53,184 nt of DNA. Origin: a virus. The notes under the pieces are model-generated. The model worked only from the letters and a program-made list of their open reading frames with translations. It made no database searches and was not told the origin of the DNA. The stretch lies in the IMG/VR virus record IMGVR_UViG_3300043570_000610, positions 1 through 53,184 of that record; one strand, 5' to 3'. The position numbers and the translations under genes were made by a program. Below are positions 1-53,184 of this stretch, in pieces. The number at the start of each line of letters is the position of its first letter. Within the stretch, counting starts at the first letter, position 1.

Positions 1-561
1 CTTGATCCAAGAGTTAAAATAATTCCATTACCAGAAGATGTCGATGGCACGTTCATTAAAATATGGATGTATGGATTAGAAGACTTAGGTGATGTTCTTT
101 ACTTTGACCTTGATATTAGAATACAAAAAAATGTTGATAATTTATGGAATTATCTTGACGAAACCCCTACAATATGCTATACATATTGGAAGGACATAAG
201 TTGGGTTGACCAAAAGGCACGTTCATATAGCGAACAATATCTTAGTAATTATAATTCAAGTGCTGTTCTGTGGCGTTCTGGTAGTCCAAAAGCAAAGGCA
301 ATATGGGAACACTTTGAAAAAGATGCCGATTACTATATGATTAAATATTGGGGCGACGATAGATTTTTGTGGCATGAAGACTTTGACTTCAAGTGGTTTC
401 CTAAGGGTGAGTTTTATTCGTTTCTCTATGGTGCAGACTACTATGACCCAGAGAAGCGAGTTGTAGATAGATATCGACCAGAATATACCGTTTGTTTATT
501 AAACGGATTAGACTATTTTCCAGGATATGATAAAAAATATGATGAACTTTCTAACAATTAA
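1..561 (+). CDS. Glycosyltransferase-like protein, copy 1 (5' end outside window)
   Basis: The reading frame is open from base 1, so the N-terminus lies outside the window; 186 residues are visible. An FDLDI-type segment (visible residues about 36-40) followed by IQKN resembles the DxD metal/nucleotide-sugar site of GT-A fold glycosyltransferases. A downstream NSSAVLW segment and an aromatic C-terminal part recur in the next three genes. It is the first of four tandem paralogs, each overlapping the next by a few bases, which implies co-transcription and translational coupling. A sugar-transfer role is inferred from the motif; donor and acceptor are unknown. Confidence is high for the gene and moderate for the function. 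Confidence 0.75.
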   Translation, partial: LDPRVKIIPLPEDVDGTFIKIWMYGLEDLGDVLYFDLDIRIQKNVDNLWNYLDETPTICYTYWKDISWVDQKARSYSEQYLSNYNSSAVLWRSGSPKAKAIWEHFEKDADYYMIKYWGDDRFLWHEDFDFKWFPKGEFYSFLYGADYYDPEKRVVDRYRPEYTVCLLNGLDYFPGYDKKYDELSNN

Positions 562-1297
562 ATGGGGTGACAAATACTCATCCGATTATGTGAACAATCT
601 ATATCACATGGTAAAAAAGAATTACACAGGAGAGTTTAGATTTATTTGTTATACGGATGATGCCTCTGATTTAGAGTGCGAAGTTCACCCTATTCCAGAT
701 GATGATTTACTACATCCAAAATACTATTTCGGAAAAGAAGCATTCTGTTTTGATAGAGCCAAGTTTTTAGTTTTTAATTCAGAAGAATGGCTAGATTGTG
801 AGCCAGAAGATAAGTTCTGCTACTTTGATTTGGATATAGTAATTCAAAGTAATATTGATGAGATTGATGCTCTAGCAGAAAAGCCTCGAATAATACATTG
901 TTTGTGGCAACCAGAAAATCAAATAGATGATAGGTTGTTTATCGAGACTAGAGGCACTTTCTTTAACTCTAGTATGATGCTGTGGTCATACGGCCAATGC
1001 CAACAAATATATTATGATGTCTATGAAAATAACGAAATAGTTTTCAAAACATTTTTTAAGGGCAGTGACAACTATCATTATTGGCGTCAACGAGAATTCT
1101 GGAAAAACATTCCCGATACATGGATATACTCTTGGAACAGAGGTCGATATTATCCAGATGATGTAGTGCGTTTCGAGTTTAGAGACGATGCCAAAATCTG
1201 CCTGTTCAATACAGATAATGTTCCCCATCCATCTGCAAAACAACATGTGGAACTAGCAGAATGTAATGATAAAAATATTGTTAGGTTGTGGAAATGA
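542..1297 (+). CDS. Glycosyltransferase-like protein, copy 2
   Basis: About 251 aa. The start at 542 gives MNFLTIKWG, which lines up with the KWGTKY N-termini of the neighbouring paralogs; ATGs at 527 and 539 are alternatives. It carries YFDLDIVIQ near residues 94-102 (DxD-like), then SSMMLWS and a WIYSWNRGRYYP-like C-terminal segment. The KWG N-terminus, DLD motif, SS...LW segment and W-x-YSxN segment occur in the same order in the sister genes, which defines one family. The gene overlaps the previous one by 20 bases. Membership of a GT-A family is inferred; the phage or host target is unknown. Confidence 0.75.
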   Translation: MNFLTIKWGDKYSSDYVNNLYHMVKKNYTGEFRFICYTDDASDLECEVHPIPDDDLLHPKYYFGKEAFCFDRAKFLVFNSEEWLDCEPEDKFCYFDLDIVIQSNIDEIDALAEKPRIIHCLWQPENQIDDRLFIETRGTFFNSSMMLWSYGQCQQIYYDVYENNEIVFKTFFKGSDNYHYWRQREFWKNIPDTWIYSWNRGRYYPDDVVRFEFRDDAKICLFNTDNVPHPSAKQHVELAECNDKNIVRLWK

Positions 1298-2112
1298 GAG
1301 TAAATTACGTTTGTTGTAAGTGGGGCACCAAATATGATGTCGAGTTTGTCAATCGACTTTATCGGATGGCAAAGAAACATACCCCAGATAATTTTGAGTT
1401 TCACTTCTATTGCTATACAGACAACAGTGAAGGTTTTGAAACCGAGATTAAAGTAATAGACTTCCCAGACATTCCCGACATACATCCGAAATACTGGTTT
1501 GGATCTGAAGATTTTAAATACGGCATGGCACGTTGTTGGGACAGACCAAAGACGTTCATCTTCAATACACACAACTTCGCAGACGATAAACCAACTGGAA
1601 GATTTGTCTTTTTCGACCTTGATGTTATCATTCAAAATGATTTGTCGCCAATCATCACTTATGACCTAGAGAACCCTACTAAGTTACGTTCGTGGTGGCA
1701 AGACCCTAGACCCATGAAGTCTCGTAACTTTAAGTTGTCACATGGTGCATATACGAACGGCAGTTGCATGGTGTGGTCAGATGACCAGACAGAATGTATT
1801 TGGCATGATGTCCTAGAACACCAAGAACGTATTTGGTTTACATTCACGGACGGAACAGACAACTATCATAGTTGGCGATGGGGTGACTTTAGTAACACTC
1901 CTTTGTGGAAACATTTCCCAAGCACATTTGCATATTCATATAACAGAGGCAGAGATTGGGCACAGTGCGATTTGCAAGTAGGCATATATAGAAAAGACTG
2001 CATATTATGTGTCTTCAATGTGGACTTACTTCCGTTTCAGGACAATAAACGTGGCAAAGTGAAGCAGGAATCCTTAGTTGATCCCGATTTGTTAGAGCAT
2101 TGGAATGTTTGA
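1294..2112 (+). CDS. Glycosyltransferase-like protein, copy 3
   Basis: About 272 aa and the longest of the four copies. The ATG at 1294 overlaps the TGA of the previous gene (ATGA), and an AGG at 1283-1285 serves as ribosome-binding site; the GTG at 1288 is less likely. Visible features are KWGTKYDVEFVNRLY at the N-terminus, FFDLDVIIQ near residue 107 (DxD-like), NGSCMVWS, and FAYSYNRGRDW near the C-terminus. The order matches the other copies, but the residues differ enough that this is an old duplication or an array of diverged homologs. The predicted activity is transfer of an activated sugar; the acceptor is unknown. Confidence 0.78.
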   Translation: MRVNYVCCKWGTKYDVEFVNRLYRMAKKHTPDNFEFHFYCYTDNSEGFETEIKVIDFPDIPDIHPKYWFGSEDFKYGMARCWDRPKTFIFNTHNFADDKPTGRFVFFDLDVIIQNDLSPIITYDLENPTKLRSWWQDPRPMKSRNFKLSHGAYTNGSCMVWSDDQTECIWHDVLEHQERIWFTFTDGTDNYHSWRWGDFSNTPLWKHFPSTFAYSYNRGRDWAQCDLQVGIYRKDCILCVFNVDLLPFQDNKRGKVKQESLVDPDLLEHWNV

Positions 2113-2795
2113 TGATTAATATTTACACGGTGAAGTGGGGAACAAAATATAGTTCTGATCATGTCAATAAAATACTTGAGCAATGCAAAAAGCACATCAC
2201 TACTGAGTTTAATTTTTATTGCCTGACTGAACAAACGATTGGGTTACACTCCGACGTTATTGTAATTCCTTTTCCAGAGGGTAACTATTATGAAAAGTGG
2301 TGGAACAAATTATACTTGTTTGAGAAACAAGTTGTTACGCAACAAGGAGAGAAACTATTTCTTGATTTAGATATAGTTATTCAGCGCAATATCGATTGCA
2401 TCGTAGACCATAACCCAGAAGATGGTTTAACATTTGTTCGCACTCACTGGCACAACCTAGAGAAAATGAAAGAAGATACGAAGGATACTCCTCGTATGTA
2501 TACAGACCTAAATTCAAGCGTGTTAAGATGGAATGATAACTTAGATGTCGATAGAATAACCAAATTCGTCAGAGATTATCCTGACCAAATGTTTTATTAT
2601 TATCGGGGCCTTGATAATCTTTTCGGTCACCAGAGAGAACGCCTTTTAAATATTGATTTTTTCCCAGATGGTTGGGTTTATAGTTATAACTATGGATACA
2701 TGTGGCCAATCGATACTAGAGAACATGTTCTAAGACCTGAACCACTTATTTGTTTATTCGATTCAATGGAAAGACCACAAGATGTTAAATTATAA
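2112..2795 (+). CDS. Glycosyltransferase-like protein, copy 4
   Basis: About 227 aa. The ATG at 2112 shares its A with the stop of copy 3 (TGATG), giving MINIYTVKWGTKYSS; an upstream TTG at 2100 is a poorer start. It has FLDLDIVIQRNID near residue 84, LNSSVLRW, and GWVYSYNYGYMW in the C-terminal part, the same block order as the sister genes. It is the shortest copy, with smaller loops between blocks. It overlaps the following methyltransferase-like gene by 14 bases. The DxD-type motif supports a GT-A glycosyltransferase, but no substrate can be inferred. Confidence 0.77.
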   Translation: MINIYTVKWGTKYSSDHVNKILEQCKKHITTEFNFYCLTEQTIGLHSDVIVIPFPEGNYYEKWWNKLYLFEKQVVTQQGEKLFLDLDIVIQRNIDCIVDHNPEDGLTFVRTHWHNLEKMKEDTKDTPRMYTDLNSSVLRWNDNLDVDRITKFVRDYPDQMFYYYRGLDNLFGHQRERLLNIDFFPDGWVYSYNYGYMWPIDTREHVLRPEPLICLFDSMERPQDVKL

Positions 2796-3438
2796 TTACT
2801 TAAATAACTATCGTTACTGGGGTGAAGGATTAGAAAAGATCAATCACGAACTGCCATGGAAACATGAAGACTTTCGTAAGTCTTTAAATGCGAATACCAT
2901 GGATGCTGCTATTTGGTTAGTCGAAGAACTATTGAAAGTGAAAGATCTTCCAAAAGAACTTAACATTACAATTCTAAATTCTTGGTTAGGGTTTCCTCTG
3001 GTACCATTACTTTGTGAAAATTTAAATGTCAAAAAAATCAATTTGATCGATATTGATAAAGATGCATTAGAATTATCAAAGGTGTTCAATCGTTACTATA
3101 GTGATAGCGGTGTAGAATTGGACCACATCAATTGGGATGTTCCTTTTGCATATCACGATATTAACGCAATAAATACTGATATAATTGTTTCTATTGGTTG
3201 TGAGACTATGTATCCATTGAAAAATTTAACTACTGCAAATAAAGATTGTATCTTTGCTTGTCAGTCATCTAATGTTTTTAAAGAGATGTATGGCATTAAT
3301 TGTGTCCCAACAATTGAAGAGCATGTTGAGAATGTTGGAATTACTGATGTTTTCTACGAGGGAAAGATTGAACAGTCTTATTGGTCATGGGATGGTAAAG
3401 TAGATTTCGATAGATTTATGGTTATAGGAAGGAAGTAA
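2782..3438 (+). CDS. Class I methyltransferase-fold protein
   Basis: 218 aa. A central segment with ITILNSWLGFPL and, about 20 residues on, INLIDIDKDALEL has the shape of Rossmann-like motifs I and II of class I SAM methyltransferases: a hydrophobic strand and loop, then an acidic residue ending strand 2. The glycine-rich loop is unusual (NSWLGF rather than GxGxG). A related protein lies at the other end of the window (51396-51959) with the same architecture: an N-terminal helix, the motif I-like loop, an acidic pair, and a C-terminal F/Y-R-F/Y-M strand. It is co-transcribed with the glycosyltransferase array. Methyl transfer is inferred and the substrate is unknown. Confidence 0.6.
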   Translation: MLNYNYLNNYRYWGEGLEKINHELPWKHEDFRKSLNANTMDAAIWLVEELLKVKDLPKELNITILNSWLGFPLVPLLCENLNVKKINLIDIDKDALELSKVFNRYYSDSGVELDHINWDVPFAYHDINAINTDIIVSIGCETMYPLKNLTTANKDCIFACQSSNVFKEMYGINCVPTIEEHVENVGITDVFYEGKIEQSYWSWDGKVDFDRFMVIGRK

Positions 3439-3439
3439 T

Positions 3440-4165
3440 ATGGGAAGAGCCAGAGTTGTTGCACCACCACCCGAGGATTATATCCCAGAACCTTTAGTAT
3501 CACTTCCACCAGAGCCAGTTGAAGTAGTTGTAGAAGAGTGGGTTGACGGAAACTTCCAAGAAGAAATTATTGAAGTTGAGATTAATGAACCCTCTCAAGA
3601 AGAACTTGATAGAGAAAAAATCGCGCAAGAAAAACATGAAGAATTGCAGAGACAGAAACTTGCCGTAGTAGAAGATGCGAGAGTAGCGGAAGAAACAATC
3701 GCACGAGCAAAAGAGATTATAGAAAACCCTCCTGTGAAAATTGAGACTGTAGTTGAAACAGTTATAGAAACCGTTCATATTACAGACCCAAAATTGGTAG
3801 AAGAATTACAAGTTCTTAAAGCAGCAAATGAAAAACTTATCGAAGAAAAAGATGCGGTAGAAAAGGCAAGAGAAGACCAGATTGTAAAAATGCGCCAACA
3901 AGCAACAGACAAGCAAGTCAGTCAGTTGAATATGGTGCAGGCAAGAAAACCTACTTTACTTAGTAAAGTAAAAGATTTCTTTCGACGCAGAAGAATCAAA
4001 CTTGCTACCGTTTCTCAGGCGAACTACGAACAGGCAATTATCTACCAAGCATCTGTTGCTGTTCCAAAGATGCTAGACGAAATTGAAAAGATGCATGAAA
4101 GTTTGACTATCTTAGAAGAACTTCTAGCGAAAAACAAAGAACGTCAAAAGATTAAAGTTCGGTGA
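3440..4165 (+). CDS. Coiled-coil protein of unknown function
   Basis: 241 aa with a good ribosome-binding site (AGGAAG about 7 bases before the ATG at 3440). The N-terminus is Pro/Val/Glu-rich (PPPEDYIPEPLV). Residues about 50-165 are a long Glu/Lys/Gln-rich helix with heptad character, probably a coiled coil. A basic patch (KDFFRRRRIKL) follows near residue 185 and a second helix ends the protein. It closes the + strand operon and overlaps the 3' end of the convergent oxygenase-like gene by 14 bases. It could be a structural or scaffold-like protein; I do not recognise a family. Confidence 0.65.
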   Translation: MGRARVVAPPPEDYIPEPLVSLPPEPVEVVVEEWVDGNFQEEIIEVEINEPSQEELDREKIAQEKHEELQRQKLAVVEDARVAEETIARAKEIIENPPVKIETVVETVIETVHITDPKLVEELQVLKAANEKLIEEKDAVEKAREDQIVKMRQQATDKQVSQLNMVQARKPTLLSKVKDFFRRRRIKLATVSQANYEQAIIYQASVAVPKMLDEIEKMHESLTILEELLAKNKERQKIKVR

Positions 4166-4799
4166 AATCTACACCCGTAATATCTTCAACCATTGATTTC
4201 CAGAGGTCCTCATGAGGAACGACATAACCGAGAGTGAGGCGCTTGCTGCGGCTACCAGCACAGTGATAGAAGACCTTATCGGCCTCGCTACGCCTACCGA
4301 AGTAGCCGACCTTGACCGACCATCCCTTGGGGTCCCAAAGAGTGACCATTTCTTTTGTTATTGGATCTAGATATCTAAAGTAGCCGCCATTCTCTTCTGT
4401 ATTATAAGAAAGAAGAATGTTGTGGCCGCTTGCATTCCAGTTTGTGTGCCAGCCCATAAATCCATTTTCTGGATAATAAACATGAACCGCATTGTTCTTA
4501 GCGCCAAGAAACGAAATTAATTCACGATTGAGTTTCTGTTGCTTTTCGCGGTGAGTGGTAGGAACAGTATCTACCATTCCGATATCACAACAGAAAGCAG
4601 TTTCTGGATAGCCTTCATGCTCTCCATCTTTGCTGACAATTTCATTCATATACTTTTCAGAAGTGCCGGTGTCGATATCAAATTGTCGGCGTCTATCCGG
4701 CTCTCTCAATTTGTCATGGTCGGTTTGTGAGAAGAACCAATCCGTATATGGTGTAAGGATTTCCAGAAGTTCTGGATTTATGTTACTGGAAACTTTCAT
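4152..4799 (-). CDS. 2OG-Fe(II) oxygenase-like protein with atypical HTN motif
   Basis: 215 aa. The C-terminal half reads like a double-stranded beta-helix oxygenase: YYPENGFMGWHTNW (H118, N120), a central LLSYNTEENGGYFRY strand pair, KVGYF, then FYHCAGSRSKRLTLGY with H179 and R187, the usual third iron ligand and 2-oxoglutarate-binding Arg. The expected HxD is HTN here, so the acidic iron ligand is replaced by Asn. That could mean altered metal binding, a halogenase-like arrangement or loss of activity. It is the last gene of the fibre operon, sharing one base with the upstream glycosyltransferase. This suggests a role in modifying virion proteins (inference). Confidence 0.6.
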   Translation of the reverse strand: MKVSSNINPELLEILTPYTDWFFSQTDHDKLREPDRRRQFDIDTGTSEKYMNEIVSKDGEHEGYPETAFCCDIGMVDTVPTTHREKQQKLNRELISFLGAKNNAVHVYYPENGFMGWHTNWNASGHNILLSYNTEENGGYFRYLDPITKEMVTLWDPKGWSVKVGYFGRRSEADKVFYHCAGSRSKRLTLGYVVPHEDLWKSMVEDITGVDFTEL

Positions 4800-5497
4800 T
4801 ATTTGTCTCTAACCCACGGTGGTAATGTATAGTGATAGATGACAATCTCTTGTCCCTGTAATTCTTCTTCTTTGTATCCAATTACAAAATTCCATCTTGC
4901 ATCAGGATCTGGAAACCTGCCCGTTCTAACACCAGTATTTCCATATGTCAATAGGCGCCACATTGTAAATGTGTCCCACTGCATTGCATCTGCTGGATAA
5001 TGTTGCCGGTCGTAGCCGGGTTCATTCTGACTACAATATTCTCCCCACCAAGAACTCATTAGTTTCAGTGTCTGTATATTATTACGGTATACAAAAAGAC
5101 CACAATGCTCGGTCATTTCTTCAGTCTCAGATAACTTTGTAAGAGCCGCGTTATATGGCCGATTTGCAGTAAACAAAACGTCTACATCATCTGGAATCTG
5201 ATTAAAGATTTTTTGAATGTCTTCGTGCCGAACTTCTGTATCACAGTCCATATAAACTGTCAAGTCATAAGGTGTTTTATCTAAAGCCCACAGCTTGGCT
5301 CTCTTATGATATGGAACATCATCTGTAATGACATTTTCAAAGATGTCATAGTCTTCTGGTTCCACCCATTCTGCATGAGTGAATAAAGTAATCTTTGCTT
5401 CTGGCCAATAGTCTAGAAGAGACAACGCCGAATTCTTAGCAGCGCGGTAGTAGCCTCTGCGTAAAGATGCTACGTAAACAAAACCATTATTTTCCAT
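4799..5497 (-). CDS. GT-A glycosyltransferase, family-8-like
   Basis: 232 aa. GFVYVASLRRGYYRAAKNSA at the N-terminus followed by YPEAKITLFTH-like strand order, and LTVYMDCDTEV with D84 and D86, match the nucleotide-sugar-binding strand and DxD metal motif of GT8-type (retaining, GT-A fold) transferases. It is unlike the four paralogs at 1-2795 outside the DxD. It overlaps the upstream hypothetical gene by 11 bases and the downstream oxygenase-like gene by one base. It is transcribed directly after the tail-fibre genes, so virion decoration is a plausible role; DNA or host-surface glycosylation are alternatives. Confidence 0.7.
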   Translation of the reverse strand: MENNGFVYVASLRRGYYRAAKNSALSLLDYWPEAKITLFTHAEWVEPEDYDIFENVITDDVPYHKRAKLWALDKTPYDLTVYMDCDTEVRHEDIQKIFNQIPDDVDVLFTANRPYNAALTKLSETEEMTEHCGLFVYRNNIQTLKLMSSWWGEYCSQNEPGYDRQHYPADAMQWDTFTMWRLLTYGNTGVRTGRFPDPDARWNFVIGYKEEELQGQEIVIYHYTLPPWVRDK

Positions 5498-5960
5498 CGC
5501 TCAATGCTTCTTCTGACTGAATCAACATAACGGTATAAGCCATAACTTCAAGCGCAGACTTTGATCTGCGTATCTTGGTCTTTAATGGCTTGTTGGTAGA
5601 ATTCTTGATAGTAGCAATTTCAAATGCTTCTAGTTTAGCCTCAAAAAGAGCCTCATCTTTGCGGCGTTGTTGATCTACCTTAGAGCGTTCCATGCGCTGG
5701 CGAACTTCTTCGGAGCGGCGCTCTTCTCTGCGACGAGTGTTCTCATCAATCTGTTCTTCGGTGAACTTTTCCATAATAGCAATGTAATCTGGATTATTGC
5801 CCTCACCCGACACGGATGCGGGCAATCTCTTACCATCTGGATAGATGATAATAACCATTACTTGCTTTAGTTCTTTATTTAACCAAAAGGGTTCGTCGTA
5901 GTCTTTAGTTTCTACTACTTCACCCGACGGTATAATTACCGTATCTTCATCCACAATCAT
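5487..5960 (-). CDS. Conserved phage protein of unknown function
   Basis: 157 aa with a GGAGAG ribosome-binding site just upstream of the ATG at 5960. The N-terminal half is beta-like and acidic (MIVDEDTVIIPSGEVV, with a DEPFWLNKE turn). Residues about 65-115 form a highly charged Glu/Arg-rich helix (RRREERRSEEVRQRME). The C-terminus is a basic patch plus a hydrophobic helix. It sits between the fibre gene and the glycosyltransferase in one operon. It might be a fibre-assembly chaperone or attachment protein because of its position; the sequence alone does not show this. Confidence 0.6.
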   Translation of the reverse strand: MIVDEDTVIIPSGEVVETKDYDEPFWLNKELKQVMVIIIYPDGKRLPASVSGEGNNPDYIAIMEKFTEEQIDENTRRREERRSEEVRQRMERSKVDQQRRKDEALFEAKLEAFEIATIKNSTNKPLKTKIRRSKSALEVMAYTVMLIQSEEALSDGK

Positions 5961-6004
5961 TCAACTCTCCATAAAAAGAAATAATATAAAGTATATAGTA
6001 TAGT

Positions 6005-7312
6005 TTAAGCGGTACGAATCCAAAGAGATACTGTTGATACTGTATCTTTAGTTGCTTGAATTGTATCGCCTGCATATGTGCCAGAATATGTTCCAGTATA
6101 AGTTCTGCTACCAGCATATGCACCGGTGTATGTACTTGAACCGGCAAAACTATTTGCATACGTACCAGAGTAAGTTCTGGAGCCAGAATAGTTCGCAGAA
6201 TATGTTCTGTCACCAGCAAATGCGCCAGCAAAGTTTGTCGCCGCCGAAACATAGCCCGCGTTAGCATATGTTCTAGTACCAGCAAACGTGCCGCCAACGA
6301 AACCACCAAAAAAGCGAGTATAGCTGGCTGAATATGTTCGTGATCCCGCAAACGGTCTAGTGCCAGAGAAGTTAGTCACGTAAGAACCCGTATATGTTCT
6401 AGTTCCGGAATACGTTGTGCTGTAAGTTCTGGTACCAGAAAAAGTATTTGTGTATCCCGCTGGTGTATACGTTCTAGTCCCAGCATATCCTACGTTAGAA
6501 TATGTTCTAGTACCACCATAGTCGCCGGTATAGTTTGCAGATGCGACTTGCTCACGGGTATCAGAAGCTGAACCCATGCTAACCCAAGTACCAGGAGATG
6601 GCGATGATGCTTGGATCTTATATGTACCAACACTGGTGCTGATAATACGATTTCTGAAATAAGGAATCATTTCCTGAATTTCAGTATCGGTCATTTGCTT
6701 TACGTTATTGCCGCTGTATGTCTTTAGTGGGCGAAGATCGGCATCAGGCGATGTTGTGGCCGCAGTCTTCTGCCAAATATAATAAGTTGTGTTGCCACCA
6801 TTTGCAACATCGGTAATGGTGTATCGTGAGGTCCATGTACCGCCACTTGGCGCCGAACCAGCAAGACGATACTGACCTGCAGTATACTCTGATTCAGTAA
6901 CCATTGCTGTTACCGCTTGGTCAATAATATCATTGCGGATCTGAGCATCTGTCATTTGCTGAATTGCAGCGTCATATTGCAGCGGACGATTTGTTATTGT
7001 ACCTGCATCTTCAGCAGTAATTTGCTTTGCATAATACGTTACAGTGGTTATAGCACCAGTAGCAGGGTGTGTGCCAGTCGCTTCGTCCCGATCTGTATCA
7101 ACAAATGTGCCGATTGCGGTACCAGAAAGTGCGTTTGCTGTATCAATATTGAGGTCGGCGGTGTTAGAACCATTACCTACTGCACCGGCAAATCCTACTG
7201 TGATCTTATTAGCAATATAATTTTTAACTTCCGCATTTGACATGGTTTGCAAACCCTGAAAGTTTGCAGAAGTAATCGGTGTAGTAGATGCTTTGAGCTT
7301 TAAAGGGTTCAT
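6005..7312 (-). CDS. Repeat-containing tail fibre protein
   Basis: 435 aa. The N-terminal half holds three imperfect modules, each beginning with a helix of the type MSNAEVKNYIANKIT, MTDAQIRNDIIDQAV or MTDTEIQEMIPYFRNRI followed by beta segments. Residues about 258-418 are a tandem repeat built on G(T/S)RTY(S/T) with a 9-14 residue spacing, rich in Gly, Thr, Tyr, Ser and Ala; this looks like a repetitive beta fold such as an elongated fibre. The short C-terminus ends SLWIRTA. It lies at the distal end of the baseplate block, next to modification enzymes. Fibre or receptor-binding function is inferred from position and composition. Confidence 0.7.
   Translation of the reverse strand: MNPLKLKASTTPITSANFQGLQTMSNAEVKNYIANKITVGFAGAVGNGSNTADLNIDTANALSGTAIGTFVDTDRDEATGTHPATGAITTVTYYAKQITAEDAGTITNRPLQYDAAIQQMTDAQIRNDIIDQAVTAMVTESEYTAGQYRLAGSAPSGGTWTSRYTITDVANGGNTTYYIWQKTAATTSPDADLRPLKTYSGNNVKQMTDTEIQEMIPYFRNRIISTSVGTYKIQASSPSPGTWVSMGSASDTREQVASANYTGDYGGTRTYSNVGYAGTRTYTPAGYTNTFSGTRTYSTTYSGTRTYTGSYVTNFSGTRPFAGSRTYSASYTRFFGGFVGGTFAGTRTYANAGYVSAATNFAGAFAGDRTYSANYSGSRTYSGTYANSFAGSSTYTGAYAGSRTYTGTYSGTYAGDTIQATKDTVSTVSLWIRTA
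6050..6540 (-). repeat. Degenerate tandem repeat encoding GTRTY motifs
   Basis: Within the fibre gene, the + strand shows recurrent blocks such as TATGTTCTAGTACCA, TAAGTTCTGGAGCCA and TATGTTCTGTCACCA at intervals of roughly 30-45 bases, at least a dozen times. They encode the G(T/S)RTY repeats. Synonymous and non-synonymous differences between copies show that the array is not recent, but its structure could permit slippage and length variation. Confidence 0.75.
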
Positions 7313-7323
7313 TTTCTATAACC

Positions 7324-7806
7324 TTAATTTAGTCTTGTGCCGCTTGAATTAAATACCAACAGAGGTGTCAGTGAATACCAATCTGTAGCATCCTTAGCAA
7401 CAAAAGTAGCAGATGAACCAGCAGCTACCGTGATAGCAACGTTAACCGTTCCACCGTTAATCTTGTCTGATACGTTTGGATAAACTAGAAGATTTGTTGC
7501 AGTAGTATTAACAACTGTATAAGTCAACGAGGCTTCGGCTGTTGGAAGTTTAACACCTGCTCCAGAACCCACTGTAGTGATAATATTATAAACATCCGAA
7601 AGTTCTGTTGCACCAGACTGGTTTGTTCCTGCCGCAGAAACAGTAGCCGAGATGGAAGGCTTTAGGTCGCCCGTTAGAGTAAGATTACCAAACGTAGGAT
7701 TGTCACCCGATTGATACTTATCAGTATTAAGATTGTTGAAGTTATTATCAACTTCGGTATTTGTAAGAGGTGACCCCTTTACGGATCTAAGTATAACTGT
7801 GGCCAT
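7324..7806 (-). CDS. Short tail fibre / virion structural protein
   Basis: 160 aa. The N-terminus MATVILRSVKGSPLTNTEVD, followed by NNFNNLNTDKYQ, is the hallmark start I know from marine myovirus fibre and structural proteins. A Thr/Ala/Val/Gly-rich beta region follows (residues about 45-150), typical of a beta-sandwich fibre tip. It starts four bases after the upstream 77-aa gene ends. A TATAAATA octamer lies about 70 bases upstream (7877-7884), so it may have its own late transcript. Trimerisation and receptor contact are inferred from the family type. Confidence 0.7.
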   Translation of the reverse strand: MATVILRSVKGSPLTNTEVDNNFNNLNTDKYQSGDNPTFGNLTLTGDLKPSISATVSAAGTNQSGATELSDVYNIITTVGSGAGVKLPTAEASLTYTVVNTTATNLLVYPNVSDKINGGTVNVAITVAAGSSATFVAKDATDWYSLTPLLVFNSSGTRLN

Positions 7807-7808
7807 AT

Positions 7809-8042
7809 CTATCTACCTTGGTTCTGTAAGACTTGTTGCAACAACAATTTGATATCTAACATCTCTTGTTTGACACTATTTATATCATTTTCAAATTGTC
7901 GAAGCTGGTTTGTTTGTTCTCTTTCTTTGTTTTTTCTAGCTTTGTATGCTGATAATCCAGCAACATCGGTAGAAATAATGGCTTTTGAATGACCATCTCT
8001 AACATATTTAGTTGTGTCGTCCAGATGATATCTTTGCTGCAT
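7809..8042 (-). CDS. Small coiled-coil virion-associated protein
   Basis: 77 aa. Residues 1-35 are polar (MQQRYHLDDTTKYVRDGHSK). Residues about 36-75 form an amphipathic Gln/Asn/Lys/Leu-rich helix ending in LLLQQVLQNQGR, a likely short trimeric coiled coil. It lies one base after the stop of the 2066-aa structural gene and before a fibre gene, so a connector between baseplate and fibre or a fibre-attachment role is plausible. I do not recognise a named family. Confidence 0.65.
   Translation of the reverse strand: MQQRYHLDDTTKYVRDGHSKAIISTDVAGLSAYKARKNKEREQTNQLRQFENDINSVKQEMLDIKLLLQQVLQNQGR
7877..7884 (-). promoter_or_regulatory. Candidate T4-type late promoter ahead of fibre gene
   Basis: Exact TATAAATA on the - strand inside the 77-aa gene, about 70 bases upstream of the 160-aa fibre gene start at 7806. 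It would allow extra transcription of the fibre genes. Confidence 0.45.
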
Positions 8043-8043
8043 A

Positions 8044-11000
8044 TTATACCTGAAGAGCTATTGCGCGAAGTTCGCGGCATTTTGGAACAACACTAGTTTT
8101 GTCCGAAAGAAGAACTACCTTAACTGCAAAAGTTTTGTAGCCAGTATAAGTCACACCGTCAGTTGTATATTCCAATACACCATCACCATTCAATTCCGTT
8201 GATGGAATATCATATGTATACTCAACAAAACTGGAAGAAGTAACTGTGGGTGGAGTAGTTGTTAATTCAATCCACTCTTTTTCTTCAAACGGGGCTGGGT
8301 CACTTTGATGTAGGAATCTGCCATATACCTTTACGTCTGTTCCATTTGGAACATACTGACTTAGATATACTCTAAGGTCTTCTGCTTCCTGTCCATCATC
8401 TAGAACAACTTGACGAGAAACATATTTCGATCTCGCATCACCGATACCAAATTCTTCATCGGCCGCATCATTATTAACATCGTTTGCGATTGCAATCATA
8501 GAACATTTTCTAAGATCAATAACAGGCGAAACAGTAGACGTTTGGGATCTCATACCAAGTTGAATTTTAAACGACTTGTCTCCATCGAGATCGTTTTGCT
8601 CATTTGAATATGAACGAATAGCAGCATCGATGGTCAATTCCGTCGTTTTATCTGGCACAAAATTCTCATATGTTGTCGATGCTTCTGTTTCGGAACCAGT
8701 ATTTGTCGTGGCAGAATATGAAAAAATGAGTTGGCATGGAGTATGATCCATATATGCAAGATTGGCACCCAATGCATTCAACACTTTATCTTCAAGTTCT
8801 GCTATTAGAGCATGAGAAGAGCCGTTGCCTACTCGGTCGTTTACAGCGAAGTTTCCGCTCTCAACATAGATCTTAGCAACGTTGTATAGAGTATCGTAAG
8901 TATGAGCAAAGCCGGAATTGAGAGTAGCACCGATATTTGCATTCGATCCACCAGTCATAGTCAAAGTTGGATTGCTGGTGTATCCAGCGCCGGGATTTGT
9001 CACTGCTACATTAGTCACTGCGCCACCGGTAACAGTAACTGCAACCGTAGCATTCGTTCCGCCCGTGGCTATTCCACCACTTAATGTGCGGGCGACAACT
9101 GTTGCAACTGTGTATGTTAGACCTGTTAGCGTGCCAGCAGTAGTTACAATTGCAACATCAGCTTGAGTTGTTAGTGTGAATCCAGTAACAGCGCCAACCG
9201 AACCTGTAACAGCAGAAACCTTATAGACAGTTCCTGTGGCATACCCAGATATTGTAGCAGTACCACCCAGAGTACCAGTGATAGTTATAAGATCACCAAC
9301 AACAAGTTTCGAAGCACCGCAAGTAAACTGGCCTGCAGTTCCAGAAACAGCCACAGTAGCAACAAGGGCACTACCATAACCAGTGCCTGCGTTGATTATA
9401 TTAAACGAGAATCCATGAATTTTATCACCAGGAGAAAATTCAGAACTTGAGAAAGAATCAAATTTTGCGTAATCGATATCATGTGTATTCAGTGCGACCG
9501 TACCAGTTGTGTCGATTTCAAAGTTTGCTCTCTGTAAACTAAACTTAATATCTTCTGCCTGCCATGCGGTCCAAGTTCTGTTGTTCGCAGATGTGAATAA
9601 AACACCGACATTAGGCTGTTCTGAAATACGAGTTGTTGTGTTGAGTTGGTCTTCGCCCAATTCAGACACCCAAATTTCATAGTTAGGGTCATTACCCGCA
9701 GGAAGAAGAACAAAACAATATTCAGTATTGTTTTGCAAGAATACTGGCGACGGGAAAGTAAACTTAGTTGACGTAGCACCATTTTCGGCATCGATGTTTA
9801 CCTGACCAGGAGATAGTGTTACTTCACCAAAAGGAATTACTCTATCACCCGGATAACCATTTATGACTTCGCGGAGTTGCATCGTGATAGGATTTGTCAA
9901 AGATTTTTTCTTAAAGAAAACATCCAGTGAGGTCACATAACATCCAAACGGCACTTCCGAAACTATAAACGTCTGAGCGATTGGATCCATTCTCCAGCGC
10001 ATAAAGTCTGTTGGGAATATAAAGTCATCAAATACGACTTCTGCTGCCGGCTGAACAATCGGCGAAGGGTCAGGAGCAGTTGGCGGAGTGACATTAGTTA
10101 CCTCAGTGACGTTATTAGTTACCTGAGTGATATTCGTATTATTTACTTCCTGAGTTACCTGAGTAACTTCTGTAACATTTGTGGTGTTATTAATTGTTGT
10201 AAATGTATTATTTACAACTGTTGTTTGAACAACACCCACTGCTCTTTCACCAAGACGATTTACCGTGGTATTGCTATCAGAAACCGATCTACTATCTGAG
10301 AGATTCACTGCTGCCACGTTGGCAACTCTTGTCGAGATTACAGTATCTTGGACACTTTGTGATAAACCATTTGCAGAGAATGTCATTGATGCAGAGGTAG
10401 TAATAAACTTAGCTCTATTTTTAGAATCATCTGCAAGTCTGAATAGCTTTTCTCCAACACGGAAAGTACCAGCAGGAATTCTGAATTGACCAAAGCATTC
10501 ACCCGATGCATTCGTGATTAGCGGATCGCCATAATCACCAGTTGCTAGGGATGAGTTTTGAACAGAATTTGTTGTGCCACTAACAATACCAGACAGTGGA
10601 CGACAATGATCCTCAACAGTAGCGCCATCAAAGAATGGATAAACACGAGAAAGCGGCTTCATTCTCGTTGCTTTAAACGTTACTATAATAGAACGCATAA
10701 ACGGAATAATAGAAGTATTTGTTACTCTAGGACCAATTCTCTGAGTTTGCGTTTCCGGTGTTACCGAGAGTTGGACGCCTTGGCGAGTTTGTCTTTGTTC
10801 TGTTGTAGTCGTTACAATAGCAATATCTTCTTGGAAAAGAGTATCGCCTCGTATTGCAGTGTTACCTGCCGCAGCCTGTGTATTTGTAGAAACTCTACCA
10901 GTTCCGGTATCTTGCCAATCTTCCCACTGGGTACCCCATGCATCGGCAAGAGTTTCCCATGCATCATAGTTACCATCAAAGTTAGCAGAAATATCAGGAA

Positions 11001-14000
11001 GTGTTGCGGTATCGGTCCAGTTATCGACTGGTGGGTCAAGTTCCATATCACCGATATATGTGAACAGAAGTTCACCGGTGCAATTACGGAACTTAGATGC
11101 TTGCAACTGGCTTATCATCGTATATTCTACATACGGCAGTGTCAGTAGATCACCAGTTTTTGTAATGTTAGTGGAGTTTGTTGAATCGTATTGTAGATCC
11201 ACATTTTCCATAAAGAAAAATGGACGCATTTCTTTTGCGGTAGGATCGATAGCAATATGGTATTCATTACTTAAAACATTACCAACATTATGACCAGTGA
11301 AAGCATCCACAAGAATACCATTCTTGAAGCGGTCTAAGCCATTGGTATCTGTAATGCTTAAATCACTGGCAGATTTTTCCAGTAGATTTAGAGATGTATA
11401 ATATTCAAGTCGATTTAGTCGCTGTTCTAATTGGCCGATATCCCGCATTGTATAGCGACGATTATCAATCGATTTATACTTAACGCCATAGTCGGTTCTA
11501 CTCACCGACTTAGCAACGCTGGGTGCCAGCGAAGGATATGGAGGAATATCCACAATCGCAATAGACAGAGAATTCTCTGGTTCTATCGGTTCAACGGGAG
11601 ATAAGGAAGAGACACCATATACAGAGGAGAATACACCCTCGTCGTCCATAACAATTCTATCTTTACGTCCTAGATAATACTCAATGTCTGTAGTAAATTG
11701 TTCTGTCGGGAAAGGCGTAATAATTGCAAGACCAGTAGGACCACTTGGTGAAGAACCTACTGCAGGATTAACTGTCGCTGAGCCAGGACTTGTAGTGAAT
11801 GTAATAGTATCATCCCAGCGAGGACGAAAATCTAGTGTGTCGCGAAGATCATATGTGACCCCGGAGGTTGTAGAGGTATAAATTGGAATTTGTTCTGTGC
11901 GAATTTTACCCGCAGGTGTCGTTTCGTCATCTACAGGATATGAATCAACAGTGTAGAAGTTGTATACAGTAGATGGAGAACCGCCATGAGTAAAGTAGTC
12001 AAATGTCACAACCAACTTTTTGTCTGTTAGCGTAAGACTTGTACCCGGCTTTTTTACAATTCTGGCGTTTGCGTAGAAGCCGTCTCGTTGACCAGTATCG
12101 AAGTTGAACAGCGAAGTTACATCTGTTCCGTCTGCCTGAATATCTGCCGCGGTCTCATCGAAATCACCAATCTTTACCGTGCGAAGTTTGTAACCATCAG
12201 ACGCACCCAAATTATATGTGCCTGTAGTGTTGCCACTATCTTCGGTATCCAGAACAACTACTGCGCTTTCTTTAAGTTCCTTAGTTACTTTATTTGCGTT
12301 AGCAACTTGTACCTTACAGTGAACGCGAATGTTTGTGGCCGCGCTGATTGCTCCAGGGAAAGTTACTGTAATCTGTGTTCCGGTATTAGTTACAGTTACA
12401 CTAGCAGTAGATTGTAGATTTAATACTGAACCTATTTCATATGCCACACTATTAATAGTGCAAGCGGCTTTTGTGGTAACAATAATATTATCAAGAATTT
12501 CTGTGTTAGTCAGTGTTCCAACTGTAAACGGAAAACTCTCGGGTGAACTTACCGAGAATGTAATAGTGTTGCTGCTATCAATAGTGTCATCAAACTGTTT
12601 GTTGTAGACAAAACTATTGTCAACCGAAACAGGATTTGTAGTCTTTAATGCTCTAGCAGGAAACTTGAAAAGAAGGCTGTTGAACTTACTCTCGTATAGG
12701 TATGCTTTACTATCTACCAGAACAACGTTTGCATGGCCGTCGGCGGTTGTATCGTAGTAAACGCCCGCAACATCTTCAAAGTTATATGAAGATGTCATTT
12801 GAATGTCGTAGAGATACATACGGAATTGCGTATTATATGCGCCAGGTGTACCAGTCTCGTGAACGATATGACGAACTCTAGCTGTGCCGATTTGTGATCC
12901 TGGTGCCGCCGTGGCAGATTGTGTGCCACCCGTTGGAGAGCCGGATGTGCCAATCGCATTCGCGGCGGTGTCACGAAGAGACACTGTATCCCCGGCTGCA
13001 ATATCCCAGTTACCGCAGAAGTTGTCAACTAGAATATAGCTACCAAATGCAGTAGAGATAGGAACTTCATTTACAACCTTAGTTGTATTTCCTTTTGGAA
13101 CAACTATATATTCTGTTTGTCTGGTTTCGTATGCATAACCGCGAACATATGCTTTACCGGCTTCGATACCAATTGCTAAAAGCGTCTCATCACCGCCCGC
13201 TGCGGGGGTGGTCGCATTGTATGGTATTAGACCATTATTAGTTCCTGTGTCAAGGTGTTCTTTGATTAAAATAGGAAACGCTTTTACAGTATAGTTGCCC
13301 GATTCATCGAAAGTGCGTTTTGCAAGATTGCGACCAAGGTCTGCATAAATGCGGTCTTCGCTCACAACATTTTGTAACTTACCACCAACAATTGATATAT
13401 ACTCTGAGAAACCGTCGTCTGGCGTGGCATCTAGCGCATATTTTGCAAGAGATGCTGTTGTTACATATCTATCGGCACCAGGCGCTGCATAGTTAAATGT
13501 ACCCTGTGCAGGATCCAAAAGATCGGGGTCAGTTTCATGTGTAACAATACTTTCTACAATCTCGAACCCAACTCTAAAGTAAGGGTATGAATTATATTTT
13601 AGTAGTTCGAGAGTAGTTTTAGTAAAAGGAAGAAACTTACCATCTAGAAAAATAATACCATCATCTAGAGTTACGAATGACCCTCTACCATAATAATAAT
13701 TACCTTCTTCGAAAGTATCATCAACTACAAAAGTATCAGTAACTTGATCGCCGGTTTCAGATTCTATTACACGAATTGTTTCACCTGGAGAAAAGTGAAC
13801 TGCGTCCGTCGATCCATCGCCCGTAAGATATCTCAAATAAAGTGTGTTAAGATCAGGTGAGTCAGCTTCCGAGCCGCCGCTGGCATAAATAATTTCTGCT
13901 TGTATCGAAGATGTTAAGCCAATTACTTTAGCCCCAACATAATCTTCAATATTTTCAATCAAAAATCCAGAAGCATCTTCGTCAAGGACTTTAATGAAGT

Positions 14001-14244
14001 CTCTTGCGGTATCCAGTTTGAACTCACAACCAGCAACTACCGAACCATTTTTAAAAACATGGCTGCCGAATTTTCCAACCTGATCTTGAAGAATGGTTTG
14101 AAGTTGTGTTAGTTCTCTTGCCTGAACAGCATAACCCGGCTTGAACAGAATTCTATTATAGTTTTTTGCAATCGCACCTTTCGACGGGTCCAACGGGACA
14201 TAAGAATCGTCAAAATACGGGGGTACATTTAAGTCCAAGGCCAT
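8044..14244 (-). CDS. Giant baseplate/fibre structural protein, DUF4815-type
   Basis: 2066 aa, in the position of T4 genes 9-12 after gp8. The N-terminus (FDDSYVPLDPSKGAIAKNYN, then ILFKPGYAVQARELTQLQTI) is characteristic of the DUF4815-type structural proteins of marine T4-like phages. It is mostly beta-rich. Residues about 1340-1395 are a low-complexity NVTEVTQVT-like run of Asn, Val and Thr, probably a fibrous stalk, followed by a Pro-rich hinge. Residues about 1650-1790 hold a GxGY beta module also seen in gp7-like and gp8. The C-terminal part (about 1790-2066) looks like a beta-sandwich. It probably forms the baseplate-proximal fibres that replace T4 gp9-gp12. Confidence 0.8.
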   Translation of the reverse strand: MALDLNVPPYFDDSYVPLDPSKGAIAKNYNRILFKPGYAVQARELTQLQTILQDQVGKFGSHVFKNGSVVAGCEFKLDTARDFIKVLDEDASGFLIENIEDYVGAKVIGLTSSIQAEIIYASGGSEADSPDLNTLYLRYLTGDGSTDAVHFSPGETIRVIESETGDQVTDTFVVDDTFEEGNYYYGRGSFVTLDDGIIFLDGKFLPFTKTTLELLKYNSYPYFRVGFEIVESIVTHETDPDLLDPAQGTFNYAAPGADRYVTTASLAKYALDATPDDGFSEYISIVGGKLQNVVSEDRIYADLGRNLAKRTFDESGNYTVKAFPILIKEHLDTGTNNGLIPYNATTPAAGGDETLLAIGIEAGKAYVRGYAYETRQTEYIVVPKGNTTKVVNEVPISTAFGSYILVDNFCGNWDIAAGDTVSLRDTAANAIGTSGSPTGGTQSATAAPGSQIGTARVRHIVHETGTPGAYNTQFRMYLYDIQMTSSYNFEDVAGVYYDTTADGHANVVLVDSKAYLYESKFNSLLFKFPARALKTTNPVSVDNSFVYNKQFDDTIDSSNTITFSVSSPESFPFTVGTLTNTEILDNIIVTTKAACTINSVAYEIGSVLNLQSTASVTVTNTGTQITVTFPGAISAATNIRVHCKVQVANANKVTKELKESAVVVLDTEDSGNTTGTYNLGASDGYKLRTVKIGDFDETAADIQADGTDVTSLFNFDTGQRDGFYANARIVKKPGTSLTLTDKKLVVTFDYFTHGGSPSTVYNFYTVDSYPVDDETTPAGKIRTEQIPIYTSTTSGVTYDLRDTLDFRPRWDDTITFTTSPGSATVNPAVGSSPSGPTGLAIITPFPTEQFTTDIEYYLGRKDRIVMDDEGVFSSVYGVSSLSPVEPIEPENSLSIAIVDIPPYPSLAPSVAKSVSRTDYGVKYKSIDNRRYTMRDIGQLEQRLNRLEYYTSLNLLEKSASDLSITDTNGLDRFKNGILVDAFTGHNVGNVLSNEYHIAIDPTAKEMRPFFFMENVDLQYDSTNSTNITKTGDLLTLPYVEYTMISQLQASKFRNCTGELLFTYIGDMELDPPVDNWTDTATLPDISANFDGNYDAWETLADAWGTQWEDWQDTGTGRVSTNTQAAAGNTAIRGDTLFQEDIAIVTTTTEQRQTRQGVQLSVTPETQTQRIGPRVTNTSIIPFMRSIIVTFKATRMKPLSRVYPFFDGATVEDHCRPLSGIVSGTTNSVQNSSLATGDYGDPLITNASGECFGQFRIPAGTFRVGEKLFRLADDSKNRAKFITTSASMTFSANGLSQSVQDTVISTRVANVAAVNLSDSRSVSDSNTTVNRLGERAVGVVQTTVVNNTFTTINNTTNVTEVTQVTQEVNNTNITQVTNNVTEVTNVTPPTAPDPSPIVQPAAEVVFDDFIFPTDFMRWRMDPIAQTFIVSEVPFGCYVTSLDVFFKKKSLTNPITMQLREVINGYPGDRVIPFGEVTLSPGQVNIDAENGATSTKFTFPSPVFLQNNTEYCFVLLPAGNDPNYEIWVSELGEDQLNTTTRISEQPNVGVLFTSANNRTWTAWQAEDIKFSLQRANFEIDTTGTVALNTHDIDYAKFDSFSSSEFSPGDKIHGFSFNIINAGTGYGSALVATVAVSGTAGQFTCGASKLVVGDLITITGTLGGTATISGYATGTVYKVSAVTGSVGAVTGFTLTTQADVAIVTTAGTLTGLTYTVATVVARTLSGGIATGGTNATVAVTVTGGAVTNVAVTNPGAGYTSNPTLTMTGGSNANIGATLNSGFAHTYDTLYNVAKIYVESGNFAVNDRVGNGSSHALIAELEDKVLNALGANLAYMDHTPCQLIFSYSATTNTGSETEASTTYENFVPDKTTELTIDAAIRSYSNEQNDLDGDKSFKIQLGMRSQTSTVSPVIDLRKCSMIAIANDVNNDAADEEFGIGDARSKYVSRQVVLDDGQEAEDLRVYLSQYVPNGTDVKVYGRFLHQSDPAPFEEKEWIELTTTPPTVTSSSFVEYTYDIPSTELNGDGVLEYTTDGVTYTGYKTFAVKVVLLSDKTSVVPKCRELRAIALQV

Positions 14245-14258
14245 GTGTAACTTCTCTC

Positions 14259-15818
14259 TTAAAAGTTAATAACTGTTCTAATCTTTTCTACTTGATCTGC
14301 TTGTCTATTAATGGGCAGGCGATTTTCTATATAAAGAATTTCGCCTGTAGTATTAATAACATCTGGACTAGTTAGACTATTTATAGTCAATCCAGTAACG
14401 CTCGTTCTATTATTTGTCAAAATAGAATCTACTGTGATAACTGGAATTACGGGAAGAAGGTATACTTGATCTGTAGCTTCTTTAATCTGAGCAACAATAA
14501 ATCTTCCGCCACCGTCTGTCGAAATGGAATCATCGTTTGAATAAACGGTGGTATCATCAACTGTAATTACATAACAGGTCGTGCCAGTCTCTGCCATAAA
14601 ATTGTCCATTTCATCATCTAATGGATTTTTAACAATACCAAGTTGACGATAATCGTTATTATAAAAATAATCAGATGTATCATTTGTCAAATTTACTGAA
14701 AGACATACTGTTTTGGCATAAAGTTCTTTTACTGGATTTGCGCCATGACCATAATACGGTGAAACGGTAGCTGTTGCTGTTGCACCAGAACCGAAGCCTA
14801 GAATATTGTTGAATGATACTTCTGCAAAAGTATATCCTGTACCAGGATTTGTAACATCAACTCGGTCAATTCTACCCAATTCGTTTACAAATGCAACTGC
14901 TTCCGCGCCAGTTCCATCGCCCGTTATAGTAACTAGAACGTCACCGGAAGAATAATTCTGCCCAATTTCTAAAAGATTAATTCTATCCACAGTTCCAGGA
15001 ACTGCAGCCGCCTCGATACTTTCTTGGACTAAGGAAACTGGCACATTGCCCAAGGATACTTCTGCGGTAGCACCCGCGCCGGTTTCATTATCTACAATTT
15101 CAATATACGCAAATGAATATCCACTGCCCTCGTGGGTGATAGTAATGTCTGTAATTTCGTCATCGGTAACTACAGCCACTGCCGTCGCGCCTACGCCGTC
15201 GCCCTGAATAAGAATTGTTGGTAAATCTTCTGGATCGTACCCGGTTCCACCTGAAGTTACAGTGATATCATCAATGTTACCGTTGATGTCGTATAACGGA
15301 ACACCTACTCCTGCCATCTTACGAACAGGAATAAAATCGGGAGTAAGAAACTTCAATTCATCTGACGCTTCTACCTTAAACATGTATTTCCACACATAGC
15401 CGTCTGGAAGTATGAATGGATTAGTAACATCTGTGCTGTTAGGTTTATTATAACTAGGCGCACCGTCGTTATTGTTCAAACATTTGTATACGCGCATATC
15501 ATCCGTCAAAACATAGAAGTCCTTAGTTGATAAGTCATCCACATCATCGTAATGATCATAAACGTTGCCCGCAATCCAATCGATACGACGAATCATCATA
15601 ACAGCATCCGGCTTTTGGACACGCTTAACAAACATCATATTTCTATGTGTTTGACTGTTATATGACTCAGTATCAAGTGGGTCTTCTGGCGCGTCAGTCG
15701 GTGACCATTTTGTGGTTTTACCCACAAAGAAATAAAAGAAGTCGTTCTCGTTAACTATGTCACGATAGAAACTTCTTGCTAGTTCATTTCTAGCCAATGT
15801 TCTTAGCAATAGAGCCAC
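14259..15818 (-). CDS. 8: Baseplate wedge subunit gp8
   Basis: 519 aa. The N-terminal FFYFFVGKTTKWSP, the MIRRIDWIAGNVYDHYD segment, FYVLTDDMRVYKC followed by DGYVWKYMF, and the C-terminus LYIENRLPINRQADQ with VEKIRTVINF match T4 gp8 block by block (T4 gp8 ends in a similar ENRPPI...Q.EEI...F). Wedge gp8 joins gp7 and gp10 in the baseplate. It is longer than T4 gp8 (334 aa) because residues about 190-360 contain inserted GxGY beta repeats (GGTGYDPEDLP, HEGSGYSFA, NPGTGYTFA). The start codon is GTG with AGG upstream. It follows the 147-aa gene by 13 bases. Confidence 0.85.
   Translation of the reverse strand: MALLLRTLARNELARSFYRDIVNENDFFYFFVGKTTKWSPTDAPEDPLDTESYNSQTHRNMMFVKRVQKPDAVMMIRRIDWIAGNVYDHYDDVDDLSTKDFYVLTDDMRVYKCLNNNDGAPSYNKPNSTDVTNPFILPDGYVWKYMFKVEASDELKFLTPDFIPVRKMAGVGVPLYDINGNIDDITVTSGGTGYDPEDLPTILIQGDGVGATAVAVVTDDEITDITITHEGSGYSFAYIEIVDNETGAGATAEVSLGNVPVSLVQESIEAAAVPGTVDRINLLEIGQNYSSGDVLVTITGDGTGAEAVAFVNELGRIDRVDVTNPGTGYTFAEVSFNNILGFGSGATATATVSPYYGHGANPVKELYAKTVCLSVNLTNDTSDYFYNNDYRQLGIVKNPLDDEMDNFMAETGTTCYVITVDDTTVYSNDDSISTDGGGRFIVAQIKEATDQVYLLPVIPVITVDSILTNNRTSVTGLTINSLTSPDVINTTGEILYIENRLPINRQADQVEKIRTVINF
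14378..14385 (-). promoter_or_regulatory. Candidate T4-type late promoter (inside gp8)
   Basis: Exact TATAAATA on the - strand near the 3' end of gp8, about 135 bases before the 2066-aa structural gene. Position and strand fit an internal late promoter; the coding context leaves room for coincidence. Confidence 0.4.
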
Positions 15819-15831
15819 GGTTTATAACCTA

Positions 15832-16275
15832 TTATTCTACAGTGACAGTCCAAGTGATTGTCATCGAGTCACCTGCAGCCTTGTTGATAACTGCAAACTC
15901 GGTGCGACAAAGCATTGTGCCACCTGAAGAGGCGTTGAAAATGCCTGCTTCAGTAACAGCACCAGTGCCGGTACCAGCAGCGAACGTTGCAACGTATTCT
16001 ACAGAATTGTCAGTAACTGTTGTAGAAGTTAGCGATACGCGACCAAGCGAAGTCTGAAGTGCAGTGTCGGCTGGGGCAGGATCAGTTGTACCCGAGCCGA
16101 TTGCCATGTGAGTCATTGCTGTTTCAGTGGCGTCCTTCATGCGTGATGCGATGTAGTCTAGGCCTGCGTCAACAACGAGGTTGGTTACATTAAGTTCTTG
16201 CTTAAGGTTGCCTGCATTGTCATTGACAACGATAGATAGCTTACCTGTAGCTGAAAGGAAATCCTTATTTCTCAT
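15832..16275 (-). CDS. Small virion structural protein
   Basis: 147 aa. A mixed N-terminus is followed by THMAIGSGTTDPAPADTALQ, a pattern shared by many short phage tail/fibre accessory proteins, then a beta-rich C-terminus with alternating hydrophobic and Thr residues (SMTITWTVTVE). It lies between gp7-like and gp8 in the baseplate operon, where T4 has no gene, so it is probably an extra wedge or fibre component. A TATAAATA octamer about 104 bases upstream could add a late transcript. The exact role is unknown. Confidence 0.65.
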   Translation of the reverse strand: MRNKDFLSATGKLSIVVNDNAGNLKQELNVTNLVVDAGLDYIASRMKDATETAMTHMAIGSGTTDPAPADTALQTSLGRVSLTSTTVTDNSVEYVATFAAGTGTGAVTEAGIFNASSGGTMLCRTEFAVINKAAGDSMTITWTVTVE

Positions 16276-16298
16276 GAGTATTATACCTTCTTCTTGTG

Positions 16299-19200
16299 TT
16301 AAATCGAATTGTTACTTCCAACGTAATCGCCTGCTTCATAAGCGCCAGAAGTATAATCATATGACCAGTAGTCTTGTGTATTTATATTGCCTATTTCGCT
16401 TACTGTGGAAGTTTCTACTAGATTTTTGTTGATACTAGAGTATGTATCTTCCATGGTGTGAAGCGTAGACTGTGCAGCCTTACCCGGCTCAATTATCTCA
16501 ATATTTTCATTGACGCCGTTTGGTAAGCCATCGCTAGACGCCTTATTTACCGAAAGTGAATTACTGTCCGAGATAGAAACACCATCGGTTAATGTTTTTG
16601 TGAACGAAGTTTCTAAAACATCCGTGACTGTAGGATCATCATTCGGTATTGTGTGTGTGAGATCAATTGAGTCTATGCTTTCAGTTACAGTCACCGTCTC
16701 ATTGATTAACTTGGTGATTACCATATACGGTATACTATCACCCGAAGCTACCGTTTCTGTTAGTCCTTTACCCGCTTGAATGGATGCGGTATCAATAGTA
16801 GATAGAATAATATCTGTTTCATATTTGTAGAAGTCAGATATCGAACTATCAGACGCAATATAAGATTCACTGATATTTCTCAGGAAACCGAAATAGATAT
16901 CATCTGTGGTAAGTGGAATATCCAGCAGGGTTTTACCCACATCAAAGGTATCAATGATATCACTTGTTACCGGAGTGTCAACTACACTCTTACCAACAGA
17001 AAAATTGTTAAGAATATCAGAAGAAGTAACAATATCATCACCGGATATATGCTCAAAGGTAGTTCCTCCAATTGAAACATAATAACCAAATGGCGTTGCA
17101 GCACCAGAAATAATAGTAATAGCACCTTCGTTATCGATACTAATAGTCATAGTATAAAGACCACCATCACCGGTTATTTCAAAAGTAGTACCATAAAGTG
17201 CGCTGGCATTATCAAACGGAGTAACATAAGAAAATGATACGTTCTTACCGACATGAGATACATGTTGCTCCTCGGCAAGATATGTATCATTAAGTGTCTT
17301 CCTAAAGTCTACTGCAATATCATAACTTACACCAAGAATTTCTACTGCTCGAACAATTTCAACTGGGAATTCATAGAAGTGAATTGGTTGACGAACAACT
17401 TCAAACGAAGCACCAAGCTCTAGGGTGCTACCTAGTAATAGTTCACTGAATATCGCCATACCGGCTGGGTGAACAGTGTTTTTCACCATTGTCATCCAGT
17501 TAACAGATGGCACCTTGGAACGAAGGACATACGAATAATTCTGGTAATAGTAATTGTCTTGGAGTTTATTAACATCCGACAACATACCTTGACGATTCTG
17601 GAATCCTTCTTGTATAGAAGTTATTGCTCCGGTAGTGAAGCTCAGGACACAATTTGATCCAGATGTTGATGTTATCGTAGCTGTAAATGTCTGTGCTTCA
17701 AATCCACTGCCACTTGAGAAGATTCTTACCTTTGTAGGTCTTCCTTGAGCATTGACGCTATCAATAATAACACTGGCTCTATTATCTACGCCGAACTGAA
17801 CGTAATCGCCCGCGAAATAATTTAGAGACGTATCTGGGAAACTGAATACATATTGCCCAGTTGTTCCGCTTTCGGAAATTGAGTATACTTCACCTTGTAA
17901 GAAGCCATAATTAGGTGAACCAGAAACGCTGACAATCCCTACGGTGTCTGTAATGCTACGTGAAACATAACCATACTTATCTGTAAACTCATCAATATAT
18001 ACAAACGACCGTATGGTATCCGTGCTAAACGATATGATAGTGGATTCTTCTGTGTATCCTGTGCCGCCGGTTAACATCGAAACATATTCGATACCACCGG
18101 TATCATTTAGATACGCTTGTGCCGTTGCTCCAGTAGCATCAATGTCGGAAATAAATGTAACGGCTGGAATTGCATTGTAGCCACTACCGGAGGCATCCAT
18201 TGCATCAATGAATCGCTGTTCGGCGCCAGTGCCTGCGGAAGTAAAGTTGATAAAGTATTCTTTAGATAACGCATGAAAATTGCCGACACCCACTGAGGTA
18301 AGATTCAACTCACTATATGTTGAAATAGTTACATAGTCTGCCGCAAAATAGGTATCGTCTAAACAATATCTTGGGTCACTATCGATTAAAGATTCTGCGA
18401 GTTTGATTGTATTGTTATTAATTTTAATAACATAATACACGCCGGTATCATCAAGGCCGCCGATTCCGGTAGAATCTGCCTTATATACAACCAGATCGCC
18501 AGTATTATAACCATGTGCCGCTATCGTTATGGTATTAGTAGAAATGTTTACATTGGCACTTTTAAAAAAAGTTCTTGTAGGAACTTGTTGCAACGCAATT
18601 TTGTCACGATACAATCGAAAATATCTACTGTCAATTACTTTAACAAAATATTGTCTATATGGAATTAATCCGCCAATTGCCGAGCCTTCCATAGGATCAT
18701 AGATAACACAATCGCCAGTTGTAAACCCATGGTCTGGAATTAAAAATCTGGCATATATGTCAAAGTTTTCAGCCGGATCGAAGTCTCTAGAAGAAACTGC
18801 CGGGTCACCAGTAATGGCCTTTATTTCACCATCAACTATCAGTGGCACAGCATTTCCACCTGCGCCAGGAAGAGTGACAGTATCATTTTCTTCATGCTTA
18901 ACATAAAGTTCATATGTTGGAACAGTAGAATATGCTAGTCTAGTTACTTCATCAACTATAATATCATGTGTCTCAAAGGTTGCAACACTGCCAATATTAA
19001 TGTGAGAATATATCTTCGCTCGTTTACCCTTTAGTTCAAAAGGATCCAATGAGATGGTATCATCTGTTGTGATACGCATTTTTTCGCGATTAATCCAAAC
19101 ACCATCGGATGCTTTTAATACAAACTTTGATGGGTATATAATATCAACATGTTCGTTGAAGAAAGTTCTGAATATGAACAGAATACTTTCTTCTGAACCT

Positions 19201-19493
19201 TTTGCCTCATAAAACTCTCTAATAAATTTTATAAGACGCTTATCCGTAATAAGCGAATCTTTCGGGAACATCTGTAAATATTGTTCACGAAACGATGGAA
19301 CAAAGGCATCAAGTGTATTATTGATATCAGAAAACGAGCTGGCATTCAATAGAACATTATTCGCCTCTCCGTCCTGATCTAGAAACTCATAGTATTTTTC
19401 TAGAAAAAGAACGAATTGTGGGAATTCTGCTCTGATATAATCTGGAACTTGATTTGCAATCAAATATGCCAGAGAATTTTTGAAATCCGACAT
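16299..19493 (-). CDS. 7: Baseplate wedge subunit gp7-like
   Basis: 1064 aa, close to T4 gp7 (1032 aa), and encoded between gp6 and gp8 as in T4. The N-terminus (NQVPDYIRAEFPQFVLFLEK, YYEFLDQDGEANN, RLIKFIREFYEAKGSEESIL) is the form seen in marine T4-like gp7-position proteins. A GxGY beta module occurs near residues 430-500 (DASGSGYNAIP, TGGTGYTEES). The C-terminal 250 residues carry loose repeats of the type SDSIS/TVTESID/SISDSN, common in marine virion proteins. In T4, gp7 initiates the wedge with gp10. The assignment rests mainly on position and length. Confidence 0.75.
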   Translation of the reverse strand: MSDFKNSLAYLIANQVPDYIRAEFPQFVLFLEKYYEFLDQDGEANNVLLNASSFSDINNTLDAFVPSFREQYLQMFPKDSLITDKRLIKFIREFYEAKGSEESILFIFRTFFNEHVDIIYPSKFVLKASDGVWINREKMRITTDDTISLDPFELKGKRAKIYSHINIGSVATFETHDIIVDEVTRLAYSTVPTYELYVKHEENDTVTLPGAGGNAVPLIVDGEIKAITGDPAVSSRDFDPAENFDIYARFLIPDHGFTTGDCVIYDPMEGSAIGGLIPYRQYFVKVIDSRYFRLYRDKIALQQVPTRTFFKSANVNISTNTITIAAHGYNTGDLVVYKADSTGIGGLDDTGVYYVIKINNNTIKLAESLIDSDPRYCLDDTYFAADYVTISTYSELNLTSVGVGNFHALSKEYFINFTSAGTGAEQRFIDAMDASGSGYNAIPAVTFISDIDATGATAQAYLNDTGGIEYVSMLTGGTGYTEESTIISFSTDTIRSFVYIDEFTDKYGYVSRSITDTVGIVSVSGSPNYGFLQGEVYSISESGTTGQYVFSFPDTSLNYFAGDYVQFGVDNRASVIIDSVNAQGRPTKVRIFSSGSGFEAQTFTATITSTSGSNCVLSFTTGAITSIQEGFQNRQGMLSDVNKLQDNYYYQNYSYVLRSKVPSVNWMTMVKNTVHPAGMAIFSELLLGSTLELGASFEVVRQPIHFYEFPVEIVRAVEILGVSYDIAVDFRKTLNDTYLAEEQHVSHVGKNVSFSYVTPFDNASALYGTTFEITGDGGLYTMTISIDNEGAITIISGAATPFGYYVSIGGTTFEHISGDDIVTSSDILNNFSVGKSVVDTPVTSDIIDTFDVGKTLLDIPLTTDDIYFGFLRNISESYIASDSSISDFYKYETDIILSTIDTASIQAGKGLTETVASGDSIPYMVITKLINETVTVTESIDSIDLTHTIPNDDPTVTDVLETSFTKTLTDGVSISDSNSLSVNKASSDGLPNGVNENIEIIEPGKAAQSTLHTMEDTYSSINKNLVETSTVSEIGNINTQDYWSYDYTSGAYEAGDYVGSNNSI
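16379..16386 (-). promoter_or_regulatory. Candidate T4-type late promoter (inside gp7-like gene)
   Basis: Exact TATAAATA on the - strand within the last 90 bases of the gp7-like gene, about 104 bases upstream of the 147-aa virion protein gene at 16275. It could give a secondary late transcript. It is also coding sequence, so chance is possible. Confidence 0.4.
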
Positions 19494-19496
19494 GCA

Positions 19497-21362
19497 TTAA
19501 GTTCCGATTATATTGATTGTTGTGCCTGTGATATAATTTCCCGTACCTGAGATTGTAGAAGTATCTTGTGCTAAAACCAAATTCTTATTTGCATACGCGG
19601 TGACCGCATACGTATAGGAAATATCCTCATTTACTGGTGCCATAATGATGTCCGGTGATGAACCTTGTGGCTTAATATAAATTCTAAGATAAAAATCCGT
19701 ACCAGAAATAGTATTAATATATAAACTAGGTATCAAGATTTTACCTGTTTGATACTCTATTGTTCCTACGGCAGTTGATATCAGGACATTAGTATCATCA
19801 TACAAATCTAATACACCCGGCAGCGAATCATCTTCGGTATAACTATCTCGTAGATAACATGTCACTTCTTTACCCGATGGTAATATCGTGGTAAAAAGGT
19901 TTGATCTTACACTATTGGGGGTGATTGTAGTATTATATGCAAATGAAATTCTATTATTTTCGGCCGTGAATGGCTCGTATGCTCTATGCAGATTCATTTC
20001 TATATTAGTGGCATAGATAGAAGTTGAAACAGAATTTAATAATTCTAACAATTCTGAATAGTAAAAGTTCTTTTTTACTTTAGAAGTTGTATTTACAAAA
20101 TAACTCGCCAAGTATTCAGACATAGTATTCTGAATAACGGAAGCAGACACAGATGTATTATTTTTTAAATATCTGGCTGTTATGTTAAGGCTAATATAAA
20201 GATATGAAGGATCCACAAATACTGGCTGGATTCCAACTACACCTCTAGGCTTTAGAATGTCCCGTGCAATAGATGTCTTATCGGATTCCGTGATAACGCT
20301 ATTTGGTAGAGGCTCAATTGAAACGAAAACTTTACCATAGATAGGAGGGTCATTATCTTCTCCGCCCCAAACAGTTATCGAATTGATGTTGGCGTATTGA
20401 CTCTCAATTAGTGCTGTATAGTCCTCGGCAGTCACGGCTCTATTCTTTGTGGCGTTGAATTTAGGAGCAATATAGCGTATCGAATCTGTTGTCTGTGCCG
20501 CTGCTCCGCCATATGATGCTGCACTTGAAACAGAAATTGTTTCTCCTGTCCCAAGAATTACAGACTTTGCTGTTAATGTTGTAATGCCATTAGCACCAGC
20601 GCCGCCGCTTACGAGATAATCTATAGTAACAATATTACCCGTTGTTAATTTTTTACCCAAAACGTTGTCGCCAAAACGGACTTCAACTAATGCATTTGCA
20701 TTTTCTTCAACAAAGAATGCTCTTGTAGTTCCTGTGAGAGAAACTATGTTCAGTTCTTGAACAAACGTTTGCATCTCTAATTCACTTGTTGATGTCTGGA
20801 CTTTACATGTTACAGTAGACGTATCGACATTTGTATTTAAAAGTTCAAATGGGCCCGATTCCGTATCTGCGGTAACAGTAAAGAAGTTATTAGTTCTTAC
20901 GCCTTCAACCAGAGTTGCAACGAATGTGAAAGTTCCGTCTGCTTTTATCGCAGTAATATCGTCTTCAGGATAAAATGTATACGTAACACCATCTGAGCCA
21001 ACTCCTCTAAACCCTATATTTTTACTTATAGTAGCCACGCTTGATGTATAAGAAAGCGGCGGAGTTATAGTAATAGTGGCATCAACTCTGGCGGAGCGAA
21101 TTGAGCGAGGATTATATCCAAGAGATTTAGAAATCGAGACAACAGACGATCTTTTTACCGCACTGTCAATAAACATTTCGTTTGCAAGAAGATGCGCGAG
21201 AGTGGCGTTATAGTGAGTATTGTATGCAAGAATATCAATTAAAACCGACAGACCAGAACCATCAAAGTTGTAGTCCGCAAACTCGGTTTGACTTTGTAGA
21301 TATGTCTTTAGATTTTCTCTAATACCAAAAAAATCTAGTTCGGTAACATTTAATTGAGCCAT
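19497..21362 (-). CDS. 6: Baseplate wedge subunit gp6 (baseplate J-like)
   Basis: 621 aa. The N-terminus (FDGSGLSVLIDILAYNTHYN, LLANEMFIDSAVKRSSVVS, KSLGYNPRSIRSA) is diagnostic for T4 gp6. The baseplate J-like core follows, including FFVEENANALVEVRFGDN and the RYIAPKFNATKNRAVTAEDY segment. gp6 dimers form the inner baseplate ring, contact gp25 and gp53, and drive sheath contraction. It starts one base after the gp25 stop and its stop lies four bases from the gp7-like start, as in a tightly coupled wedge operon. No anomaly seen. Confidence 0.93.
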   Translation of the reverse strand: MAQLNVTELDFFGIRENLKTYLQSQTEFADYNFDGSGLSVLIDILAYNTHYNATLAHLLANEMFIDSAVKRSSVVSISKSLGYNPRSIRSARVDATITITPPLSYTSSVATISKNIGFRGVGSDGVTYTFYPEDDITAIKADGTFTFVATLVEGVRTNNFFTVTADTESGPFELLNTNVDTSTVTCKVQTSTSELEMQTFVQELNIVSLTGTTRAFFVEENANALVEVRFGDNVLGKKLTTGNIVTIDYLVSGGAGANGITTLTAKSVILGTGETISVSSAASYGGAAAQTTDSIRYIAPKFNATKNRAVTAEDYTALIESQYANINSITVWGGEDNDPPIYGKVFVSIEPLPNSVITESDKTSIARDILKPRGVVGIQPVFVDPSYLYISLNITARYLKNNTSVSASVIQNTMSEYLASYFVNTTSKVKKNFYYSELLELLNSVSTSIYATNIEMNLHRAYEPFTAENNRISFAYNTTITPNSVRSNLFTTILPSGKEVTCYLRDSYTEDDSLPGVLDLYDDTNVLISTAVGTIEYQTGKILIPSLYINTISGTDFYLRIYIKPQGSSPDIIMAPVNEDISYTYAVTAYANKNLVLAQDTSTISGTGNYITGTTINIIGT

Positions 21363-21363
21363 A

Positions 21364-21762
21364 TTATCTGCTTCTTCTTAGAATAGTTGAAAAATTAAAA
21401 GGACCTTCGATACCATAGACATAAAAAGTAATGTTCACCGAAAAAGTATTTGTATCATATTCAGGAACAACCTCTATGTCTTGCGCTCTAACTCTTGGTT
21501 CATATTTGTTAATCAATATTTCAAGTTCAAGTTGCAATCTATTGGCTGTAATAACATCGATATTTTCAAACAATAATGCGTATATGGGAGACCCCAATTT
21601 TGGTTGAAAAGGTCGCTCATAAAATCTAGTAAGCACTAGAGTTTTAAGAGATTGTTTAACTGCATTGACATCATATTTCTTCGCAACATCACCCGTCACA
21701 GGATTAGCTGCAAACGAAAGATCGAAGTCCGAGTATATTCTGTTTACTTGTTTAATAGACAT
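21364..21762 (-). CDS. 25: Baseplate wedge subunit gp25
   Basis: 132 aa, the same size as T4 gp25. IYSDFDLSFA, the KKYDVNAVKQSL segment, TRFYERPFQPKLGS and the IEVVPEYD region are typical of the gp25/lysozyme-like baseplate family. gp25 is the conserved wedge core that nucleates the sheath. No Shine-Dalgarno sequence is visible before the ATG. Instead an exact TATAAATA late-promoter octamer lies at 21768-21775, placing the expected transcription start at or next to the ATG. The mRNA may be leaderless or have almost no leader (see findings). Confidence 0.92.
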   Translation of the reverse strand: MSIKQVNRIYSDFDLSFAANPVTGDVAKKYDVNAVKQSLKTLVLTRFYERPFQPKLGSPIYALLFENIDVITANRLQLELEILINKYEPRVRAQDIEVVPEYDTNTFSVNITFYVYGIEGPFNFSTILRRSR

Positions 21763-21767
21763 AAGTA

Positions 21768-21775
21768 TATTTATA
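21768..21775 (-). promoter_or_regulatory. T4-type late promoter abutting gp25 start
   Basis: Exact TATAAATA on the - strand, spanning -13 to -6 if the A of the gp25 ATG (21762) is +1. This is the normal distance between a T4 late -10 box and its start site, so the transcript could begin on the start codon. Confidence 0.6.
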
Positions 21776-21782
21776 CATTAAA

Positions 21783-22655
21783 TTAGCCTCTGAGACCCGG
21801 CATTTGATCAAATTGTCCTTTCTTTCCATACGCTTTGTCTTCATAGAAACTTTGTGCCCAACCTCTAACTGCTAGTGTTGACGGTTGTCTTAATCCAACG
21901 TGAACCCATGGACCATTACAACGCGACGGCGCATGTTCGTAAAGAAGCTGATCGTAAGGAATCTTCAATCCTGCAATAATGTTTGCAACATCGCGGTGTC
22001 TGCCGCCTCCATATCCGCAACTTCCGAACTGCATATCAATACCCCAACCAACATTATGAGCCGAACCATTTGTTTTTGGTCGCAGAGTTGATGTAATCAC
22101 GAGACCTTTGCCAAAACGCTCTCTAATAGGGTCGACACAGAGAACAAAAAGATCACGCAAGTTTTGAACTATTTGATATGCCGTCCATCTTCTACCTGCG
22201 CAAGATTTTGAGCCAGGAACACTCGCTGAGCCTAGTGCCGTGTTCAATACGTCTCGTAAAGTGTAGTAGTGTGATATCTTAATACTAGATGCCTGAGCAT
22301 TATAGTTTCCAGATGTAGGAATTGCTGGTAGCTTATTTCCTTTAAAATCTGTATCGGTCTTTCTAAGTCCCGCGGCGGGCGGCACCGGAGTTCCCGGTTC
22401 AGTGGATGTCGGTGCCCCTCCTTCATCGCCCATGAAACTAGGACTACCGTCGCTGTTCGCGCTTGCACAACCAGGATCCTCATTTGCCGGTTCATTTGTG
22501 GCCGCAGGTGCAATAGTTTCTGTTGGTTGTGGTTGACCCGCGACTGGGGCCGCCGGAGCAGTAGGGGCGCCGCCGGCTGGCGGCGCCGTCGTAGTTGTTG
22601 GCGTATTAGAGTTTGCTACGGGTGGATTTGTTGGTGGTGTTGGTGTTTCTGCCAT
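21783..22655 (-). CDS. M15-type peptidase (baseplate-associated)
   Basis: 290 aa. Residues 1-95 are a Pro/Thr/Ala/Gly-rich linker (APPAGGAPTAPAAPVAG). The C-terminal domain has SAHNVGWGIDMQF (H and D near residues 200 and 207) and WVHVGL (third ligand near residue 252), which is the SxHxxGxxxD...WxH zinc site of M15 D,D/L,D-carboxypeptidases, also used by phage endolysins. It lies in the hub-to-wedge operon, not near the SleB lysis gene. It is therefore probably a virion enzyme that opens peptidoglycan during injection (inference). No signal peptide is present, as expected for a virion part. Confidence 0.72.
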   Translation of the reverse strand: MAETPTPPTNPPVANSNTPTTTTAPPAGGAPTAPAAPVAGQPQPTETIAPAATNEPANEDPGCASANSDGSPSFMGDEGGAPTSTEPGTPVPPAAGLRKTDTDFKGNKLPAIPTSGNYNAQASSIKISHYYTLRDVLNTALGSASVPGSKSCAGRRWTAYQIVQNLRDLFVLCVDPIRERFGKGLVITSTLRPKTNGSAHNVGWGIDMQFGSCGYGGGRHRDVANIIAGLKIPYDQLLYEHAPSRCNGPWVHVGLRQPSTLAVRGWAQSFYEDKAYGKKGQFDQMPGLRG

Positions 22656-22664
22656 ATATTCCTC

Positions 22665-25600
22665 TTATGCCAACGATGTATTGGGGTTCAATGCCGTATC
22701 GTCGTTGATTGTCGCTTGTTCTGGGAAGGAGATTCCACCCGCCGAATTTAGAAGCTGACTACTACCACCTGACCCCGCCGAAGTAAGACCATCTGGACCA
22801 CCGATAATAGGTGATGCCGAGACAGATACTGGCTTTTCAATAGGAATTGGATTTGCAAGTGTTGCAATCTTGGCGCCAGTTGCTTCGCTGGCTGGATCCG
22901 CCGAATTAGCATTACCAGCAGTTACCGCCGACCCCGGTTCGGTAACAGAAGCTGTTGTTGGACCAGAGACTGGAAGATCGTGATCGTCGCCGCCATTAGT
23001 ACCAGTATCAGTTCCAGTTGCTCGAAGATTTGTGCTGCCAGCATTCAAAGTGGAAATATTTGCTGTTGTTACATCAAGAGTTGCGGTATCAATAGATGAA
23101 GACGCAACAAGAGGTGCCTTAAGATTGATATTTCCTGCACCCTCAACATTAACGGCTGCACCAGACTTGACATTGGTTGCTGCCGCAGAGTTGACATTCA
23201 CTGCATTACCAGACTTGACGTTAACTGAATCCGCTGCTTGTGCATTGATAACATTCGCAGACTTGATATTTGTAGAAGCAATCGATTCTGTATTAACAGA
23301 ACCAGCAGACTTGATATTTGTATTACCAAGCGATTCTATGTTTGTATGTGTACCAGACTTACTATCGATAGTTACTGCGGCTTTGCTCAGGATTGAACCA
23401 TCTGTGTCTTGATTGATATTGCCAACAGATGTATGATAAGAAACTCCAGATACCTTAACATGATAATCACCCTTAGATGTTACTTTATAACCGCTTGCGG
23501 TAAGGTTATGAGTGCCATCAATTGTCGAATTGAAGTTGCCTGCGCCATGTATTTGCATATCACCTTTATTATCGTGTGAGAATACACCATCGTTTCTAAT
23601 GAAGATACCGCCGCCTACAGATAGACCAAAGTGGCCAGCAACGTTTAGATTGAAGTCATTATGAACATCCATGTTGACCTTACCATTCATAGTAAGATTT
23701 GCATCGCCCATAATCATAACATTACATTCACCCGCAACGTGAACATTTGCTCGGCCTTCAATTAAAATATATCCATTGTTATCGATAATTGTATAGTTAT
23801 CACCAACAACGCGAGTTACTTGTGTTCCGTCAGGACCGATTTCATTAAATGATCCTGATTTATGAGCGGTGTGAATACGTTCGGCACCAGGAGTATCGTC
23901 GATTTCTTGAACGTGACCGGATTCCGAAGCAGTAACCTTGTTGAAAGGATACTGTGCAGCATATGCGGTCTTAGGTTGCGACCAAGATCCGCCGTTTCTA
24001 CCCGCTTTTGGAATGTCCCTTTTACGAAGAGCATTCTTAGCGGCAGGTGATGCACCAGAACTTAAACTCTCTTGATTCGCACCCTGTGATGTCGGGTTAT
24101 TCTGAATATGAGGCGAATTTATACCCACAGCAAGAGGATTAGTATCTGGTTTACCACCGAGTGACTTCTTCGGATATTGACCTTTTGGATCACCGAACCC
24201 GTCTTGGGTATCGTTTGTCACCGGAATATTCGCAGCATCCGATGGGGCTTGTGTCAGTGACTGCGCGGTATCTGCCGCGGCGGGATGTTCTACGCTATCT
24301 GCTTGTAGCGGATTAGTATTAGGCGGGACTGATGCAATAGGAGGAGCGACTCTCGTCACTTCTTTTTGCGATGACGCAAATCCTTTTTGATCTTCTACAA
24401 TTGTAGTTGTTACTACAGAACCATCGCCATATTTTTCGGTGACAACAGTAGTCGTTGAACCGTCTGTATTTGATTTACTTGGTCCTTGTGCCGCTACTGG
24501 AGTATTATTACTAAAAGTTTTCTTGACTTTCTCAAGATTTGTTGTATACTCACCGGCAATGCCAGACTTGGCACTAATAAGATCATTTGATAGTGTAGTA
24601 TCTGGTCCAAGTGGAGGATTATTAGTATCTCTAACCCATTTATTATAGTTAAAGATGATGTCTTTTTGTTCTCTCTTTAGAGAAGTAATAACATCAAGCC
24701 ATGCTTCTGCGGTAGGAAGATCCCACTTAGCTGTTGACGTATCGCCCGCGGAAACCTCTTGCGTCAATTCAACAATGTCTCGCATCGTGGATTCAATTTC
24801 GCGAGTTAATTGGGCGTCAATACTTTCCTGCCATTCAGGTCTGTTCAGAGATATAATATATTTTGTTCTATCTGGTTGATAGTTTATCGGTTTTAATCCA
24901 TCGACCTGTATTGCGTAGTTACCCCCAAACGGAATAACTGTGGCAATTATTGGAATCTCTCTGAGTGGCAACGCCCCACTATTTTGAGGATAAAGAGCAT
25001 TTCCAAGATTTTGTTCAAATATTTTAGGTGTTTTTGGAGTATAGTTATTGATACGTTCTTGCTTAATTGCACCGTCAATAGCAGAAATCAGTGTCAAATA
25101 CTGAGGAGTTTTAGTATCGGTCTTATCAATTAAGTTTACAGACGCAATGGGTGTTCCCTTGGTAGATAGTGTAACAACACCATTAGATGCTGTCCATTGA
25201 TATGAAACTTCGACTGAGCCATATGTAGACTTCATTGGATTAGGGTCGACAGGTGGCGAAGAAGCCTGCGTTGGTCCTCCTACCGCGGCCGCAATTTGCG
25301 TGGACGGTAGCGTAGGAACTGCGTCTGCGGACGCCGCACCTGTTTGAGGTGTTGGAGGAACAGAAGCGGGTGATACCGGCAAGAACGACGAAACAATTTC
25401 ACCTTCTGCTGGCTTTTCGGTAGTGGTAGGTGAAGAGCCGCCCAACATTCCTGAAACATTTGATGCTGCATTCGACAACGCACTTGTAACGTTGCCCGTG
25501 GCAGAGTTGAGTGCTCCTTGTGCGTTACCAGCTATACCCGAAACTGCGCCAGTTGCCGCTGATATAGCGCCCGTAACATTTGATACCGCAGAAGCGCCAA

Positions 25601-27878
25601 GGGCGGCAGCGGCGGCAGATGGATCTTTTGCACCGGCTGTTATCGCGGTGAGATTATTAGCAAGAGCAAGACCGGACACTGCGGTCGAACTGGAATTGAG
25701 TATGCCACTTGCTGCCGCAGATGCTTGTTTCTTCAATGATTCCATCGATGCAGAACCGGCACTACTAATCAGAGAAGTCAATTCTGGTTTACTTACACCG
25801 ATTGCACTAATAGAGGCTGCTTTTGCTTGCTCGAACTTATCAAGCAATCCAGGTTTAGCACCTGTTTGTTCTATTAGCGTGGTATTGAGTGCTGGAATAG
25901 CTGCACCCACGTTTCCCATCTTATTAGTTTCTGATGCAATCAGATCAGAAATTTTTGCGGGGTCAGTGACGCCATCGATTGCCGCACGAAGAAGTGCAGT
26001 TGCACCCGGAGGACACATACCGCGACGATTTAACTCATTGATTACCGCAGTCTGTGAATCGTTGGCTAGACCAAAACCAGACTTTAGGGATTCGCCAATA
26101 AAACTTAACGATGCTGGATCAACTTTGCCGCTTGCCCCGGCTGCACCAAGCGCAGTACCTACCGCTTCTGTGGCAGTATTTTCAACATCGGCTGCTAGTG
26201 AAGTAATCTGTTTTGCAAGCGATGTATTAGATACCTTGCTTACCGCAGAGGTTATACTATTTTTAGACGCAAGACTACTAATAGATGGAACTTTGCTGGT
26301 AACTCCGCTAACTTTAGATGAAATGCTTGATATAGACTTCAATGCTGAAGTAGTATTTGCTGGCAATATACTTGACGCCGCGGTCAAGGCATCTTTAGCC
26401 TTATTGATTTCACCGAGTTTATCTTTGATTGTTGATGCTGCTATTCCCAGTCCAGCATCTAGTATTCCACCGATATCGGCAGGAATAATTCCATTTTTAA
26501 CTAGTCCAGAAATGACTCCGTTTATGTTTTTACCAGATAGAACATCAGCCAGATCTTTAGCAGTCTCTATTAGAGCCTTGGTACTGATTTCTGTTGTTGG
26601 TGCTCTTACGCCGGATTTTAGTAGTGGCTTATCGCTATTAGTTTCTTTTGGTTTTTCAGCAACCGCGTTATATCCAATATCATACCAATACTTAGAGTTG
26701 ACGCCATCCGAATTCGATTTGATAACACCTTGGGCAAAACTAATAGCATCATCTAATTTTCCACAAAGCGCAACGGAAAGTAAGCCTGCTACAGTTTCCT
26801 TAGAAGTGTTTTCATTCACAATCTTCGCATTGCTTAAATCTACGTATGCCTTCTTTAAATAATAATATGCTGCTTTATCTTGCATTTCTTCCGACGTAAC
26901 GAAAGAAATCATGCTTCTTACGGCAGCCTCATGATTTAGAGGAATAGGATTGTATAAGAAGAAATACTGGATATTATTGCCGGCTTCTCTTTTGTAAGGT
27001 GCGAAGTCATATTCGCCTGCCCTATCTTGAACTGCCTCTGCGTATGACTTAACTCTTTCAGCGGCACCAGGACGATTGCCATTGATCTGAATGCAATCTT
27101 CTGCCCATTCTTGTATTTCTGGTTTTAGAAAATCAATATCAATAAGTTGTGATATCGTCATTCTATATGCGCCGTATTCACCGCGATTGTGAACCTTACG
27201 CCATATGTTTCTCTTACCGCCGACAACATATTTTCTAGAAATTGCTTGTTGACATGCCGTAAGAACTTTTACACAGTCTTCTTTTGTTAATTTGCCGGGC
27301 GAACCGATATCTGGTAATTTTGCGGCAGTAGTTTGATATCCAGAACTTGCCTTAGAAGTTTCAATCGTAGTAGGAACAGCCTTTAATACTTCAGTTGCTG
27401 CTTTAGAAACATTGAGAGGAACATCTGCAATCTTTAATGCGCCGGTTATCACTCCGGAAATATTTCCATTTGATGCTGCATTAAGAATGCTTAACCCATT
27501 TGATAATAATTTGCTAGTAGTTTTATCGATAACTCCACTCTTAGTAAGAGTTGCGAGCAACTTATTTGCATTAGAAACTGTATTTCCGGGCAGCGATGAC
27601 GAAGAGACATTAATCTGTTTAGTTAAACTATTTGCACCCGTCTTTGAGAGTAAACCTACTGCCGCTAATCCGCTAGTTACTGCGGATAAGTTGGGAGTTT
27701 TTCCTTGTTCGATTGTGTTCGCTAAGGACAATCCAGATTTGACTGCCTTGGCCTGATCTCGTGACAAAACGCCAGCTGAAGACAGTGCATTTACCGTTGA
27801 GGATAAATCAGGAAGTTTACCAGTTTTGACAGACTTGACTGCCGAGGTAATTAGACTGGTTGCTTGTAATAATGACAT
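22665..27878 (-). CDS. Giant central-spike protein with gp5C-like octapeptide helix
   Basis: 1737 aa. The N-terminal third is Ala/Ser/Leu-rich helical sequence (residues about 1-190 and 430-830) around a more globular domain at about 195-400 (LTKEDCVKVLTACQQA...). A Pro/Ala hinge and a mixed domain (880-1060) follow. From about residue 1310, HVQEIDDTPGAERIHTAHKS and SGSFNEIGPDGTQVTRVVGD, then octapeptide repeats such as NVKSGAAV and NVNSAAAT (about 1500-1595), match the C-terminal spike of T4 gp5. The OB and lytic domains are in the separate gene just upstream, so this is a split and expanded spike. The N-terminal role is unknown. Confidence 0.75.
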   Translation of the reverse strand: MSLLQATSLITSAVKSVKTGKLPDLSSTVNALSSAGVLSRDQAKAVKSGLSLANTIEQGKTPNLSAVTSGLAAVGLLSKTGANSLTKQINVSSSSLPGNTVSNANKLLATLTKSGVIDKTTSKLLSNGLSILNAASNGNISGVITGALKIADVPLNVSKAATEVLKAVPTTIETSKASSGYQTTAAKLPDIGSPGKLTKEDCVKVLTACQQAISRKYVVGGKRNIWRKVHNRGEYGAYRMTISQLIDIDFLKPEIQEWAEDCIQINGNRPGAAERVKSYAEAVQDRAGEYDFAPYKREAGNNIQYFFLYNPIPLNHEAAVRSMISFVTSEEMQDKAAYYYLKKAYVDLSNAKIVNENTSKETVAGLLSVALCGKLDDAISFAQGVIKSNSDGVNSKYWYDIGYNAVAEKPKETNSDKPLLKSGVRAPTTEISTKALIETAKDLADVLSGKNINGVISGLVKNGIIPADIGGILDAGLGIAASTIKDKLGEINKAKDALTAASSILPANTTSALKSISSISSKVSGVTSKVPSISSLASKNSITSAVSKVSNTSLAKQITSLAADVENTATEAVGTALGAAGASGKVDPASLSFIGESLKSGFGLANDSQTAVINELNRRGMCPPGATALLRAAIDGVTDPAKISDLIASETNKMGNVGAAIPALNTTLIEQTGAKPGLLDKFEQAKAASISAIGVSKPELTSLISSAGSASMESLKKQASAAASGILNSSSTAVSGLALANNLTAITAGAKDPSAAAAALGASAVSNVTGAISAATGAVSGIAGNAQGALNSATGNVTSALSNAASNVSGMLGGSSPTTTEKPAEGEIVSSFLPVSPASVPPTPQTGAASADAVPTLPSTQIAAAVGGPTQASSPPVDPNPMKSTYGSVEVSYQWTASNGVVTLSTKGTPIASVNLIDKTDTKTPQYLTLISAIDGAIKQERINNYTPKTPKIFEQNLGNALYPQNSGALPLREIPIIATVIPFGGNYAIQVDGLKPINYQPDRTKYIISLNRPEWQESIDAQLTREIESTMRDIVELTQEVSAGDTSTAKWDLPTAEAWLDVITSLKREQKDIIFNYNKWVRDTNNPPLGPDTTLSNDLISAKSGIAGEYTTNLEKVKKTFSNNTPVAAQGPSKSNTDGSTTTVVTEKYGDGSVVTTTIVEDQKGFASSQKEVTRVAPPIASVPPNTNPLQADSVEHPAAADTAQSLTQAPSDAANIPVTNDTQDGFGDPKGQYPKKSLGGKPDTNPLAVGINSPHIQNNPTSQGANQESLSSGASPAAKNALRKRDIPKAGRNGGSWSQPKTAYAAQYPFNKVTASESGHVQEIDDTPGAERIHTAHKSGSFNEIGPDGTQVTRVVGDNYTIIDNNGYILIEGRANVHVAGECNVMIMGDANLTMNGKVNMDVHNDFNLNVAGHFGLSVGGGIFIRNDGVFSHDNKGDMQIHGAGNFNSTIDGTHNLTASGYKVTSKGDYHVKVSGVSYHTSVGNINQDTDGSILSKAAVTIDSKSGTHTNIESLGNTNIKSAGSVNTESIASTNIKSANVINAQAADSVNVKSGNAVNVNSAAATNVKSGAAVNVEGAGNINLKAPLVASSSIDTATLDVTTANISTLNAGSTNLRATGTDTGTNGGDDHDLPVSGPTTASVTEPGSAVTAGNANSADPASEATGAKIATLANPIPIEKPVSVSASPIIGGPDGLTSAGSGGSSQLLNSAGGISFPEQATINDDTALNPNTSLA
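23100..23345 (-). repeat. 24-bp-period repeat encoding spike octapeptides
   Basis: The coding strand shows a 24-base period encoding octapeptides of the form (N)(V/I)(K/N)SxxxV, about ten copies. On the + strand it appears as recurring ACCAGACTTGACATT-like and GCAGACTTGATATT-like blocks. The 8-residue period equals that of the triple-stranded beta-helix of the T4 gp5 spike. Confidence 0.75.
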
Positions 27879-27890
27879 TAAATGCTCCGA

Positions 27891-28919
27891 TTATGCTTTA
27901 GCAGACAACATTGCTGGTGTATATTGTCTAGAGAATTTATCAACTTTGGCGAAATTTTCTCTACCAAAGGCAGAACCTGTGCTAAAGTTGTCTCTGCCTC
28001 CAGTTGCATCTGTAATGATTTTGTTTGCTTCGCTCTGACTTCTCGCCGTTTTTCTGCCTCGAACCACTCCTCCACCCAAGCCTCGATATTGATAGAAGGC
28101 AAAAAACGCCTTAACCGCCACATCTTGATCAGTAATCAACAAATCTGGATTAGCTATGATATCAACGCCAATAATTTGTTTAATCGCGGCATAGTTTGCT
28201 CTACCCGTCAACTGATTTAGACCCTTACCTCTGTAATTCCATCCGTCGGTTCCGCCTTTATTACCATTTACGGTAGCATAGATGAAGTTGGCCAGACCCT
28301 GTGGATTATTGGCATATTTAACTGCCTGATCTGCTCTTTTCGGCCACACTTCTCTAATTCTTGCTGCGGAATAATTCATTTTTTCTGCTTTGGGCGTCAG
28401 ACCACATTCTTTTTGCGCGAGTGCAACAAATGCGATAGCCATATAGTCATCATAACCAAGACTTTTTGCTGTTTGGAAAATCTTTTGGGCCATTCCTTTG
28501 GCACTACCGGATACTTGAATATCTTGTGCGCCGCCTGGTGCACCTGCTGGATCAGAAGCACTGTTGCCACCTGCTGGTGCGCATGGATCACCTGCCGGAC
28601 CGCCAGGTACCGCACCGACCGTGCCAAAAAACATGGGGTGCTGGCCGTCTGAGCCATCTGCAAAGAAACCTACGACCCACGTTCCGGTCACTACGCCGTT
28701 CGCCGAGCCGCCGACCCCAGATATTGAGGGATTATTTGCGGGCATAATTGGGACAGCCCACGGCAAATCTTCTGTCGGTAGTAGCTCCGTGCTATCTATG
28801 TGATAACCCATGATACGAACACGGCATCTTCCGATGCGTAAAGGATCGTCGCGATCTTCGACCACGCCGAACCACCAGTAAAACTGGCCAACATTATTAG
28901 TTGTTCTATTATCCATCAT
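27891..28919 (-). CDS. 5: Baseplate hub gp5 with GH19-type lytic domain
   Basis: 342 aa. Residues about 10-105 (FYWWFGVVEDRDDPLRIGRC, RVRIMGYH, PWAVPIMPANNPSISGVGGS, GTWVVGFFADG) are the gp5 N-terminal OB-fold. After a Gly/Pro/Ala linker, residues about 140-330 are a GH19 chitinase-like muramidase: AQKECG with the likely catalytic Glu near residue 171, MNYSAARIREVWPKR, and WNYRGKGLNQLTGRANY. T4 gp5 instead has a T4-lysozyme-type domain plus a covalently encoded spike, which is absent here. It follows gp27-like by 25 bases and precedes the spike gene by 12. It digests peptidoglycan during infection. Confidence 0.88.
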   Translation of the reverse strand: MMDNRTTNNVGQFYWWFGVVEDRDDPLRIGRCRVRIMGYHIDSTELLPTEDLPWAVPIMPANNPSISGVGGSANGVVTGTWVVGFFADGSDGQHPMFFGTVGAVPGGPAGDPCAPAGGNSASDPAGAPGGAQDIQVSGSAKGMAQKIFQTAKSLGYDDYMAIAFVALAQKECGLTPKAEKMNYSAARIREVWPKRADQAVKYANNPQGLANFIYATVNGNKGGTDGWNYRGKGLNQLTGRANYAAIKQIIGVDIIANPDLLITDQDVAVKAFFAFYQYRGLGGGVVRGRKTARSQSEANKIITDATGGRDNFSTGSAFGRENFAKVDKFSRQYTPAMLSAKA

Positions 28920-28944
28920 AGTATAAGTAACTCCATTAATCTAT

Positions 28945-30558
28945 TTATTTGCTTGGAGCCGGGGTTGGAGCCGGTGAAGGAGGATTAGTTGTTGCTGGCG
29001 CGGCGGCAGGAGCAGCCGATGCTTCTTCGGCTACAAGTTCTTTCAAATAAGAATCCTTAGCAATTTCACAAATCATATTATGTCTCAATTTTGTAATTTG
29101 ATGATGTATCGCAGTTATCATATAATATCCACTTATCCATATATCTTTAACACTGTCCTCATCCGTTTCACCATTTCTGCCAGACCCAACGGAAGGGTAA
29201 TCGAAATCTACGATTGTACCAACTTCCATGTCTGTTCTACCAGGAATAGTAATTTTCATTTTCATGGTAGAAATGTCGGAAAATAGACTATTTCGTTGTT
29301 GAACATATTTTTCAGGATGAAGATTCATCAATTCCGGGTCTGTGCTATCTAGAACACCAGGATGTATAGACTCAATAAAAACTTTACTGTCGGATGAGCG
29401 AATGACTGTAGCCGGAAAAATTGAATTATATTTCTTGCTTTCATCCAGAACTAGACCCGTTTGACCGGGCGCAGATTTATAACTACCTAAATGAGGATAT
29501 TTCTGAAACTCAAACCCGTGATCGTATGACGTTGCCACATATTCTTTCTTGACTACATCTAATGTGAAAAGAGAGCTTGCAAAATGCCCCAAGTCTTGAC
29601 CTTTAAGAACATCAACGTTTGATAGAAACTCTAGATTTTCAACGTGAGAATACGCCAAACGAATTGCATTTTCTCCTAGTTGTTCTGCCTCATATTTCTT
29701 ACGATACTTCAACTTCGACATAATAAAGCCAACTGACATTTGCGATCTAATTAGATCGTTTATAGAACACATGTAAAAACCTTTGGTCGTCTCATAAAAT
29801 AGAAACGTCGGTGCATCTGTAACATTTGTTCCCAATGCTCGTTTTGATAGATAACCCATTATTTGAAATGGTGTCCACATAGGAGGTAATAATGAAACCT
29901 TAGAAGTATGTGGAGTATCGCCGATAGTAAAGTCAGATTTGGGAGCAGTTGCCGCCGTGTTCTTATCGTTCAAGTATCTAGGAATATCCTTGAACGAATC
30001 CTCAAAAACTTTTGCTGCTATTTCATCTGTTGTACCTTCATACTTCTGGCACAAATATGAAATATTATCTACCATACCTTCCATCGAAATGAAGTGCAGA
30101 GAATACAATTGTTCTTTGTCTTCATTTGACAAAAATCTATTCTTGATAGCATATACAGCAAATGATTTTTGTATTTTATTTGTTGGATCGTAAGGCGCCT
30201 GCGCCAACTGAGGAGTAGAAACATCCAGAGTTAATATTTCATCGCCAATTAGAGGAACTTTTTCTATCAGGTTTTGTGTGTCACGAATAATGACATTTCC
30301 ATGTAAGCAGGGAGAGAACATATCTTCATAGATATTGATTTCGACCACGAAGTCTCTAATATCAATAATGCCGCCGTTAGTAACTAGCAACACCTCGTTG
30401 TAAATAACATCGCCTGCTTTTTGCAGAATCGCAGGATTCAGGTCAGCAAAAGCCTTCTCATCGAAATCATCTTCATTCGAAAAAAGATCCGCATCACCTT
30501 CATAATCCGGATCTCCCTTGGGCTTAGATGCACCCAAATAACTAAGAAAGTCTACCAT
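28945..30558 (-). CDS. 27: Baseplate hub protein gp27-like
   Basis: 537 aa. FVVEINIYEDMFSPCLHGNV, then IIRDTQNLIEKVPLIGDEIL, and the tail-protein-like beta segments that follow are what I expect of the gp27-type hub of marine T4-like phages. gp27 trimers cap the tube and carry gp5. It is longer than T4 gp27 (391 aa). The last 30 residues are an Ala/Pro-rich tail (APAAAPATTNPPSPAPTPAP), probably a flexible linker. It lies directly between gp53 and gp5, supporting a hub role. The family assignment is moderately sure. Confidence 0.75.
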   Translation of the reverse strand: MVDFLSYLGASKPKGDPDYEGDADLFSNEDDFDEKAFADLNPAILQKAGDVIYNEVLLVTNGGIIDIRDFVVEINIYEDMFSPCLHGNVIIRDTQNLIEKVPLIGDEILTLDVSTPQLAQAPYDPTNKIQKSFAVYAIKNRFLSNEDKEQLYSLHFISMEGMVDNISYLCQKYEGTTDEIAAKVFEDSFKDIPRYLNDKNTAATAPKSDFTIGDTPHTSKVSLLPPMWTPFQIMGYLSKRALGTNVTDAPTFLFYETTKGFYMCSINDLIRSQMSVGFIMSKLKYRKKYEAEQLGENAIRLAYSHVENLEFLSNVDVLKGQDLGHFASSLFTLDVVKKEYVATSYDHGFEFQKYPHLGSYKSAPGQTGLVLDESKKYNSIFPATVIRSSDSKVFIESIHPGVLDSTDPELMNLHPEKYVQQRNSLFSDISTMKMKITIPGRTDMEVGTIVDFDYPSVGSGRNGETDEDSVKDIWISGYYMITAIHHQITKLRHNMICEIAKDSYLKELVAEEASAAPAAAPATTNPPSPAPTPAPSK

Positions 30559-30562
30559 TATA

Positions 30563-31057
30563 TTACCTTGAAATCAATGTTTGGAATTTGGTTACGAATG
30601 AACTAAGATACTTGGGTTCTAAAATCTGGACTTCTCTCTTAGCATCATTCAGTATTTCTTCATATTCGATATTCGTAACTGCGATTTTATTTTCAGTATA
30701 GCTAGATTGTACCGTGATACCGTCATCGCTTTCATAGTGATGGACATCGTATAGTCCTTCTAGCCCGCCATATTTTAGTTTACTGTATTCAATCAAATCT
30801 GCACCCGACTTAGGCCATTCTTCTCTAATGTCAACGATGTTATTTAAAATCATAATAACCCAGTGATATGTAGGTGAACCATAATATAAGTCACTGACTT
30901 GCTCAACTGTGTATCCTTCAGGAATAGTTACTGTCTCTAATTCGGAATAATGTGTCGCAAACGTATTTGTGTAAACTCGTCTGAAAATATCCGTGACATA
31001 CTTATATTCATTTCCAATTTTAAGCATACCTGATGGAAAATTAGTAAAATATGTCAT
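30563..31057 (-). CDS. 53: Baseplate wedge subunit gp53
   Basis: 164 aa. VTDIFRRVYTN, then the ...VSDLYYGSPTYHWVIMILN segment and DIREEWPKSGADLIEYSKLK YG-type residues, agree with T4 gp53 (MTDIFRNY..., ...IYGNPQLYWVLLM...). gp53 joins wedges into the hexagonal baseplate through gp6 and gp25. The start is MTYFTNFPSGML at 31057, two bases after the stop of the gp48-like gene. It is shorter than T4 gp53 (196 aa) but contains the conserved LysM-like core. Confidence 0.88.
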   Translation of the reverse strand: MTYFTNFPSGMLKIGNEYKYVTDIFRRVYTNTFATHYSELETVTIPEGYTVEQVSDLYYGSPTYHWVIMILNNIVDIREEWPKSGADLIEYSKLKYGGLEGLYDVHHYESDDGITVQSSYTENKIAVTNIEYEEILNDAKREVQILEPKYLSSFVTKFQTLISR

Positions 31058-31059
31058 GA

Positions 31060-32250
31060 TTAATATCCCAGCTTTGAACGTTTGTTTGTGAGAGTTTCGA
31101 GTTCGGTAAATTCAAGTCTAATAGTAGCTTCTGTTGGCATACCGCTAGTTCCTTGAAAAGTGGTGAACCCATCTGCACCATAATCGATATTCATTCCTGT
31201 CAGGGCACAATTTGATATTCTTCTGACCCAGGTGTTTTCTGCGCCAGACTTATGGTAAATTACAATTAAAAACTCGGAAGGATAAATCAGAAATACGCCA
31301 GCATTACTAGGTTCTGGATGCATATGTTCAAGAAATGTCCCAATAATACCACCGACGCCACCCCTGGCCTCCGATTTACCAAAAACTGTTAATCCTTCTT
31401 CATATGTTCTGGGTGCAAATTTATATTCAAAACCAAATTTTCTGAATCCCATATTTTTAAACAACTGCTCTTTATACGGGTTCTCTACTGTTTTTGATGT
31501 AGCTTCTTTTAAGTTTGTAACCTGATTTCCGCCAATTGCACCTGCAAGACTTGCTAATTTTCTGGCTGCTAATGCACCAACATCGGTACCGACATCTCCT
31601 AGTGAGGCTTCTCCACTAAAGTTGCCCGTTGCCGCGGCGCCGACAAAACCTCCTATATCGGCAACATCATAGTTTGCCGAATAACCGTAGCTAAGTTTAT
31701 CTTGAATGCCTAAAACAATTGCTTTAGAACCCATAATCAATCTTCTTGCGCCTATACCATTAAGAGCCGCACCAGCTGCCACCCCGGCAGCTATACCCAG
31801 TGCCGCTGTGACACCTGCTGTTCCAACGGCACCAGATTTGAAGAAGTTTGATAAACCACCTTTAGCGCCCATAATACTCTTCAATCCTGCAAGACCAGCA
31901 GTACCTAATGTTTCGGCAGCAAGTTTTCCACCTAGTGCAGCACCAGCGGCTGTTGCATGTTCTGCATCAACTCTTTGTTGGCCTGAAGTTTCAAAAATAG
32001 TACCTCTATTACCAAGTGCAGTTGCCGCGCTGGTACCTTCTCTAACAAGAGGATAAAAAGCTATCCAATGTGTGTGTTCACTTTGGTCGTTAACAGTAGC
32101 TAAACTTTCCGGATATGTAAATGTCTTGGACGCTTTACTTGCTTTACTAAATGGATCGACCATACCCTTTTGGTCTCTATTAAATCTTCCTGGAGTAGGA
32201 GAAGAAGAGGACTGCTTTGGGCTTGCCGGCTCTCTTTTTTGTTCTGCCAT
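31060..32250 (-). CDS. 48: Baseplate tail-tube cap gp48-like
   Basis: 396 aa. The C-terminal part (FEYKFAPRTYEEG, FLEHMHPEPSNAG, FLIYPSEFLIVIY, WVRRISNCALTGMNIDYGAD, MPTEATIRLEFTELETLT) has the block order of T4 gp48/gp54 tail-tube cap and initiator proteins. Residues about 100-180 are an Ala/Gly-rich hydrophobic stretch that may resemble a membrane segment but more likely is an extended helix. The N-terminus is a basic Pro/Ser-rich tail. It is the first gene of the baseplate operon and is preceded by an exact TATAAATA at 32285-32292, about 35 bases from the ATG. gp54 is the alternative name. Confidence 0.82.
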   Translation of the reverse strand: MAEQKREPASPKQSSSSPTPGRFNRDQKGMVDPFSKASKASKTFTYPESLATVNDQSEHTHWIAFYPLVREGTSAATALGNRGTIFETSGQQRVDAEHATAAGAALGGKLAAETLGTAGLAGLKSIMGAKGGLSNFFKSGAVGTAGVTAALGIAAGVAAGAALNGIGARRLIMGSKAIVLGIQDKLSYGYSANYDVADIGGFVGAAATGNFSGEASLGDVGTDVGALAARKLASLAGAIGGNQVTNLKEATSKTVENPYKEQLFKNMGFRKFGFEYKFAPRTYEEGLTVFGKSEARGGVGGIIGTFLEHMHPEPSNAGVFLIYPSEFLIVIYHKSGAENTWVRRISNCALTGMNIDYGADGFTTFQGTSGMPTEATIRLEFTELETLTNKRSKLGY

Positions 32251-32284
32251 TTCTAATAAATATCCTATTGGGGTTAGTTTGGAC

Positions 32285-32292
32285 TATTTATA
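32285..32292 (-). promoter_or_regulatory. T4-type late promoter for the baseplate operon
   Basis: Exact TATAAATA on the - strand in the 41-62-base gap between the divergent gp48-like and gp4 genes. The start expected 6-7 bases downstream would leave about 30 bases of leader before the gp48-like ATG at 32250. It is the best placed of the six exact octamers. The phage encodes gp33, the coactivator needed at such promoters in T4. Confidence 0.75.
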
Positions 32293-32312
32293 TGGCATAC
32301 ACGAAGGAGACT

Positions 32313-32747
32313 ATGAAAGGTCTCTACAAAATACAATATCCTAAGAAGTATTTAGGTGATCCTAGTAGAATTATATATCGTTCTAGCTGGGAACTAAAGT
32401 TCATGAAATGGTGCGATAGTAATCCCAACATATTAGAATGGGGTTCAGAAGAACTTGCTATTCCTTATTTGTCGCCAAAAGACAATAGGGTTCATCGTTA
32501 CTTCGTGGATTTCTACATTAAGGTAAAAGAAAACTCAGGTGATGTTAAGAAATACTTAATAGAAATCAAACCTGCAAAGTTCGTTAGAGAACCAAAAATT
32601 CCAAAAAGAAAAACTAAACAATTTCTTAATGAGGTTATTACTTGGGGAGTAAATCAAGCCAAATGGAAATATGCAACTGAATTTTGTAAAGATAATGGAT
32701 GGGAATTTCTTATATTAACCGAGAAAGAACTTGGAATTAAAGCATAA
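32313..32747 (+). CDS. 4: Head completion protein gp4
   Basis: 144 aa from the ATG at 32313, which follows AAGGAG (32304-32309); an ATG at 32292 (MAYTKET...) is the alternative start. YLGDPSRIIYRSSWELKFMK, NILEWGSEELAIPY, HRYFVDFYI and YLIEIKPAKF match T4 gp4 (GDPSKIVYRSSWE..., HRYFMDFYIE..., LLVEIKPKK) along its length. The D...ExK arrangement (VDFYI...LIEIKP) is PD-(D/E)XK nuclease-like. gp4 completes DNA-filled heads before tail joining. It opens the + strand morphogenesis operon, divergent from the baseplate operon. Confidence 0.92.
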   Translation: MKGLYKIQYPKKYLGDPSRIIYRSSWELKFMKWCDSNPNILEWGSEELAIPYLSPKDNRVHRYFVDFYIKVKENSGDVKKYLIEIKPAKFVREPKIPKRKTKQFLNEVITWGVNQAKWKYATEFCKDNGWEFLILTEKELGIKA

Positions 32748-32750
32748 ATA
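32743..32750 (+). promoter_or_regulatory. Possible late promoter, 7 of 8 match
   Basis: CATAAATA on the + strand, overlapping the gp4 stop and about 18 bases before the 41-aa gene ATG at 32768. It differs from the T4 late consensus only at the first base. Weak on its own. Confidence 0.3.
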
Positions 32751-32767
32751 TAGACTAAGGAGATTAA

Positions 32768-32893
32768 ATGATGGCTAAAGCAGCAGGAAATTCAAAGACA
32801 GTATTTGCGCCTCGCCGCAAGGGTGTGAAACTAAGCACGATGAACAAGCATAAGCGCCGCAATTTTAAAAAGTATAGAGGTCAGGGCCGTTAA
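32768..32893 (+). CDS. 41-aa basic protein
   Basis: Very short but convincing: AAGGAG lies seven bases before the ATG at 32768 (a second ATG follows directly), and the stop overlaps the next start (TAATG). The product is MMAKAAGNSKTVFAPRRKGV followed by a Lys/Arg/His-rich half (KHKRRNFKKYRGQGR), with a strong net positive charge and almost no acidic residues. A nucleic-acid-binding or capsid/DNA-contact role is plausible given its place between gp4 and tail genes. Small basic proteins occur at this site in related marine phages as far as I recall; the function is unknown. Confidence 0.75.
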   Translation: MMAKAAGNSKTVFAPRRKGVKLSTMNKHKRRNFKKYRGQGR

Positions 32894-33471
32894 TGCCATC
32901 AAATAACGCCTTTCAGAAACTTCGTGCGCAAGTAGGAGATGGACAGAAGTCCATTGACTGGTATATGCGCAATGTCAGAGGCTTAGTTGGTGCAAGAGTT
33001 TCTGGAAACACAGTGATGCAATCTGATATCGGCAGTCTTACTAGTAAAGTAGAGATTGGCGCGATGTATATGTATTTCTATGATCCAAAGTTAAAAGCCC
33101 AACTTCCTTTCTATGATACCTTTCCCTTGGTATTGCCGTTCGGTCCAGCTAAAGGCGGCTTCTATGGTATTAACGTTCACTATTTGCCTTACCTGTTAAG
33201 AGCAAAAGTTTTGGGTGAATTGATGAACTTTGCGGATTCCAAGACGCTTACCCCAACCAGCAAAATGCGCTTGTCATATAATCTTTTAAATAGTCTACAA
33301 ACAGCAGCCGAAATTAAACCTTGCATCAAACATTATTTGACCACGCATGTAAGGTCGCAATTCATGAAAATTAATCCTGCCGATTGGAAGGCAGCGATAT
33401 TCTTACCAGTTGAAGCGTTTGTTGGTGCAACTAAAGAATCCGTTTTCAGAGATACTAGGAGCAAGATTTAA
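32893..33471 (+). CDS. Conserved T4-like virion assembly protein
   Basis: 192 aa. MYMYFYDPKLKAQLPFYDTF, then the PLVLPFGPAKGGFYGINVHY and LPYLLRAKVLGELM segments, form a well-conserved-looking block that I associate with marine T4-like genomes next to gp4. I cannot place it securely on a T4 gene. T4 gp2 (DNA end protector) and neck proteins are candidates by neighbourhood only. It overlaps the 41-aa gene and the following tube-like gene by one base each (TAATG), so translation is coupled. Confidence 0.7.
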   Translation: MPSNNAFQKLRAQVGDGQKSIDWYMRNVRGLVGARVSGNTVMQSDIGSLTSKVEIGAMYMYFYDPKLKAQLPFYDTFPLVLPFGPAKGGFYGINVHYLPYLLRAKVLGELMNFADSKTLTPTSKMRLSYNLLNSLQTAAEIKPCIKHYLTTHVRSQFMKINPADWKAAIFLPVEAFVGATKESVFRDTRSKI

Positions 33472-34067
33472 TGGAGCAAGCACACAATAGCTTGGCAAAT
33501 TTCCGCGCGGAGACGAGAAAAAGAGATTTTGCTCGTTCGCATAGATTTGAGGTACAAATAATTCCTCCGCAAAATTTAATGGGCGACGATGGTAAAAGAG
33601 TGCCAGGCGGACAAAGAATGGCCACACACTTAACATCTGCCGGTCGTTCAGCCAATCATCTGTCTCTATTTGTAGAAGATGCTATGATTCCAGGGATACT
33701 CCTTGGAACTAGACCAGTTAGAATCAACAATTTAAATGAACAACGTGCCAGCGCCATTGATTTTGGTGGGGACTCAATTACCTTTACGTTTTTAGTTGAT
33801 GCGACATGGGCAGCAAAAGACTTTTTCGGAGATTGGATGCGCGGAATTATCAATAAGAGAACCCGTGAAATTGCTTTCCCGAACAAATATTATGGAGGCA
33901 TGATAGTAACTGCCTTGAATAATAAAGATGAAGTCGTTGCCAAATGGGAAATAGAAGATGTATTTCCAAGATCGATTGCACCCATTCAAATGTCTAATAG
34001 TAACACACAGCCTATTAGATTACCAGTGACATTTACATATAAAAGATGGTTTGTAATACCAGTTTAA
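33471..34067 (+). CDS. Tail-tube-fold protein (gp19/gp54-like)
   Basis: 198 aa with AGGAG ahead of the ATG. Features such as LFVEDAMIPGILLGTRPVRI, SITFTFLVDATWAAKDFFGD, then a KYYGGMIVTALN strand, IEDVFPRSIAPIQMS and VTFTYKRWFV, follow the order of the tail-tube beta-barrel family (T4 gp19, gp54, gp48). T4 gp19 is 163 aa and gp54 is 320 aa, so it could be a tube initiator (gp54 equivalent) or an extra tube-like protein. The major tube and sheath genes are not in this window. It precedes the hub and tape-measure genes, which favours an initiator role. Confidence 0.72.
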   Translation: MEQAHNSLANFRAETRKRDFARSHRFEVQIIPPQNLMGDDGKRVPGGQRMATHLTSAGRSANHLSLFVEDAMIPGILLGTRPVRINNLNEQRASAIDFGGDSITFTFLVDATWAAKDFFGDWMRGIINKRTREIAFPNKYYGGMIVTALNNKDEVVAKWEIEDVFPRSIAPIQMSNSNTQPIRLPVTFTYKRWFVIPV

Positions 34068-34085
34068 TTAATGAAGGACTAAATT

Positions 34086-34772
34086 ATGCCGTTGCCAACT
34101 ATGACTACTCCGACTTTCAGAGTAAAGTTGCATTCTTTATCAAATGAAATTGAGTTTCGCCCCTTTCTCGTAAAAGAGGAAAAGATACTTATCTTGGCTC
34201 AAGAATCCAACGAGCCAAAAGAGATGATAAAGGCTATGCAAGATATTGTTACATCTTGCTCTAATGGAAATGTGCAGGGCAGAGACTTGCCGTTTTTTGA
34301 TCTACAGTATGCATTTATTCAATTACGCTCCCAGTCTATTGGCAGTGTCACTGATTTCGTTTTGATTTGCGGTGAATGTGGACACAAGACTGAGACTACA
34401 TTAGATTTGAATTCGTTGACAATCGATTTTCCCGAAAATCATACGAATAAGATAATGCTATCAGATGCCGTTGGCGTGATTATGAAATATCCAAAGGCAG
34501 AAATTTTGGTCGATGATGAAACTCCGGCATTCGATCTTGTCGTAGCGTGTATAGATAAAATCTTCGACCAAGACGAAATCTACAACGCAGAGGATGAAGG
34601 TCCAGAAGAAGTAGAAAAGTTTATTAACAGTCTTTCGACACAGCAGTTTGAAAAGATAGTAGAATTTTTCCAGACTTCACCAAGACTTGAAAAGACAATT
34701 GATTATACATGTGTTAAATGCGAAACAGAAAATACGGTATTAATAGACGGTGTAGAAAATTTTTTCGAATAA
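34086..34772 (+). CDS. 26: T4 baseplate gp26/gp51-family protein with zinc ribbon
   Basis: 228 aa, with GAAGGAC before the ATG. EFRPFLVKEEKILILAQESN is the hallmark of the T4_baseplate family (T4 gp26: IRPFLVKEEKALLIAQESE). Two CxxC pairs (C95/C98 and C209/C212) suggest a zinc ribbon, absent from the shorter T4 gp26. The family acts in baseplate hub assembly. The 3' end contains A-AAT-TTT (34757-34763) in the correct frame for a -1 ribosomal slip, three codons before the stop. This would fuse it to the next short ORF as a 287-aa product. Confidence 0.85.
   Translation: MPLPTMTTPTFRVKLHSLSNEIEFRPFLVKEEKILILAQESNEPKEMIKAMQDIVTSCSNGNVQGRDLPFFDLQYAFIQLRSQSIGSVTDFVLICGECGHKTETTLDLNSLTIDFPENHTNKIMLSDAVGVIMKYPKAEILVDDETPAFDLVVACIDKIFDQDEIYNAEDEGPEEVEKFINSLSTQQFEKIVEFFQTSPRLEKTIDYTCVKCETENTVLIDGVENFFE
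34757..34763 (+). promoter_or_regulatory. Candidate -1 ribosomal frameshift site A AAT TTT
   Basis: X-XXY-YYZ heptamer read GAA-AAT-TTT in the gp26-like frame. Slipping back one base continues in the frame of the downstream 51-aa ORF with no stop. No strong downstream hairpin is obvious. Position, frame and the missing Shine-Dalgarno of the second ORF all support use. Confidence 0.6.
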
Positions 34773-34792
34773 CCCTTTCTCATGATAATTTG

Positions 34793-34948
34793 ATGAATCA
34801 TTATAAGACAAACTTTATTTTAATGCAAGAACACAAATACAGTCTGTCAGAACTTGAAAATATGATGCCATGGGAAAGGGAAGTTTACATTGGATTGTTG
34901 ATGACTCACTTGAAGAAAAAAGCAGAACAGAACCAACAGGATTATTAA
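34793..34948 (+). CDS. Short chaperone-like ORF, probably the -1 frameshift extension
   Basis: 51 aa if started at the ATG 34793 (MNHYKTNFILMQEHKYSLSE...), or the last 61 residues of a -1 frameshift product starting at the slippery site 34757-34763. No Shine-Dalgarno precedes 34793. The C-terminus PWEREVYIGLLMTHLKKKAE resembles the short second component of phage tail assembly chaperones (W-E-x-x-VYI-x-LL). It sits directly before the tape-measure candidate, the canonical place of the G/GT chaperone pair. Independent translation by reinitiation after 34772 remains possible. Confidence 0.7.
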   Translation: MNHYKTNFILMQEHKYSLSELENMMPWEREVYIGLLMTHLKKKAEQNQQDY

Positions 34949-34951
34949 GAA

Positions 34952-37237
34952 ATGGCCAGTAACTTACAAGGACTATCAGATAGACTACAGACTGCCCCCA
35001 ATAATGGGCCAGATCCTGTTGTCGACCGTCTGGATGAGGTTATAGGTCAAGCAAAAGACATCAAAAAATTATTGAGTTCGTCTGGTTCCGGTGCGGGGAA
35101 AGAAACTCAGTTAGAAAAGATTAAGGAAACTACAAATCCTTTGTCAGTGACTACCGTTGATGGCGAAAAAGCGGCCAAGATTTTGTCCGCTGCCACAGAA
35201 AACATAAGCAAAGACTTAGAGCAGTATACAGACGAAGAGCGTAAAATGCTGACCGAACTTGTCAAAGAAATTGGCAAGTTGACCGAAAAGAACTTAGAAG
35301 GATTCAATAAAGGTATCAAAGAGGTGCTTGCTCTAGCTAAAAAGGGGCAAGCCGTTGCACAGGCTTCAGGTAATACAGACGCCGCAACTAGATTTGCGAA
35401 TGCCGGAAAGGCAGCTAAAGAGCAATATTTTCAAGCGAATGATATGGGTCTTAAAGGAAAAGAAGACACATTTAGAAATCGCTTGAAGCGTGCCGTTAGT
35501 GGCAAAGACACAACAACGGGTACTGCAATTCCAAAAGGATTTGTAAAAACTCAACTTGAAGGCGCAAAAAGAGTCTTCACCGGAAAGCCGGGCGATCTCA
35601 GATATGACCTTTTCACTTCCGATAAAAAGAAGAGAACCGAAGCTAGAGACAGTATGGGCGTGGCCCAAGAAGCGGAAAAATTAACTGATCTGACTACAGA
35701 ACAGAAGAAACTACTGGCCGATAGAGGAATAGCGCCTGCTTCTGAAAAAGATATATCATATCGTAGAGAGGGGAAACCGGTATCAAAAGATACTATCAAT
35801 CAAGAACTTCAAAAAGATTATGATGAGAAAAAGGGCGCATCGGTTATTCTACCTGATAAGCCAACCACAGGAGCAGTAGCGGCTGGTATAGAATCTAATG
35901 TAGCACAGCCAACTAGCGAACTGCAAGAAGATGCGGCTGGAATGTCAGAGAGCCCGGTTGTAGATGCTATCCAAGAAAATACGAAAAAGCTAGACGAAAT
36001 ATCTGATACATTCAAAGAAGCAAATGAATTATTCTCTGCAATAAAAGACACAATAGAAAAGATTGCTCAATCGCTTGAGAGTTCTGGTGGTTCAGACGGA
36101 TCAGGTGGCGGTGGTGGGGGAATCGATATCGATTTGCCTAGTCGCAGAAATCGTGGCGGAAATATTCCTGGTGCGCCGGATGGAAGCAAGCAGTCAAAAT
36201 CAGAAAGAGCTAGAAGTCAACCGAGAGACGCCAAGGGTAGATTTGTCAAGAAAACCCCCGATGTTCCAGCTGGTAGAAAATTCGGTAAAGGAAAAGGTAT
36301 ACTTGGCGCCCTAGCCGTTGGCGCCGGTGCTATCGGCATGGGTTCAATGATTGCTGGTAACGATAATGATGGCGGTGAAAACTTAGCTGGAAATAATGCC
36401 ACAAACATGGCAGCGAACACCGCAATGACGGCGGCCGAACTTGCACCCACAGCAAAGACGGCTGAAAAGGGTGCGGTTAAAGCAGGCGAGAAAGTTGCTG
36501 CTAAGGGTGCAGCGAAAGTAGGTACAAAAGCTGCCTCCAAGGGAGTAGCAAAAGTTGGTGCAAAAGCACTTGGCAAATCACTACTAAAGAAAATACCAGG
36601 AGTGGGTCTAATAGCCGGTGGAGTATTTGCTGCTCAAAGAGCTATGTCAGGCGACTTCGCCGGTGCAGGACTAGAGTTAGCATCTGGAGCAGCCGGAACT
36701 ATTCCTGGTGTGGGAACAGCCGCCTCTGTTGGATTAGATGCTGCACTGGCTGCTAGAGATATGGGAGCACTGGGCGGTACACCAGAAACACGTGCCGCAG
36801 AAGCCGCACAAAGTGGGCAAGCACCAAAGGCGGCAACACAACCAAAACAAACAGCTAAAGTCCAGGGTAAGCCAGGCGGTGGCATATTCAGTAAAGCAGC
36901 TGGATTTATGAAAAGAAATCCACTAATGACTGCGGCTGGTTTAGGTGGAGTCGGCCTTGCCGCTGTTGGTGCAAAGAAGGCTTACGATTACATGAGCGGT
37001 GGCGGAGAAGAAGCTAAAGTTCAATCAGGACAAAATCCTGATAGCGGCATCTTAGAAAAGGGTTCAGAACAAGCTAAAGACCAGATGAAAGTGAATGTTC
37101 CTCCTCCAACAATCATCAATCAAGGTGGCGGAGGGGGCGGTGCATCCGAAAGCTCCTCTGTACCAAATACTAAAACTTATGTTAGAGATGATGAGAGTAG
37201 TTGGATGAGATTTGCTCTAAAACGAGCAATGGCATAA
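34952..37237 (+). CDS. Tape-measure / central hub protein candidate (gp29 position)
   Basis: 761 aa. Residues 1-190 are helical and charged (KEIGKLTEKNLEGFNKGIKE). Residues about 280-400 are disordered Glu/Asp/Gly-rich sequence with a poly-Gly run. Residues about 440-700 are Ala/Gly/Lys-rich with hydrophobic segments (GILGALAVGAGAIGMGSMIA, GLIAGGVFAAQRAM), as in phage tape-measure and hub proteins that enter the host membrane. It follows the chaperone-like frameshift pair, the usual position for a tape measure, and T4 gp29 (590 aa) belongs to this cluster. Assigned by position and composition, not by a conserved motif. Confidence 0.65.
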   Translation: MASNLQGLSDRLQTAPNNGPDPVVDRLDEVIGQAKDIKKLLSSSGSGAGKETQLEKIKETTNPLSVTTVDGEKAAKILSAATENISKDLEQYTDEERKMLTELVKEIGKLTEKNLEGFNKGIKEVLALAKKGQAVAQASGNTDAATRFANAGKAAKEQYFQANDMGLKGKEDTFRNRLKRAVSGKDTTTGTAIPKGFVKTQLEGAKRVFTGKPGDLRYDLFTSDKKKRTEARDSMGVAQEAEKLTDLTTEQKKLLADRGIAPASEKDISYRREGKPVSKDTINQELQKDYDEKKGASVILPDKPTTGAVAAGIESNVAQPTSELQEDAAGMSESPVVDAIQENTKKLDEISDTFKEANELFSAIKDTIEKIAQSLESSGGSDGSGGGGGGIDIDLPSRRNRGGNIPGAPDGSKQSKSERARSQPRDAKGRFVKKTPDVPAGRKFGKGKGILGALAVGAGAIGMGSMIAGNDNDGGENLAGNNATNMAANTAMTAAELAPTAKTAEKGAVKAGEKVAAKGAAKVGTKAASKGVAKVGAKALGKSLLKKIPGVGLIAGGVFAAQRAMSGDFAGAGLELASGAAGTIPGVGTAASVGLDAALAARDMGALGGTPETRAAEAAQSGQAPKAATQPKQTAKVQGKPGGGIFSKAAGFMKRNPLMTAAGLGGVGLAAVGAKKAYDYMSGGGEEAKVQSGQNPDSGILEKGSEQAKDQMKVNVPPPTIINQGGGGGGASESSSVPNTKTYVRDDESSWMRFALKRAMA

Positions 37238-37238
37238 A

Positions 37239-37266
37239 AAAGGGGCGCTTAGAGCGCCCCTTTCTC
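37239..37266. terminator. Bidirectional intrinsic terminator
   Basis: GGGGCGCT (37242-37249), loop TAG, AGCGCCCC (37253-37260): a perfect 8-bp GC-rich stem flanked by AAAAAA on the left and TTT...TTTT on the right. It sits exactly between the convergent stops of the tape-measure candidate (37237) and gp32 (37269), so it can end transcripts from both strands. Confidence 0.9.
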
Positions 37267-37268
37267 TT

Positions 37269-38186
37269 TTAGTCGTCCGCAAGACTTGCGAAGTAACTCA
37301 TATTATCATCACTCTTTTCATCATTCCAAGGCGGAGTTTCTTCGGTTGCCTTAGCAGCCGTCTTCATCTTGGTTTCAACGAAGAGTTCATCTTCTGCATC
37401 AAGCGGATTTACCTTCTCTGCGGTGGGCACACGGGTACCACTACCTAGAACAGTATTCAGCTTGGCTTTGAGTTCGTCATAAGACTTGAAGTTCGAAGGA
37501 TCGAGAAAGGCAGCAAGTGAATGCGTCTGCTTCCAGACTGCTTCCAGCTTATCCTCATTTTCATCAAGTGGCGTATTACCATCAAATTCTGACTTATCGT
37601 AGTTACGATAGCCTTCTACCTGACGAATACGGAGCTTGAAGTTAGCGCCTTCCCAAAGATCAAACGGATTAACCGGCTTTTCATCTTCAAAGGTAGGCTG
37701 CATTACGTCCTTGATCTTGTCAAAAATCTTCTTACCAAACTTATAGAGAAAGACCTTACCCTCGTTTTCAGGATTAGCGGGATCCTTGATCACAAGAACG
37801 TTAGAGATATACGACAAGCGGCGCTTCTGCTTACGAGCGATTTCCTTGTTGGCTTCGACACCCGAATTCCAGAGTTCTGAATTGAGTTCGCCAAGAGGGT
37901 CTGGCTTGTTAATAGTGGTCAACGAATTTTCGATATACCACTTACCAGTCGGGCCCTGGAAGCCGTGATCATACACACGAACCCAAGGAAGTTCTTCGCC
38001 TGGAGGAGCAGGAAGAAAACGAAGAACAGCCTGACCATTGCCAGCCTTATCTACAGAAGGCTTCCAGAGGCGATCATCGTCGCCGCGCTTTTCGTTTGTG
38101 GGATTTGCAATCTTTTCGACTTCTTTCATAAGTGAGTCGAAGTTGCCACGGTTCTTACGGAGTTCCGAGAGAGAATTAAAAGACAT
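37269..38186 (-). CDS. 32: Single-stranded DNA-binding protein gp32
   Basis: 305 aa (T4 gp32: 301). AGNGQAVLRFLPAPPGEELP, HGFQGPTGKWYIEN, then NVLVIKDPANPENEGKVFLY with FGKKIFDKI and LWEGANFKLRIRQVEGYRNY match T4 gp32 closely. It has an acidic C-terminal tail (DDEKSDDNMSYFASLADD-like) for partner binding. The zinc ligands of T4 (H64, C77, C87, C90) are mostly missing: the His in HGF stays, but no Cys occurs in the SLTTINKPDPLGEL region. It is essential for replication, recombination and repair. AAGGAA precedes the ATG. It is the last gene of the 59-55aa-32 run and ends at the bidirectional terminator. Confidence 0.95.
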   Translation of the reverse strand: MSFNSLSELRKNRGNFDSLMKEVEKIANPTNEKRGDDDRLWKPSVDKAGNGQAVLRFLPAPPGEELPWVRVYDHGFQGPTGKWYIENSLTTINKPDPLGELNSELWNSGVEANKEIARKQKRRLSYISNVLVIKDPANPENEGKVFLYKFGKKIFDKIKDVMQPTFEDEKPVNPFDLWEGANFKLRIRQVEGYRNYDKSEFDGNTPLDENEDKLEAVWKQTHSLAAFLDPSNFKSYDELKAKLNTVLGSGTRVPTAEKVNPLDAEDELFVETKMKTAAKATEETPPWNDEKSDDNMSYFASLADD

Positions 38187-38227
38187 ATTTGTATTCCTTA
38201 TTTTGCGCTGTATTGCGTTGTATTGCG

Positions 38228-38395
38228 TTAATATTTGCGTTGTGTATCATAATCATCGTAGTCGTCAAAATCTTCTTCTTGACTACCAGAGTATTTATAC
38301 GGGTTTTTGCGGTGCTTGTTGGATTTGTCCACACCTTTACGAACTTCTTTGACACGAGGTTCGTAATCGAAGTCTCTACGCTTAGAATGACTCAT
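38228..38395 (-). CDS. 55-aa charged protein between gp59 and gp32
   Basis: The start ATG at 38395 follows the gp59 stop with no gap (TAAATG), and the frame is open for 55 residues. The N-terminal half is basic (MSHSKRRDFDYEPRVKEVRK) and the C-terminal half acidic (SQEEDFDDYDDYDTQRKY). Translational coupling to gp59 and the strong charge segregation support a real gene. It could bind DNA or a replication protein, and an acidic tail mimicking that of gp32 is a possibility. No known family recognised. Confidence 0.65.
   Translation of the reverse strand: MSHSKRRDFDYEPRVKEVRKGVDKSNKHRKNPYKYSGSQEEDFDDYDDYDTQRKY
38292..38299 (-). promoter_or_regulatory. Candidate T4-type late promoter ahead of gp32
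   Basis: Exact TATAAATA on the - strand inside the 55-aa gene (it encodes part of PYKYS), about 105 bases upstream of the gp32 ATG at 38186. T4 gene 32 is also transcribed from a late promoter, so this placement is sensible, but it overlaps coding sequence. Confidence 0.45.
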
Positions 38396-38986
38396 TTAAT
38401 AGACCACTTGGCCTTTCTCCTTGATCCATAGTTGAGAGAATTTGTCTTTGTCAAACTTAACAAAGACACGATACTTTGTTATCAAACGAGATACATCTTT
38501 CCATATAAAATCATTTGCTAACACAGTATTATTACTATACACAAAATTGAACAATTTGTCAAGAATAATTAGGGTTTCAAGACTAATTTTTTTACCAAGG
38601 TATAGTTTTAATGCTAAGGGATGTTGACCATCACTAATCAATGGATCAACATTTACTTTTTCAGCCTCTAATATCAGAGTAGAGATGTCTTGTGTGAACA
38701 GATATGTCAACTTCTCTTTTCTAGCCTTCCAGTCCCGATACACGTTATCGCTTTCGGCATCGAAAAGACCGTTATGTCCATTGACAAAGTTAGCAACGAA
38801 ATAATCTACCATCTCAGTAAAGGTAAATCGTTTGGCTAACTTGCGAAACAACAGAACATCCTTACGTTTAAGGAATGTTTCTCTCTTACATCTAACGCCC
38901 GATTTCGTTTTTGTGATATCGTAATCATCAGAAGTAAAATGAAGTTTGAGTGACATGTAGACACGATAAACTTCGAAAGAATCCAT
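38396..38986 (-). CDS. 59: gp59, loader of the gp41 replicative helicase
   Basis: 196 aa (T4 gp59: 217). VYRVYMSLKLHFTSDDYDIT, then KRKDVLLFRKLAKRFTFTEM with a VDYFVANFV segment, and LALKLYLGKKISLETLIILD with KLFNFV agree in order with T4 gp59 (VYKLYLMIKQHMNGKYDVIKY..., YFFQKLSEKYKLKELALIFISNLV..., FKLLQSNIISFETFILLDSFLNI). The all-helical protein loads gp41 onto gp32-coated DNA and coordinates fork assembly. It lies between gp33 and gp32, the same neighbourhood as in T4. It overlaps the gp33 stop by one base. Confidence 0.88.
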   Translation of the reverse strand: MDSFEVYRVYMSLKLHFTSDDYDITKTKSGVRCKRETFLKRKDVLLFRKLAKRFTFTEMVDYFVANFVNGHNGLFDAESDNVYRDWKARKEKLTYLFTQDISTLILEAEKVNVDPLISDGQHPLALKLYLGKKISLETLIILDKLFNFVYSNNTVLANDFIWKDVSRLITKYRVFVKFDKDKFSQLWIKEKGQVVY

Positions 38987-39261
38987 TAGAAGGGTAGCTT
39001 TCCATCCTTGCGCTTCAACATATTTAGTTCTTCTGCTTCCGCACGAATCTTTTCTTTGAGTGAAGTAGTTAACAGAACAGATGCTGATTCCATTTCTATA
39101 TCATTCTTTACGCAATAATCAACTAGCAAGTCCATACACTGTAGACCTGTTGTCGATGCTTGCTTCTCAATAAATTGAGAAAACTCAGTAGAAGTTCTAA
39201 ACTTCTTCGTAATCAGAAATTCGTTGCTGACTTCATCTACCACTTGAAAATCCTCGACCAT
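38986..39261 (-). CDS. 33: Late-transcription coactivator gp33
   Basis: About 91 aa from ATG 39261; a GTG at 39276 would add five residues. FSQFIEKQASTTGLQCMDLL, then VDYCVKNDIEMESASVLLTT, and SLKEKIRAEAEELNML resemble gp33 of T4-like phages, in particular the C-terminal LKEKI...EA...NLL stretch. gp33 binds host RNA polymerase and the gp45 clamp so that gp55 can use TATAAATA promoters. It overlaps the end of the upstream DNA methyltransferase gene. The presence of exact late octamers elsewhere in the window fits this function. Confidence 0.82.
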   Translation of the reverse strand: MVEDFQVVDEVSNEFLITKKFRTSTEFSQFIEKQASTTGLQCMDLLVDYCVKNDIEMESASVLLTTSLKEKIRAEAEELNMLKRKDGKLPF

Positions 39262-39778
39262 AAAATTGTGTTCCACTCATTTCATTTTTATCAAAAAGAT
39301 ACCAACAAGCATTGTCCTTGCCAGTAAACTTACTATCTTCAATCCACTTTACTCTACCTATGGCCACAACCTTACTACAATATTGTAGATAGGGTATTGC
39401 TTGTTTAGTATGCATCCAATCAGCATCAAAGAGAAGCCACGTAGGACGAATACTAGCAAACCTATCAATCAATGGATGTAGTATCCATCTAGACCAAGGG
39501 GGATTAGTTATAATATACTCGGTATTTGCGGGAATGTCAACAGTTAATGCATCATATTTTTCAATAAAAGTGTCTTTGGGATCGAGATCAGAAACCAAAG
39601 TAGCTACTGCATTACTGTCTGTTAAGGTGTCGATATGCCTACAGAGTCTACCGTCGCCGGCACAAGGCTCAGCGAAGGTAAACTCCGAGGGAAGAAAGGG
39701 TAAGAGAGGCTTTACTGCATCCAACGGAGTCGGATAGAAGTCGTTCTTACGATGTTCAAAGTTGCTTCTCTTACCCAT
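39233..39778 (-). CDS. Orphan DNA methyltransferase (NPPW type)
   Basis: 181 aa. NDFYPTPLDAVKPLLPFL, FAEPCAGDGRLCRHID (motif I, residues about 36-45) and YIITNPPWSRW (motif IV, N92-W95) define an N6-adenine-type DNA methyltransferase. The small size and missing obvious specificity domain are typical of stand-alone phage enzymes. No cognate restriction gene is visible. Likely roles are protection from host restriction or epigenetic control of phage genes; the recognition sequence cannot be predicted. It lies immediately upstream of gp33 and overlaps it by 29 bases. Confidence 0.8.
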   Translation of the reverse strand: MGKRSNFEHRKNDFYPTPLDAVKPLLPFLPSEFTFAEPCAGDGRLCRHIDTLTDSNAVATLVSDLDPKDTFIEKYDALTVDIPANTEYIITNPPWSRWILHPLIDRFASIRPTWLLFDADWMHTKQAIPYLQYCSKVVAIGRVKWIEDSKFTGKDNACWYLFDKNEMSGTQFYGRGFSSGR

Positions 39779-39781
39779 TCA

Positions 39782-40387
39782 TTATCCTGCATAAAATATA
39801 TGATCACCAATTTTAGCTACTCTACGAAGATTCCAACCTGGATTTACATAGTCGGCATGGTAGAATAGAACATTTTTTCCTAATACGCCATGATTAGCCC
39901 CTGCGAACAATACCTTCTCAGCCACTCTTTTGGCTTGTGCGTATTGTTGCGCACTGCGCACACTCTTCTTTCCTTCGCACACCCACGAGAACTGACACAC
40001 ACGTTTTGTTCTCTGGTATACAACGGAGCATACAGATTTAGGAAACTTGGGGCTATTTACCCTATTGATAGTAACGGCCGCGACGGCCAATTTGCCTTGT
40101 GTAGACTGGTTACCAGCCTCATAATAGATGTTGTCTGCGAGACACTTCAATTCTCTATTATTTGCCAGACGAATATTTTGTGTCTGGATTCTTTGTTGTG
40201 TTACTTTACGTTGTTGTTCTTGGGCATCTTCTTTGATACCCTGGATTACTTCTCCGACGCCGAGGGAATATTCCCTTGCTTCTCTTTCGATGGCAGTTTC
40301 AGCATATGAATTAATTCCATATAAACTATAACTTAATAGTGTAATAATCGAAAGAAACTTGAAAAACTTCTTATTAAAGGAAGTCAT
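39782..40387 (-). CDS. SleB-type cell wall hydrolase with signal peptide
   Basis: 201 aa. The N-terminus has a basic start, a hydrophobic core (FFKFLSIITLLSYSLY) and a SYA-E site near residue 29, so export by Sec is likely. Residues about 30-75 are a helical linker. The catalytic domain contains LADNIYYEAGNQSTQGKLAV with E90, AAVTINRV, VCSVVYQ, CQFSW and FYHADYVNPGW, as in SleB/CwlJ hydrolases (lytic transglycosylase-like). This is the best candidate for the endolysin. Secretion by signal peptide would reduce dependence on a large-hole holin, and no holin was recognised nearby. GGAAATAAG precedes the ATG. Confidence 0.85.
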   Translation of the reverse strand: MTSFNKKFFKFLSIITLLSYSLYGINSYAETAIEREAREYSLGVGEVIQGIKEDAQEQQRKVTQQRIQTQNIRLANNRELKCLADNIYYEAGNQSTQGKLAVAAVTINRVNSPKFPKSVCSVVYQRTKRVCQFSWVCEGKKSVRSAQQYAQAKRVAEKVLFAGANHGVLGKNVLFYHADYVNPGWNLRRVAKIGDHIFYAG

Positions 40388-40446
40388 CTTATTTCCATTT
40401 TTTTGTTATACTTGAGAGGGTATTAACCAGTGACTCCCCACACTGA

Positions 40447-40460
40447 TTGTCCGAAGACAA
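40447..40460 (-). other. TTCG tetraloop hairpin after the terminator
   Basis: On the - strand TTGTC-TTCG-GACAA, a 5-bp stem with the extra-stable cUUCGg loop, overlaps the T-run of the tmRNA terminator. It may stabilise the 5' end of the SleB message or back up termination. Confidence 0.5.
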
Positions 40461-40482
40461 AAAATGACCCATTAATGGGTCA
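40459..40482 (-). terminator. Intrinsic terminator downstream of tmRNA
   Basis: TGACCCATTAATGGGTCA (40465-40482) is a perfect 18-base palindrome followed on the - strand by TTTTTT. It lies after the tmRNA gene and before the SleB gene, so it should end the tmRNA precursor. Confidence 0.85.
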
Positions 40483-40533
40483 TACAACTATTTAGCATTC
40501 ATAGGTTCTTACATCACTCATTTCATCGTATAT

Positions 40534-40847
40534 ACAGAACAGGTAATAGTTTTATTCTGTTTCGAGGGAAAACTATCAAAAACCCAATGAGATTATGCGG
40601 CTAGCGCATATCCTGCAAAGGCAACGTTATCGTTTGCATTTACGTTTTGTGGCACTTTGCCAAGCAATCAGTCTCGAACCGCCCTATTACACGAAAATCG
40701 ATATCCAGGTCACCCCCATCAACTACCAAGTGCCGAATTACATACGCAATTCCCGTGCCAAGCAAACTAAACACTTGATAGATGGTGGAGGTGCGGGGAG
40801 TCGAACCCCGGTCTTTCCGCCTTTATTGTTGATTGTCAACAACTGAT
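40534..40847 (-). ncRNA. ssrA: Permuted two-piece tmRNA
   Basis: On the - strand the acceptor piece comes first: CGGGG-TTCGACT-CCCCG T arm, then CACCTCC-ACCA ending at 40783. A 65-base spacer follows (40782-40718) whose ends pair (CTATCAAGTG with CACTTGGTAG). Next is the coding piece from 40717: GGGGGTG pairs with CACCTCC, leaving a G3-U70 wobble, the alanine identity element. ACCTGG-type D-loop sequence, a PK1-like stem (TTGGCAAAGTGCC) and the resume region AAACGTAAAT precede the tag (40637-40596) ANDNVAFAGYALAA with stop TAA. TTTTCG in the coding piece pairs with CGGAAA of the acceptor piece. tmRNA rescues stalled ribosomes and tags proteins for proteolysis. Permutation is typical of alphaproteobacteria. 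The 5' and 3' limits are approximate. Confidence 0.93.
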
Positions 40848-40853
40848 AATCTA

Positions 40854-40882
40854 TATATAAGACATAAGTCCTTATTTGTCAA
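40854..40882 (-). promoter_or_regulatory. Sigma70-type promoter for tmRNA
   Basis: TTGACA (40882-40877), 17-base spacer, TATATA (40859-40854) on the - strand, giving a start near 40847, right at the acceptor piece. The -35 box overlaps the end of the exonuclease gene. It is not a T4-late-type promoter. Confidence 0.75.
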
Positions 40883-41540
40883 TACCTTTTTCAAACAAAT
40901 CGCGAGTTTCAATAAGTTTTTTAGCCCAGTTGTCACGCTTTTCTATGAACACCTGAGGCTCGTCACCGTCTACGGCAATCAAGATGATGAGATAGGGAAC
41001 AGGAATACCAGTCCGTTCTTCATACATGATTGCATATGCAGCGGTCTGCATAAAGTAGGAACTGATATATTCCTTCTTCTTGGGCCGATTGGAAGTCTTA
41101 AAGTCGATTACAGCCCGAGTACCGTTGTATTCACCGATACAGTCAACACGACCAGCCATACGTAAGAAGTCGCTGTATAATGCCAGCTCTTGGCAATGAA
41201 TGTTATCGATAGGCTCAAGAATTGACTTAAACTTAGTGAACATTTCCCTGTCGAGCAAGGACGCTTTTACACCATCAAAATCAACTTCTTCATTCTTTAG
41301 ATATGCTTCGGTAAGTGTGTGGATTTTAGTACCACGAGTAGAAGCCTGCTTAGAAATACGATTGGCTTCTTCTTCCCCGACACGCTCACGCCACTTGTTG
41401 ATTGAGTCTTTGTTTAAGACCCCTAGAACGGTGGTAGCAGAGGGATATCCAACACCTGCGGCATTGACGTAAACTCTGCTACCATCTTCTCTTGTTTCAT
41501 CTTGGGCGAAATCAGTATAATCATAGATTGTTTTGAACAT
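40872..41540 (-). CDS. PD-(D/E)XK exonuclease, RecB-like
   Basis: 222 aa. RGTKIHTLTEAYL (residues about 69-82) is the G-x-x-x-H helix of RecB/Cas4/MGME1-type nucleases. E118 in QELALYSDFLRMAGRVDCIG, D133, and D146-F-K148 in AVIDFKTS form the PD-(D/E)XK metal site, followed by SYFMQTAAYA, the usual QxxxY helix. It probably processes DNA ends during recombination, replication or host DNA degradation. It lies downstream of PhoH, and its end contains the -35 box of the tmRNA promoter. Confidence 0.85.
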   Translation of the reverse strand: MFKTIYDYTDFAQDETREDGSRVYVNAAGVGYPSATTVLGVLNKDSINKWRERVGEEEANRISKQASTRGTKIHTLTEAYLKNEEVDFDGVKASLLDREMFTKFKSILEPIDNIHCQELALYSDFLRMAGRVDCIGEYNGTRAVIDFKTSNRPKKKEYISSYFMQTAAYAIMYEERTGIPVPYLIILIAVDGDEPQVFIEKRDNWAKKLIETRDLFEKGIDK

Positions 41541-41579
41541 ATACTCTTATAACATGATTCTCATAGTTTGTCAAGTCTT

Positions 41580-42335
41580 TTATGCGTATCTCTCCTCATA
41601 TTCTAGTCTGGCTAGAATATATTCCTTAACCAATTTGGACCTTACTATATCATGAACAGTAAACTCTAGTGTTTTGAACGAAGGCATTAGTTCTGCGATA
41701 GCGATAAACTTTTGAAGTCCCGACATATCGTTCTTTTTATATAAATCAGTTTGACGGAAATCTCCGCAAAAGATGATCTTTGAGTTTCTGCCAATTCGGG
41801 TCATAATCGAATTGAGTTCCATATCCGTCATATTCTGACATTCATCAACAATGACGATGGAATTATCTAGAGTGATACCACGAACAAACGAGGTGATCAT
41901 AAAGTTCACCGACTTTTGTTCTTGCAATCGCTGAAATGGCTGGATATGATTAAACAAATCCTCGCAGATTTCTACATAAGGTAACTGATAAACTTCTGTC
42001 TTTTCTTTTTCATCACCCGGTAGGTGACCAATTTCTCTTGATGGAACAGCAGAGCGGACTATTACTACTCGCTCAAATACTGTTTCTGGATCTAGTGCTT
42101 CTTCTAGTGCCTTAAAAAGCGCGATGTAGGTTTTCCCTGTTCCTGCTACACCGTGTAATAAAATTGCTGGGGACTGTTGGTCGTAAAGTTCAAAAAATCG
42201 TCTCTGATTAAAGTTTTTTGGTTGAATATTTTTTAGGTCTTCGTATTTTACTTTGCATAGCTTACTCTTCTCTAAGGTTACAGGAGCATCGTTATTTGAG
42301 ACAACTTGTAATGGGATTTGTTTTTTTCTTGCCAT
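41580..42335 (-). CDS. phoH: PhoH-like P-loop ATPase
   Basis: 251 aa. A Walker A LLHGVAGTGKTYIAL (residues about 58-72), VVIVRSAVPSREIGHLPGD, Walker B IVIVDECQNMTD (about 160-170) and IFCGDFRQTDL define a PhoH protein, common in marine phages as an auxiliary gene and proposed to be an RNA helicase/ATPase. AAAGGA precedes the ATG. An intrinsic terminator ends 30 bases upstream, so it needs readthrough or a promoter in a very short space (see findings). Confidence 0.93.
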   Translation of the reverse strand: MARKKQIPLQVVSNNDAPVTLEKSKLCKVKYEDLKNIQPKNFNQRRFFELYDQQSPAILLHGVAGTGKTYIALFKALEEALDPETVFERVVIVRSAVPSREIGHLPGDEKEKTEVYQLPYVEICEDLFNHIQPFQRLQEQKSVNFMITSFVRGITLDNSIVIVDECQNMTDMELNSIMTRIGRNSKIIFCGDFRQTDLYKKNDMSGLQKFIAIAELMPSFKTLEFTVHDIVRSKLVKEYILARLEYEERYA

Positions 42336-42364
42336 GACAGTCCTTTAGGGGGTTTGAGTTGATA

Positions 42365-42397
42365 CAAAAAAGGCGACCCTGCTATTGCAGAGTCGCC
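42365..42397 (-). terminator. Intrinsic terminator ending the radical SAM operon
   Basis: On the - strand GGCGACTCTGC (42397-42387), loop AATA, GCAGGGTCGCC (42382-42372), 11 pairs with one G-T, followed by TTTTTTG. It lies between the 182-aa gene and PhoH. Confidence 0.85.
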
Positions 42398-42462
42398 GAG
42401 TGCCAAGGGAGGCACGATAGCTGGAGGAGGTGAGATCGGTATAACTGTCTTCATGTAGTTAT

Positions 42463-43011
42463 TTATTGTGTTGCGTCTTTCCACCAGCTAGGAATATCAC
42501 GATTTTTCCATTTTGCCATAGTTTTTTTCGCACCGATATAATAGTTACGATATGACTGTAAGGAGTCGCCCGATACTTTATATTCATCTGGCATAGCAGG
42601 TGTCGGTTGTGTTAAATGACTTACAGGAATATTTCTGGGCGGCTTGCGAAGAAAATAAACTAGTCGGTCAGTGGCATGAATTCTGCCATAGCGATGAGTG
42701 TATTCTGTAAGCAGGGATTGGAATAGACACATAAGCCAAGTATAATTATTGTTAGACTGGCGAACCCAGACAGCACTCGGATGATTGATATGTGTGGCTT
42801 TGTAGAGAACGGTTTCTAGCGTATTGTCTTCCATTCGCCATCTCTTGATTGAACGGCCATTAGCAGTCTTGTCCAGATATTGTTCACCGTCAATTACACG
42901 GTGAGCGGTAGATAACAGTTGTGCATATTCTATAATCATCTTGACAACATGCTTGTCATTATGATATTCAGCGCACTTGGAAACGTCACGGTCCAAATAA
43001 AAGATATTCAT
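42463..43011 (-). CDS. Conserved phage protein (DKHVVKM family)
   Basis: 182 aa. MNIFYLDRDVSKCAEYHNDK, then HVVKMIIEYAQLLSTAHRVI, HINHPSAVWVRQSNNNYTWL, TEYTHRYGRIH, MPDEYK and SYRNYYIGAKKTMAKWKNRD form conserved blocks that I have seen in many unrelated large phages, but without a confirmed function. The conserved Cys, His and Asp at the N-terminus suggest an enzyme. It is the last gene before the intrinsic terminator, so it ends the operon that begins at 52374. Confidence 0.75.
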   Translation of the reverse strand: MNIFYLDRDVSKCAEYHNDKHVVKMIIEYAQLLSTAHRVIDGEQYLDKTANGRSIKRWRMEDNTLETVLYKATHINHPSAVWVRQSNNNYTWLMCLFQSLLTEYTHRYGRIHATDRLVYFLRKPPRNIPVSHLTQPTPAMPDEYKVSGDSLQSYRNYYIGAKKTMAKWKNRDIPSWWKDATQ

Positions 43012-43017
43012 GATATA

Positions 43018-43290
43018 TTAACTTTCTTCAATAGATTCACGTATGCAGCGTATATGCTCTTTTGCTACACTTGATATTATATCAGATTCCCTCGCAATGT
43101 CAAGACATTCTATAACTTCAATTGGGTCCATTTCTAATAAATCGTCCATCATGTTTCTTTCTGGTGTAACTCCGAAAGCATTTACGCAAAATAAAACAAT
43201 CTCAATATCGGCATCCGTATACAACGGTATGCGATAGCGTCTAGGTTCCTTACGAAACTTGTCTGGAAACTTTAGAATATTATTAGTCAT
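43018..43290 (-). CDS. Small hypothetical protein
   Basis: 90 aa. The basic N-terminus (MTNNILKFPDKFRKEPRRYR) leads into an acidic helical body (DADIEIVLFCVNAFGVTPER, MMDDLLEMDPIEVIECLDIA). It starts 11 bases after the carbamoyltransferase stop and ends six bases before the next start, so it is co-transcribed. I do not recognise a family. A small regulatory or adaptor protein is possible, but nothing in the sequence proves it. Confidence 0.6.
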   Translation of the reverse strand: MTNNILKFPDKFRKEPRRYRIPLYTDADIEIVLFCVNAFGVTPERNMMDDLLEMDPIEVIECLDIARESDIISSVAKEHIRCIRESIEES

Positions 43291-43301
43291 GTTAATATTT
43301 A

Positions 43302-44735
43302 TTATGAAAAGACTTTCACGCCATATTTCGCTTCAAAATCATCAGCATCTTTAAAGTTATTCACCATCGGCATACCCTTGATATTGAGACTTGTATTCAA
43401 TAGCATTGGACAACCAGTTTCTTCATACCACCTACTAAGAAGGGCATATAGTCCCGGGTGTTGCTCTTTTGTCACAGTTTGGACGCGAGATGTCCCATCA
43501 GCATGAACAATAGCAGGAAACTGATCAGGATATTTACATCTTGAAGTATATTGCATATAAGGGGAGTCTTCCCATGACATTTCAAAGTAGTCTCGCGCAC
43601 GTCCTGCCAGAATGACTGGAGCAAATGGGCGAAATTTTTGACGCTTTTTAATAGCATTTACTTTATCCTTAATGTCATGACCTCTTGGATCAGCTAGAAG
43701 GCTGCGATTACCTAATGCTCTAGGGCCGAATTCTGCTTGACCATTTGCAACACCTACTATACCAGTCTTATGCAATTCTGTCAAGAGTTTTTCTACCGGA
43801 TATTCTCCTCCCATATCTGCGCCGAGATATGGACCCTTCCATTTCAATTTTTGTCTGTTGTTAGCTGCAATCGCACCCAAGGAACTTCCTGCATCACCCG
43901 GATTTGGCATAATCCAAACGTTCTTGAAGTATTTTCTAGCAAGATGATTTGCAGAACAGTTTAACGCACAGCCACCCATAAGAACAAGATTATCTTGTGC
44001 GGCATCTTTCATTTTTGCTCGTATCAGAAGTTTTTCGAATTCTTCTTCATAGACTTTTTGAGTTGCCGCAGCGACACTATAAATGTCCAGGTCTCCGTCA
44101 TCTGGCCGCCACCAGCGACATCCACGATGCAGGTTCTCAGATTTCCAAAGATTTTTTACTTCATCATAATACTTTCCAGGATCACCATATGCTACCATTC
44201 CCATTAAGATATATTCGTCTTCATTGGGCTTTAACCCAATTCTATCTGTCATAGCAGAATAGAACAGACCCAAAGACTTAGGATAGTCCATAGACCATTT
44301 CTTTTTGAGTTTACTACCAGAGCATTTCCAGATTGACGCAGTATCGAATTCACCGATAGCATCAATAACAAGAGCGGTTGCATTATCATACGGCGAAGTA
44401 TAGAAGCCAGCCGCGGCATGTGATTCATGATGAAATGCAAATTCTACCGGAATATCTTTTAGTCCGAAAGCAGCAAGATATTGTCTAACGCTAAATCTAA
44501 CCATGCCCTGACCCGCAAGCAATCGTCTCATAGCTCTAAGTTTAGGTTTTTCATACCAGTGAATTTTTTCTGGTTTACCAAACATCAATGCCGCGCGAAT
44601 TAAATCTACATTCAAGTCTTTGTCATTTTTGATACCCGAATACCGTTCAGCATGAGAAGCAAATAAAATTTCACTTCCATCAACTACTGTCAAAGATGCA
44701 TCATGTGCTGCTGCGGATATACCCCATTCAATCAT
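43302..44735 (-). CDS. NodU/CmcH/TobZ-type carbamoyltransferase
   Basis: 477 aa. MIEWGISAAAHDASLTVVDG, FHHESHAAAGFYTSPYDNAT, LVIDAIGEFDTASIW and GLFYSAMTDRIGLKPNEDEY form the Kae1-like N-terminal domain. GGCALNCSANH, the EFGPRALGNRSLLADPR motif and KFRPFAPVIL mark the C-terminal half, as in NodU-type O-carbamoyltransferases. These enzymes move carbamoyl from carbamoyl phosphate, via carbamoyl-AMP, to a hydroxyl group on a sugar or nucleoside. Members of the family have been reported to carbamoylate 5-hydroxymethylcytosine, so a DNA-modification role is possible, as is sugar decoration. The ATG overlaps the 34-aa gene by 8 bases. Confidence 0.85.
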   Translation of the reverse strand: MIEWGISAAAHDASLTVVDGSEILFASHAERYSGIKNDKDLNVDLIRAALMFGKPEKIHWYEKPKLRAMRRLLAGQGMVRFSVRQYLAAFGLKDIPVEFAFHHESHAAAGFYTSPYDNATALVIDAIGEFDTASIWKCSGSKLKKKWSMDYPKSLGLFYSAMTDRIGLKPNEDEYILMGMVAYGDPGKYYDEVKNLWKSENLHRGCRWWRPDDGDLDIYSVAAATQKVYEEEFEKLLIRAKMKDAAQDNLVLMGGCALNCSANHLARKYFKNVWIMPNPGDAGSSLGAIAANNRQKLKWKGPYLGADMGGEYPVEKLLTELHKTGIVGVANGQAEFGPRALGNRSLLADPRGHDIKDKVNAIKKRQKFRPFAPVILAGRARDYFEMSWEDSPYMQYTSRCKYPDQFPAIVHADGTSRVQTVTKEQHPGLYALLSRWYEETGCPMLLNTSLNIKGMPMVNNFKDADDFEAKYGVKVFS

Positions 44736-44832
44736 AGATGAACGGATCCATTTTACGTAATTCTTTAATTCGTTTTAGATGCTTTCTTCTAGCAAAATAT
44801 GAATTAATTTTTTTTATCAGCCATTTTAACAT
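44728..44832 (-). CDS. 34-aa basic protein coupled to carbamoyltransferase
   Basis: GGAG lies about seven bases upstream of the ATG at 44832, and the frame ends inside the carbamoyltransferase start (ATGATTGA overlap of 8 bases), which argues for real, coupled translation. The product starts MLKWLIKKINSYFARRKHLK, an amphipathic basic helix, and ends MDPFIYD. A similar tiny gene next to NodU-type genes in marine phages is my recollection, not verified. It could be a subunit, a targeting peptide or a substrate of the operon enzymes. Confidence 0.65.
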   Translation of the reverse strand: MLKWLIKKINSYFARRKHLKRIKELRKMDPFIYD

Positions 44833-44876
44833 AAAGTAACTCCGTAAAGTATAAGTGTGTAGCAATAGAAATTATC

Positions 44877-46232
44877 TCAATTCAATGTCTCGCAGTTTGC
44901 TCCAAAACCTATGACCCGAGTTTTTTCTGGTAACAATTTAATAAAACTTTTATACCTAGCTTGTGTTTCTTTTAGACCATAGTATCCATTGCTGAAATCA
45001 GTGCAAAATATATTAGAGATGTTAATTAATCCATTTTCAGATAGATGTGAACAAAGAGTTTCGGGAGAATTGAATAAATCACATTGAACAAAAACAACAT
45101 TACTTTTTCTAAATTCTTCAATCAATTTATTAAAGTTTTCTTCTCCGCCGAAATACGAAACAGTTCGCTGATAACTCTCCAGAAAATCTTTAGTGAATTC
45201 TCCTGATTCCGTAAAAACCTGTCCACCGAGACATTTAAATGTTTTTTTATGTGGATACTCCTGCATTAATTGCAATGGATTTTTATTACTGTGCATTAGA
45301 GTTTCAATCCACTGAATACTTTTTGGATTGAAGTCATATATCACAATTTTACCATCCTGCTTCAGTTTACCCCGATGTAAAATTTCTAAAAACTTGAACC
45401 CAGCGGCGGGAAACGCAGCGAAAGAATATTGCTTATTATTAAAATCAATTTTTATTTCTTCACTATTAAGAACCCAAATTTGATCAGAAAAGTTTCGAAG
45501 AGTATTAATAAAACGAATTTGATTGGGATTGGTAACTCCACAATTTCGTAATTCTTTTAGTGATTGTAATAGTTCATTGCCGTTATTCTCTGGGTAATAA
45601 TATGTCCGCTTGGATCGTATCGTGTCATTCCAATTACCGATTTCACAATTACCACGACTAGAAGCATTAAAGTAATTCCATCCCTGCTTGGTATGCTTCT
45701 GCGGTTTATATTCACCAGTATAGCGAATCCACAACGGTGTATAATCGTCATGGAAATTTTCTTCGCTTCTTTCTACAACCGGCAGTTCTTCAATTTTCTG
45801 TTCCCATGCACCATAACTTGGTTTACCACATTTAATCCAGTTGCGGCTATTAACTAACACAAACTGATGATGTAGCTCGTACCAATCTTCTTTCCATTCT
45901 AAGATGTGCCCGAACGCCATGTAGTTGGGACTGGAAAGTATTTCTTCTCTGATCTCAAAGAGGATAGACATGTCATAGATGCGAACACCCGCTGCCATAA
46001 ACAAGATATTCTTGTAAGTTCCGTGATACTTTGACATACCATCATCGATACTATCACATTCTAAAATTGATAATGTATTTTCGCGCCGCGCCAGTTGGTT
46101 AAACCTGAGCGCATAAAACTTAGTATACTCAACCATTCTTTTTGCAAGTTCTTTATTTTTAATCGTCTCAGTCGGAAAAATGCAAATTGCTAAATCTACA
46201 TCGTTGACAAAATTACCTTGCACGATATTCAT
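44877..46232 (-). CDS. Two-part protein with methyltransferase-like C-terminus
   Basis: 451 aa. The N-terminal half (residues about 1-230) has KNILFMAAGVRIYDMSILFE, MAFGHILEWKEDWYELHHQF and LVNSRNWIKCGKPSYGAWEQ, conserved-looking blocks that I cannot assign. The C-terminal half contains FAAFPAAGFKFLEILH and GKIVIYDFNPKSIQWIETLM, the second resembling strand 2 of a SAM-dependent fold, then LGGQVF. It overlaps the hydroxylase gene by 4 bases (ATGA). It has homolog-like features of marine phage and cyanobacterial proteins of unknown role. It probably works with the radical SAM and 2OG enzymes of the operon. Confidence 0.65.
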   Translation of the reverse strand: MNIVQGNFVNDVDLAICIFPTETIKNKELAKRMVEYTKFYALRFNQLARRENTLSILECDSIDDGMSKYHGTYKNILFMAAGVRIYDMSILFEIREEILSSPNYMAFGHILEWKEDWYELHHQFVLVNSRNWIKCGKPSYGAWEQKIEELPVVERSEENFHDDYTPLWIRYTGEYKPQKHTKQGWNYFNASSRGNCEIGNWNDTIRSKRTYYYPENNGNELLQSLKELRNCGVTNPNQIRFINTLRNFSDQIWVLNSEEIKIDFNNKQYSFAAFPAAGFKFLEILHRGKLKQDGKIVIYDFNPKSIQWIETLMHSNKNPLQLMQEYPHKKTFKCLGGQVFTESGEFTKDFLESYQRTVSYFGGEENFNKLIEEFRKSNVVFVQCDLFNSPETLCSHLSENGLINISNIFCTDFSNGYYGLKETQARYKSFIKLLPEKTRVIGFGANCETLN

Positions 46233-46906
46233 AGTATTTCTCGTAAAAGTTCAGCGGGATTTGTAGTAAGTTTACCATGAATAATAATATGGTAACGATA
46301 TTCGTCGCTATCGTTGATAACAGCGTGTTTCTTACCAATGTCAAGTAAAAAACCAGAACCTTGCTTAAACGGAACAACGCCATGTCCTTCTATCACAAAC
46401 TCACAACCTTCTGGGTTATTAATCGCAAAATTAAAAGGTCCGAAGATTCTTCCGATACCATCTGTATGTGGCATAATATATCCCTGAGGACTCATTCTCA
46501 TGATACGAATTCTACCGTAATCTTTAAATGGTAGCGAATCAATTAGGTTTTTTGTCAATGGTAATTTCTCACAGACAGAAGTCCATTTATAGTTTGCTTC
46601 TTCTTCGCTGCTAAATCCATACCGATCATAATTTTCAGTTTTGTCGTAATCGATACCGTGCACCGTTAGCGAGTACCAACCCTCGTGACCATAACTTTCA
46701 ATTTTATCTTTTGCTCTGTGTTCTACAAAAAGTTCGCTAACAGCAGATAACTCTGCTATAATTTCATTGTAGTTATGAGTTCCTGTTGCGTTTACTTGCG
46801 ACCAGGGCCAATCTGTTTCCCACAGATTATTCGGAAACGTATTGGGATAATTCCATTGCTTCTTTTTGTTTTCTGTAAGAAAGTTGATCAGTTCTGTGTT
46901 AGACAC
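46229..46906 (-). CDS. Aspartyl/asparaginyl beta-hydroxylase-like 2OG oxygenase
   Basis: About 225 aa from GTG 46906, just past the upstream stop; a TTG at 46954 would add 16 residues but overlap it by 46 bases. RIRIMRMSPQGYIMPHTDG gives H147 and D149, IFGPFNFAINNPEGCEFVIE the beta core, and KKHAVINDSDEYRYHIIIHG H194 and R204. This is the full HxD...H...R set of 2-oxoglutarate/Fe(II) oxygenases of the Asp/Asn hydroxylase family, so it should be active, unlike the HTN protein at 4152-4799. The substrate may be a peptide, an amino acid or a radical SAM product. Confidence 0.82.
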   Translation of the reverse strand: MSNTELINFLTENKKKQWNYPNTFPNNLWETDWPWSQVNATGTHNYNEIIAELSAVSELFVEHRAKDKIESYGHEGWYSLTVHGIDYDKTENYDRYGFSSEEEANYKWTSVCEKLPLTKNLIDSLPFKDYGRIRIMRMSPQGYIMPHTDGIGRIFGPFNFAINNPEGCEFVIEGHGVVPFKQGSGFLLDIGKKHAVINDSDEYRYHIIIHGKLTTNPAELLREIL

Positions 46907-46908
46907 AA

Positions 46909-47865
46909 TTATATCTTTTCTTTGCTTATCATAAAATCTGTTCCACAAAAGCAAAGTTTCTGGTTACAAATAACTCCCTTGGTTGGAAGTTGGTAATCCG
47001 CATGGTCGTTGATATGAAACATATATCCGCCCTGAAGACAATTCGCAACCTGGACATGTCCAGACCAAGAGACAAACAAACTTTCCAATCCTGCTGCACA
47101 ATACCATCCAGCAAACTTATTATCACCTTCAGTAATATATTTATTTGACTGTCCATTATATTCTACCGAACCATCGTCGAAATAAAAGTCAGACATCATG
47201 GACGAGTATTTGAAGTTTGGATTTACAATCGACGGATCATAATTCATTTCTTTTCTTGGAATTGACATTAGAATACTTTCCTGCTCGGGCGTATAGGTTT
47301 CTCCAACGTTTGTTGCTCTCGCTTGTTCAGGAAGAACTCTTACTGCTTCTACTGCAATCTCAGGAATTTCACAACAACGTTGATACATTTCATATGCTTT
47401 GTCCCAATATCTAGAATCCATCATGATTCTAACAGTTACTAAAGTTTGCTTTGATGCAACCTTTACCTTCTCTAAAAATTCTGGGTCTTCATAACTTGGA
47501 TGATAACTAAAGCATATATAACTAAATTTTTGGGCAATTTTTTCCCAATATTTTATAGGTTTTACACCATTTGTAGTTAAACCAATAGTATTATTCTTAC
47601 TCGTATAGAAAATGTCTACCAATTCTTTAAAGAACGGACTCAGTGTCGGTTCACCGCCGCTGATAGTGCAATGTATCTTTGGGTAGTGGTCAATGAGTCG
47701 ATAGATAAATTCTTTTGCACGCTCCCATTCATAGTGGTGATTCTTACCAGAATTCAATATTGGTGGACAATACGCGCAACGATTATTACAAATATTATTA
47801 ATAATCCACGTAAGCAACATTACATTTTCTGTTTGCTGTATTTTTATTAATTTCTTATCCATCAT
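46909..47865 (-). CDS. Radical SAM enzyme with C-terminal Cys-rich region
   Basis: 318 aa. WIINNICNNRCAYCPP holds the CxxxCxxC cluster site (C26, C30, C33). TISGGEPTLSPFF is the GGE SAM-binding motif, followed by LTTNGVKP and FSYHPSYEDPEF, the usual TIM-barrel order. After residue 250, GWYCAAGLESLFVSWSGHVQ, ANCLQGG and VICNQKLCFCG add five or more Cys, a SPASM/twitch-like auxiliary cluster. Such enzymes often modify peptides or sugars. The ATG shares bases with the upstream stop (ATGA). Confidence 0.85.
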   Translation of the reverse strand: MMDKKLIKIQQTENVMLLTWIINNICNNRCAYCPPILNSGKNHHYEWERAKEFIYRLIDHYPKIHCTISGGEPTLSPFFKELVDIFYTSKNNTIGLTTNGVKPIKYWEKIAQKFSYICFSYHPSYEDPEFLEKVKVASKQTLVTVRIMMDSRYWDKAYEMYQRCCEIPEIAVEAVRVLPEQARATNVGETYTPEQESILMSIPRKEMNYDPSIVNPNFKYSSMMSDFYFDDGSVEYNGQSNKYITEGDNKFAGWYCAAGLESLFVSWSGHVQVANCLQGGYMFHINDHADYQLPTKGVICNQKLCFCGTDFMISKEKI

Positions 47866-48809
47866 AAAAATTCAATTTCTTTTAGTTCTACGAAAGTGCT
47901 AAACACATGTTCATCCCAATGTCGCTTTACGCTTCCTGCTTTTACACTGTAATCCGCAATTGTTCCGCCGTAGCGAGATATAAAATATTCATCGATTATA
48001 ATTTTTCCAAGTTTAAATCTACCATAAGTCAGTTTATTCAGATCGTCAATGGGAACTTTCTTTTGTAGATTCTCTGGTAACTCAGAATACATCTTTTCCA
48101 GTTGTCTTATTTCCCAACCATCACTATCTGGACCAAAATTAATCCAAGTTTCTGCTGCGAATCTTTCCTGGGGTCTTACTTGTTCACGTTCGATTACTTC
48201 TAAGTCTTTGTCGGCGACAACCTTCATCCAATCTTTACCAAGGGTGTTATAACCAAGATAAACTTCTCCCCACTGTAGCGTTGGTGTTAACCATAGTTTA
48301 TCGCGCTCGAGGATAGGAAGATGCAATCCTTGTGGATAATAATCATAAAGAAGTGCCATATTCGGAAAGTCGCCCTTCTTGATGTATAGCAAATCTTCAT
48401 GAAGGTGGATAAGTTCGTTCAGTTCCAAAAAGTCTTCGTGCAACTCTTGCGACCACCAATTGGCCGTTTGCATCAAATCCTCAAATCTATCGCCATACCG
48501 CTCAAACTCTTCATGCAAATAATTGAGTTCAGGTGTAGTAAGTTCTTCGATTTCTTCATACAATGGTAGCGGTTCATCGTAAACAGAATTAATTCTGTTG
48601 AGACAATCAGTCAGTCTAGTTCTAACTTTAGAAATCTGACTATAGGAGAGATTAGTGAATCGAGTATTAATGTAAGAATCAGGAGTTTGTTGGTTTTTCT
48701 TTGTAATCTCGACCCATCGATTAACAAGATCCGTGGGATACAATGCAAAATGCAATTCGTGTTCTTTACCACAATCATCTAGGAAAACCAGTCTCAAGAG
48801 TGTTGCCAT
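47862..48809 (-). CDS. Hypothetical protein of the radical SAM operon
   Basis: 315 aa. FALYPTDLVNRWVEI, long Glu/Leu-rich helices (EEIEELTTPELNYLHEEFER), then QGLHLPILERDKLWLTP-type beta sequence with GYNTLGKDWMKVV and FISRYGGTIADYSVKAGSVK. No catalytic motif recognised. It is packed between two radical SAM genes (one base from the upstream stop, ATGA overlap downstream), so it is probably a dedicated partner: a substrate carrier, recognition subunit or binding protein. Confidence 0.65.
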   Translation of the reverse strand: MATLLRLVFLDDCGKEHELHFALYPTDLVNRWVEITKKNQQTPDSYINTRFTNLSYSQISKVRTRLTDCLNRINSVYDEPLPLYEEIEELTTPELNYLHEEFERYGDRFEDLMQTANWWSQELHEDFLELNELIHLHEDLLYIKKGDFPNMALLYDYYPQGLHLPILERDKLWLTPTLQWGEVYLGYNTLGKDWMKVVADKDLEVIEREQVRPQERFAAETWINFGPDSDGWEIRQLEKMYSELPENLQKKVPIDDLNKLTYGRFKLGKIIIDEYFISRYGGTIADYSVKAGSVKRHWDEHVFSTFVELKEIEFL

Positions 48810-48810
48810 A

Positions 48811-50073
48811 TTAAATACCTTTCAATAATTTGTAGTAATCACCATATACTTCTGAAAATTTAATCGGACGCATCAGTTCTAGTGTATCGATGTAATTCAT
48901 CAAATCGGGGAACTTGTCGGAATCATCTCTACTGGTCATATATTCAAACTGATATTTAATTCTATTAATCCATCGCGGATGATTAACCAGATCAGGATAT
49001 TCTTCCCACCTCTTGTTAATAATCTCTTTAACGTTCCGCGGTAAAACTGTTGTGCTAAGATATTGGGGCCAATGAGTAGTACCTACGGAAAATAGTCCCT
49101 CGTTGCGTTTGCAGATTTTTTTCCATTTACGATCTATAATTGCTTGTGCAAAATCAGGTAGATTGTAGATGTTCATTGCGTGAACAGTAGCAAGAATATT
49201 AACAACGATATTATCTGCCGTTTCGTCTAACCGATCAAGATTCTTTGAGATTACTTCCCATGATGCTGGCCAACGAACAAACTCGTTTCTAGATCCCCAA
49301 TCATCAAGACTTACCATCAATTCAACTAATTTGAATTGACTCCAGAGATCAATAAACTTTTCGCTTAGTTGAGTTCCGTTTGTATGATAGCGCAGTTCAA
49401 TATTCTTACTATGACCGCTTTCTACAAGTTTTGTGATGAAACGTTCATGCCCCTTGATTAGTAGAGGTTCTCCCCCACCAAAAATAATGTGGCGAATATC
49501 ACCCATAAACTCATCTAGTGCGTCTTGGGTTTCTAGTTTCTCAAACCAGTCAAAACAATCGGTATTAGCAATACTTTTTGATTTAAAATCCCAATCACTT
49601 TTTGCACCAGGACTAGTCAGGGTTTGTGCAAGTTTCTTACTATCATTCAACCACTTACTGCTATCACGAGGACGACACATAACACATTGAAGATTGCATG
49701 TATTACCAATGCGCAAATCCAAAGTAATTGGGTTAAAGTCTACGCTACCATCTGGATTTGTAAGAGAGATTATGCGATTAATTTTTTCTGCGCCCAACTT
49801 GCGCTTCCACATATCATTCTCGATTACACGGTGACTCTTGATTCCACTTGCTTCTTCTTTCCAACAAGCATTGCATTGAGGAGGTTGTTCTCCGTTGATA
49901 AACTTCAGTCTTGCCCGTTTAAACTGCTCACTGTTCCAAATTTCTTGGGGAGTTGAGTCATTGAAGTTTAAATTTGCCTCAGGTGAAGCAACACAGCAAA
50001 GTGGAACCTTGCCGTCATTCCAACTTGCAAGATGTATCCATGGCTGGATACAGAAATTTTTATTATCAATCAT
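48811..50073 (-). CDS. Twitch-domain radical SAM protein 1
   Basis: 420 aa. The N-terminal segment FCIQPWIHLASWNDGKVPLC with C8 and the CC at 26-27, and CNAC at 67-70, is the twitch/SPASM-like cluster found N-terminal in this subfamily. LDLRIGNTCNLQCVMC supplies the SAM cluster Cys (C126, C130, C133). HIIFGGGEPLLIKGHE is the GGE motif, followed by YHTNGTQLS and LMVSLDDWGSRNEFVRW. Members are common in marine phages with unknown products. It overlaps radical SAM protein 2 by 8 bases; the two share architecture, suggesting duplication and successive or heteromeric action. Confidence 0.85.
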   Translation of the reverse strand: MIDNKNFCIQPWIHLASWNDGKVPLCCVASPEANLNFNDSTPQEIWNSEQFKRARLKFINGEQPPQCNACWKEEASGIKSHRVIENDMWKRKLGAEKINRIISLTNPDGSVDFNPITLDLRIGNTCNLQCVMCRPRDSSKWLNDSKKLAQTLTSPGAKSDWDFKSKSIANTDCFDWFEKLETQDALDEFMGDIRHIIFGGGEPLLIKGHERFITKLVESGHSKNIELRYHTNGTQLSEKFIDLWSQFKLVELMVSLDDWGSRNEFVRWPASWEVISKNLDRLDETADNIVVNILATVHAMNIYNLPDFAQAIIDRKWKKICKRNEGLFSVGTTHWPQYLSTTVLPRNVKEIINKRWEEYPDLVNHPRWINRIKYQFEYMTSRDDSDKFPDLMNYIDTLELMRPIKFSEVYGDYYKLLKGI

Positions 50074-51355
50074 ATAATTTTGCCAAACGTGTATCTAAAA
50101 CTGATATACTTTCTTTGCGCTCTTCATCAAGTGCGTTAGTATATATACGAAATCTATTTACCATAATTTCCCAATCTTTAAGACGAGAATTCTTAAAAAA
50201 CCCTACGATGCCTTGAAGAGAATTTTTAGTCATTTCATTCTGAATGGTATTTACTTCACAATAATCTTCAATGAGTTCCACAGCTTCTTTGCGTAAATCG
50301 TCGGGTAAGATTAATGCGCTTAGATGCACCGGGTGATGGTTGATTAGAAAATCAATAAAAATATCCTTAGAATATTTCTCACGTAAATCGTCTACCCAAG
50401 TAAGGATATTTACAACATCAAATGCATTGTATACTTGAATTGTTGGCGTGATACCAAGATGAACATTTGACATTTGTGCAAATTTTTCAATATTCTTAGA
50501 AACTTGCGACCATTTACTTGGCGCTCTAATATACTCGGTCACTGCCCCAATACCATCAATGCTGGCATTAATATTAACGGCATCAAATTGTGAGATTAGT
50601 TCAAAGAACTTTGGATTAATATTTGTGCAATTAGTATTAAAGAATAGAGTTATATCTCTGCGACCCTGACGAATGCACTCTTCCATAAACTTATAGTTAT
50701 TTTTAATTAGAGTGGGTTCGCCACCTGTCATGTAAACTTTTTTCAATGTTGGAATCAGCGAAATAACTTGATCCCAAAGAATATTGTGATCAAACCAAGG
50801 TTGGTCCTCCATAACTTTTTCTGGGAATTTACCAAAGGTCTTTTGCCACACATCAGCATAATCGGGTCGGCGAGTAACTAAATCAGTATGCTCTTTTACG
50901 ATCTGACTGCTATTCCAGGGGTTACACATTCTACACTTTAAATTACACAAATTACCTAAACGCAGGTCGAGATATACGGGAGCAGTTTCAACAAACCCAT
51001 CTGCTTCTCCTGCAGATTCAATAATCTGCTTCAGTTCTTCTGTGCCAAGACGTTGTGACCATTCCCGCAAACTATGCTGGCGATTACTCATCTTATTATC
51101 GTCTTCTTGCTGATAACAAACTGCACATCCAGGAATAGATTCAGCATTAATCATTTTTCTTCGAATATCTCGAATACTTTCTGAGTTCCAAGCATCTTCA
51201 ATAAAATTATCTCGACATGTATATGCCTCACCTGTATCTTTTGAAACAACATTTGCACGACCTTTGACCATACAACAATACCGCACAGTAGTGTCTGTGT
51301 TAATCATTGTGCTTACAAAAGGTATTGCGCACATACTTTTATTATTTTCGAACAT
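50066..51355 (-). CDS. Twitch-domain radical SAM protein 2
   Basis: 429 aa, paralogous to the downstream gene. N-terminal cluster Cys: C9, the CC at 27-28, and CAVC at 77-80. The SAM cluster is LDLRLGNLCNLKCRMCNPWN (C137, C141, C144). VYMTGGEPTLIKNNYKFMEE is the GGE motif, with LFFNTNCTN and NASIDGIGAVTEYIRAP following. A TIM-barrel radical generator with an auxiliary Fe-S site, it would abstract hydrogen from an unknown substrate. It lies 40 bases downstream of the methyltransferase-like gene in the same transcript. Confidence 0.85.
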   Translation of the reverse strand: MFENNKSMCAIPFVSTMINTDTTVRYCCMVKGRANVVSKDTGEAYTCRDNFIEDAWNSESIRDIRRKMINAESIPGCAVCYQQEDDNKMSNRQHSLREWSQRLGTEELKQIIESAGEADGFVETAPVYLDLRLGNLCNLKCRMCNPWNSSQIVKEHTDLVTRRPDYADVWQKTFGKFPEKVMEDQPWFDHNILWDQVISLIPTLKKVYMTGGEPTLIKNNYKFMEECIRQGRRDITLFFNTNCTNINPKFFELISQFDAVNINASIDGIGAVTEYIRAPSKWSQVSKNIEKFAQMSNVHLGITPTIQVYNAFDVVNILTWVDDLREKYSKDIFIDFLINHHPVHLSALILPDDLRKEAVELIEDYCEVNTIQNEMTKNSLQGIVGFFKNSRLKDWEIMVNRFRIYTNALDEERKESISVLDTRLAKLYD

Positions 51356-51395
51356 GGTGGTTCCGATTAGTTGATAAATTGTTCAAAGTCTCTAT

Positions 51396-51959
51396 TCATT
51401 TATAACCCACTGCCATGTATCTATAAAAATGTCCACATTTCAACATTCCTGCATACTGTGGTTCTTTGATATTGTTGATTGTCAAAAAATGTGCTAGATC
51501 ATCAGCAAGACGAACATGCTCAGGATTAACTAGATTATTTCCTTGGACGATATATTTAGTACCACTAGGAATAGAGTTCCACCAAGCATCATAAACTTCT
51601 TGCGTCACATGCTCGGAACTGGTGTTGATAACTAGATCAGGGTGTGGATGATTGAGTGGCATACCATTTTGCATGTTGTGCTGACGAAATGTGATATCGT
51701 GATAATACTCATCGATAGCAGCAAACACCTTCTTACATTCAGAGTCCATGTCAGTAGTTAGTATTCGTGCATCAGGAAACTTGTGGGCAATAAACTGCGC
51801 AAGAACTCCATACCATCCACCAAAAATTACGATAGATCTATCAAGAGGAGTTACATGTTCCAGTAACCATTTCTTACTCTCTATCTGACTTGGCCAAAAG
51901 TTCTCAGAGAATCTGTATGCATTCTCTGGATTATTACGGATGTATTCCATCCAATTCAT
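51396..51959 (-). CDS. Class I methyltransferase-fold protein
   Basis: About 187 aa from ATG 51959 (MNWMEYIRNN), 13 bases after the upstream stop; longer frames reach into that gene. FSENFWPSQIESKKWLLEHV, then SIVIFGGWYGVLAQFIAHKF (motif I-like loop), ARILTTDMDSECKKVF (acidic residue after strand 2), DLVINTSSEHV and FYRYMAVGYK define the fold. It is related to the gene at 2782-3438. The family is widespread in marine phages as far as I know, with no proven substrate. As the second gene of the operon it probably serves the radical SAM pathway. Confidence 0.7.
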   Translation of the reverse strand: MNWMEYIRNNPENAYRFSENFWPSQIESKKWLLEHVTPLDRSIVIFGGWYGVLAQFIAHKFPDARILTTDMDSECKKVFAAIDEYYHDITFRQHNMQNGMPLNHPHPDLVINTSSEHVTQEVYDAWWNSIPSGTKYIVQGNNLVNPEHVRLADDLAHFLTINNIKEPQYAGMLKCGHFYRYMAVGYK

Positions 51960-51972
51960 TACAACATCAAAA

Positions 51973-52374
51973 TTAACCACGGCGCATTTTCGCAATCTCC
52001 AAAATTTGTTCGTCATTGATAACAGGTACAGCATTACTCTTATGTAGAACGCTGATACCCTTAATAAGTGTGCCCGTATAGACTTTTTCTTTACGAGTAT
52101 AGTTTACACCAATACCATCTCCAGAAGGATATTTTTGTCGATGGTCACTGACTTCATATTTAGGTAGAGGTGTGCCACGCAAGTTAGGTTTAAATCTACC
52201 TTGCCGATATTGCACATACTCGTCAAAGGTCTTAGTCGAAGAACCAAGGCGTTTCATCTGCTTATTGTAATCTACCCAATCTTGCGCATATCTACTAGTC
52301 ACGCCTTTGTTTGTAGTTTTGCGCTTTTTAGTATTTGTCGTAGTGTAAGCTGGACCCAACAAATGCATAGTCAT
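51973..52374 (-). CDS. First gene of radical SAM operon, conserved phage protein
   Basis: 133 aa from ATG 52374, which has AAGGAG six bases upstream; the frame extends further but lacks a better start. MTMHLLGPAYTTTNTKKRKT is followed by ARYAQDWVDYNKQMKRLG-like sequence with FDEYVQYRQGRFKP, then PLPKYEVSDHRQKYPSGDGI and YTRKEKVYTGTLIKGI. It is basic and Lys/Tyr-rich, of unknown function, and commonly seen in T4-like and other large phages. It is the promoter-proximal gene of the operon. Confidence 0.75.
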   Translation of the reverse strand: MTMHLLGPAYTTTNTKKRKTTNKGVTSRYAQDWVDYNKQMKRLGSSTKTFDEYVQYRQGRFKPNLRGTPLPKYEVSDHRQKYPSGDGIGVNYTRKEKVYTGTLIKGISVLHKSNAVPVINDEQILEIAKMRRG

Positions 52375-52395
52375 AACAATCTCCTTATGACTTTC

Positions 52396-52424
52396 ACAAT
52401 ACAACATATTTGTTTTAATGTCAA
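52396..52424 (-). promoter_or_regulatory. Sigma70-type promoter of the radical SAM operon
   Basis: TTGACA (52424-52419), 17-base spacer, TATTGT (52401-52396) on the - strand, about 22 bases before the ATG at 52374 and its AAGGAG. It is divergent from the + strand promoter at 52438-52466. Confidence 0.7.
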
Positions 52425-52437
52425 TAGAAAAAACCGC

Positions 52438-52466
52438 TTGACTTTTGGTAGCGAATCGTCTATAAC
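52438..52466 (+). promoter_or_regulatory. Sigma70-type promoter for the small + strand genes
   Basis: TTGACT (52438-52443), exactly 17 bases, TATAAC (52461-52466), about 25 bases upstream of the ATG at 52492. It forms a back-to-back pair with the - strand promoter, 13 bases between their -35 boxes. Confidence 0.75.
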
Positions 52467-52491
52467 TATAATGTAAACAATGAGGTGTGTG

Positions 52492-52683
52492 ATGATTCTT
52501 GAAATATCTAGAAATGAAGAAATCCTACTTAAAGAGTTGGGTGTTGCATGGAACGGCTGGCAGTATGAACATGCCGAGTTTCTCGAAATTAATTTTGAAC
52601 TCGAAGCGAATGGTATTCCTACATATTCGTCTTTTGAAGAGTATCTTGAAGGCCGTGTGGCATATAAAAGGAAGGTTGCATAA
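52492..52683 (+). CDS. Small hypothetical protein
   Basis: 63 aa from ATG 52492 preceded by GAGGTG; an in-frame ATG at 52480 is too far upstream of that site. MILEISRNEEILLKELGVAW, then NGWQYEHAEFLEINFELEAN and YSSFEEYLEGRVAYKRKVA. It is acidic with alternating hydrophobics. A strong promoter with near-consensus boxes suggests early, abundant expression, as for many small host-takeover proteins. No family recognised. Confidence 0.7.
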   Translation: MILEISRNEEILLKELGVAWNGWQYEHAEFLEINFELEANGIPTYSSFEEYLEGRVAYKRKVA

Positions 52684-52820
52684 TGAACCCCGAAGAACTA
52701 GAGCAACACTTCCGTCAGATGGAGAAGGAACTATTCGAACAAGAAGTTACTTCGAAGTCGCCCGATACACGCCGTCCCAATCTTTCGGAGGTGATACCTG
52801 AAACTCTTCAATACGGCTAA
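52683..52820 (+). CDS. 45-aa hypothetical protein
   Basis: The ATG overlaps the preceding stop (TAATG), and the frame is open for 45 codons. The product starts MNPEELEQHFRQMEKELFEQ and ends VIPETLQYG. It is acidic and helical at the N-terminus. It overlaps the 3' end of the convergent cyclase gene by about 74 bases, which lowers confidence. Confidence 0.45.
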   Translation: MNPEELEQHFRQMEKELFEQEVTSKSPDTRRPNLSEVIPETLQYG

Positions 52821-53184
52821 TCATCGAGTCGTAATAATCAGATAGATTACCTTGCCAGCACTTCTTTAAGTCGCTGGCAAATTTTTTGGCAACTTCCCAA
52901 TTACCTTCGCGATAAAATGTAAGGAACTTCTCATGTTGTTTCTCGCCTGGATGGTCAAAGGTTTCCAAAACTGTAAAAATCTTAGCTGGCAGGGTCTTAC
53001 CTTTAACTGCAATCAAATCAAGTTCAACTACTTGGTATACATCCCTAACCAGTTCGGCCGTTTGTGGTCCGACGATGAGTTTGACGCCATAAGACTTGGT
53101 TTGACCTTCCAGACGAGCAGCCAGATTAACGCCATCCCCCAAGCAAGTATAGTCAAAACGCTGAGTGCTGCCCATATTACCAAC
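52747..53184 (-). CDS. Class III adenylate/guanylate cyclase, C-terminal part
   Basis: The frame runs off the right edge; 145 residues are visible. VGNMGSTQRFDYTCLGDGVN continues into LAARLEG, the core of class III nucleotide cyclases. It includes the transition-state Asn and Arg (visible residues N20 and R24) and the T13 position that favours adenine in bacterial enzymes. The metal Asp residues and the first half of the catalytic domain lie outside the window. After residue about 80, a helical tail (FYREGNWEVAKKFASDLKKC) resembles the TPR-like C-terminal extension of bacterial CHASE2-type cyclases. A cyclase encoded by a T4-like phage is unusual; it would perturb host cAMP/cGMP signalling or nucleotide-based defence. 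Confidence 0.85.
   Translation of the reverse strand, partial: VGNMGSTQRFDYTCLGDGVNLAARLEGQTKSYGVKLIVGPQTAELVRDVYQVVELDLIAVKGKTLPAKIFTVLETFDHPGEKQHEKFLTFYREGNWEVAKKFASDLKKCWQGNLSDYYDSMISRIEEFQVSPPKDWDGVYRATSK

Follow-up and report, generated by a model that had tools for sequence, protein, structure and literature searches.

The left end of the 53 kb virus record analysed here (the window, 53,184 nt) is occupied, from nt 1 to 2795, by four adjacent and overlapping paralogous genes on the + strand, c1–c4, which we class as GT8-like GT-A glycosyltransferases and not as GT8 members, and which are found in relatives in fixed number and order beside the tail-fibre genes. We propose that several non-redundant enzymes glycosylate the tail fibre or another virion protein, a reading to which we give a probability of roughly 0.55. 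The record carries T4-type baseplate wedge and hub genes; among the matches listed, the top-scoring relative of the wedge protein (nt 19497–21362) was from the Pelagibacter phage HTVC008M (35% identity, 293 bits).

According to the ORF calls, c1 (nt 1–561, paralog 1) has lost its N-terminus at the contig edge, the complete c1 of relatives being approximately 222–228 aa long. Its end is overlapped by c2 (nt 539–1297; paralog 2, defined by ORF, homology, alignment and tree), the start of c3 (nt 1294–2112; paralog 3, defined by ORF, homology and model) overlaps the c2 stop codon as ATGA, and the start of c4 (nt 2112–2795, paralog 4) shares one base with the c3 stop codon, a pattern as in translationally coupled operons. 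The same operon includes a methyltransferase-like (Rossmann) gene (nt 2782–3438, + strand, start uncertain), weakly similar to a Mosig methyltransferase and without significant match in a Pfam search, and the + strand run is closed by a variable, charged, probably coiled-coil protein (nt 3440–4165), identified from the ORF and its relatives. Two conserved neighbours follow on the − strand: an ORF conserved in relatives (nt 4152–4799), 2-oxoglutarate-oxygenase-like by eye inspection only, and a fifth glycosyltransferase-like protein (nt 4799–5497), weakly matching PF00535 (E = 0.016), for which homology to c1–c4 was not detectable.

The four adjacent paralogs of the original prediction are real. 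With c3 as query against the whole record, the other three copies were retrieved at E = 1.2e-49 (39%), 2.8e-18 (31%) and 1.0e-7 (27%, partial), a paralogy far beyond chance, and no fifth copy was found. In an alignment of 39 rows, the positions invariant in all copies include K-x-G-x-K-Y, C-x-T, K, D-L-D, Q, W, N-x-S, G-x-D, Y-S and R. The D-x-D metal-binding motif (D108-L-D110, c3 numbering) is kept in all four copies and in their relatives, so that the loss of the acidic pair, named beforehand as an outcome contrary to a glycosyltransferase assignment, did not occur; K86 and K9-x-G11 likewise do not vary among the aligned copies or in the cellular relatives, which come from Rhizobium, Neorhizobium and a Kiritimatiellaeota MAG. 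The ordered blocks described as common to the copies do exist, but not all of them are present in each copy: the N-terminus of c1 reads KYG and not KWG in relatives (this stretch falls outside the window), the N-S-S..W block of c1, c2 and c4 is N-G-S..VW in c3, the IQxN block reads IQND in c3, and the W preceding YS is absent from c1 and c3. The copies diverge most from the third strand to the D-x-D region, where c2 and c3 carry inserts. Decayed copies were ruled out, the core residues being invariant and nonsynonymous change being well below synonymous in all copies.

Neither Pfam nor NCBIfam gave a credible family for any of c1–c4, a c3 match to EhRGS-RhoGEF_PH-like (E = 6e-4, 25 residues) being below the cut-off and taken as chance; PDB sequence searches gave no significant match, and tblastn with c1 and c3 against named phages found no relative. 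In PHROGs, a glycosyltransferase family was retrieved for c4 (PHROG 1962, E = 4.6e-9) and weakly for c1; c2 and c3 remained unmatched. Unlike the array, the PHROG 1962 members found in named phages are single genes and not four paralogs. The c4 model, which was built first, was moderate (pLDDT 69, Z up to 10), and the AlphaFold2 model of c3, obtained with a broader alignment, reached a pLDDT of 85.5 and a pTM of 0.88. The latter has a GT-A fold, with GlyE as the closest structure (Z 16.9, 3.0 Å, 209 residues, full-length alignment), followed by LgtC (Z 16.2), WbbM (16.0), UGGT (15.9), glycogenin (15.8) and LARGE1 (15.6); models of viral glycosyltransferases resemble it as well. Structure prediction, the check that had been suggested, thus recovered the fold strongly in c3 and more weakly in the c4 model, c1 and c2 following by homology, and the absence that would have spoken against the assignment was not observed. 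With the GT-A fold, the invariant D-x-D and the PHROG family of c4, the glycosyltransferase identity is well supported, and the enzymes are probably metal-dependent.

The relation to GT8 (CAZy GT8, PF01501, including GlyE, LgtC, the GT8 domain of WbbM, glycogenin and LARGE1) is more distant. The full-length GT-A fold of c3, the D-x-D and an Asn/Ser motif before a hydrophobic strand are in common, but identity is 11–15% and the curated cut-off of PF01501 is missed: no window copy matches in Pfam, and of the 37 proteins in the alignment, 8 give a match with E no higher than 0.1, the best of them, a Neorhizobium relative (E = 2.6e-4), scoring 21.1 bits versus a cut-off of 24.3. Moreover, a C-terminal His of the cellular relatives (F-H-G-x-P; c3 position 242) is replaced throughout the aligned rows by Asn in c1–c3 and by Asp in c4, possibly a changed metal ligand, although the register against the GT8 H-x-x-G-x-x-K-P-W motif or WbbM is uncertain, for which reason an argument on the third metal ligand was reduced to this remark.

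For c3, scans of viral contigs retrieved 441 related stretches, and for c4, 203. By profiles of the four copies, the order c1-c2-c3-c4 on one strand was found in 171 of 215 fetched loci, many of which are overlapping fetches from a shared contig (82 distinct arrays after duplicate removal). Most of the remaining loci hold contiguous part-arrays (c2-c3-c4 in 20, c3-c4 in 15), the pattern expected of loci ending at a contig edge, though these were not checked one by one. Four contigs of 97–172 kb have exactly four copies each, with no additional copy elsewhere in them. Contrary to the suggestion that the array may extend to the left, c1 comes first in every case for which sequence upstream of it was read, and tail-fibre genes on the opposite strand precede it, so that the array starts at c1. 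Amplification, as originally put forward, is a misleading description of the present state, since the copies are fixed in number and in order and each belongs to an old clade of its own; the constant order in 171 loci and the four copies of each large contig indicate an old, fixed set and not an ongoing amplification. In one relative (L148), a 496-residue gene (nt 3496–4986, + strand) lies between c2 and c3; its N-terminal part weakly matches the transferase family, without D-x-D, and its C-terminal part is cysteine-rich.

In the tree each copy forms its own clade, c2 and c3 being sisters, joined by c4 and then by c1. A single clade of c1–c4 was not rejected (p-AU 0.20), but a phage-like relative in L149 may group beside c1. 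In most comparisons the synonymous differences approach saturation (0.5–0.9). Measured against the window, nonsynonymous proportions within the main lineage are 0.035–0.061 for c3, and those of c1 and c2 are approximately 0.19–0.28 when allele classes are compared, indicating a far stronger constraint on c3; indeed, c3, the most constrained copy, is almost frozen, and c1 and c2 are split into deep allele classes. In the 82 arrays, the protein distances of c2 (nt 539–1297, + strand) track those of the convergent genes at nt 4152–5960 (− strand) at 0.85–0.90, and those of c4 do so poorly (approximately 0.3–0.65). Between c2 and these convergent genes stand c3, c4 and the methyltransferase-like gene. 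The tracking may reflect either lineage history plus exchange of c4 or functional coupling, and the co-segregation of c1 and c2 alleles with the convergent genes was set aside as evidence because it may be lineage history.

The tail-fibre genes found in relatives directly upstream of c1, on the opposite strand, comprise an L-shaped fibre assembly gene (E = 3.5e-23), a long-tail-fibre distal N-terminus and an Mtd_N fibre, and the gap between fibre gene and c1 is usually of 48–55 bases. All 40 distinct intergenic gaps carry TATAAATA, the T4 late promoter box, oriented toward the fibre gene. Toward c1, a score of 7 out of 8, typically TATAAAT(C/T/G) about 32 bases ahead of the start, was observed in 36 of the 40, as compared with about 20% of shuffled gaps (8 of 8 in 1–2%). 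Over the whole window the count of late boxes is at chance, and the weight therefore rests on their conservation at the fibre–c1 gap. Read in this way, the boxes suggest that the array is expressed late together with the fibres.

On these grounds, c1–c4 would be four non-redundant, probably metal-dependent glycosyltransferases, expressed late from a single operon of overlapping genes. Most likely they would act in succession, the methyltransferase-like neighbour perhaps contributing, so that a virion protein receives a short glycan; the most plausible acceptor is a tail fibre encoded by the adjacent genes. Donor sugars would be taken from the host; no NTP_transferase family was found in the four large contigs, and a gene of the Epimerase family is present in two of them, distant from the array. 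In the virus S20, a relative is surrounded by glycosyl-, sialyl- and methyltransferase genes, the whole block adjoining head-closure and tail genes. Two occurrences count against a virion acceptor: the Mosig relative is near ribonucleotide-reductase genes and not structural genes, and the distant homolog in XacN1 is ORF373, which is neither of the two transferases discussed by its authors, who link the virion glycoproteins of that phage to other transferases (PMC5852040). The glycoproteins themselves nevertheless make XacN1 a precedent for a glycosylated virion. A parallel in gene content is offered by the mycobacteriophage Corndog, where an O-methyltransferase, two glycosyltransferases and a GlcNAc-transferase lie within the structural operon and capsid modification was proposed (PMC4351075); as here, several transferases and a methyltransferase-like gene are found among virion structural genes, but the Corndog block adjoins the portal and not the fibres, and does not consist of four paralogs.

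Among the alternatives, the one that survives best, though we regard it as improbable, is that c1–c4 modify the host envelope (lipopolysaccharide or another surface glycan) during infection, for example blocking superinfection or the re-adsorption of progeny to debris. It would fit the cellular relatives in Rhizobium and Neorhizobium and the presence, among the closest solved GT8-like enzymes, of LgtC and WbbM, which act on bacterial surface polysaccharides; however, likeness of fold says nothing on the acceptor, the late-type boxes are common to the array and the fibre operon, and no membrane or flippase partner was noticed in the operon.

DNA glucosylation is known in T4-like phages, whose alpha- and beta-glucosyltransferases are, like c1–c4, phage-encoded sugar transferases, and it is conceivable, if quite unlikely, that the array similarly glycosylates modified bases of the phage DNA and so evades restriction. 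The window does contain carbamoyltransferase and radical SAM genes, and in one relative, G004, a TET/JBP-family oxygenase adjoins a transferase related to the beta-glucosyl-HMC-alpha-glucosyltransferase (locus L226, nt 10813–12500, − strand). These two genes are likely a DNA-modification pair apart from the array. The oxygenase is present in one of five records, beside a transferase of another family, whereas the array is present in all five, and in one genome the nearest relative of the T4 enzymes is a separate gene. Furthermore, the thymidylate-synthase/hydroxymethylase family (PF00303) was absent from four relatives, including the 172 kb contig, and the C5 DNA methylase family (PF00145) from five records, with the proviso that these records may be incomplete. 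A DNA acceptor is thus less likely than a virion one.

Equally doubtful is a parallel action on the virion, with each paralog serving a different acceptor protein or site instead of one step of one chain, as might be read from the very unequal evolutionary rates and from the divergent, insert-bearing region before the D-x-D, since overlapping junctions and fixed order, while not decisive, are more typical of one pathway.

If glycosylation of the virion by c1–c4 is correct, it would be a regular trait of an abundant group of aquatic phages, matched by hundreds of environmental stretches, while few cases of glycosylated phage structural proteins are known; with its four fixed enzymes next to the tail fibres, the array provides a defined, testable gene set. 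A more specific version, speculative and on the whole unlikely, would be that T4-like aquatic phages have a four-step, fibre-linked pathway: c3 would form an invariant core linkage, and the alternative allele classes of c1 and c2 would provide a strain-specific sugar decoration of the fibres, by which attachment, or evasion of the host's surface defences, is adjusted.

Other features of the window deserve mention. Near the array, a 435-residue protein (nt 6005–7312, − strand), with a similar protein in L149, has a C-terminal half made of a Y/S/T/G-rich imperfect repeat (YSGTRTY-like) and is a possible glycan acceptor. A Nol-like carbamoyltransferase (nt 43302–44735, − strand) might possibly decorate sugars, and the cluster at nt 46229–51355 (− strand), with three radical SAM proteins, of which two have SPASM, a protein of the Asp/Arg beta-hydroxylase family and one further gene, has the appearance of a locus for the modification of peptides or small molecules. 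A phage-encoded permuted tmRNA is present at nt 40502–40878 (− strand; Rfam tmRNA_permuted, E = 4.9e-19, and alpha_tmRNA; ARAGORN tag ANDNVAFAGYALAA), a hint that the host is an alphaproteobacterium; against named phages, only a 41-base piece of it was matched, in 18 Caulobacter phages and one Ruegeria phage record. Finally, the C-terminal piece at nt 52747–53184 (− strand) belongs to PHROG 35576 and resembles, by eye, a class III adenylate cyclase domain.

Follow-up and report, generated by a model that had tools for sequence, protein, structure and literature searches.

The window analysed here, a 53,184-nucleotide stretch of the viral record IMGVR_UViG_3300043570_000610, comes from an aquatic, T4-like phage and carries four open reading frames (ORFs) on its minus strand, read from position 7312 to 4152. 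These are FIB, a repeat fibre of 435 aa (6005..7312; recognized from its ORF and family members), HYP, a coiled-coil-like protein of 157 aa (5487..5960; from its ORF), GT, a GT-A-type glycosyltransferase-like protein of 232 aa (4799..5497; from its ORF, motifs and sub-threshold Pfam matches), and OXY, a double-stranded beta-helix protein of prolyl-hydroxylase type with 215 aa (4152..4799; from an AlphaFold model and structure matches). The first-pass annotation had placed a fibre, a hypothetical, a transferase and an oxygenase-like gene at 4152-7312, and all four ORFs were confirmed there. The overlapping ends that it described are present between HYP and GT (11 nt) and between GT and OXY (1 nt), but FIB and HYP are separated by a gap of 44 nt. 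Scans for promoters (11 versus 12.1 by chance) and terminators (3 versus 3.2 by chance) gave no excess. A 160-aa upstream neighbour (7324..7806, minus strand) is kept in the window's clade, does not stand next to the cassette in phage C48C1 and is outside the conserved unit. A large protein of 2066 aa (8044..14244, minus strand; PHROG 358, function unknown) separates the fibre region from the baseplate wedge genes. In the window's clade further GT-like genes form a convergent array that adjoins the cassette, and the window also encodes radical SAM and carbamoyltransferase genes.

FIB comprises a conserved N-terminal region (residues ~1-255) with repeated Q-M-T-D-like motifs, an aromatic/Gly repeat (residues ~256-413) and a C-terminal tail. 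Composition was counted over the 158 residues of the GTRTY-type repeat region (6074..6547, minus strand; T 32, G 26, Y 23, S 20, R 11, P 2, K 0). By comparing FIB with 2000 composition-preserving shuffles, we found that the GTRTY repeat reported earlier is above chance, with 10 [GS]-x-R-[TP]-[YF] units versus a shuffle mean of 0.10 (maximum of 2) and 10 G[TSD][RS]TY units versus a mean of 0.03. From its position after the baseplate wedge genes, its repetitive architecture and its conserved ends, FIB can be assigned as a phage tail fibre. Fibres of this family vary from 312 to 3347 aa, and an aromatic-dense region is found in each of 96 dereplicated fibres of at least 300 aa. Tyr, Gly, Thr and Ser are abundant in the repeats across the family, Lys is nearly absent (0.3% of 48,876 pooled residues, with Pro at 2.4%), and proline is not universal among the fibres. 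Neither the window repeat nor the pooled repeats have the collagen-type Gly-X-Y form with Lys/Pro acceptors. Such scarce Lys and a proline content that varies among fibres speak against a collagen-like mechanism, and a Lys/Pro model of this kind was rejected on repeat composition. Judged by these counts, Lys cannot be a general acceptor and Pro is an unlikely target, while Tyr, Thr, Ser or Asn would fit best.

HYP of the window has no Pfam or PHROG match and, given its position, is probably a fibre chaperone or adaptor. GT contains a DxD motif (D84-C-D86; 5240..5248, minus strand) of which both Asp residues are invariant in 24/24 members, as is the C-terminal H222, which we take to be a metal ligand. 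Sub-threshold Pfam matches were obtained to Glyco_transf_2 in 7/24 members (best E 0.0039) and to Glyco_transf_8 in 4/24 (best E 0.0049), and the window GT itself is below the Pfam gathering score (15.6 bits versus a cut-off of 23.3). The motifs and sub-threshold matches together suggest a GT-A-like enzyme. The earlier GT8-like label agrees with the DxD and the C-terminal His, but with all Pfam matches sub-threshold, assignment to GT8 is only weakly supported by sequence. Profile comparison of GT with the neighbouring GT array gave no significant link, and a profile search of PDB sequences with GT returned nothing meaningful.

The AlphaFold model of OXY, built with 68 homologues (pLDDT 93.1, pTM 0.89), has eight strands in a double-stranded beta-helix of prolyl-hydroxylase type. 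PDB matches at E ≤0.001 numbered 47, nearly all of them prolyl hydroxylases; the best VIA Z was 11.3, for PHD2 (3oui; rmsd 3.7, 146 aligned), PiuC (9qn4_A) matched at a VIA Z of 10.5, the best Foldseek E was 1.5e-5 (4j25_F), and sequence identity to the structure matches listed was about 10-18%. The description of this protein as 2OG-oxygenase-like therefore holds at the level of the fold, but Pfam lends it no support (none of 40 OXY members matches a relevant family at E ≤1) and Asn replaces the Fe-binding carboxylate. A profile search of PDB sequences with OXY returned nothing meaningful, and a PHROG match to 'DNA endonuclease V' (E 0.18) was dismissed as chance.

In the homologue alignment, the proximal iron motif of OXY is H118-T-N120 (4440..4448, minus strand), with Asn for Asp/Glu; the distal H179 (4263..4265, minus strand), located from alignment and model, follows 61 residues after H118, and R187 (4239..4241, minus strand) starts the last strand. 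OXY thus has the His pair of the canonical HxD/E...H iron triad and Asn at position 120. WHxN is found in 149/149 distinct homologues (counting in L236, with WHNN), and all 68 aligned members (68/68) retain both His, the last-strand Arg and the Trp that precedes H118. R187 occupies the place of the strand-VIII basic residue of 2OG oxygenases (68/68 aligned rows) and is a probable 2OG-carboxylate binder. An HxN 2OG oxygenase was not found in a literature search that had most subscription journals outside its scope, and a word match to 'HXN' (PMC7923460) corresponds to no such word in the main text of that paper. The presence of HxN in place of HxD/E in every homologue could mean that the oxygenase fold of OXY has no catalytic activity and that OXY acts with HYP as a fibre binding or assembly factor with no hydroxylation. 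We regard this as unlikely: invariance of the two His, the Arg and the Trp would be unusual in a dead enzyme, and AspH, a true hydroxylase, is described in the available part of its report as having no carboxylate ligand and as retaining activity in single-His variants (PMC10947486).

Among the phages searched, which appear to form one broad T4-like group and come from scans that list the best matches first, FIB, HYP, GT and OXY occur in order in 185/186 OXY-centred loci that extend 2 kb or more upstream. Wherever an OXY-centred locus shows all four genes (199/199), the order is the same. GT lies upstream of OXY in 222/223 loci that offer 300 nt of room or more, and GT and HYP together do so in 204/206 loci with at least 1300 nt. 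Other than contig ends, the sole miss (L314) is an OXY paralogue beside tail-tube-like and UvsY-like genes, on a contig that also has FIB, HYP, GT and a cassette OXY. Searches centred on GT found OXY in 80/80 loci, and those centred on the fibre found HYP-GT-OXY in 37/37 loci with room (41 in all, 4 too short to judge). GT of this family is single-copy and beside OXY in 22/22 long records, and the cassette is retained at OXY identities down to 26%. Co-occurrence in related phages, proposed as a check in the first-pass annotation, was therefore borne out, and the outcome that it named as refuting did not arise: among the loci searched, no phage was found that has the cassette enzymes and lacks a fibre of the FIB family. 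Because co-occurrence is near-complete and these data contain no such phage, the enzyme-fibre association is well supported by these genome comparisons. Distance correlations over 52 loci were 0.944 for OXY-FIB versus 0.878 for OXY-BIG; this modest mirror-distance excess of OXY, GT and FIB over BIG is weak evidence, and shared ancestry may in part account for closeness within the structural operon, as BIG co-varies too (r 0.88).

Among named phages, the cassette was found only in C48C1 (OQ984149.1, Kyanoviridae). Its CDS0201-0204 have the four-gene order of the window and are all annotated as hypothetical; its fibre of 3347 aa is about eight times longer than the window FIB, and its neighbouring genes differ from those of the window. 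C48C1 and its relatives keep the cassette without the flanking genes of the window's clade. This conservation goes much beyond what the first reading of a single sequence could tell, and no description of the cassette was found in the literature searched, most subscription journals being outside the search. The fibre repeat of L226 matched Synechococcus phage S-RIM2, which at first looked like a counter-example with similar repeats and no adjoining cassette; it was dropped because its repeat (L-T-G-N-V) has no aromatics and the match is confined to the repeat region.

The C48C1 genome has two extra OXY paralogues away from the cassette, one by tail-tube/UvsY genes and one before a NifU gene, neither with a GT of the cassette family. 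The OXY family is therefore not used solely with fibres. Such placement could indicate that GT and OXY are real enzymes with separate substrates, GT acting on the fibre and OXY on a small molecule or a different protein of the virion; every genome nevertheless keeps one OXY copy adjoining its single GT, and we consider separate substrates very unlikely. Hydroxylation of bases followed by their glucosylation is the logic of TET/JBP-type pathways, and a hydroxylase and GT pair that hypermodifies phage DNA would also suit the radical SAM and carbamoyltransferase genes of the window. The pair is, however, always in the tail-fibre operon and the structural matches listed for OXY are mainly protein hydroxylases (PHD2/P4H), which leaves DNA as a highly improbable substrate. 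GT could instead modify the host surface (lipopolysaccharide), for example as a superinfection block, and merely share an operon with the fibre, as might be suggested by the other GT-like genes arrayed beside the cassette in the window's clade. In the available part of a pelagimyophage survey, GTs of a fibre-containing host-recognition island, among which GT8 is the commonest family, are read as LPS-modifying (PMC7029224). That island is described there as hypervariable and nonsyntenic, whereas the cassette GT keeps a fixed place after the fibre, with HYP on one side and OXY on the other, and an obligate partnership with OXY and HYP would be unexpected for an LPS enzyme; we think a host-surface role improbable.

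The above comparisons suggest that FIB-HYP-GT-OXY is a fibre-dedicated oxidation and glycosylation cassette, and we give somewhat better than even credence to the predicted modification. FIB would be produced as a repeat fibre, with HYP, encoded beside it, as its probable chaperone or adaptor. OXY, as a small soluble oxygenase, would most likely use iron, 2-oxoglutarate and O2 on side chains of the aromatic/glycine repeats, a step that we infer from the fold and the invariant H118, N120, H179 and R187. GT, as a metal-dependent GT-A-type transferase, would add a sugar to the repeats, with native Ser/Thr/Tyr or a hydroxyl created by OXY as the acceptor. The more specific proposal, that an HxN...H oxygenase-fold enzyme oxidises the repeats and its partner GT then glycosylates them, widely in uncultivated T4-like phages, is possible but on balance doubtful. 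Hydroxylation plus glycosylation of the fibre, as first hypothesized, is partly supported, by the enzyme-fibre association; OXY lacks the canonical HxD/E carboxylate, and all of the evidence is comparative. If a modified fibre is correct, many uncultivated T4-like phages encode enzymes that decorate the fibres with which they recognize their hosts. Such decoration could influence host range, adsorption and defence evasion, and four genes currently "hypothetical" would gain annotation. The OXY family also offers a conserved natural test case for oxygenase function with Asn replacing the iron-binding carboxylate; the HxN reading, if true, would make OXY a separate subclass within the 2OG oxygenase fold, and the cassette a phage pathway that hydroxylates and glycosylates a virion protein.

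Compared with known systems, OXY resembles the prolyl-4-hydroxylase/PHD2/PiuC class in its eight-strand double-stranded beta-helix and last-strand Arg, and the spacing of its two His (61 residues) matches that of these 2OG-Fe(II) oxygenases. It differs from the class in having His-x-Asn for His-x-Asp and no Pfam match, and its presumed target, the fibre repeats, is not generally proline-rich. GT has in common with the GT8/GT2 glycosyltransferases (GT-A fold) the DxD, the C-terminal His and sub-threshold Pfam matches, but falls below the gathering score. According to the available part of its description, Mimivirus L230, considered here with R699, is a collagen lysyl hydroxylase and hydroxylysyl glucosyltransferase (PMC9546862). 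The parallel would be that a virus encodes both a hydroxylase and a glycosyltransferase for a repeat protein of its own; L230 is one bifunctional protein directed at Lys of collagen-like repeats, whereas the cassette has two proteins and almost Lys-free repeats. In mycobacteriophages, the accessible portion of one report describes capsid glycosyltransferases and proposes decoration of virion proteins by phage-encoded enzymes (PMC11256854); there the proposed target is the capsid and that portion mentions no oxygenase partner, while the cassette would address a tail fibre.

The window, a 53-kb virus record, belongs to the genome of a T4-like phage and carries genes for a single-strand binding protein, a DNA end protector and baseplate wedge proteins. 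The baseplate wedge genes and the gene for a 2066-aa protein are followed on the minus strand by a cassette of four ORFs, consisting of a repeat fibre (FIB, 7312–6005), the protein next to it (HYP, 5960–5487), a glycosyltransferase-like protein (GT, 5497–4799) and an oxygenase-like protein (OXY, 4799–4152). FIB and HYP are separated by 44 nt, HYP and GT overlap by 11 nt, and GT and OXY by 1 nt. The coordinates and description of the fibre and enzyme genes in the first-pass annotation were correct. A convergent plus-strand block (67–4165), common to the window's clade, faces the cassette and carries a cut-off GT-like ORF (67–561), complete GT-like ORFs (527–1297, 1288–2112 and 2100–2795, the last matching PHROG 1962 glycosyltransferase at E 4.6e-9), a methyltransferase-like ORF (2782–3438) and a coiled-coil ORF (3440–4165) whose end overlaps that of OXY by 14 nt. 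PHROG matches also place a Nol-like carbamoyltransferase (43302–44735) and three radical SAM-type ORFs (46909–47865, 48811–50073 and 50066–51355) on the minus strand.

To follow the cassette in other phages, six IMG/VR scans (queries: OXY, GT, FIB, an OXY alignment, the OXY of the named phage C48C1 and a divergent OXY) and one search through genomes of bacteria and archaea were run, and ORFs in the returned loci were labelled by profile HMMs and counted; each scan contributed its best 80 loci at most, and the loci are hence not unbiased samples. Among the matches listed, 233 loci were centred on OXY. Where the contig leaves 300 nt or more upstream of OXY, GT is found there in 222/223 of these loci; with 1300 nt or more, GT and HYP are found in 204/206, and with 2000 nt or more, FIB, HYP and GT in 185/186. 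The order FIB-HYP-GT-OXY was right in all 199 listed OXY loci having all four genes. The misses are L281, whose contig starts ~300 nt before its GT, and L314, whose OXY is a paralogue between tail-tube-like and UvsY-like genes (assigned by gene order and likeness to C48C1) on a contig that also has the complete cassette at a separate site. OXY was likewise present in 80/80 of the best GT-centred loci, and HYP, GT and OXY in all 37 listed FIB-centred loci with room (the other 4 of 41 were too short), which bears out the co-occurrence in related phages that had been proposed as a check. Six listed loci (L041, L053, L059, L298, L302 and L246) have an extra ORF or a longer gap at the GT-OXY junction; in the five inspected individually (all but L053), the insert encodes one of three proteins: of 191 aa, of 227 aa with a HAD-like FDVDGTLT motif, or of 71 aa and glutaredoxin-like. 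L313 and L314 are phage contigs that turned up in bacterial assemblies, under the names Bifidobacterium breve and Sphingobacteriales, probably as binning artefacts.

The cassette is retained where its neighbours change. In the window's clade it lies opposite the convergent coiled-coil, methyltransferase-like and GT-like genes, which are missing from its flanks in C48C1 and its closer relatives; there, a gene with a tail assembly chaperone annotation is upstream of the fibre. Distance correlation over 52 loci was 0.944 for OXY and FIB, slightly above the 0.878 for OXY and BIG, a large-protein gene near the fibre region, and some of the linkage is expected from common descent within a shared operon. 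In each of 22 long records (82–172 kb, including C48C1) this GT family has exactly one member, which always adjoins OXY, and the OXY family has one to three. Of the C48C1 paralogues of OXY (L161:18267–18920 and L161:40130–40804), one is flanked by tail tube and UvsY genes, the other precedes a NifU-like gene, and the tail-tube-linked type is seen again in L314 (L314:7977–8612); all three carry the His-x-Asn (HxN) motif.

OXY has no meaningful family match in Pfam. Its AF2 model, built with 68 homologues (pLDDT 93.1, pTM 0.89), has eight core strands (102–109, 113–118, 125–133, 139–144, 151–155, 159–167, 178–183 and 187–194) that we read as a double-stranded beta-helix. Foldseek matched the model to 47 PDB chains at E ≤0.001, with Pseudomonas P4H (4j25_F, E 1.5e-5) and human PHD2 on top, and VIA aligned 146 residues with PHD2 (3oui; Z 11.3, rmsd 3.7) and 143 with PiuC (9qn4_A; Z 10.5, rmsd 3.0). 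In the model, H118 ends strand II, H179 starts strand VII and R187 starts strand VIII; the 61-residue spacing of the two histidines equals that of the PHD2 iron ligands H313 and H374. Position 120 is Asn, whereas the PHD2 counterpart is the ligand D315, named in the title of one structural match. This Asn is found in 149/149 distinct homologues, with neither Asp nor Glu (the L236 motif is WHNN), HxN is common to all three OXY-family proteins of C48C1, and W117, H118, N120, H179 and R187 are invariant in 68/68 aligned rows. Lack of a carboxylate does not necessarily mean an inactive site: human AspH has a two-His site and retains activity with one His (PMC10947486). What is surprising here is the invariant HxN site.

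GT residues D84-x-D86 and H222 are invariant in 24/24 members, and Pfam gave sub-threshold matches only (GT2 in 7/24 and GT8 in 4/24); a GT-A type is likely, and GT8 specifically, as in the earlier label "GT8-like", is not established.

FIB comprises ~255 N-terminal residues with repeated motifs, ~158 aromatic/Gly repeat residues and a short C-terminal tail, and its repeat contains ten [GS]xR[TP][YF] units (2000 shuffles gave 0.10 on average and never more than 2). Related fibres span 312 aa (L284) to 3347 aa (C48C1), some relatives have two fibre paralogues upstream of HYP, and aromatic-dense repeats occur in 96/96 dereplicated fibres of at least 300 aa. In the C48C1 fibre (L160:4645–14688), long stretches of Y/F-x-G and Thr/Ser-Arg repeats are broken by non-repetitive inserts, which may be separate domains. 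Pooled repeats (48,876 residues) contain G 15.0, Y 14.8, T 13.4, S 9.4, N 7.6, R 7.2, P 2.4 and K 0.3 percent. Arg is frequent in the window's fibre and the C48C1 clade and low in many other fibres, and Pro reaches 8–14% of the repeat in some fibres only. Composition thus excludes Lys as a general target; Tyr, Thr, Ser and Asn are candidate targets common to the clades.

The most economical reading is that HYP, GT and OXY serve the fibre: HYP would be its chaperone or adaptor, OXY would oxidize repeat side chains, and GT would glycosylate native or newly made hydroxyls. For the fibre hydroxylation and glycosylation first hypothesised, there is support in gene association and the OXY fold, though not at the level of the chemistry. 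The main rival is that the glycosyltransferase modifies LPS, as a pelagimyophage survey interprets the glycosyltransferases found with fibres in a hypervariable host-recognition island (PMC7029224). In the literature searched, we found no description of a FIB-HYP-GT-OXY cassette or of an HxN oxygenase. For modification of the fibre itself there are parallels: capsid glycosylation has been proposed in mycobacteriophages (PMC11256854), and mimivirus L230, a viral hydroxylase and glucosyltransferase acting on a viral collagen-like repeat protein, is a known precedent for pairing these two activities on such a substrate (PMC9546862).
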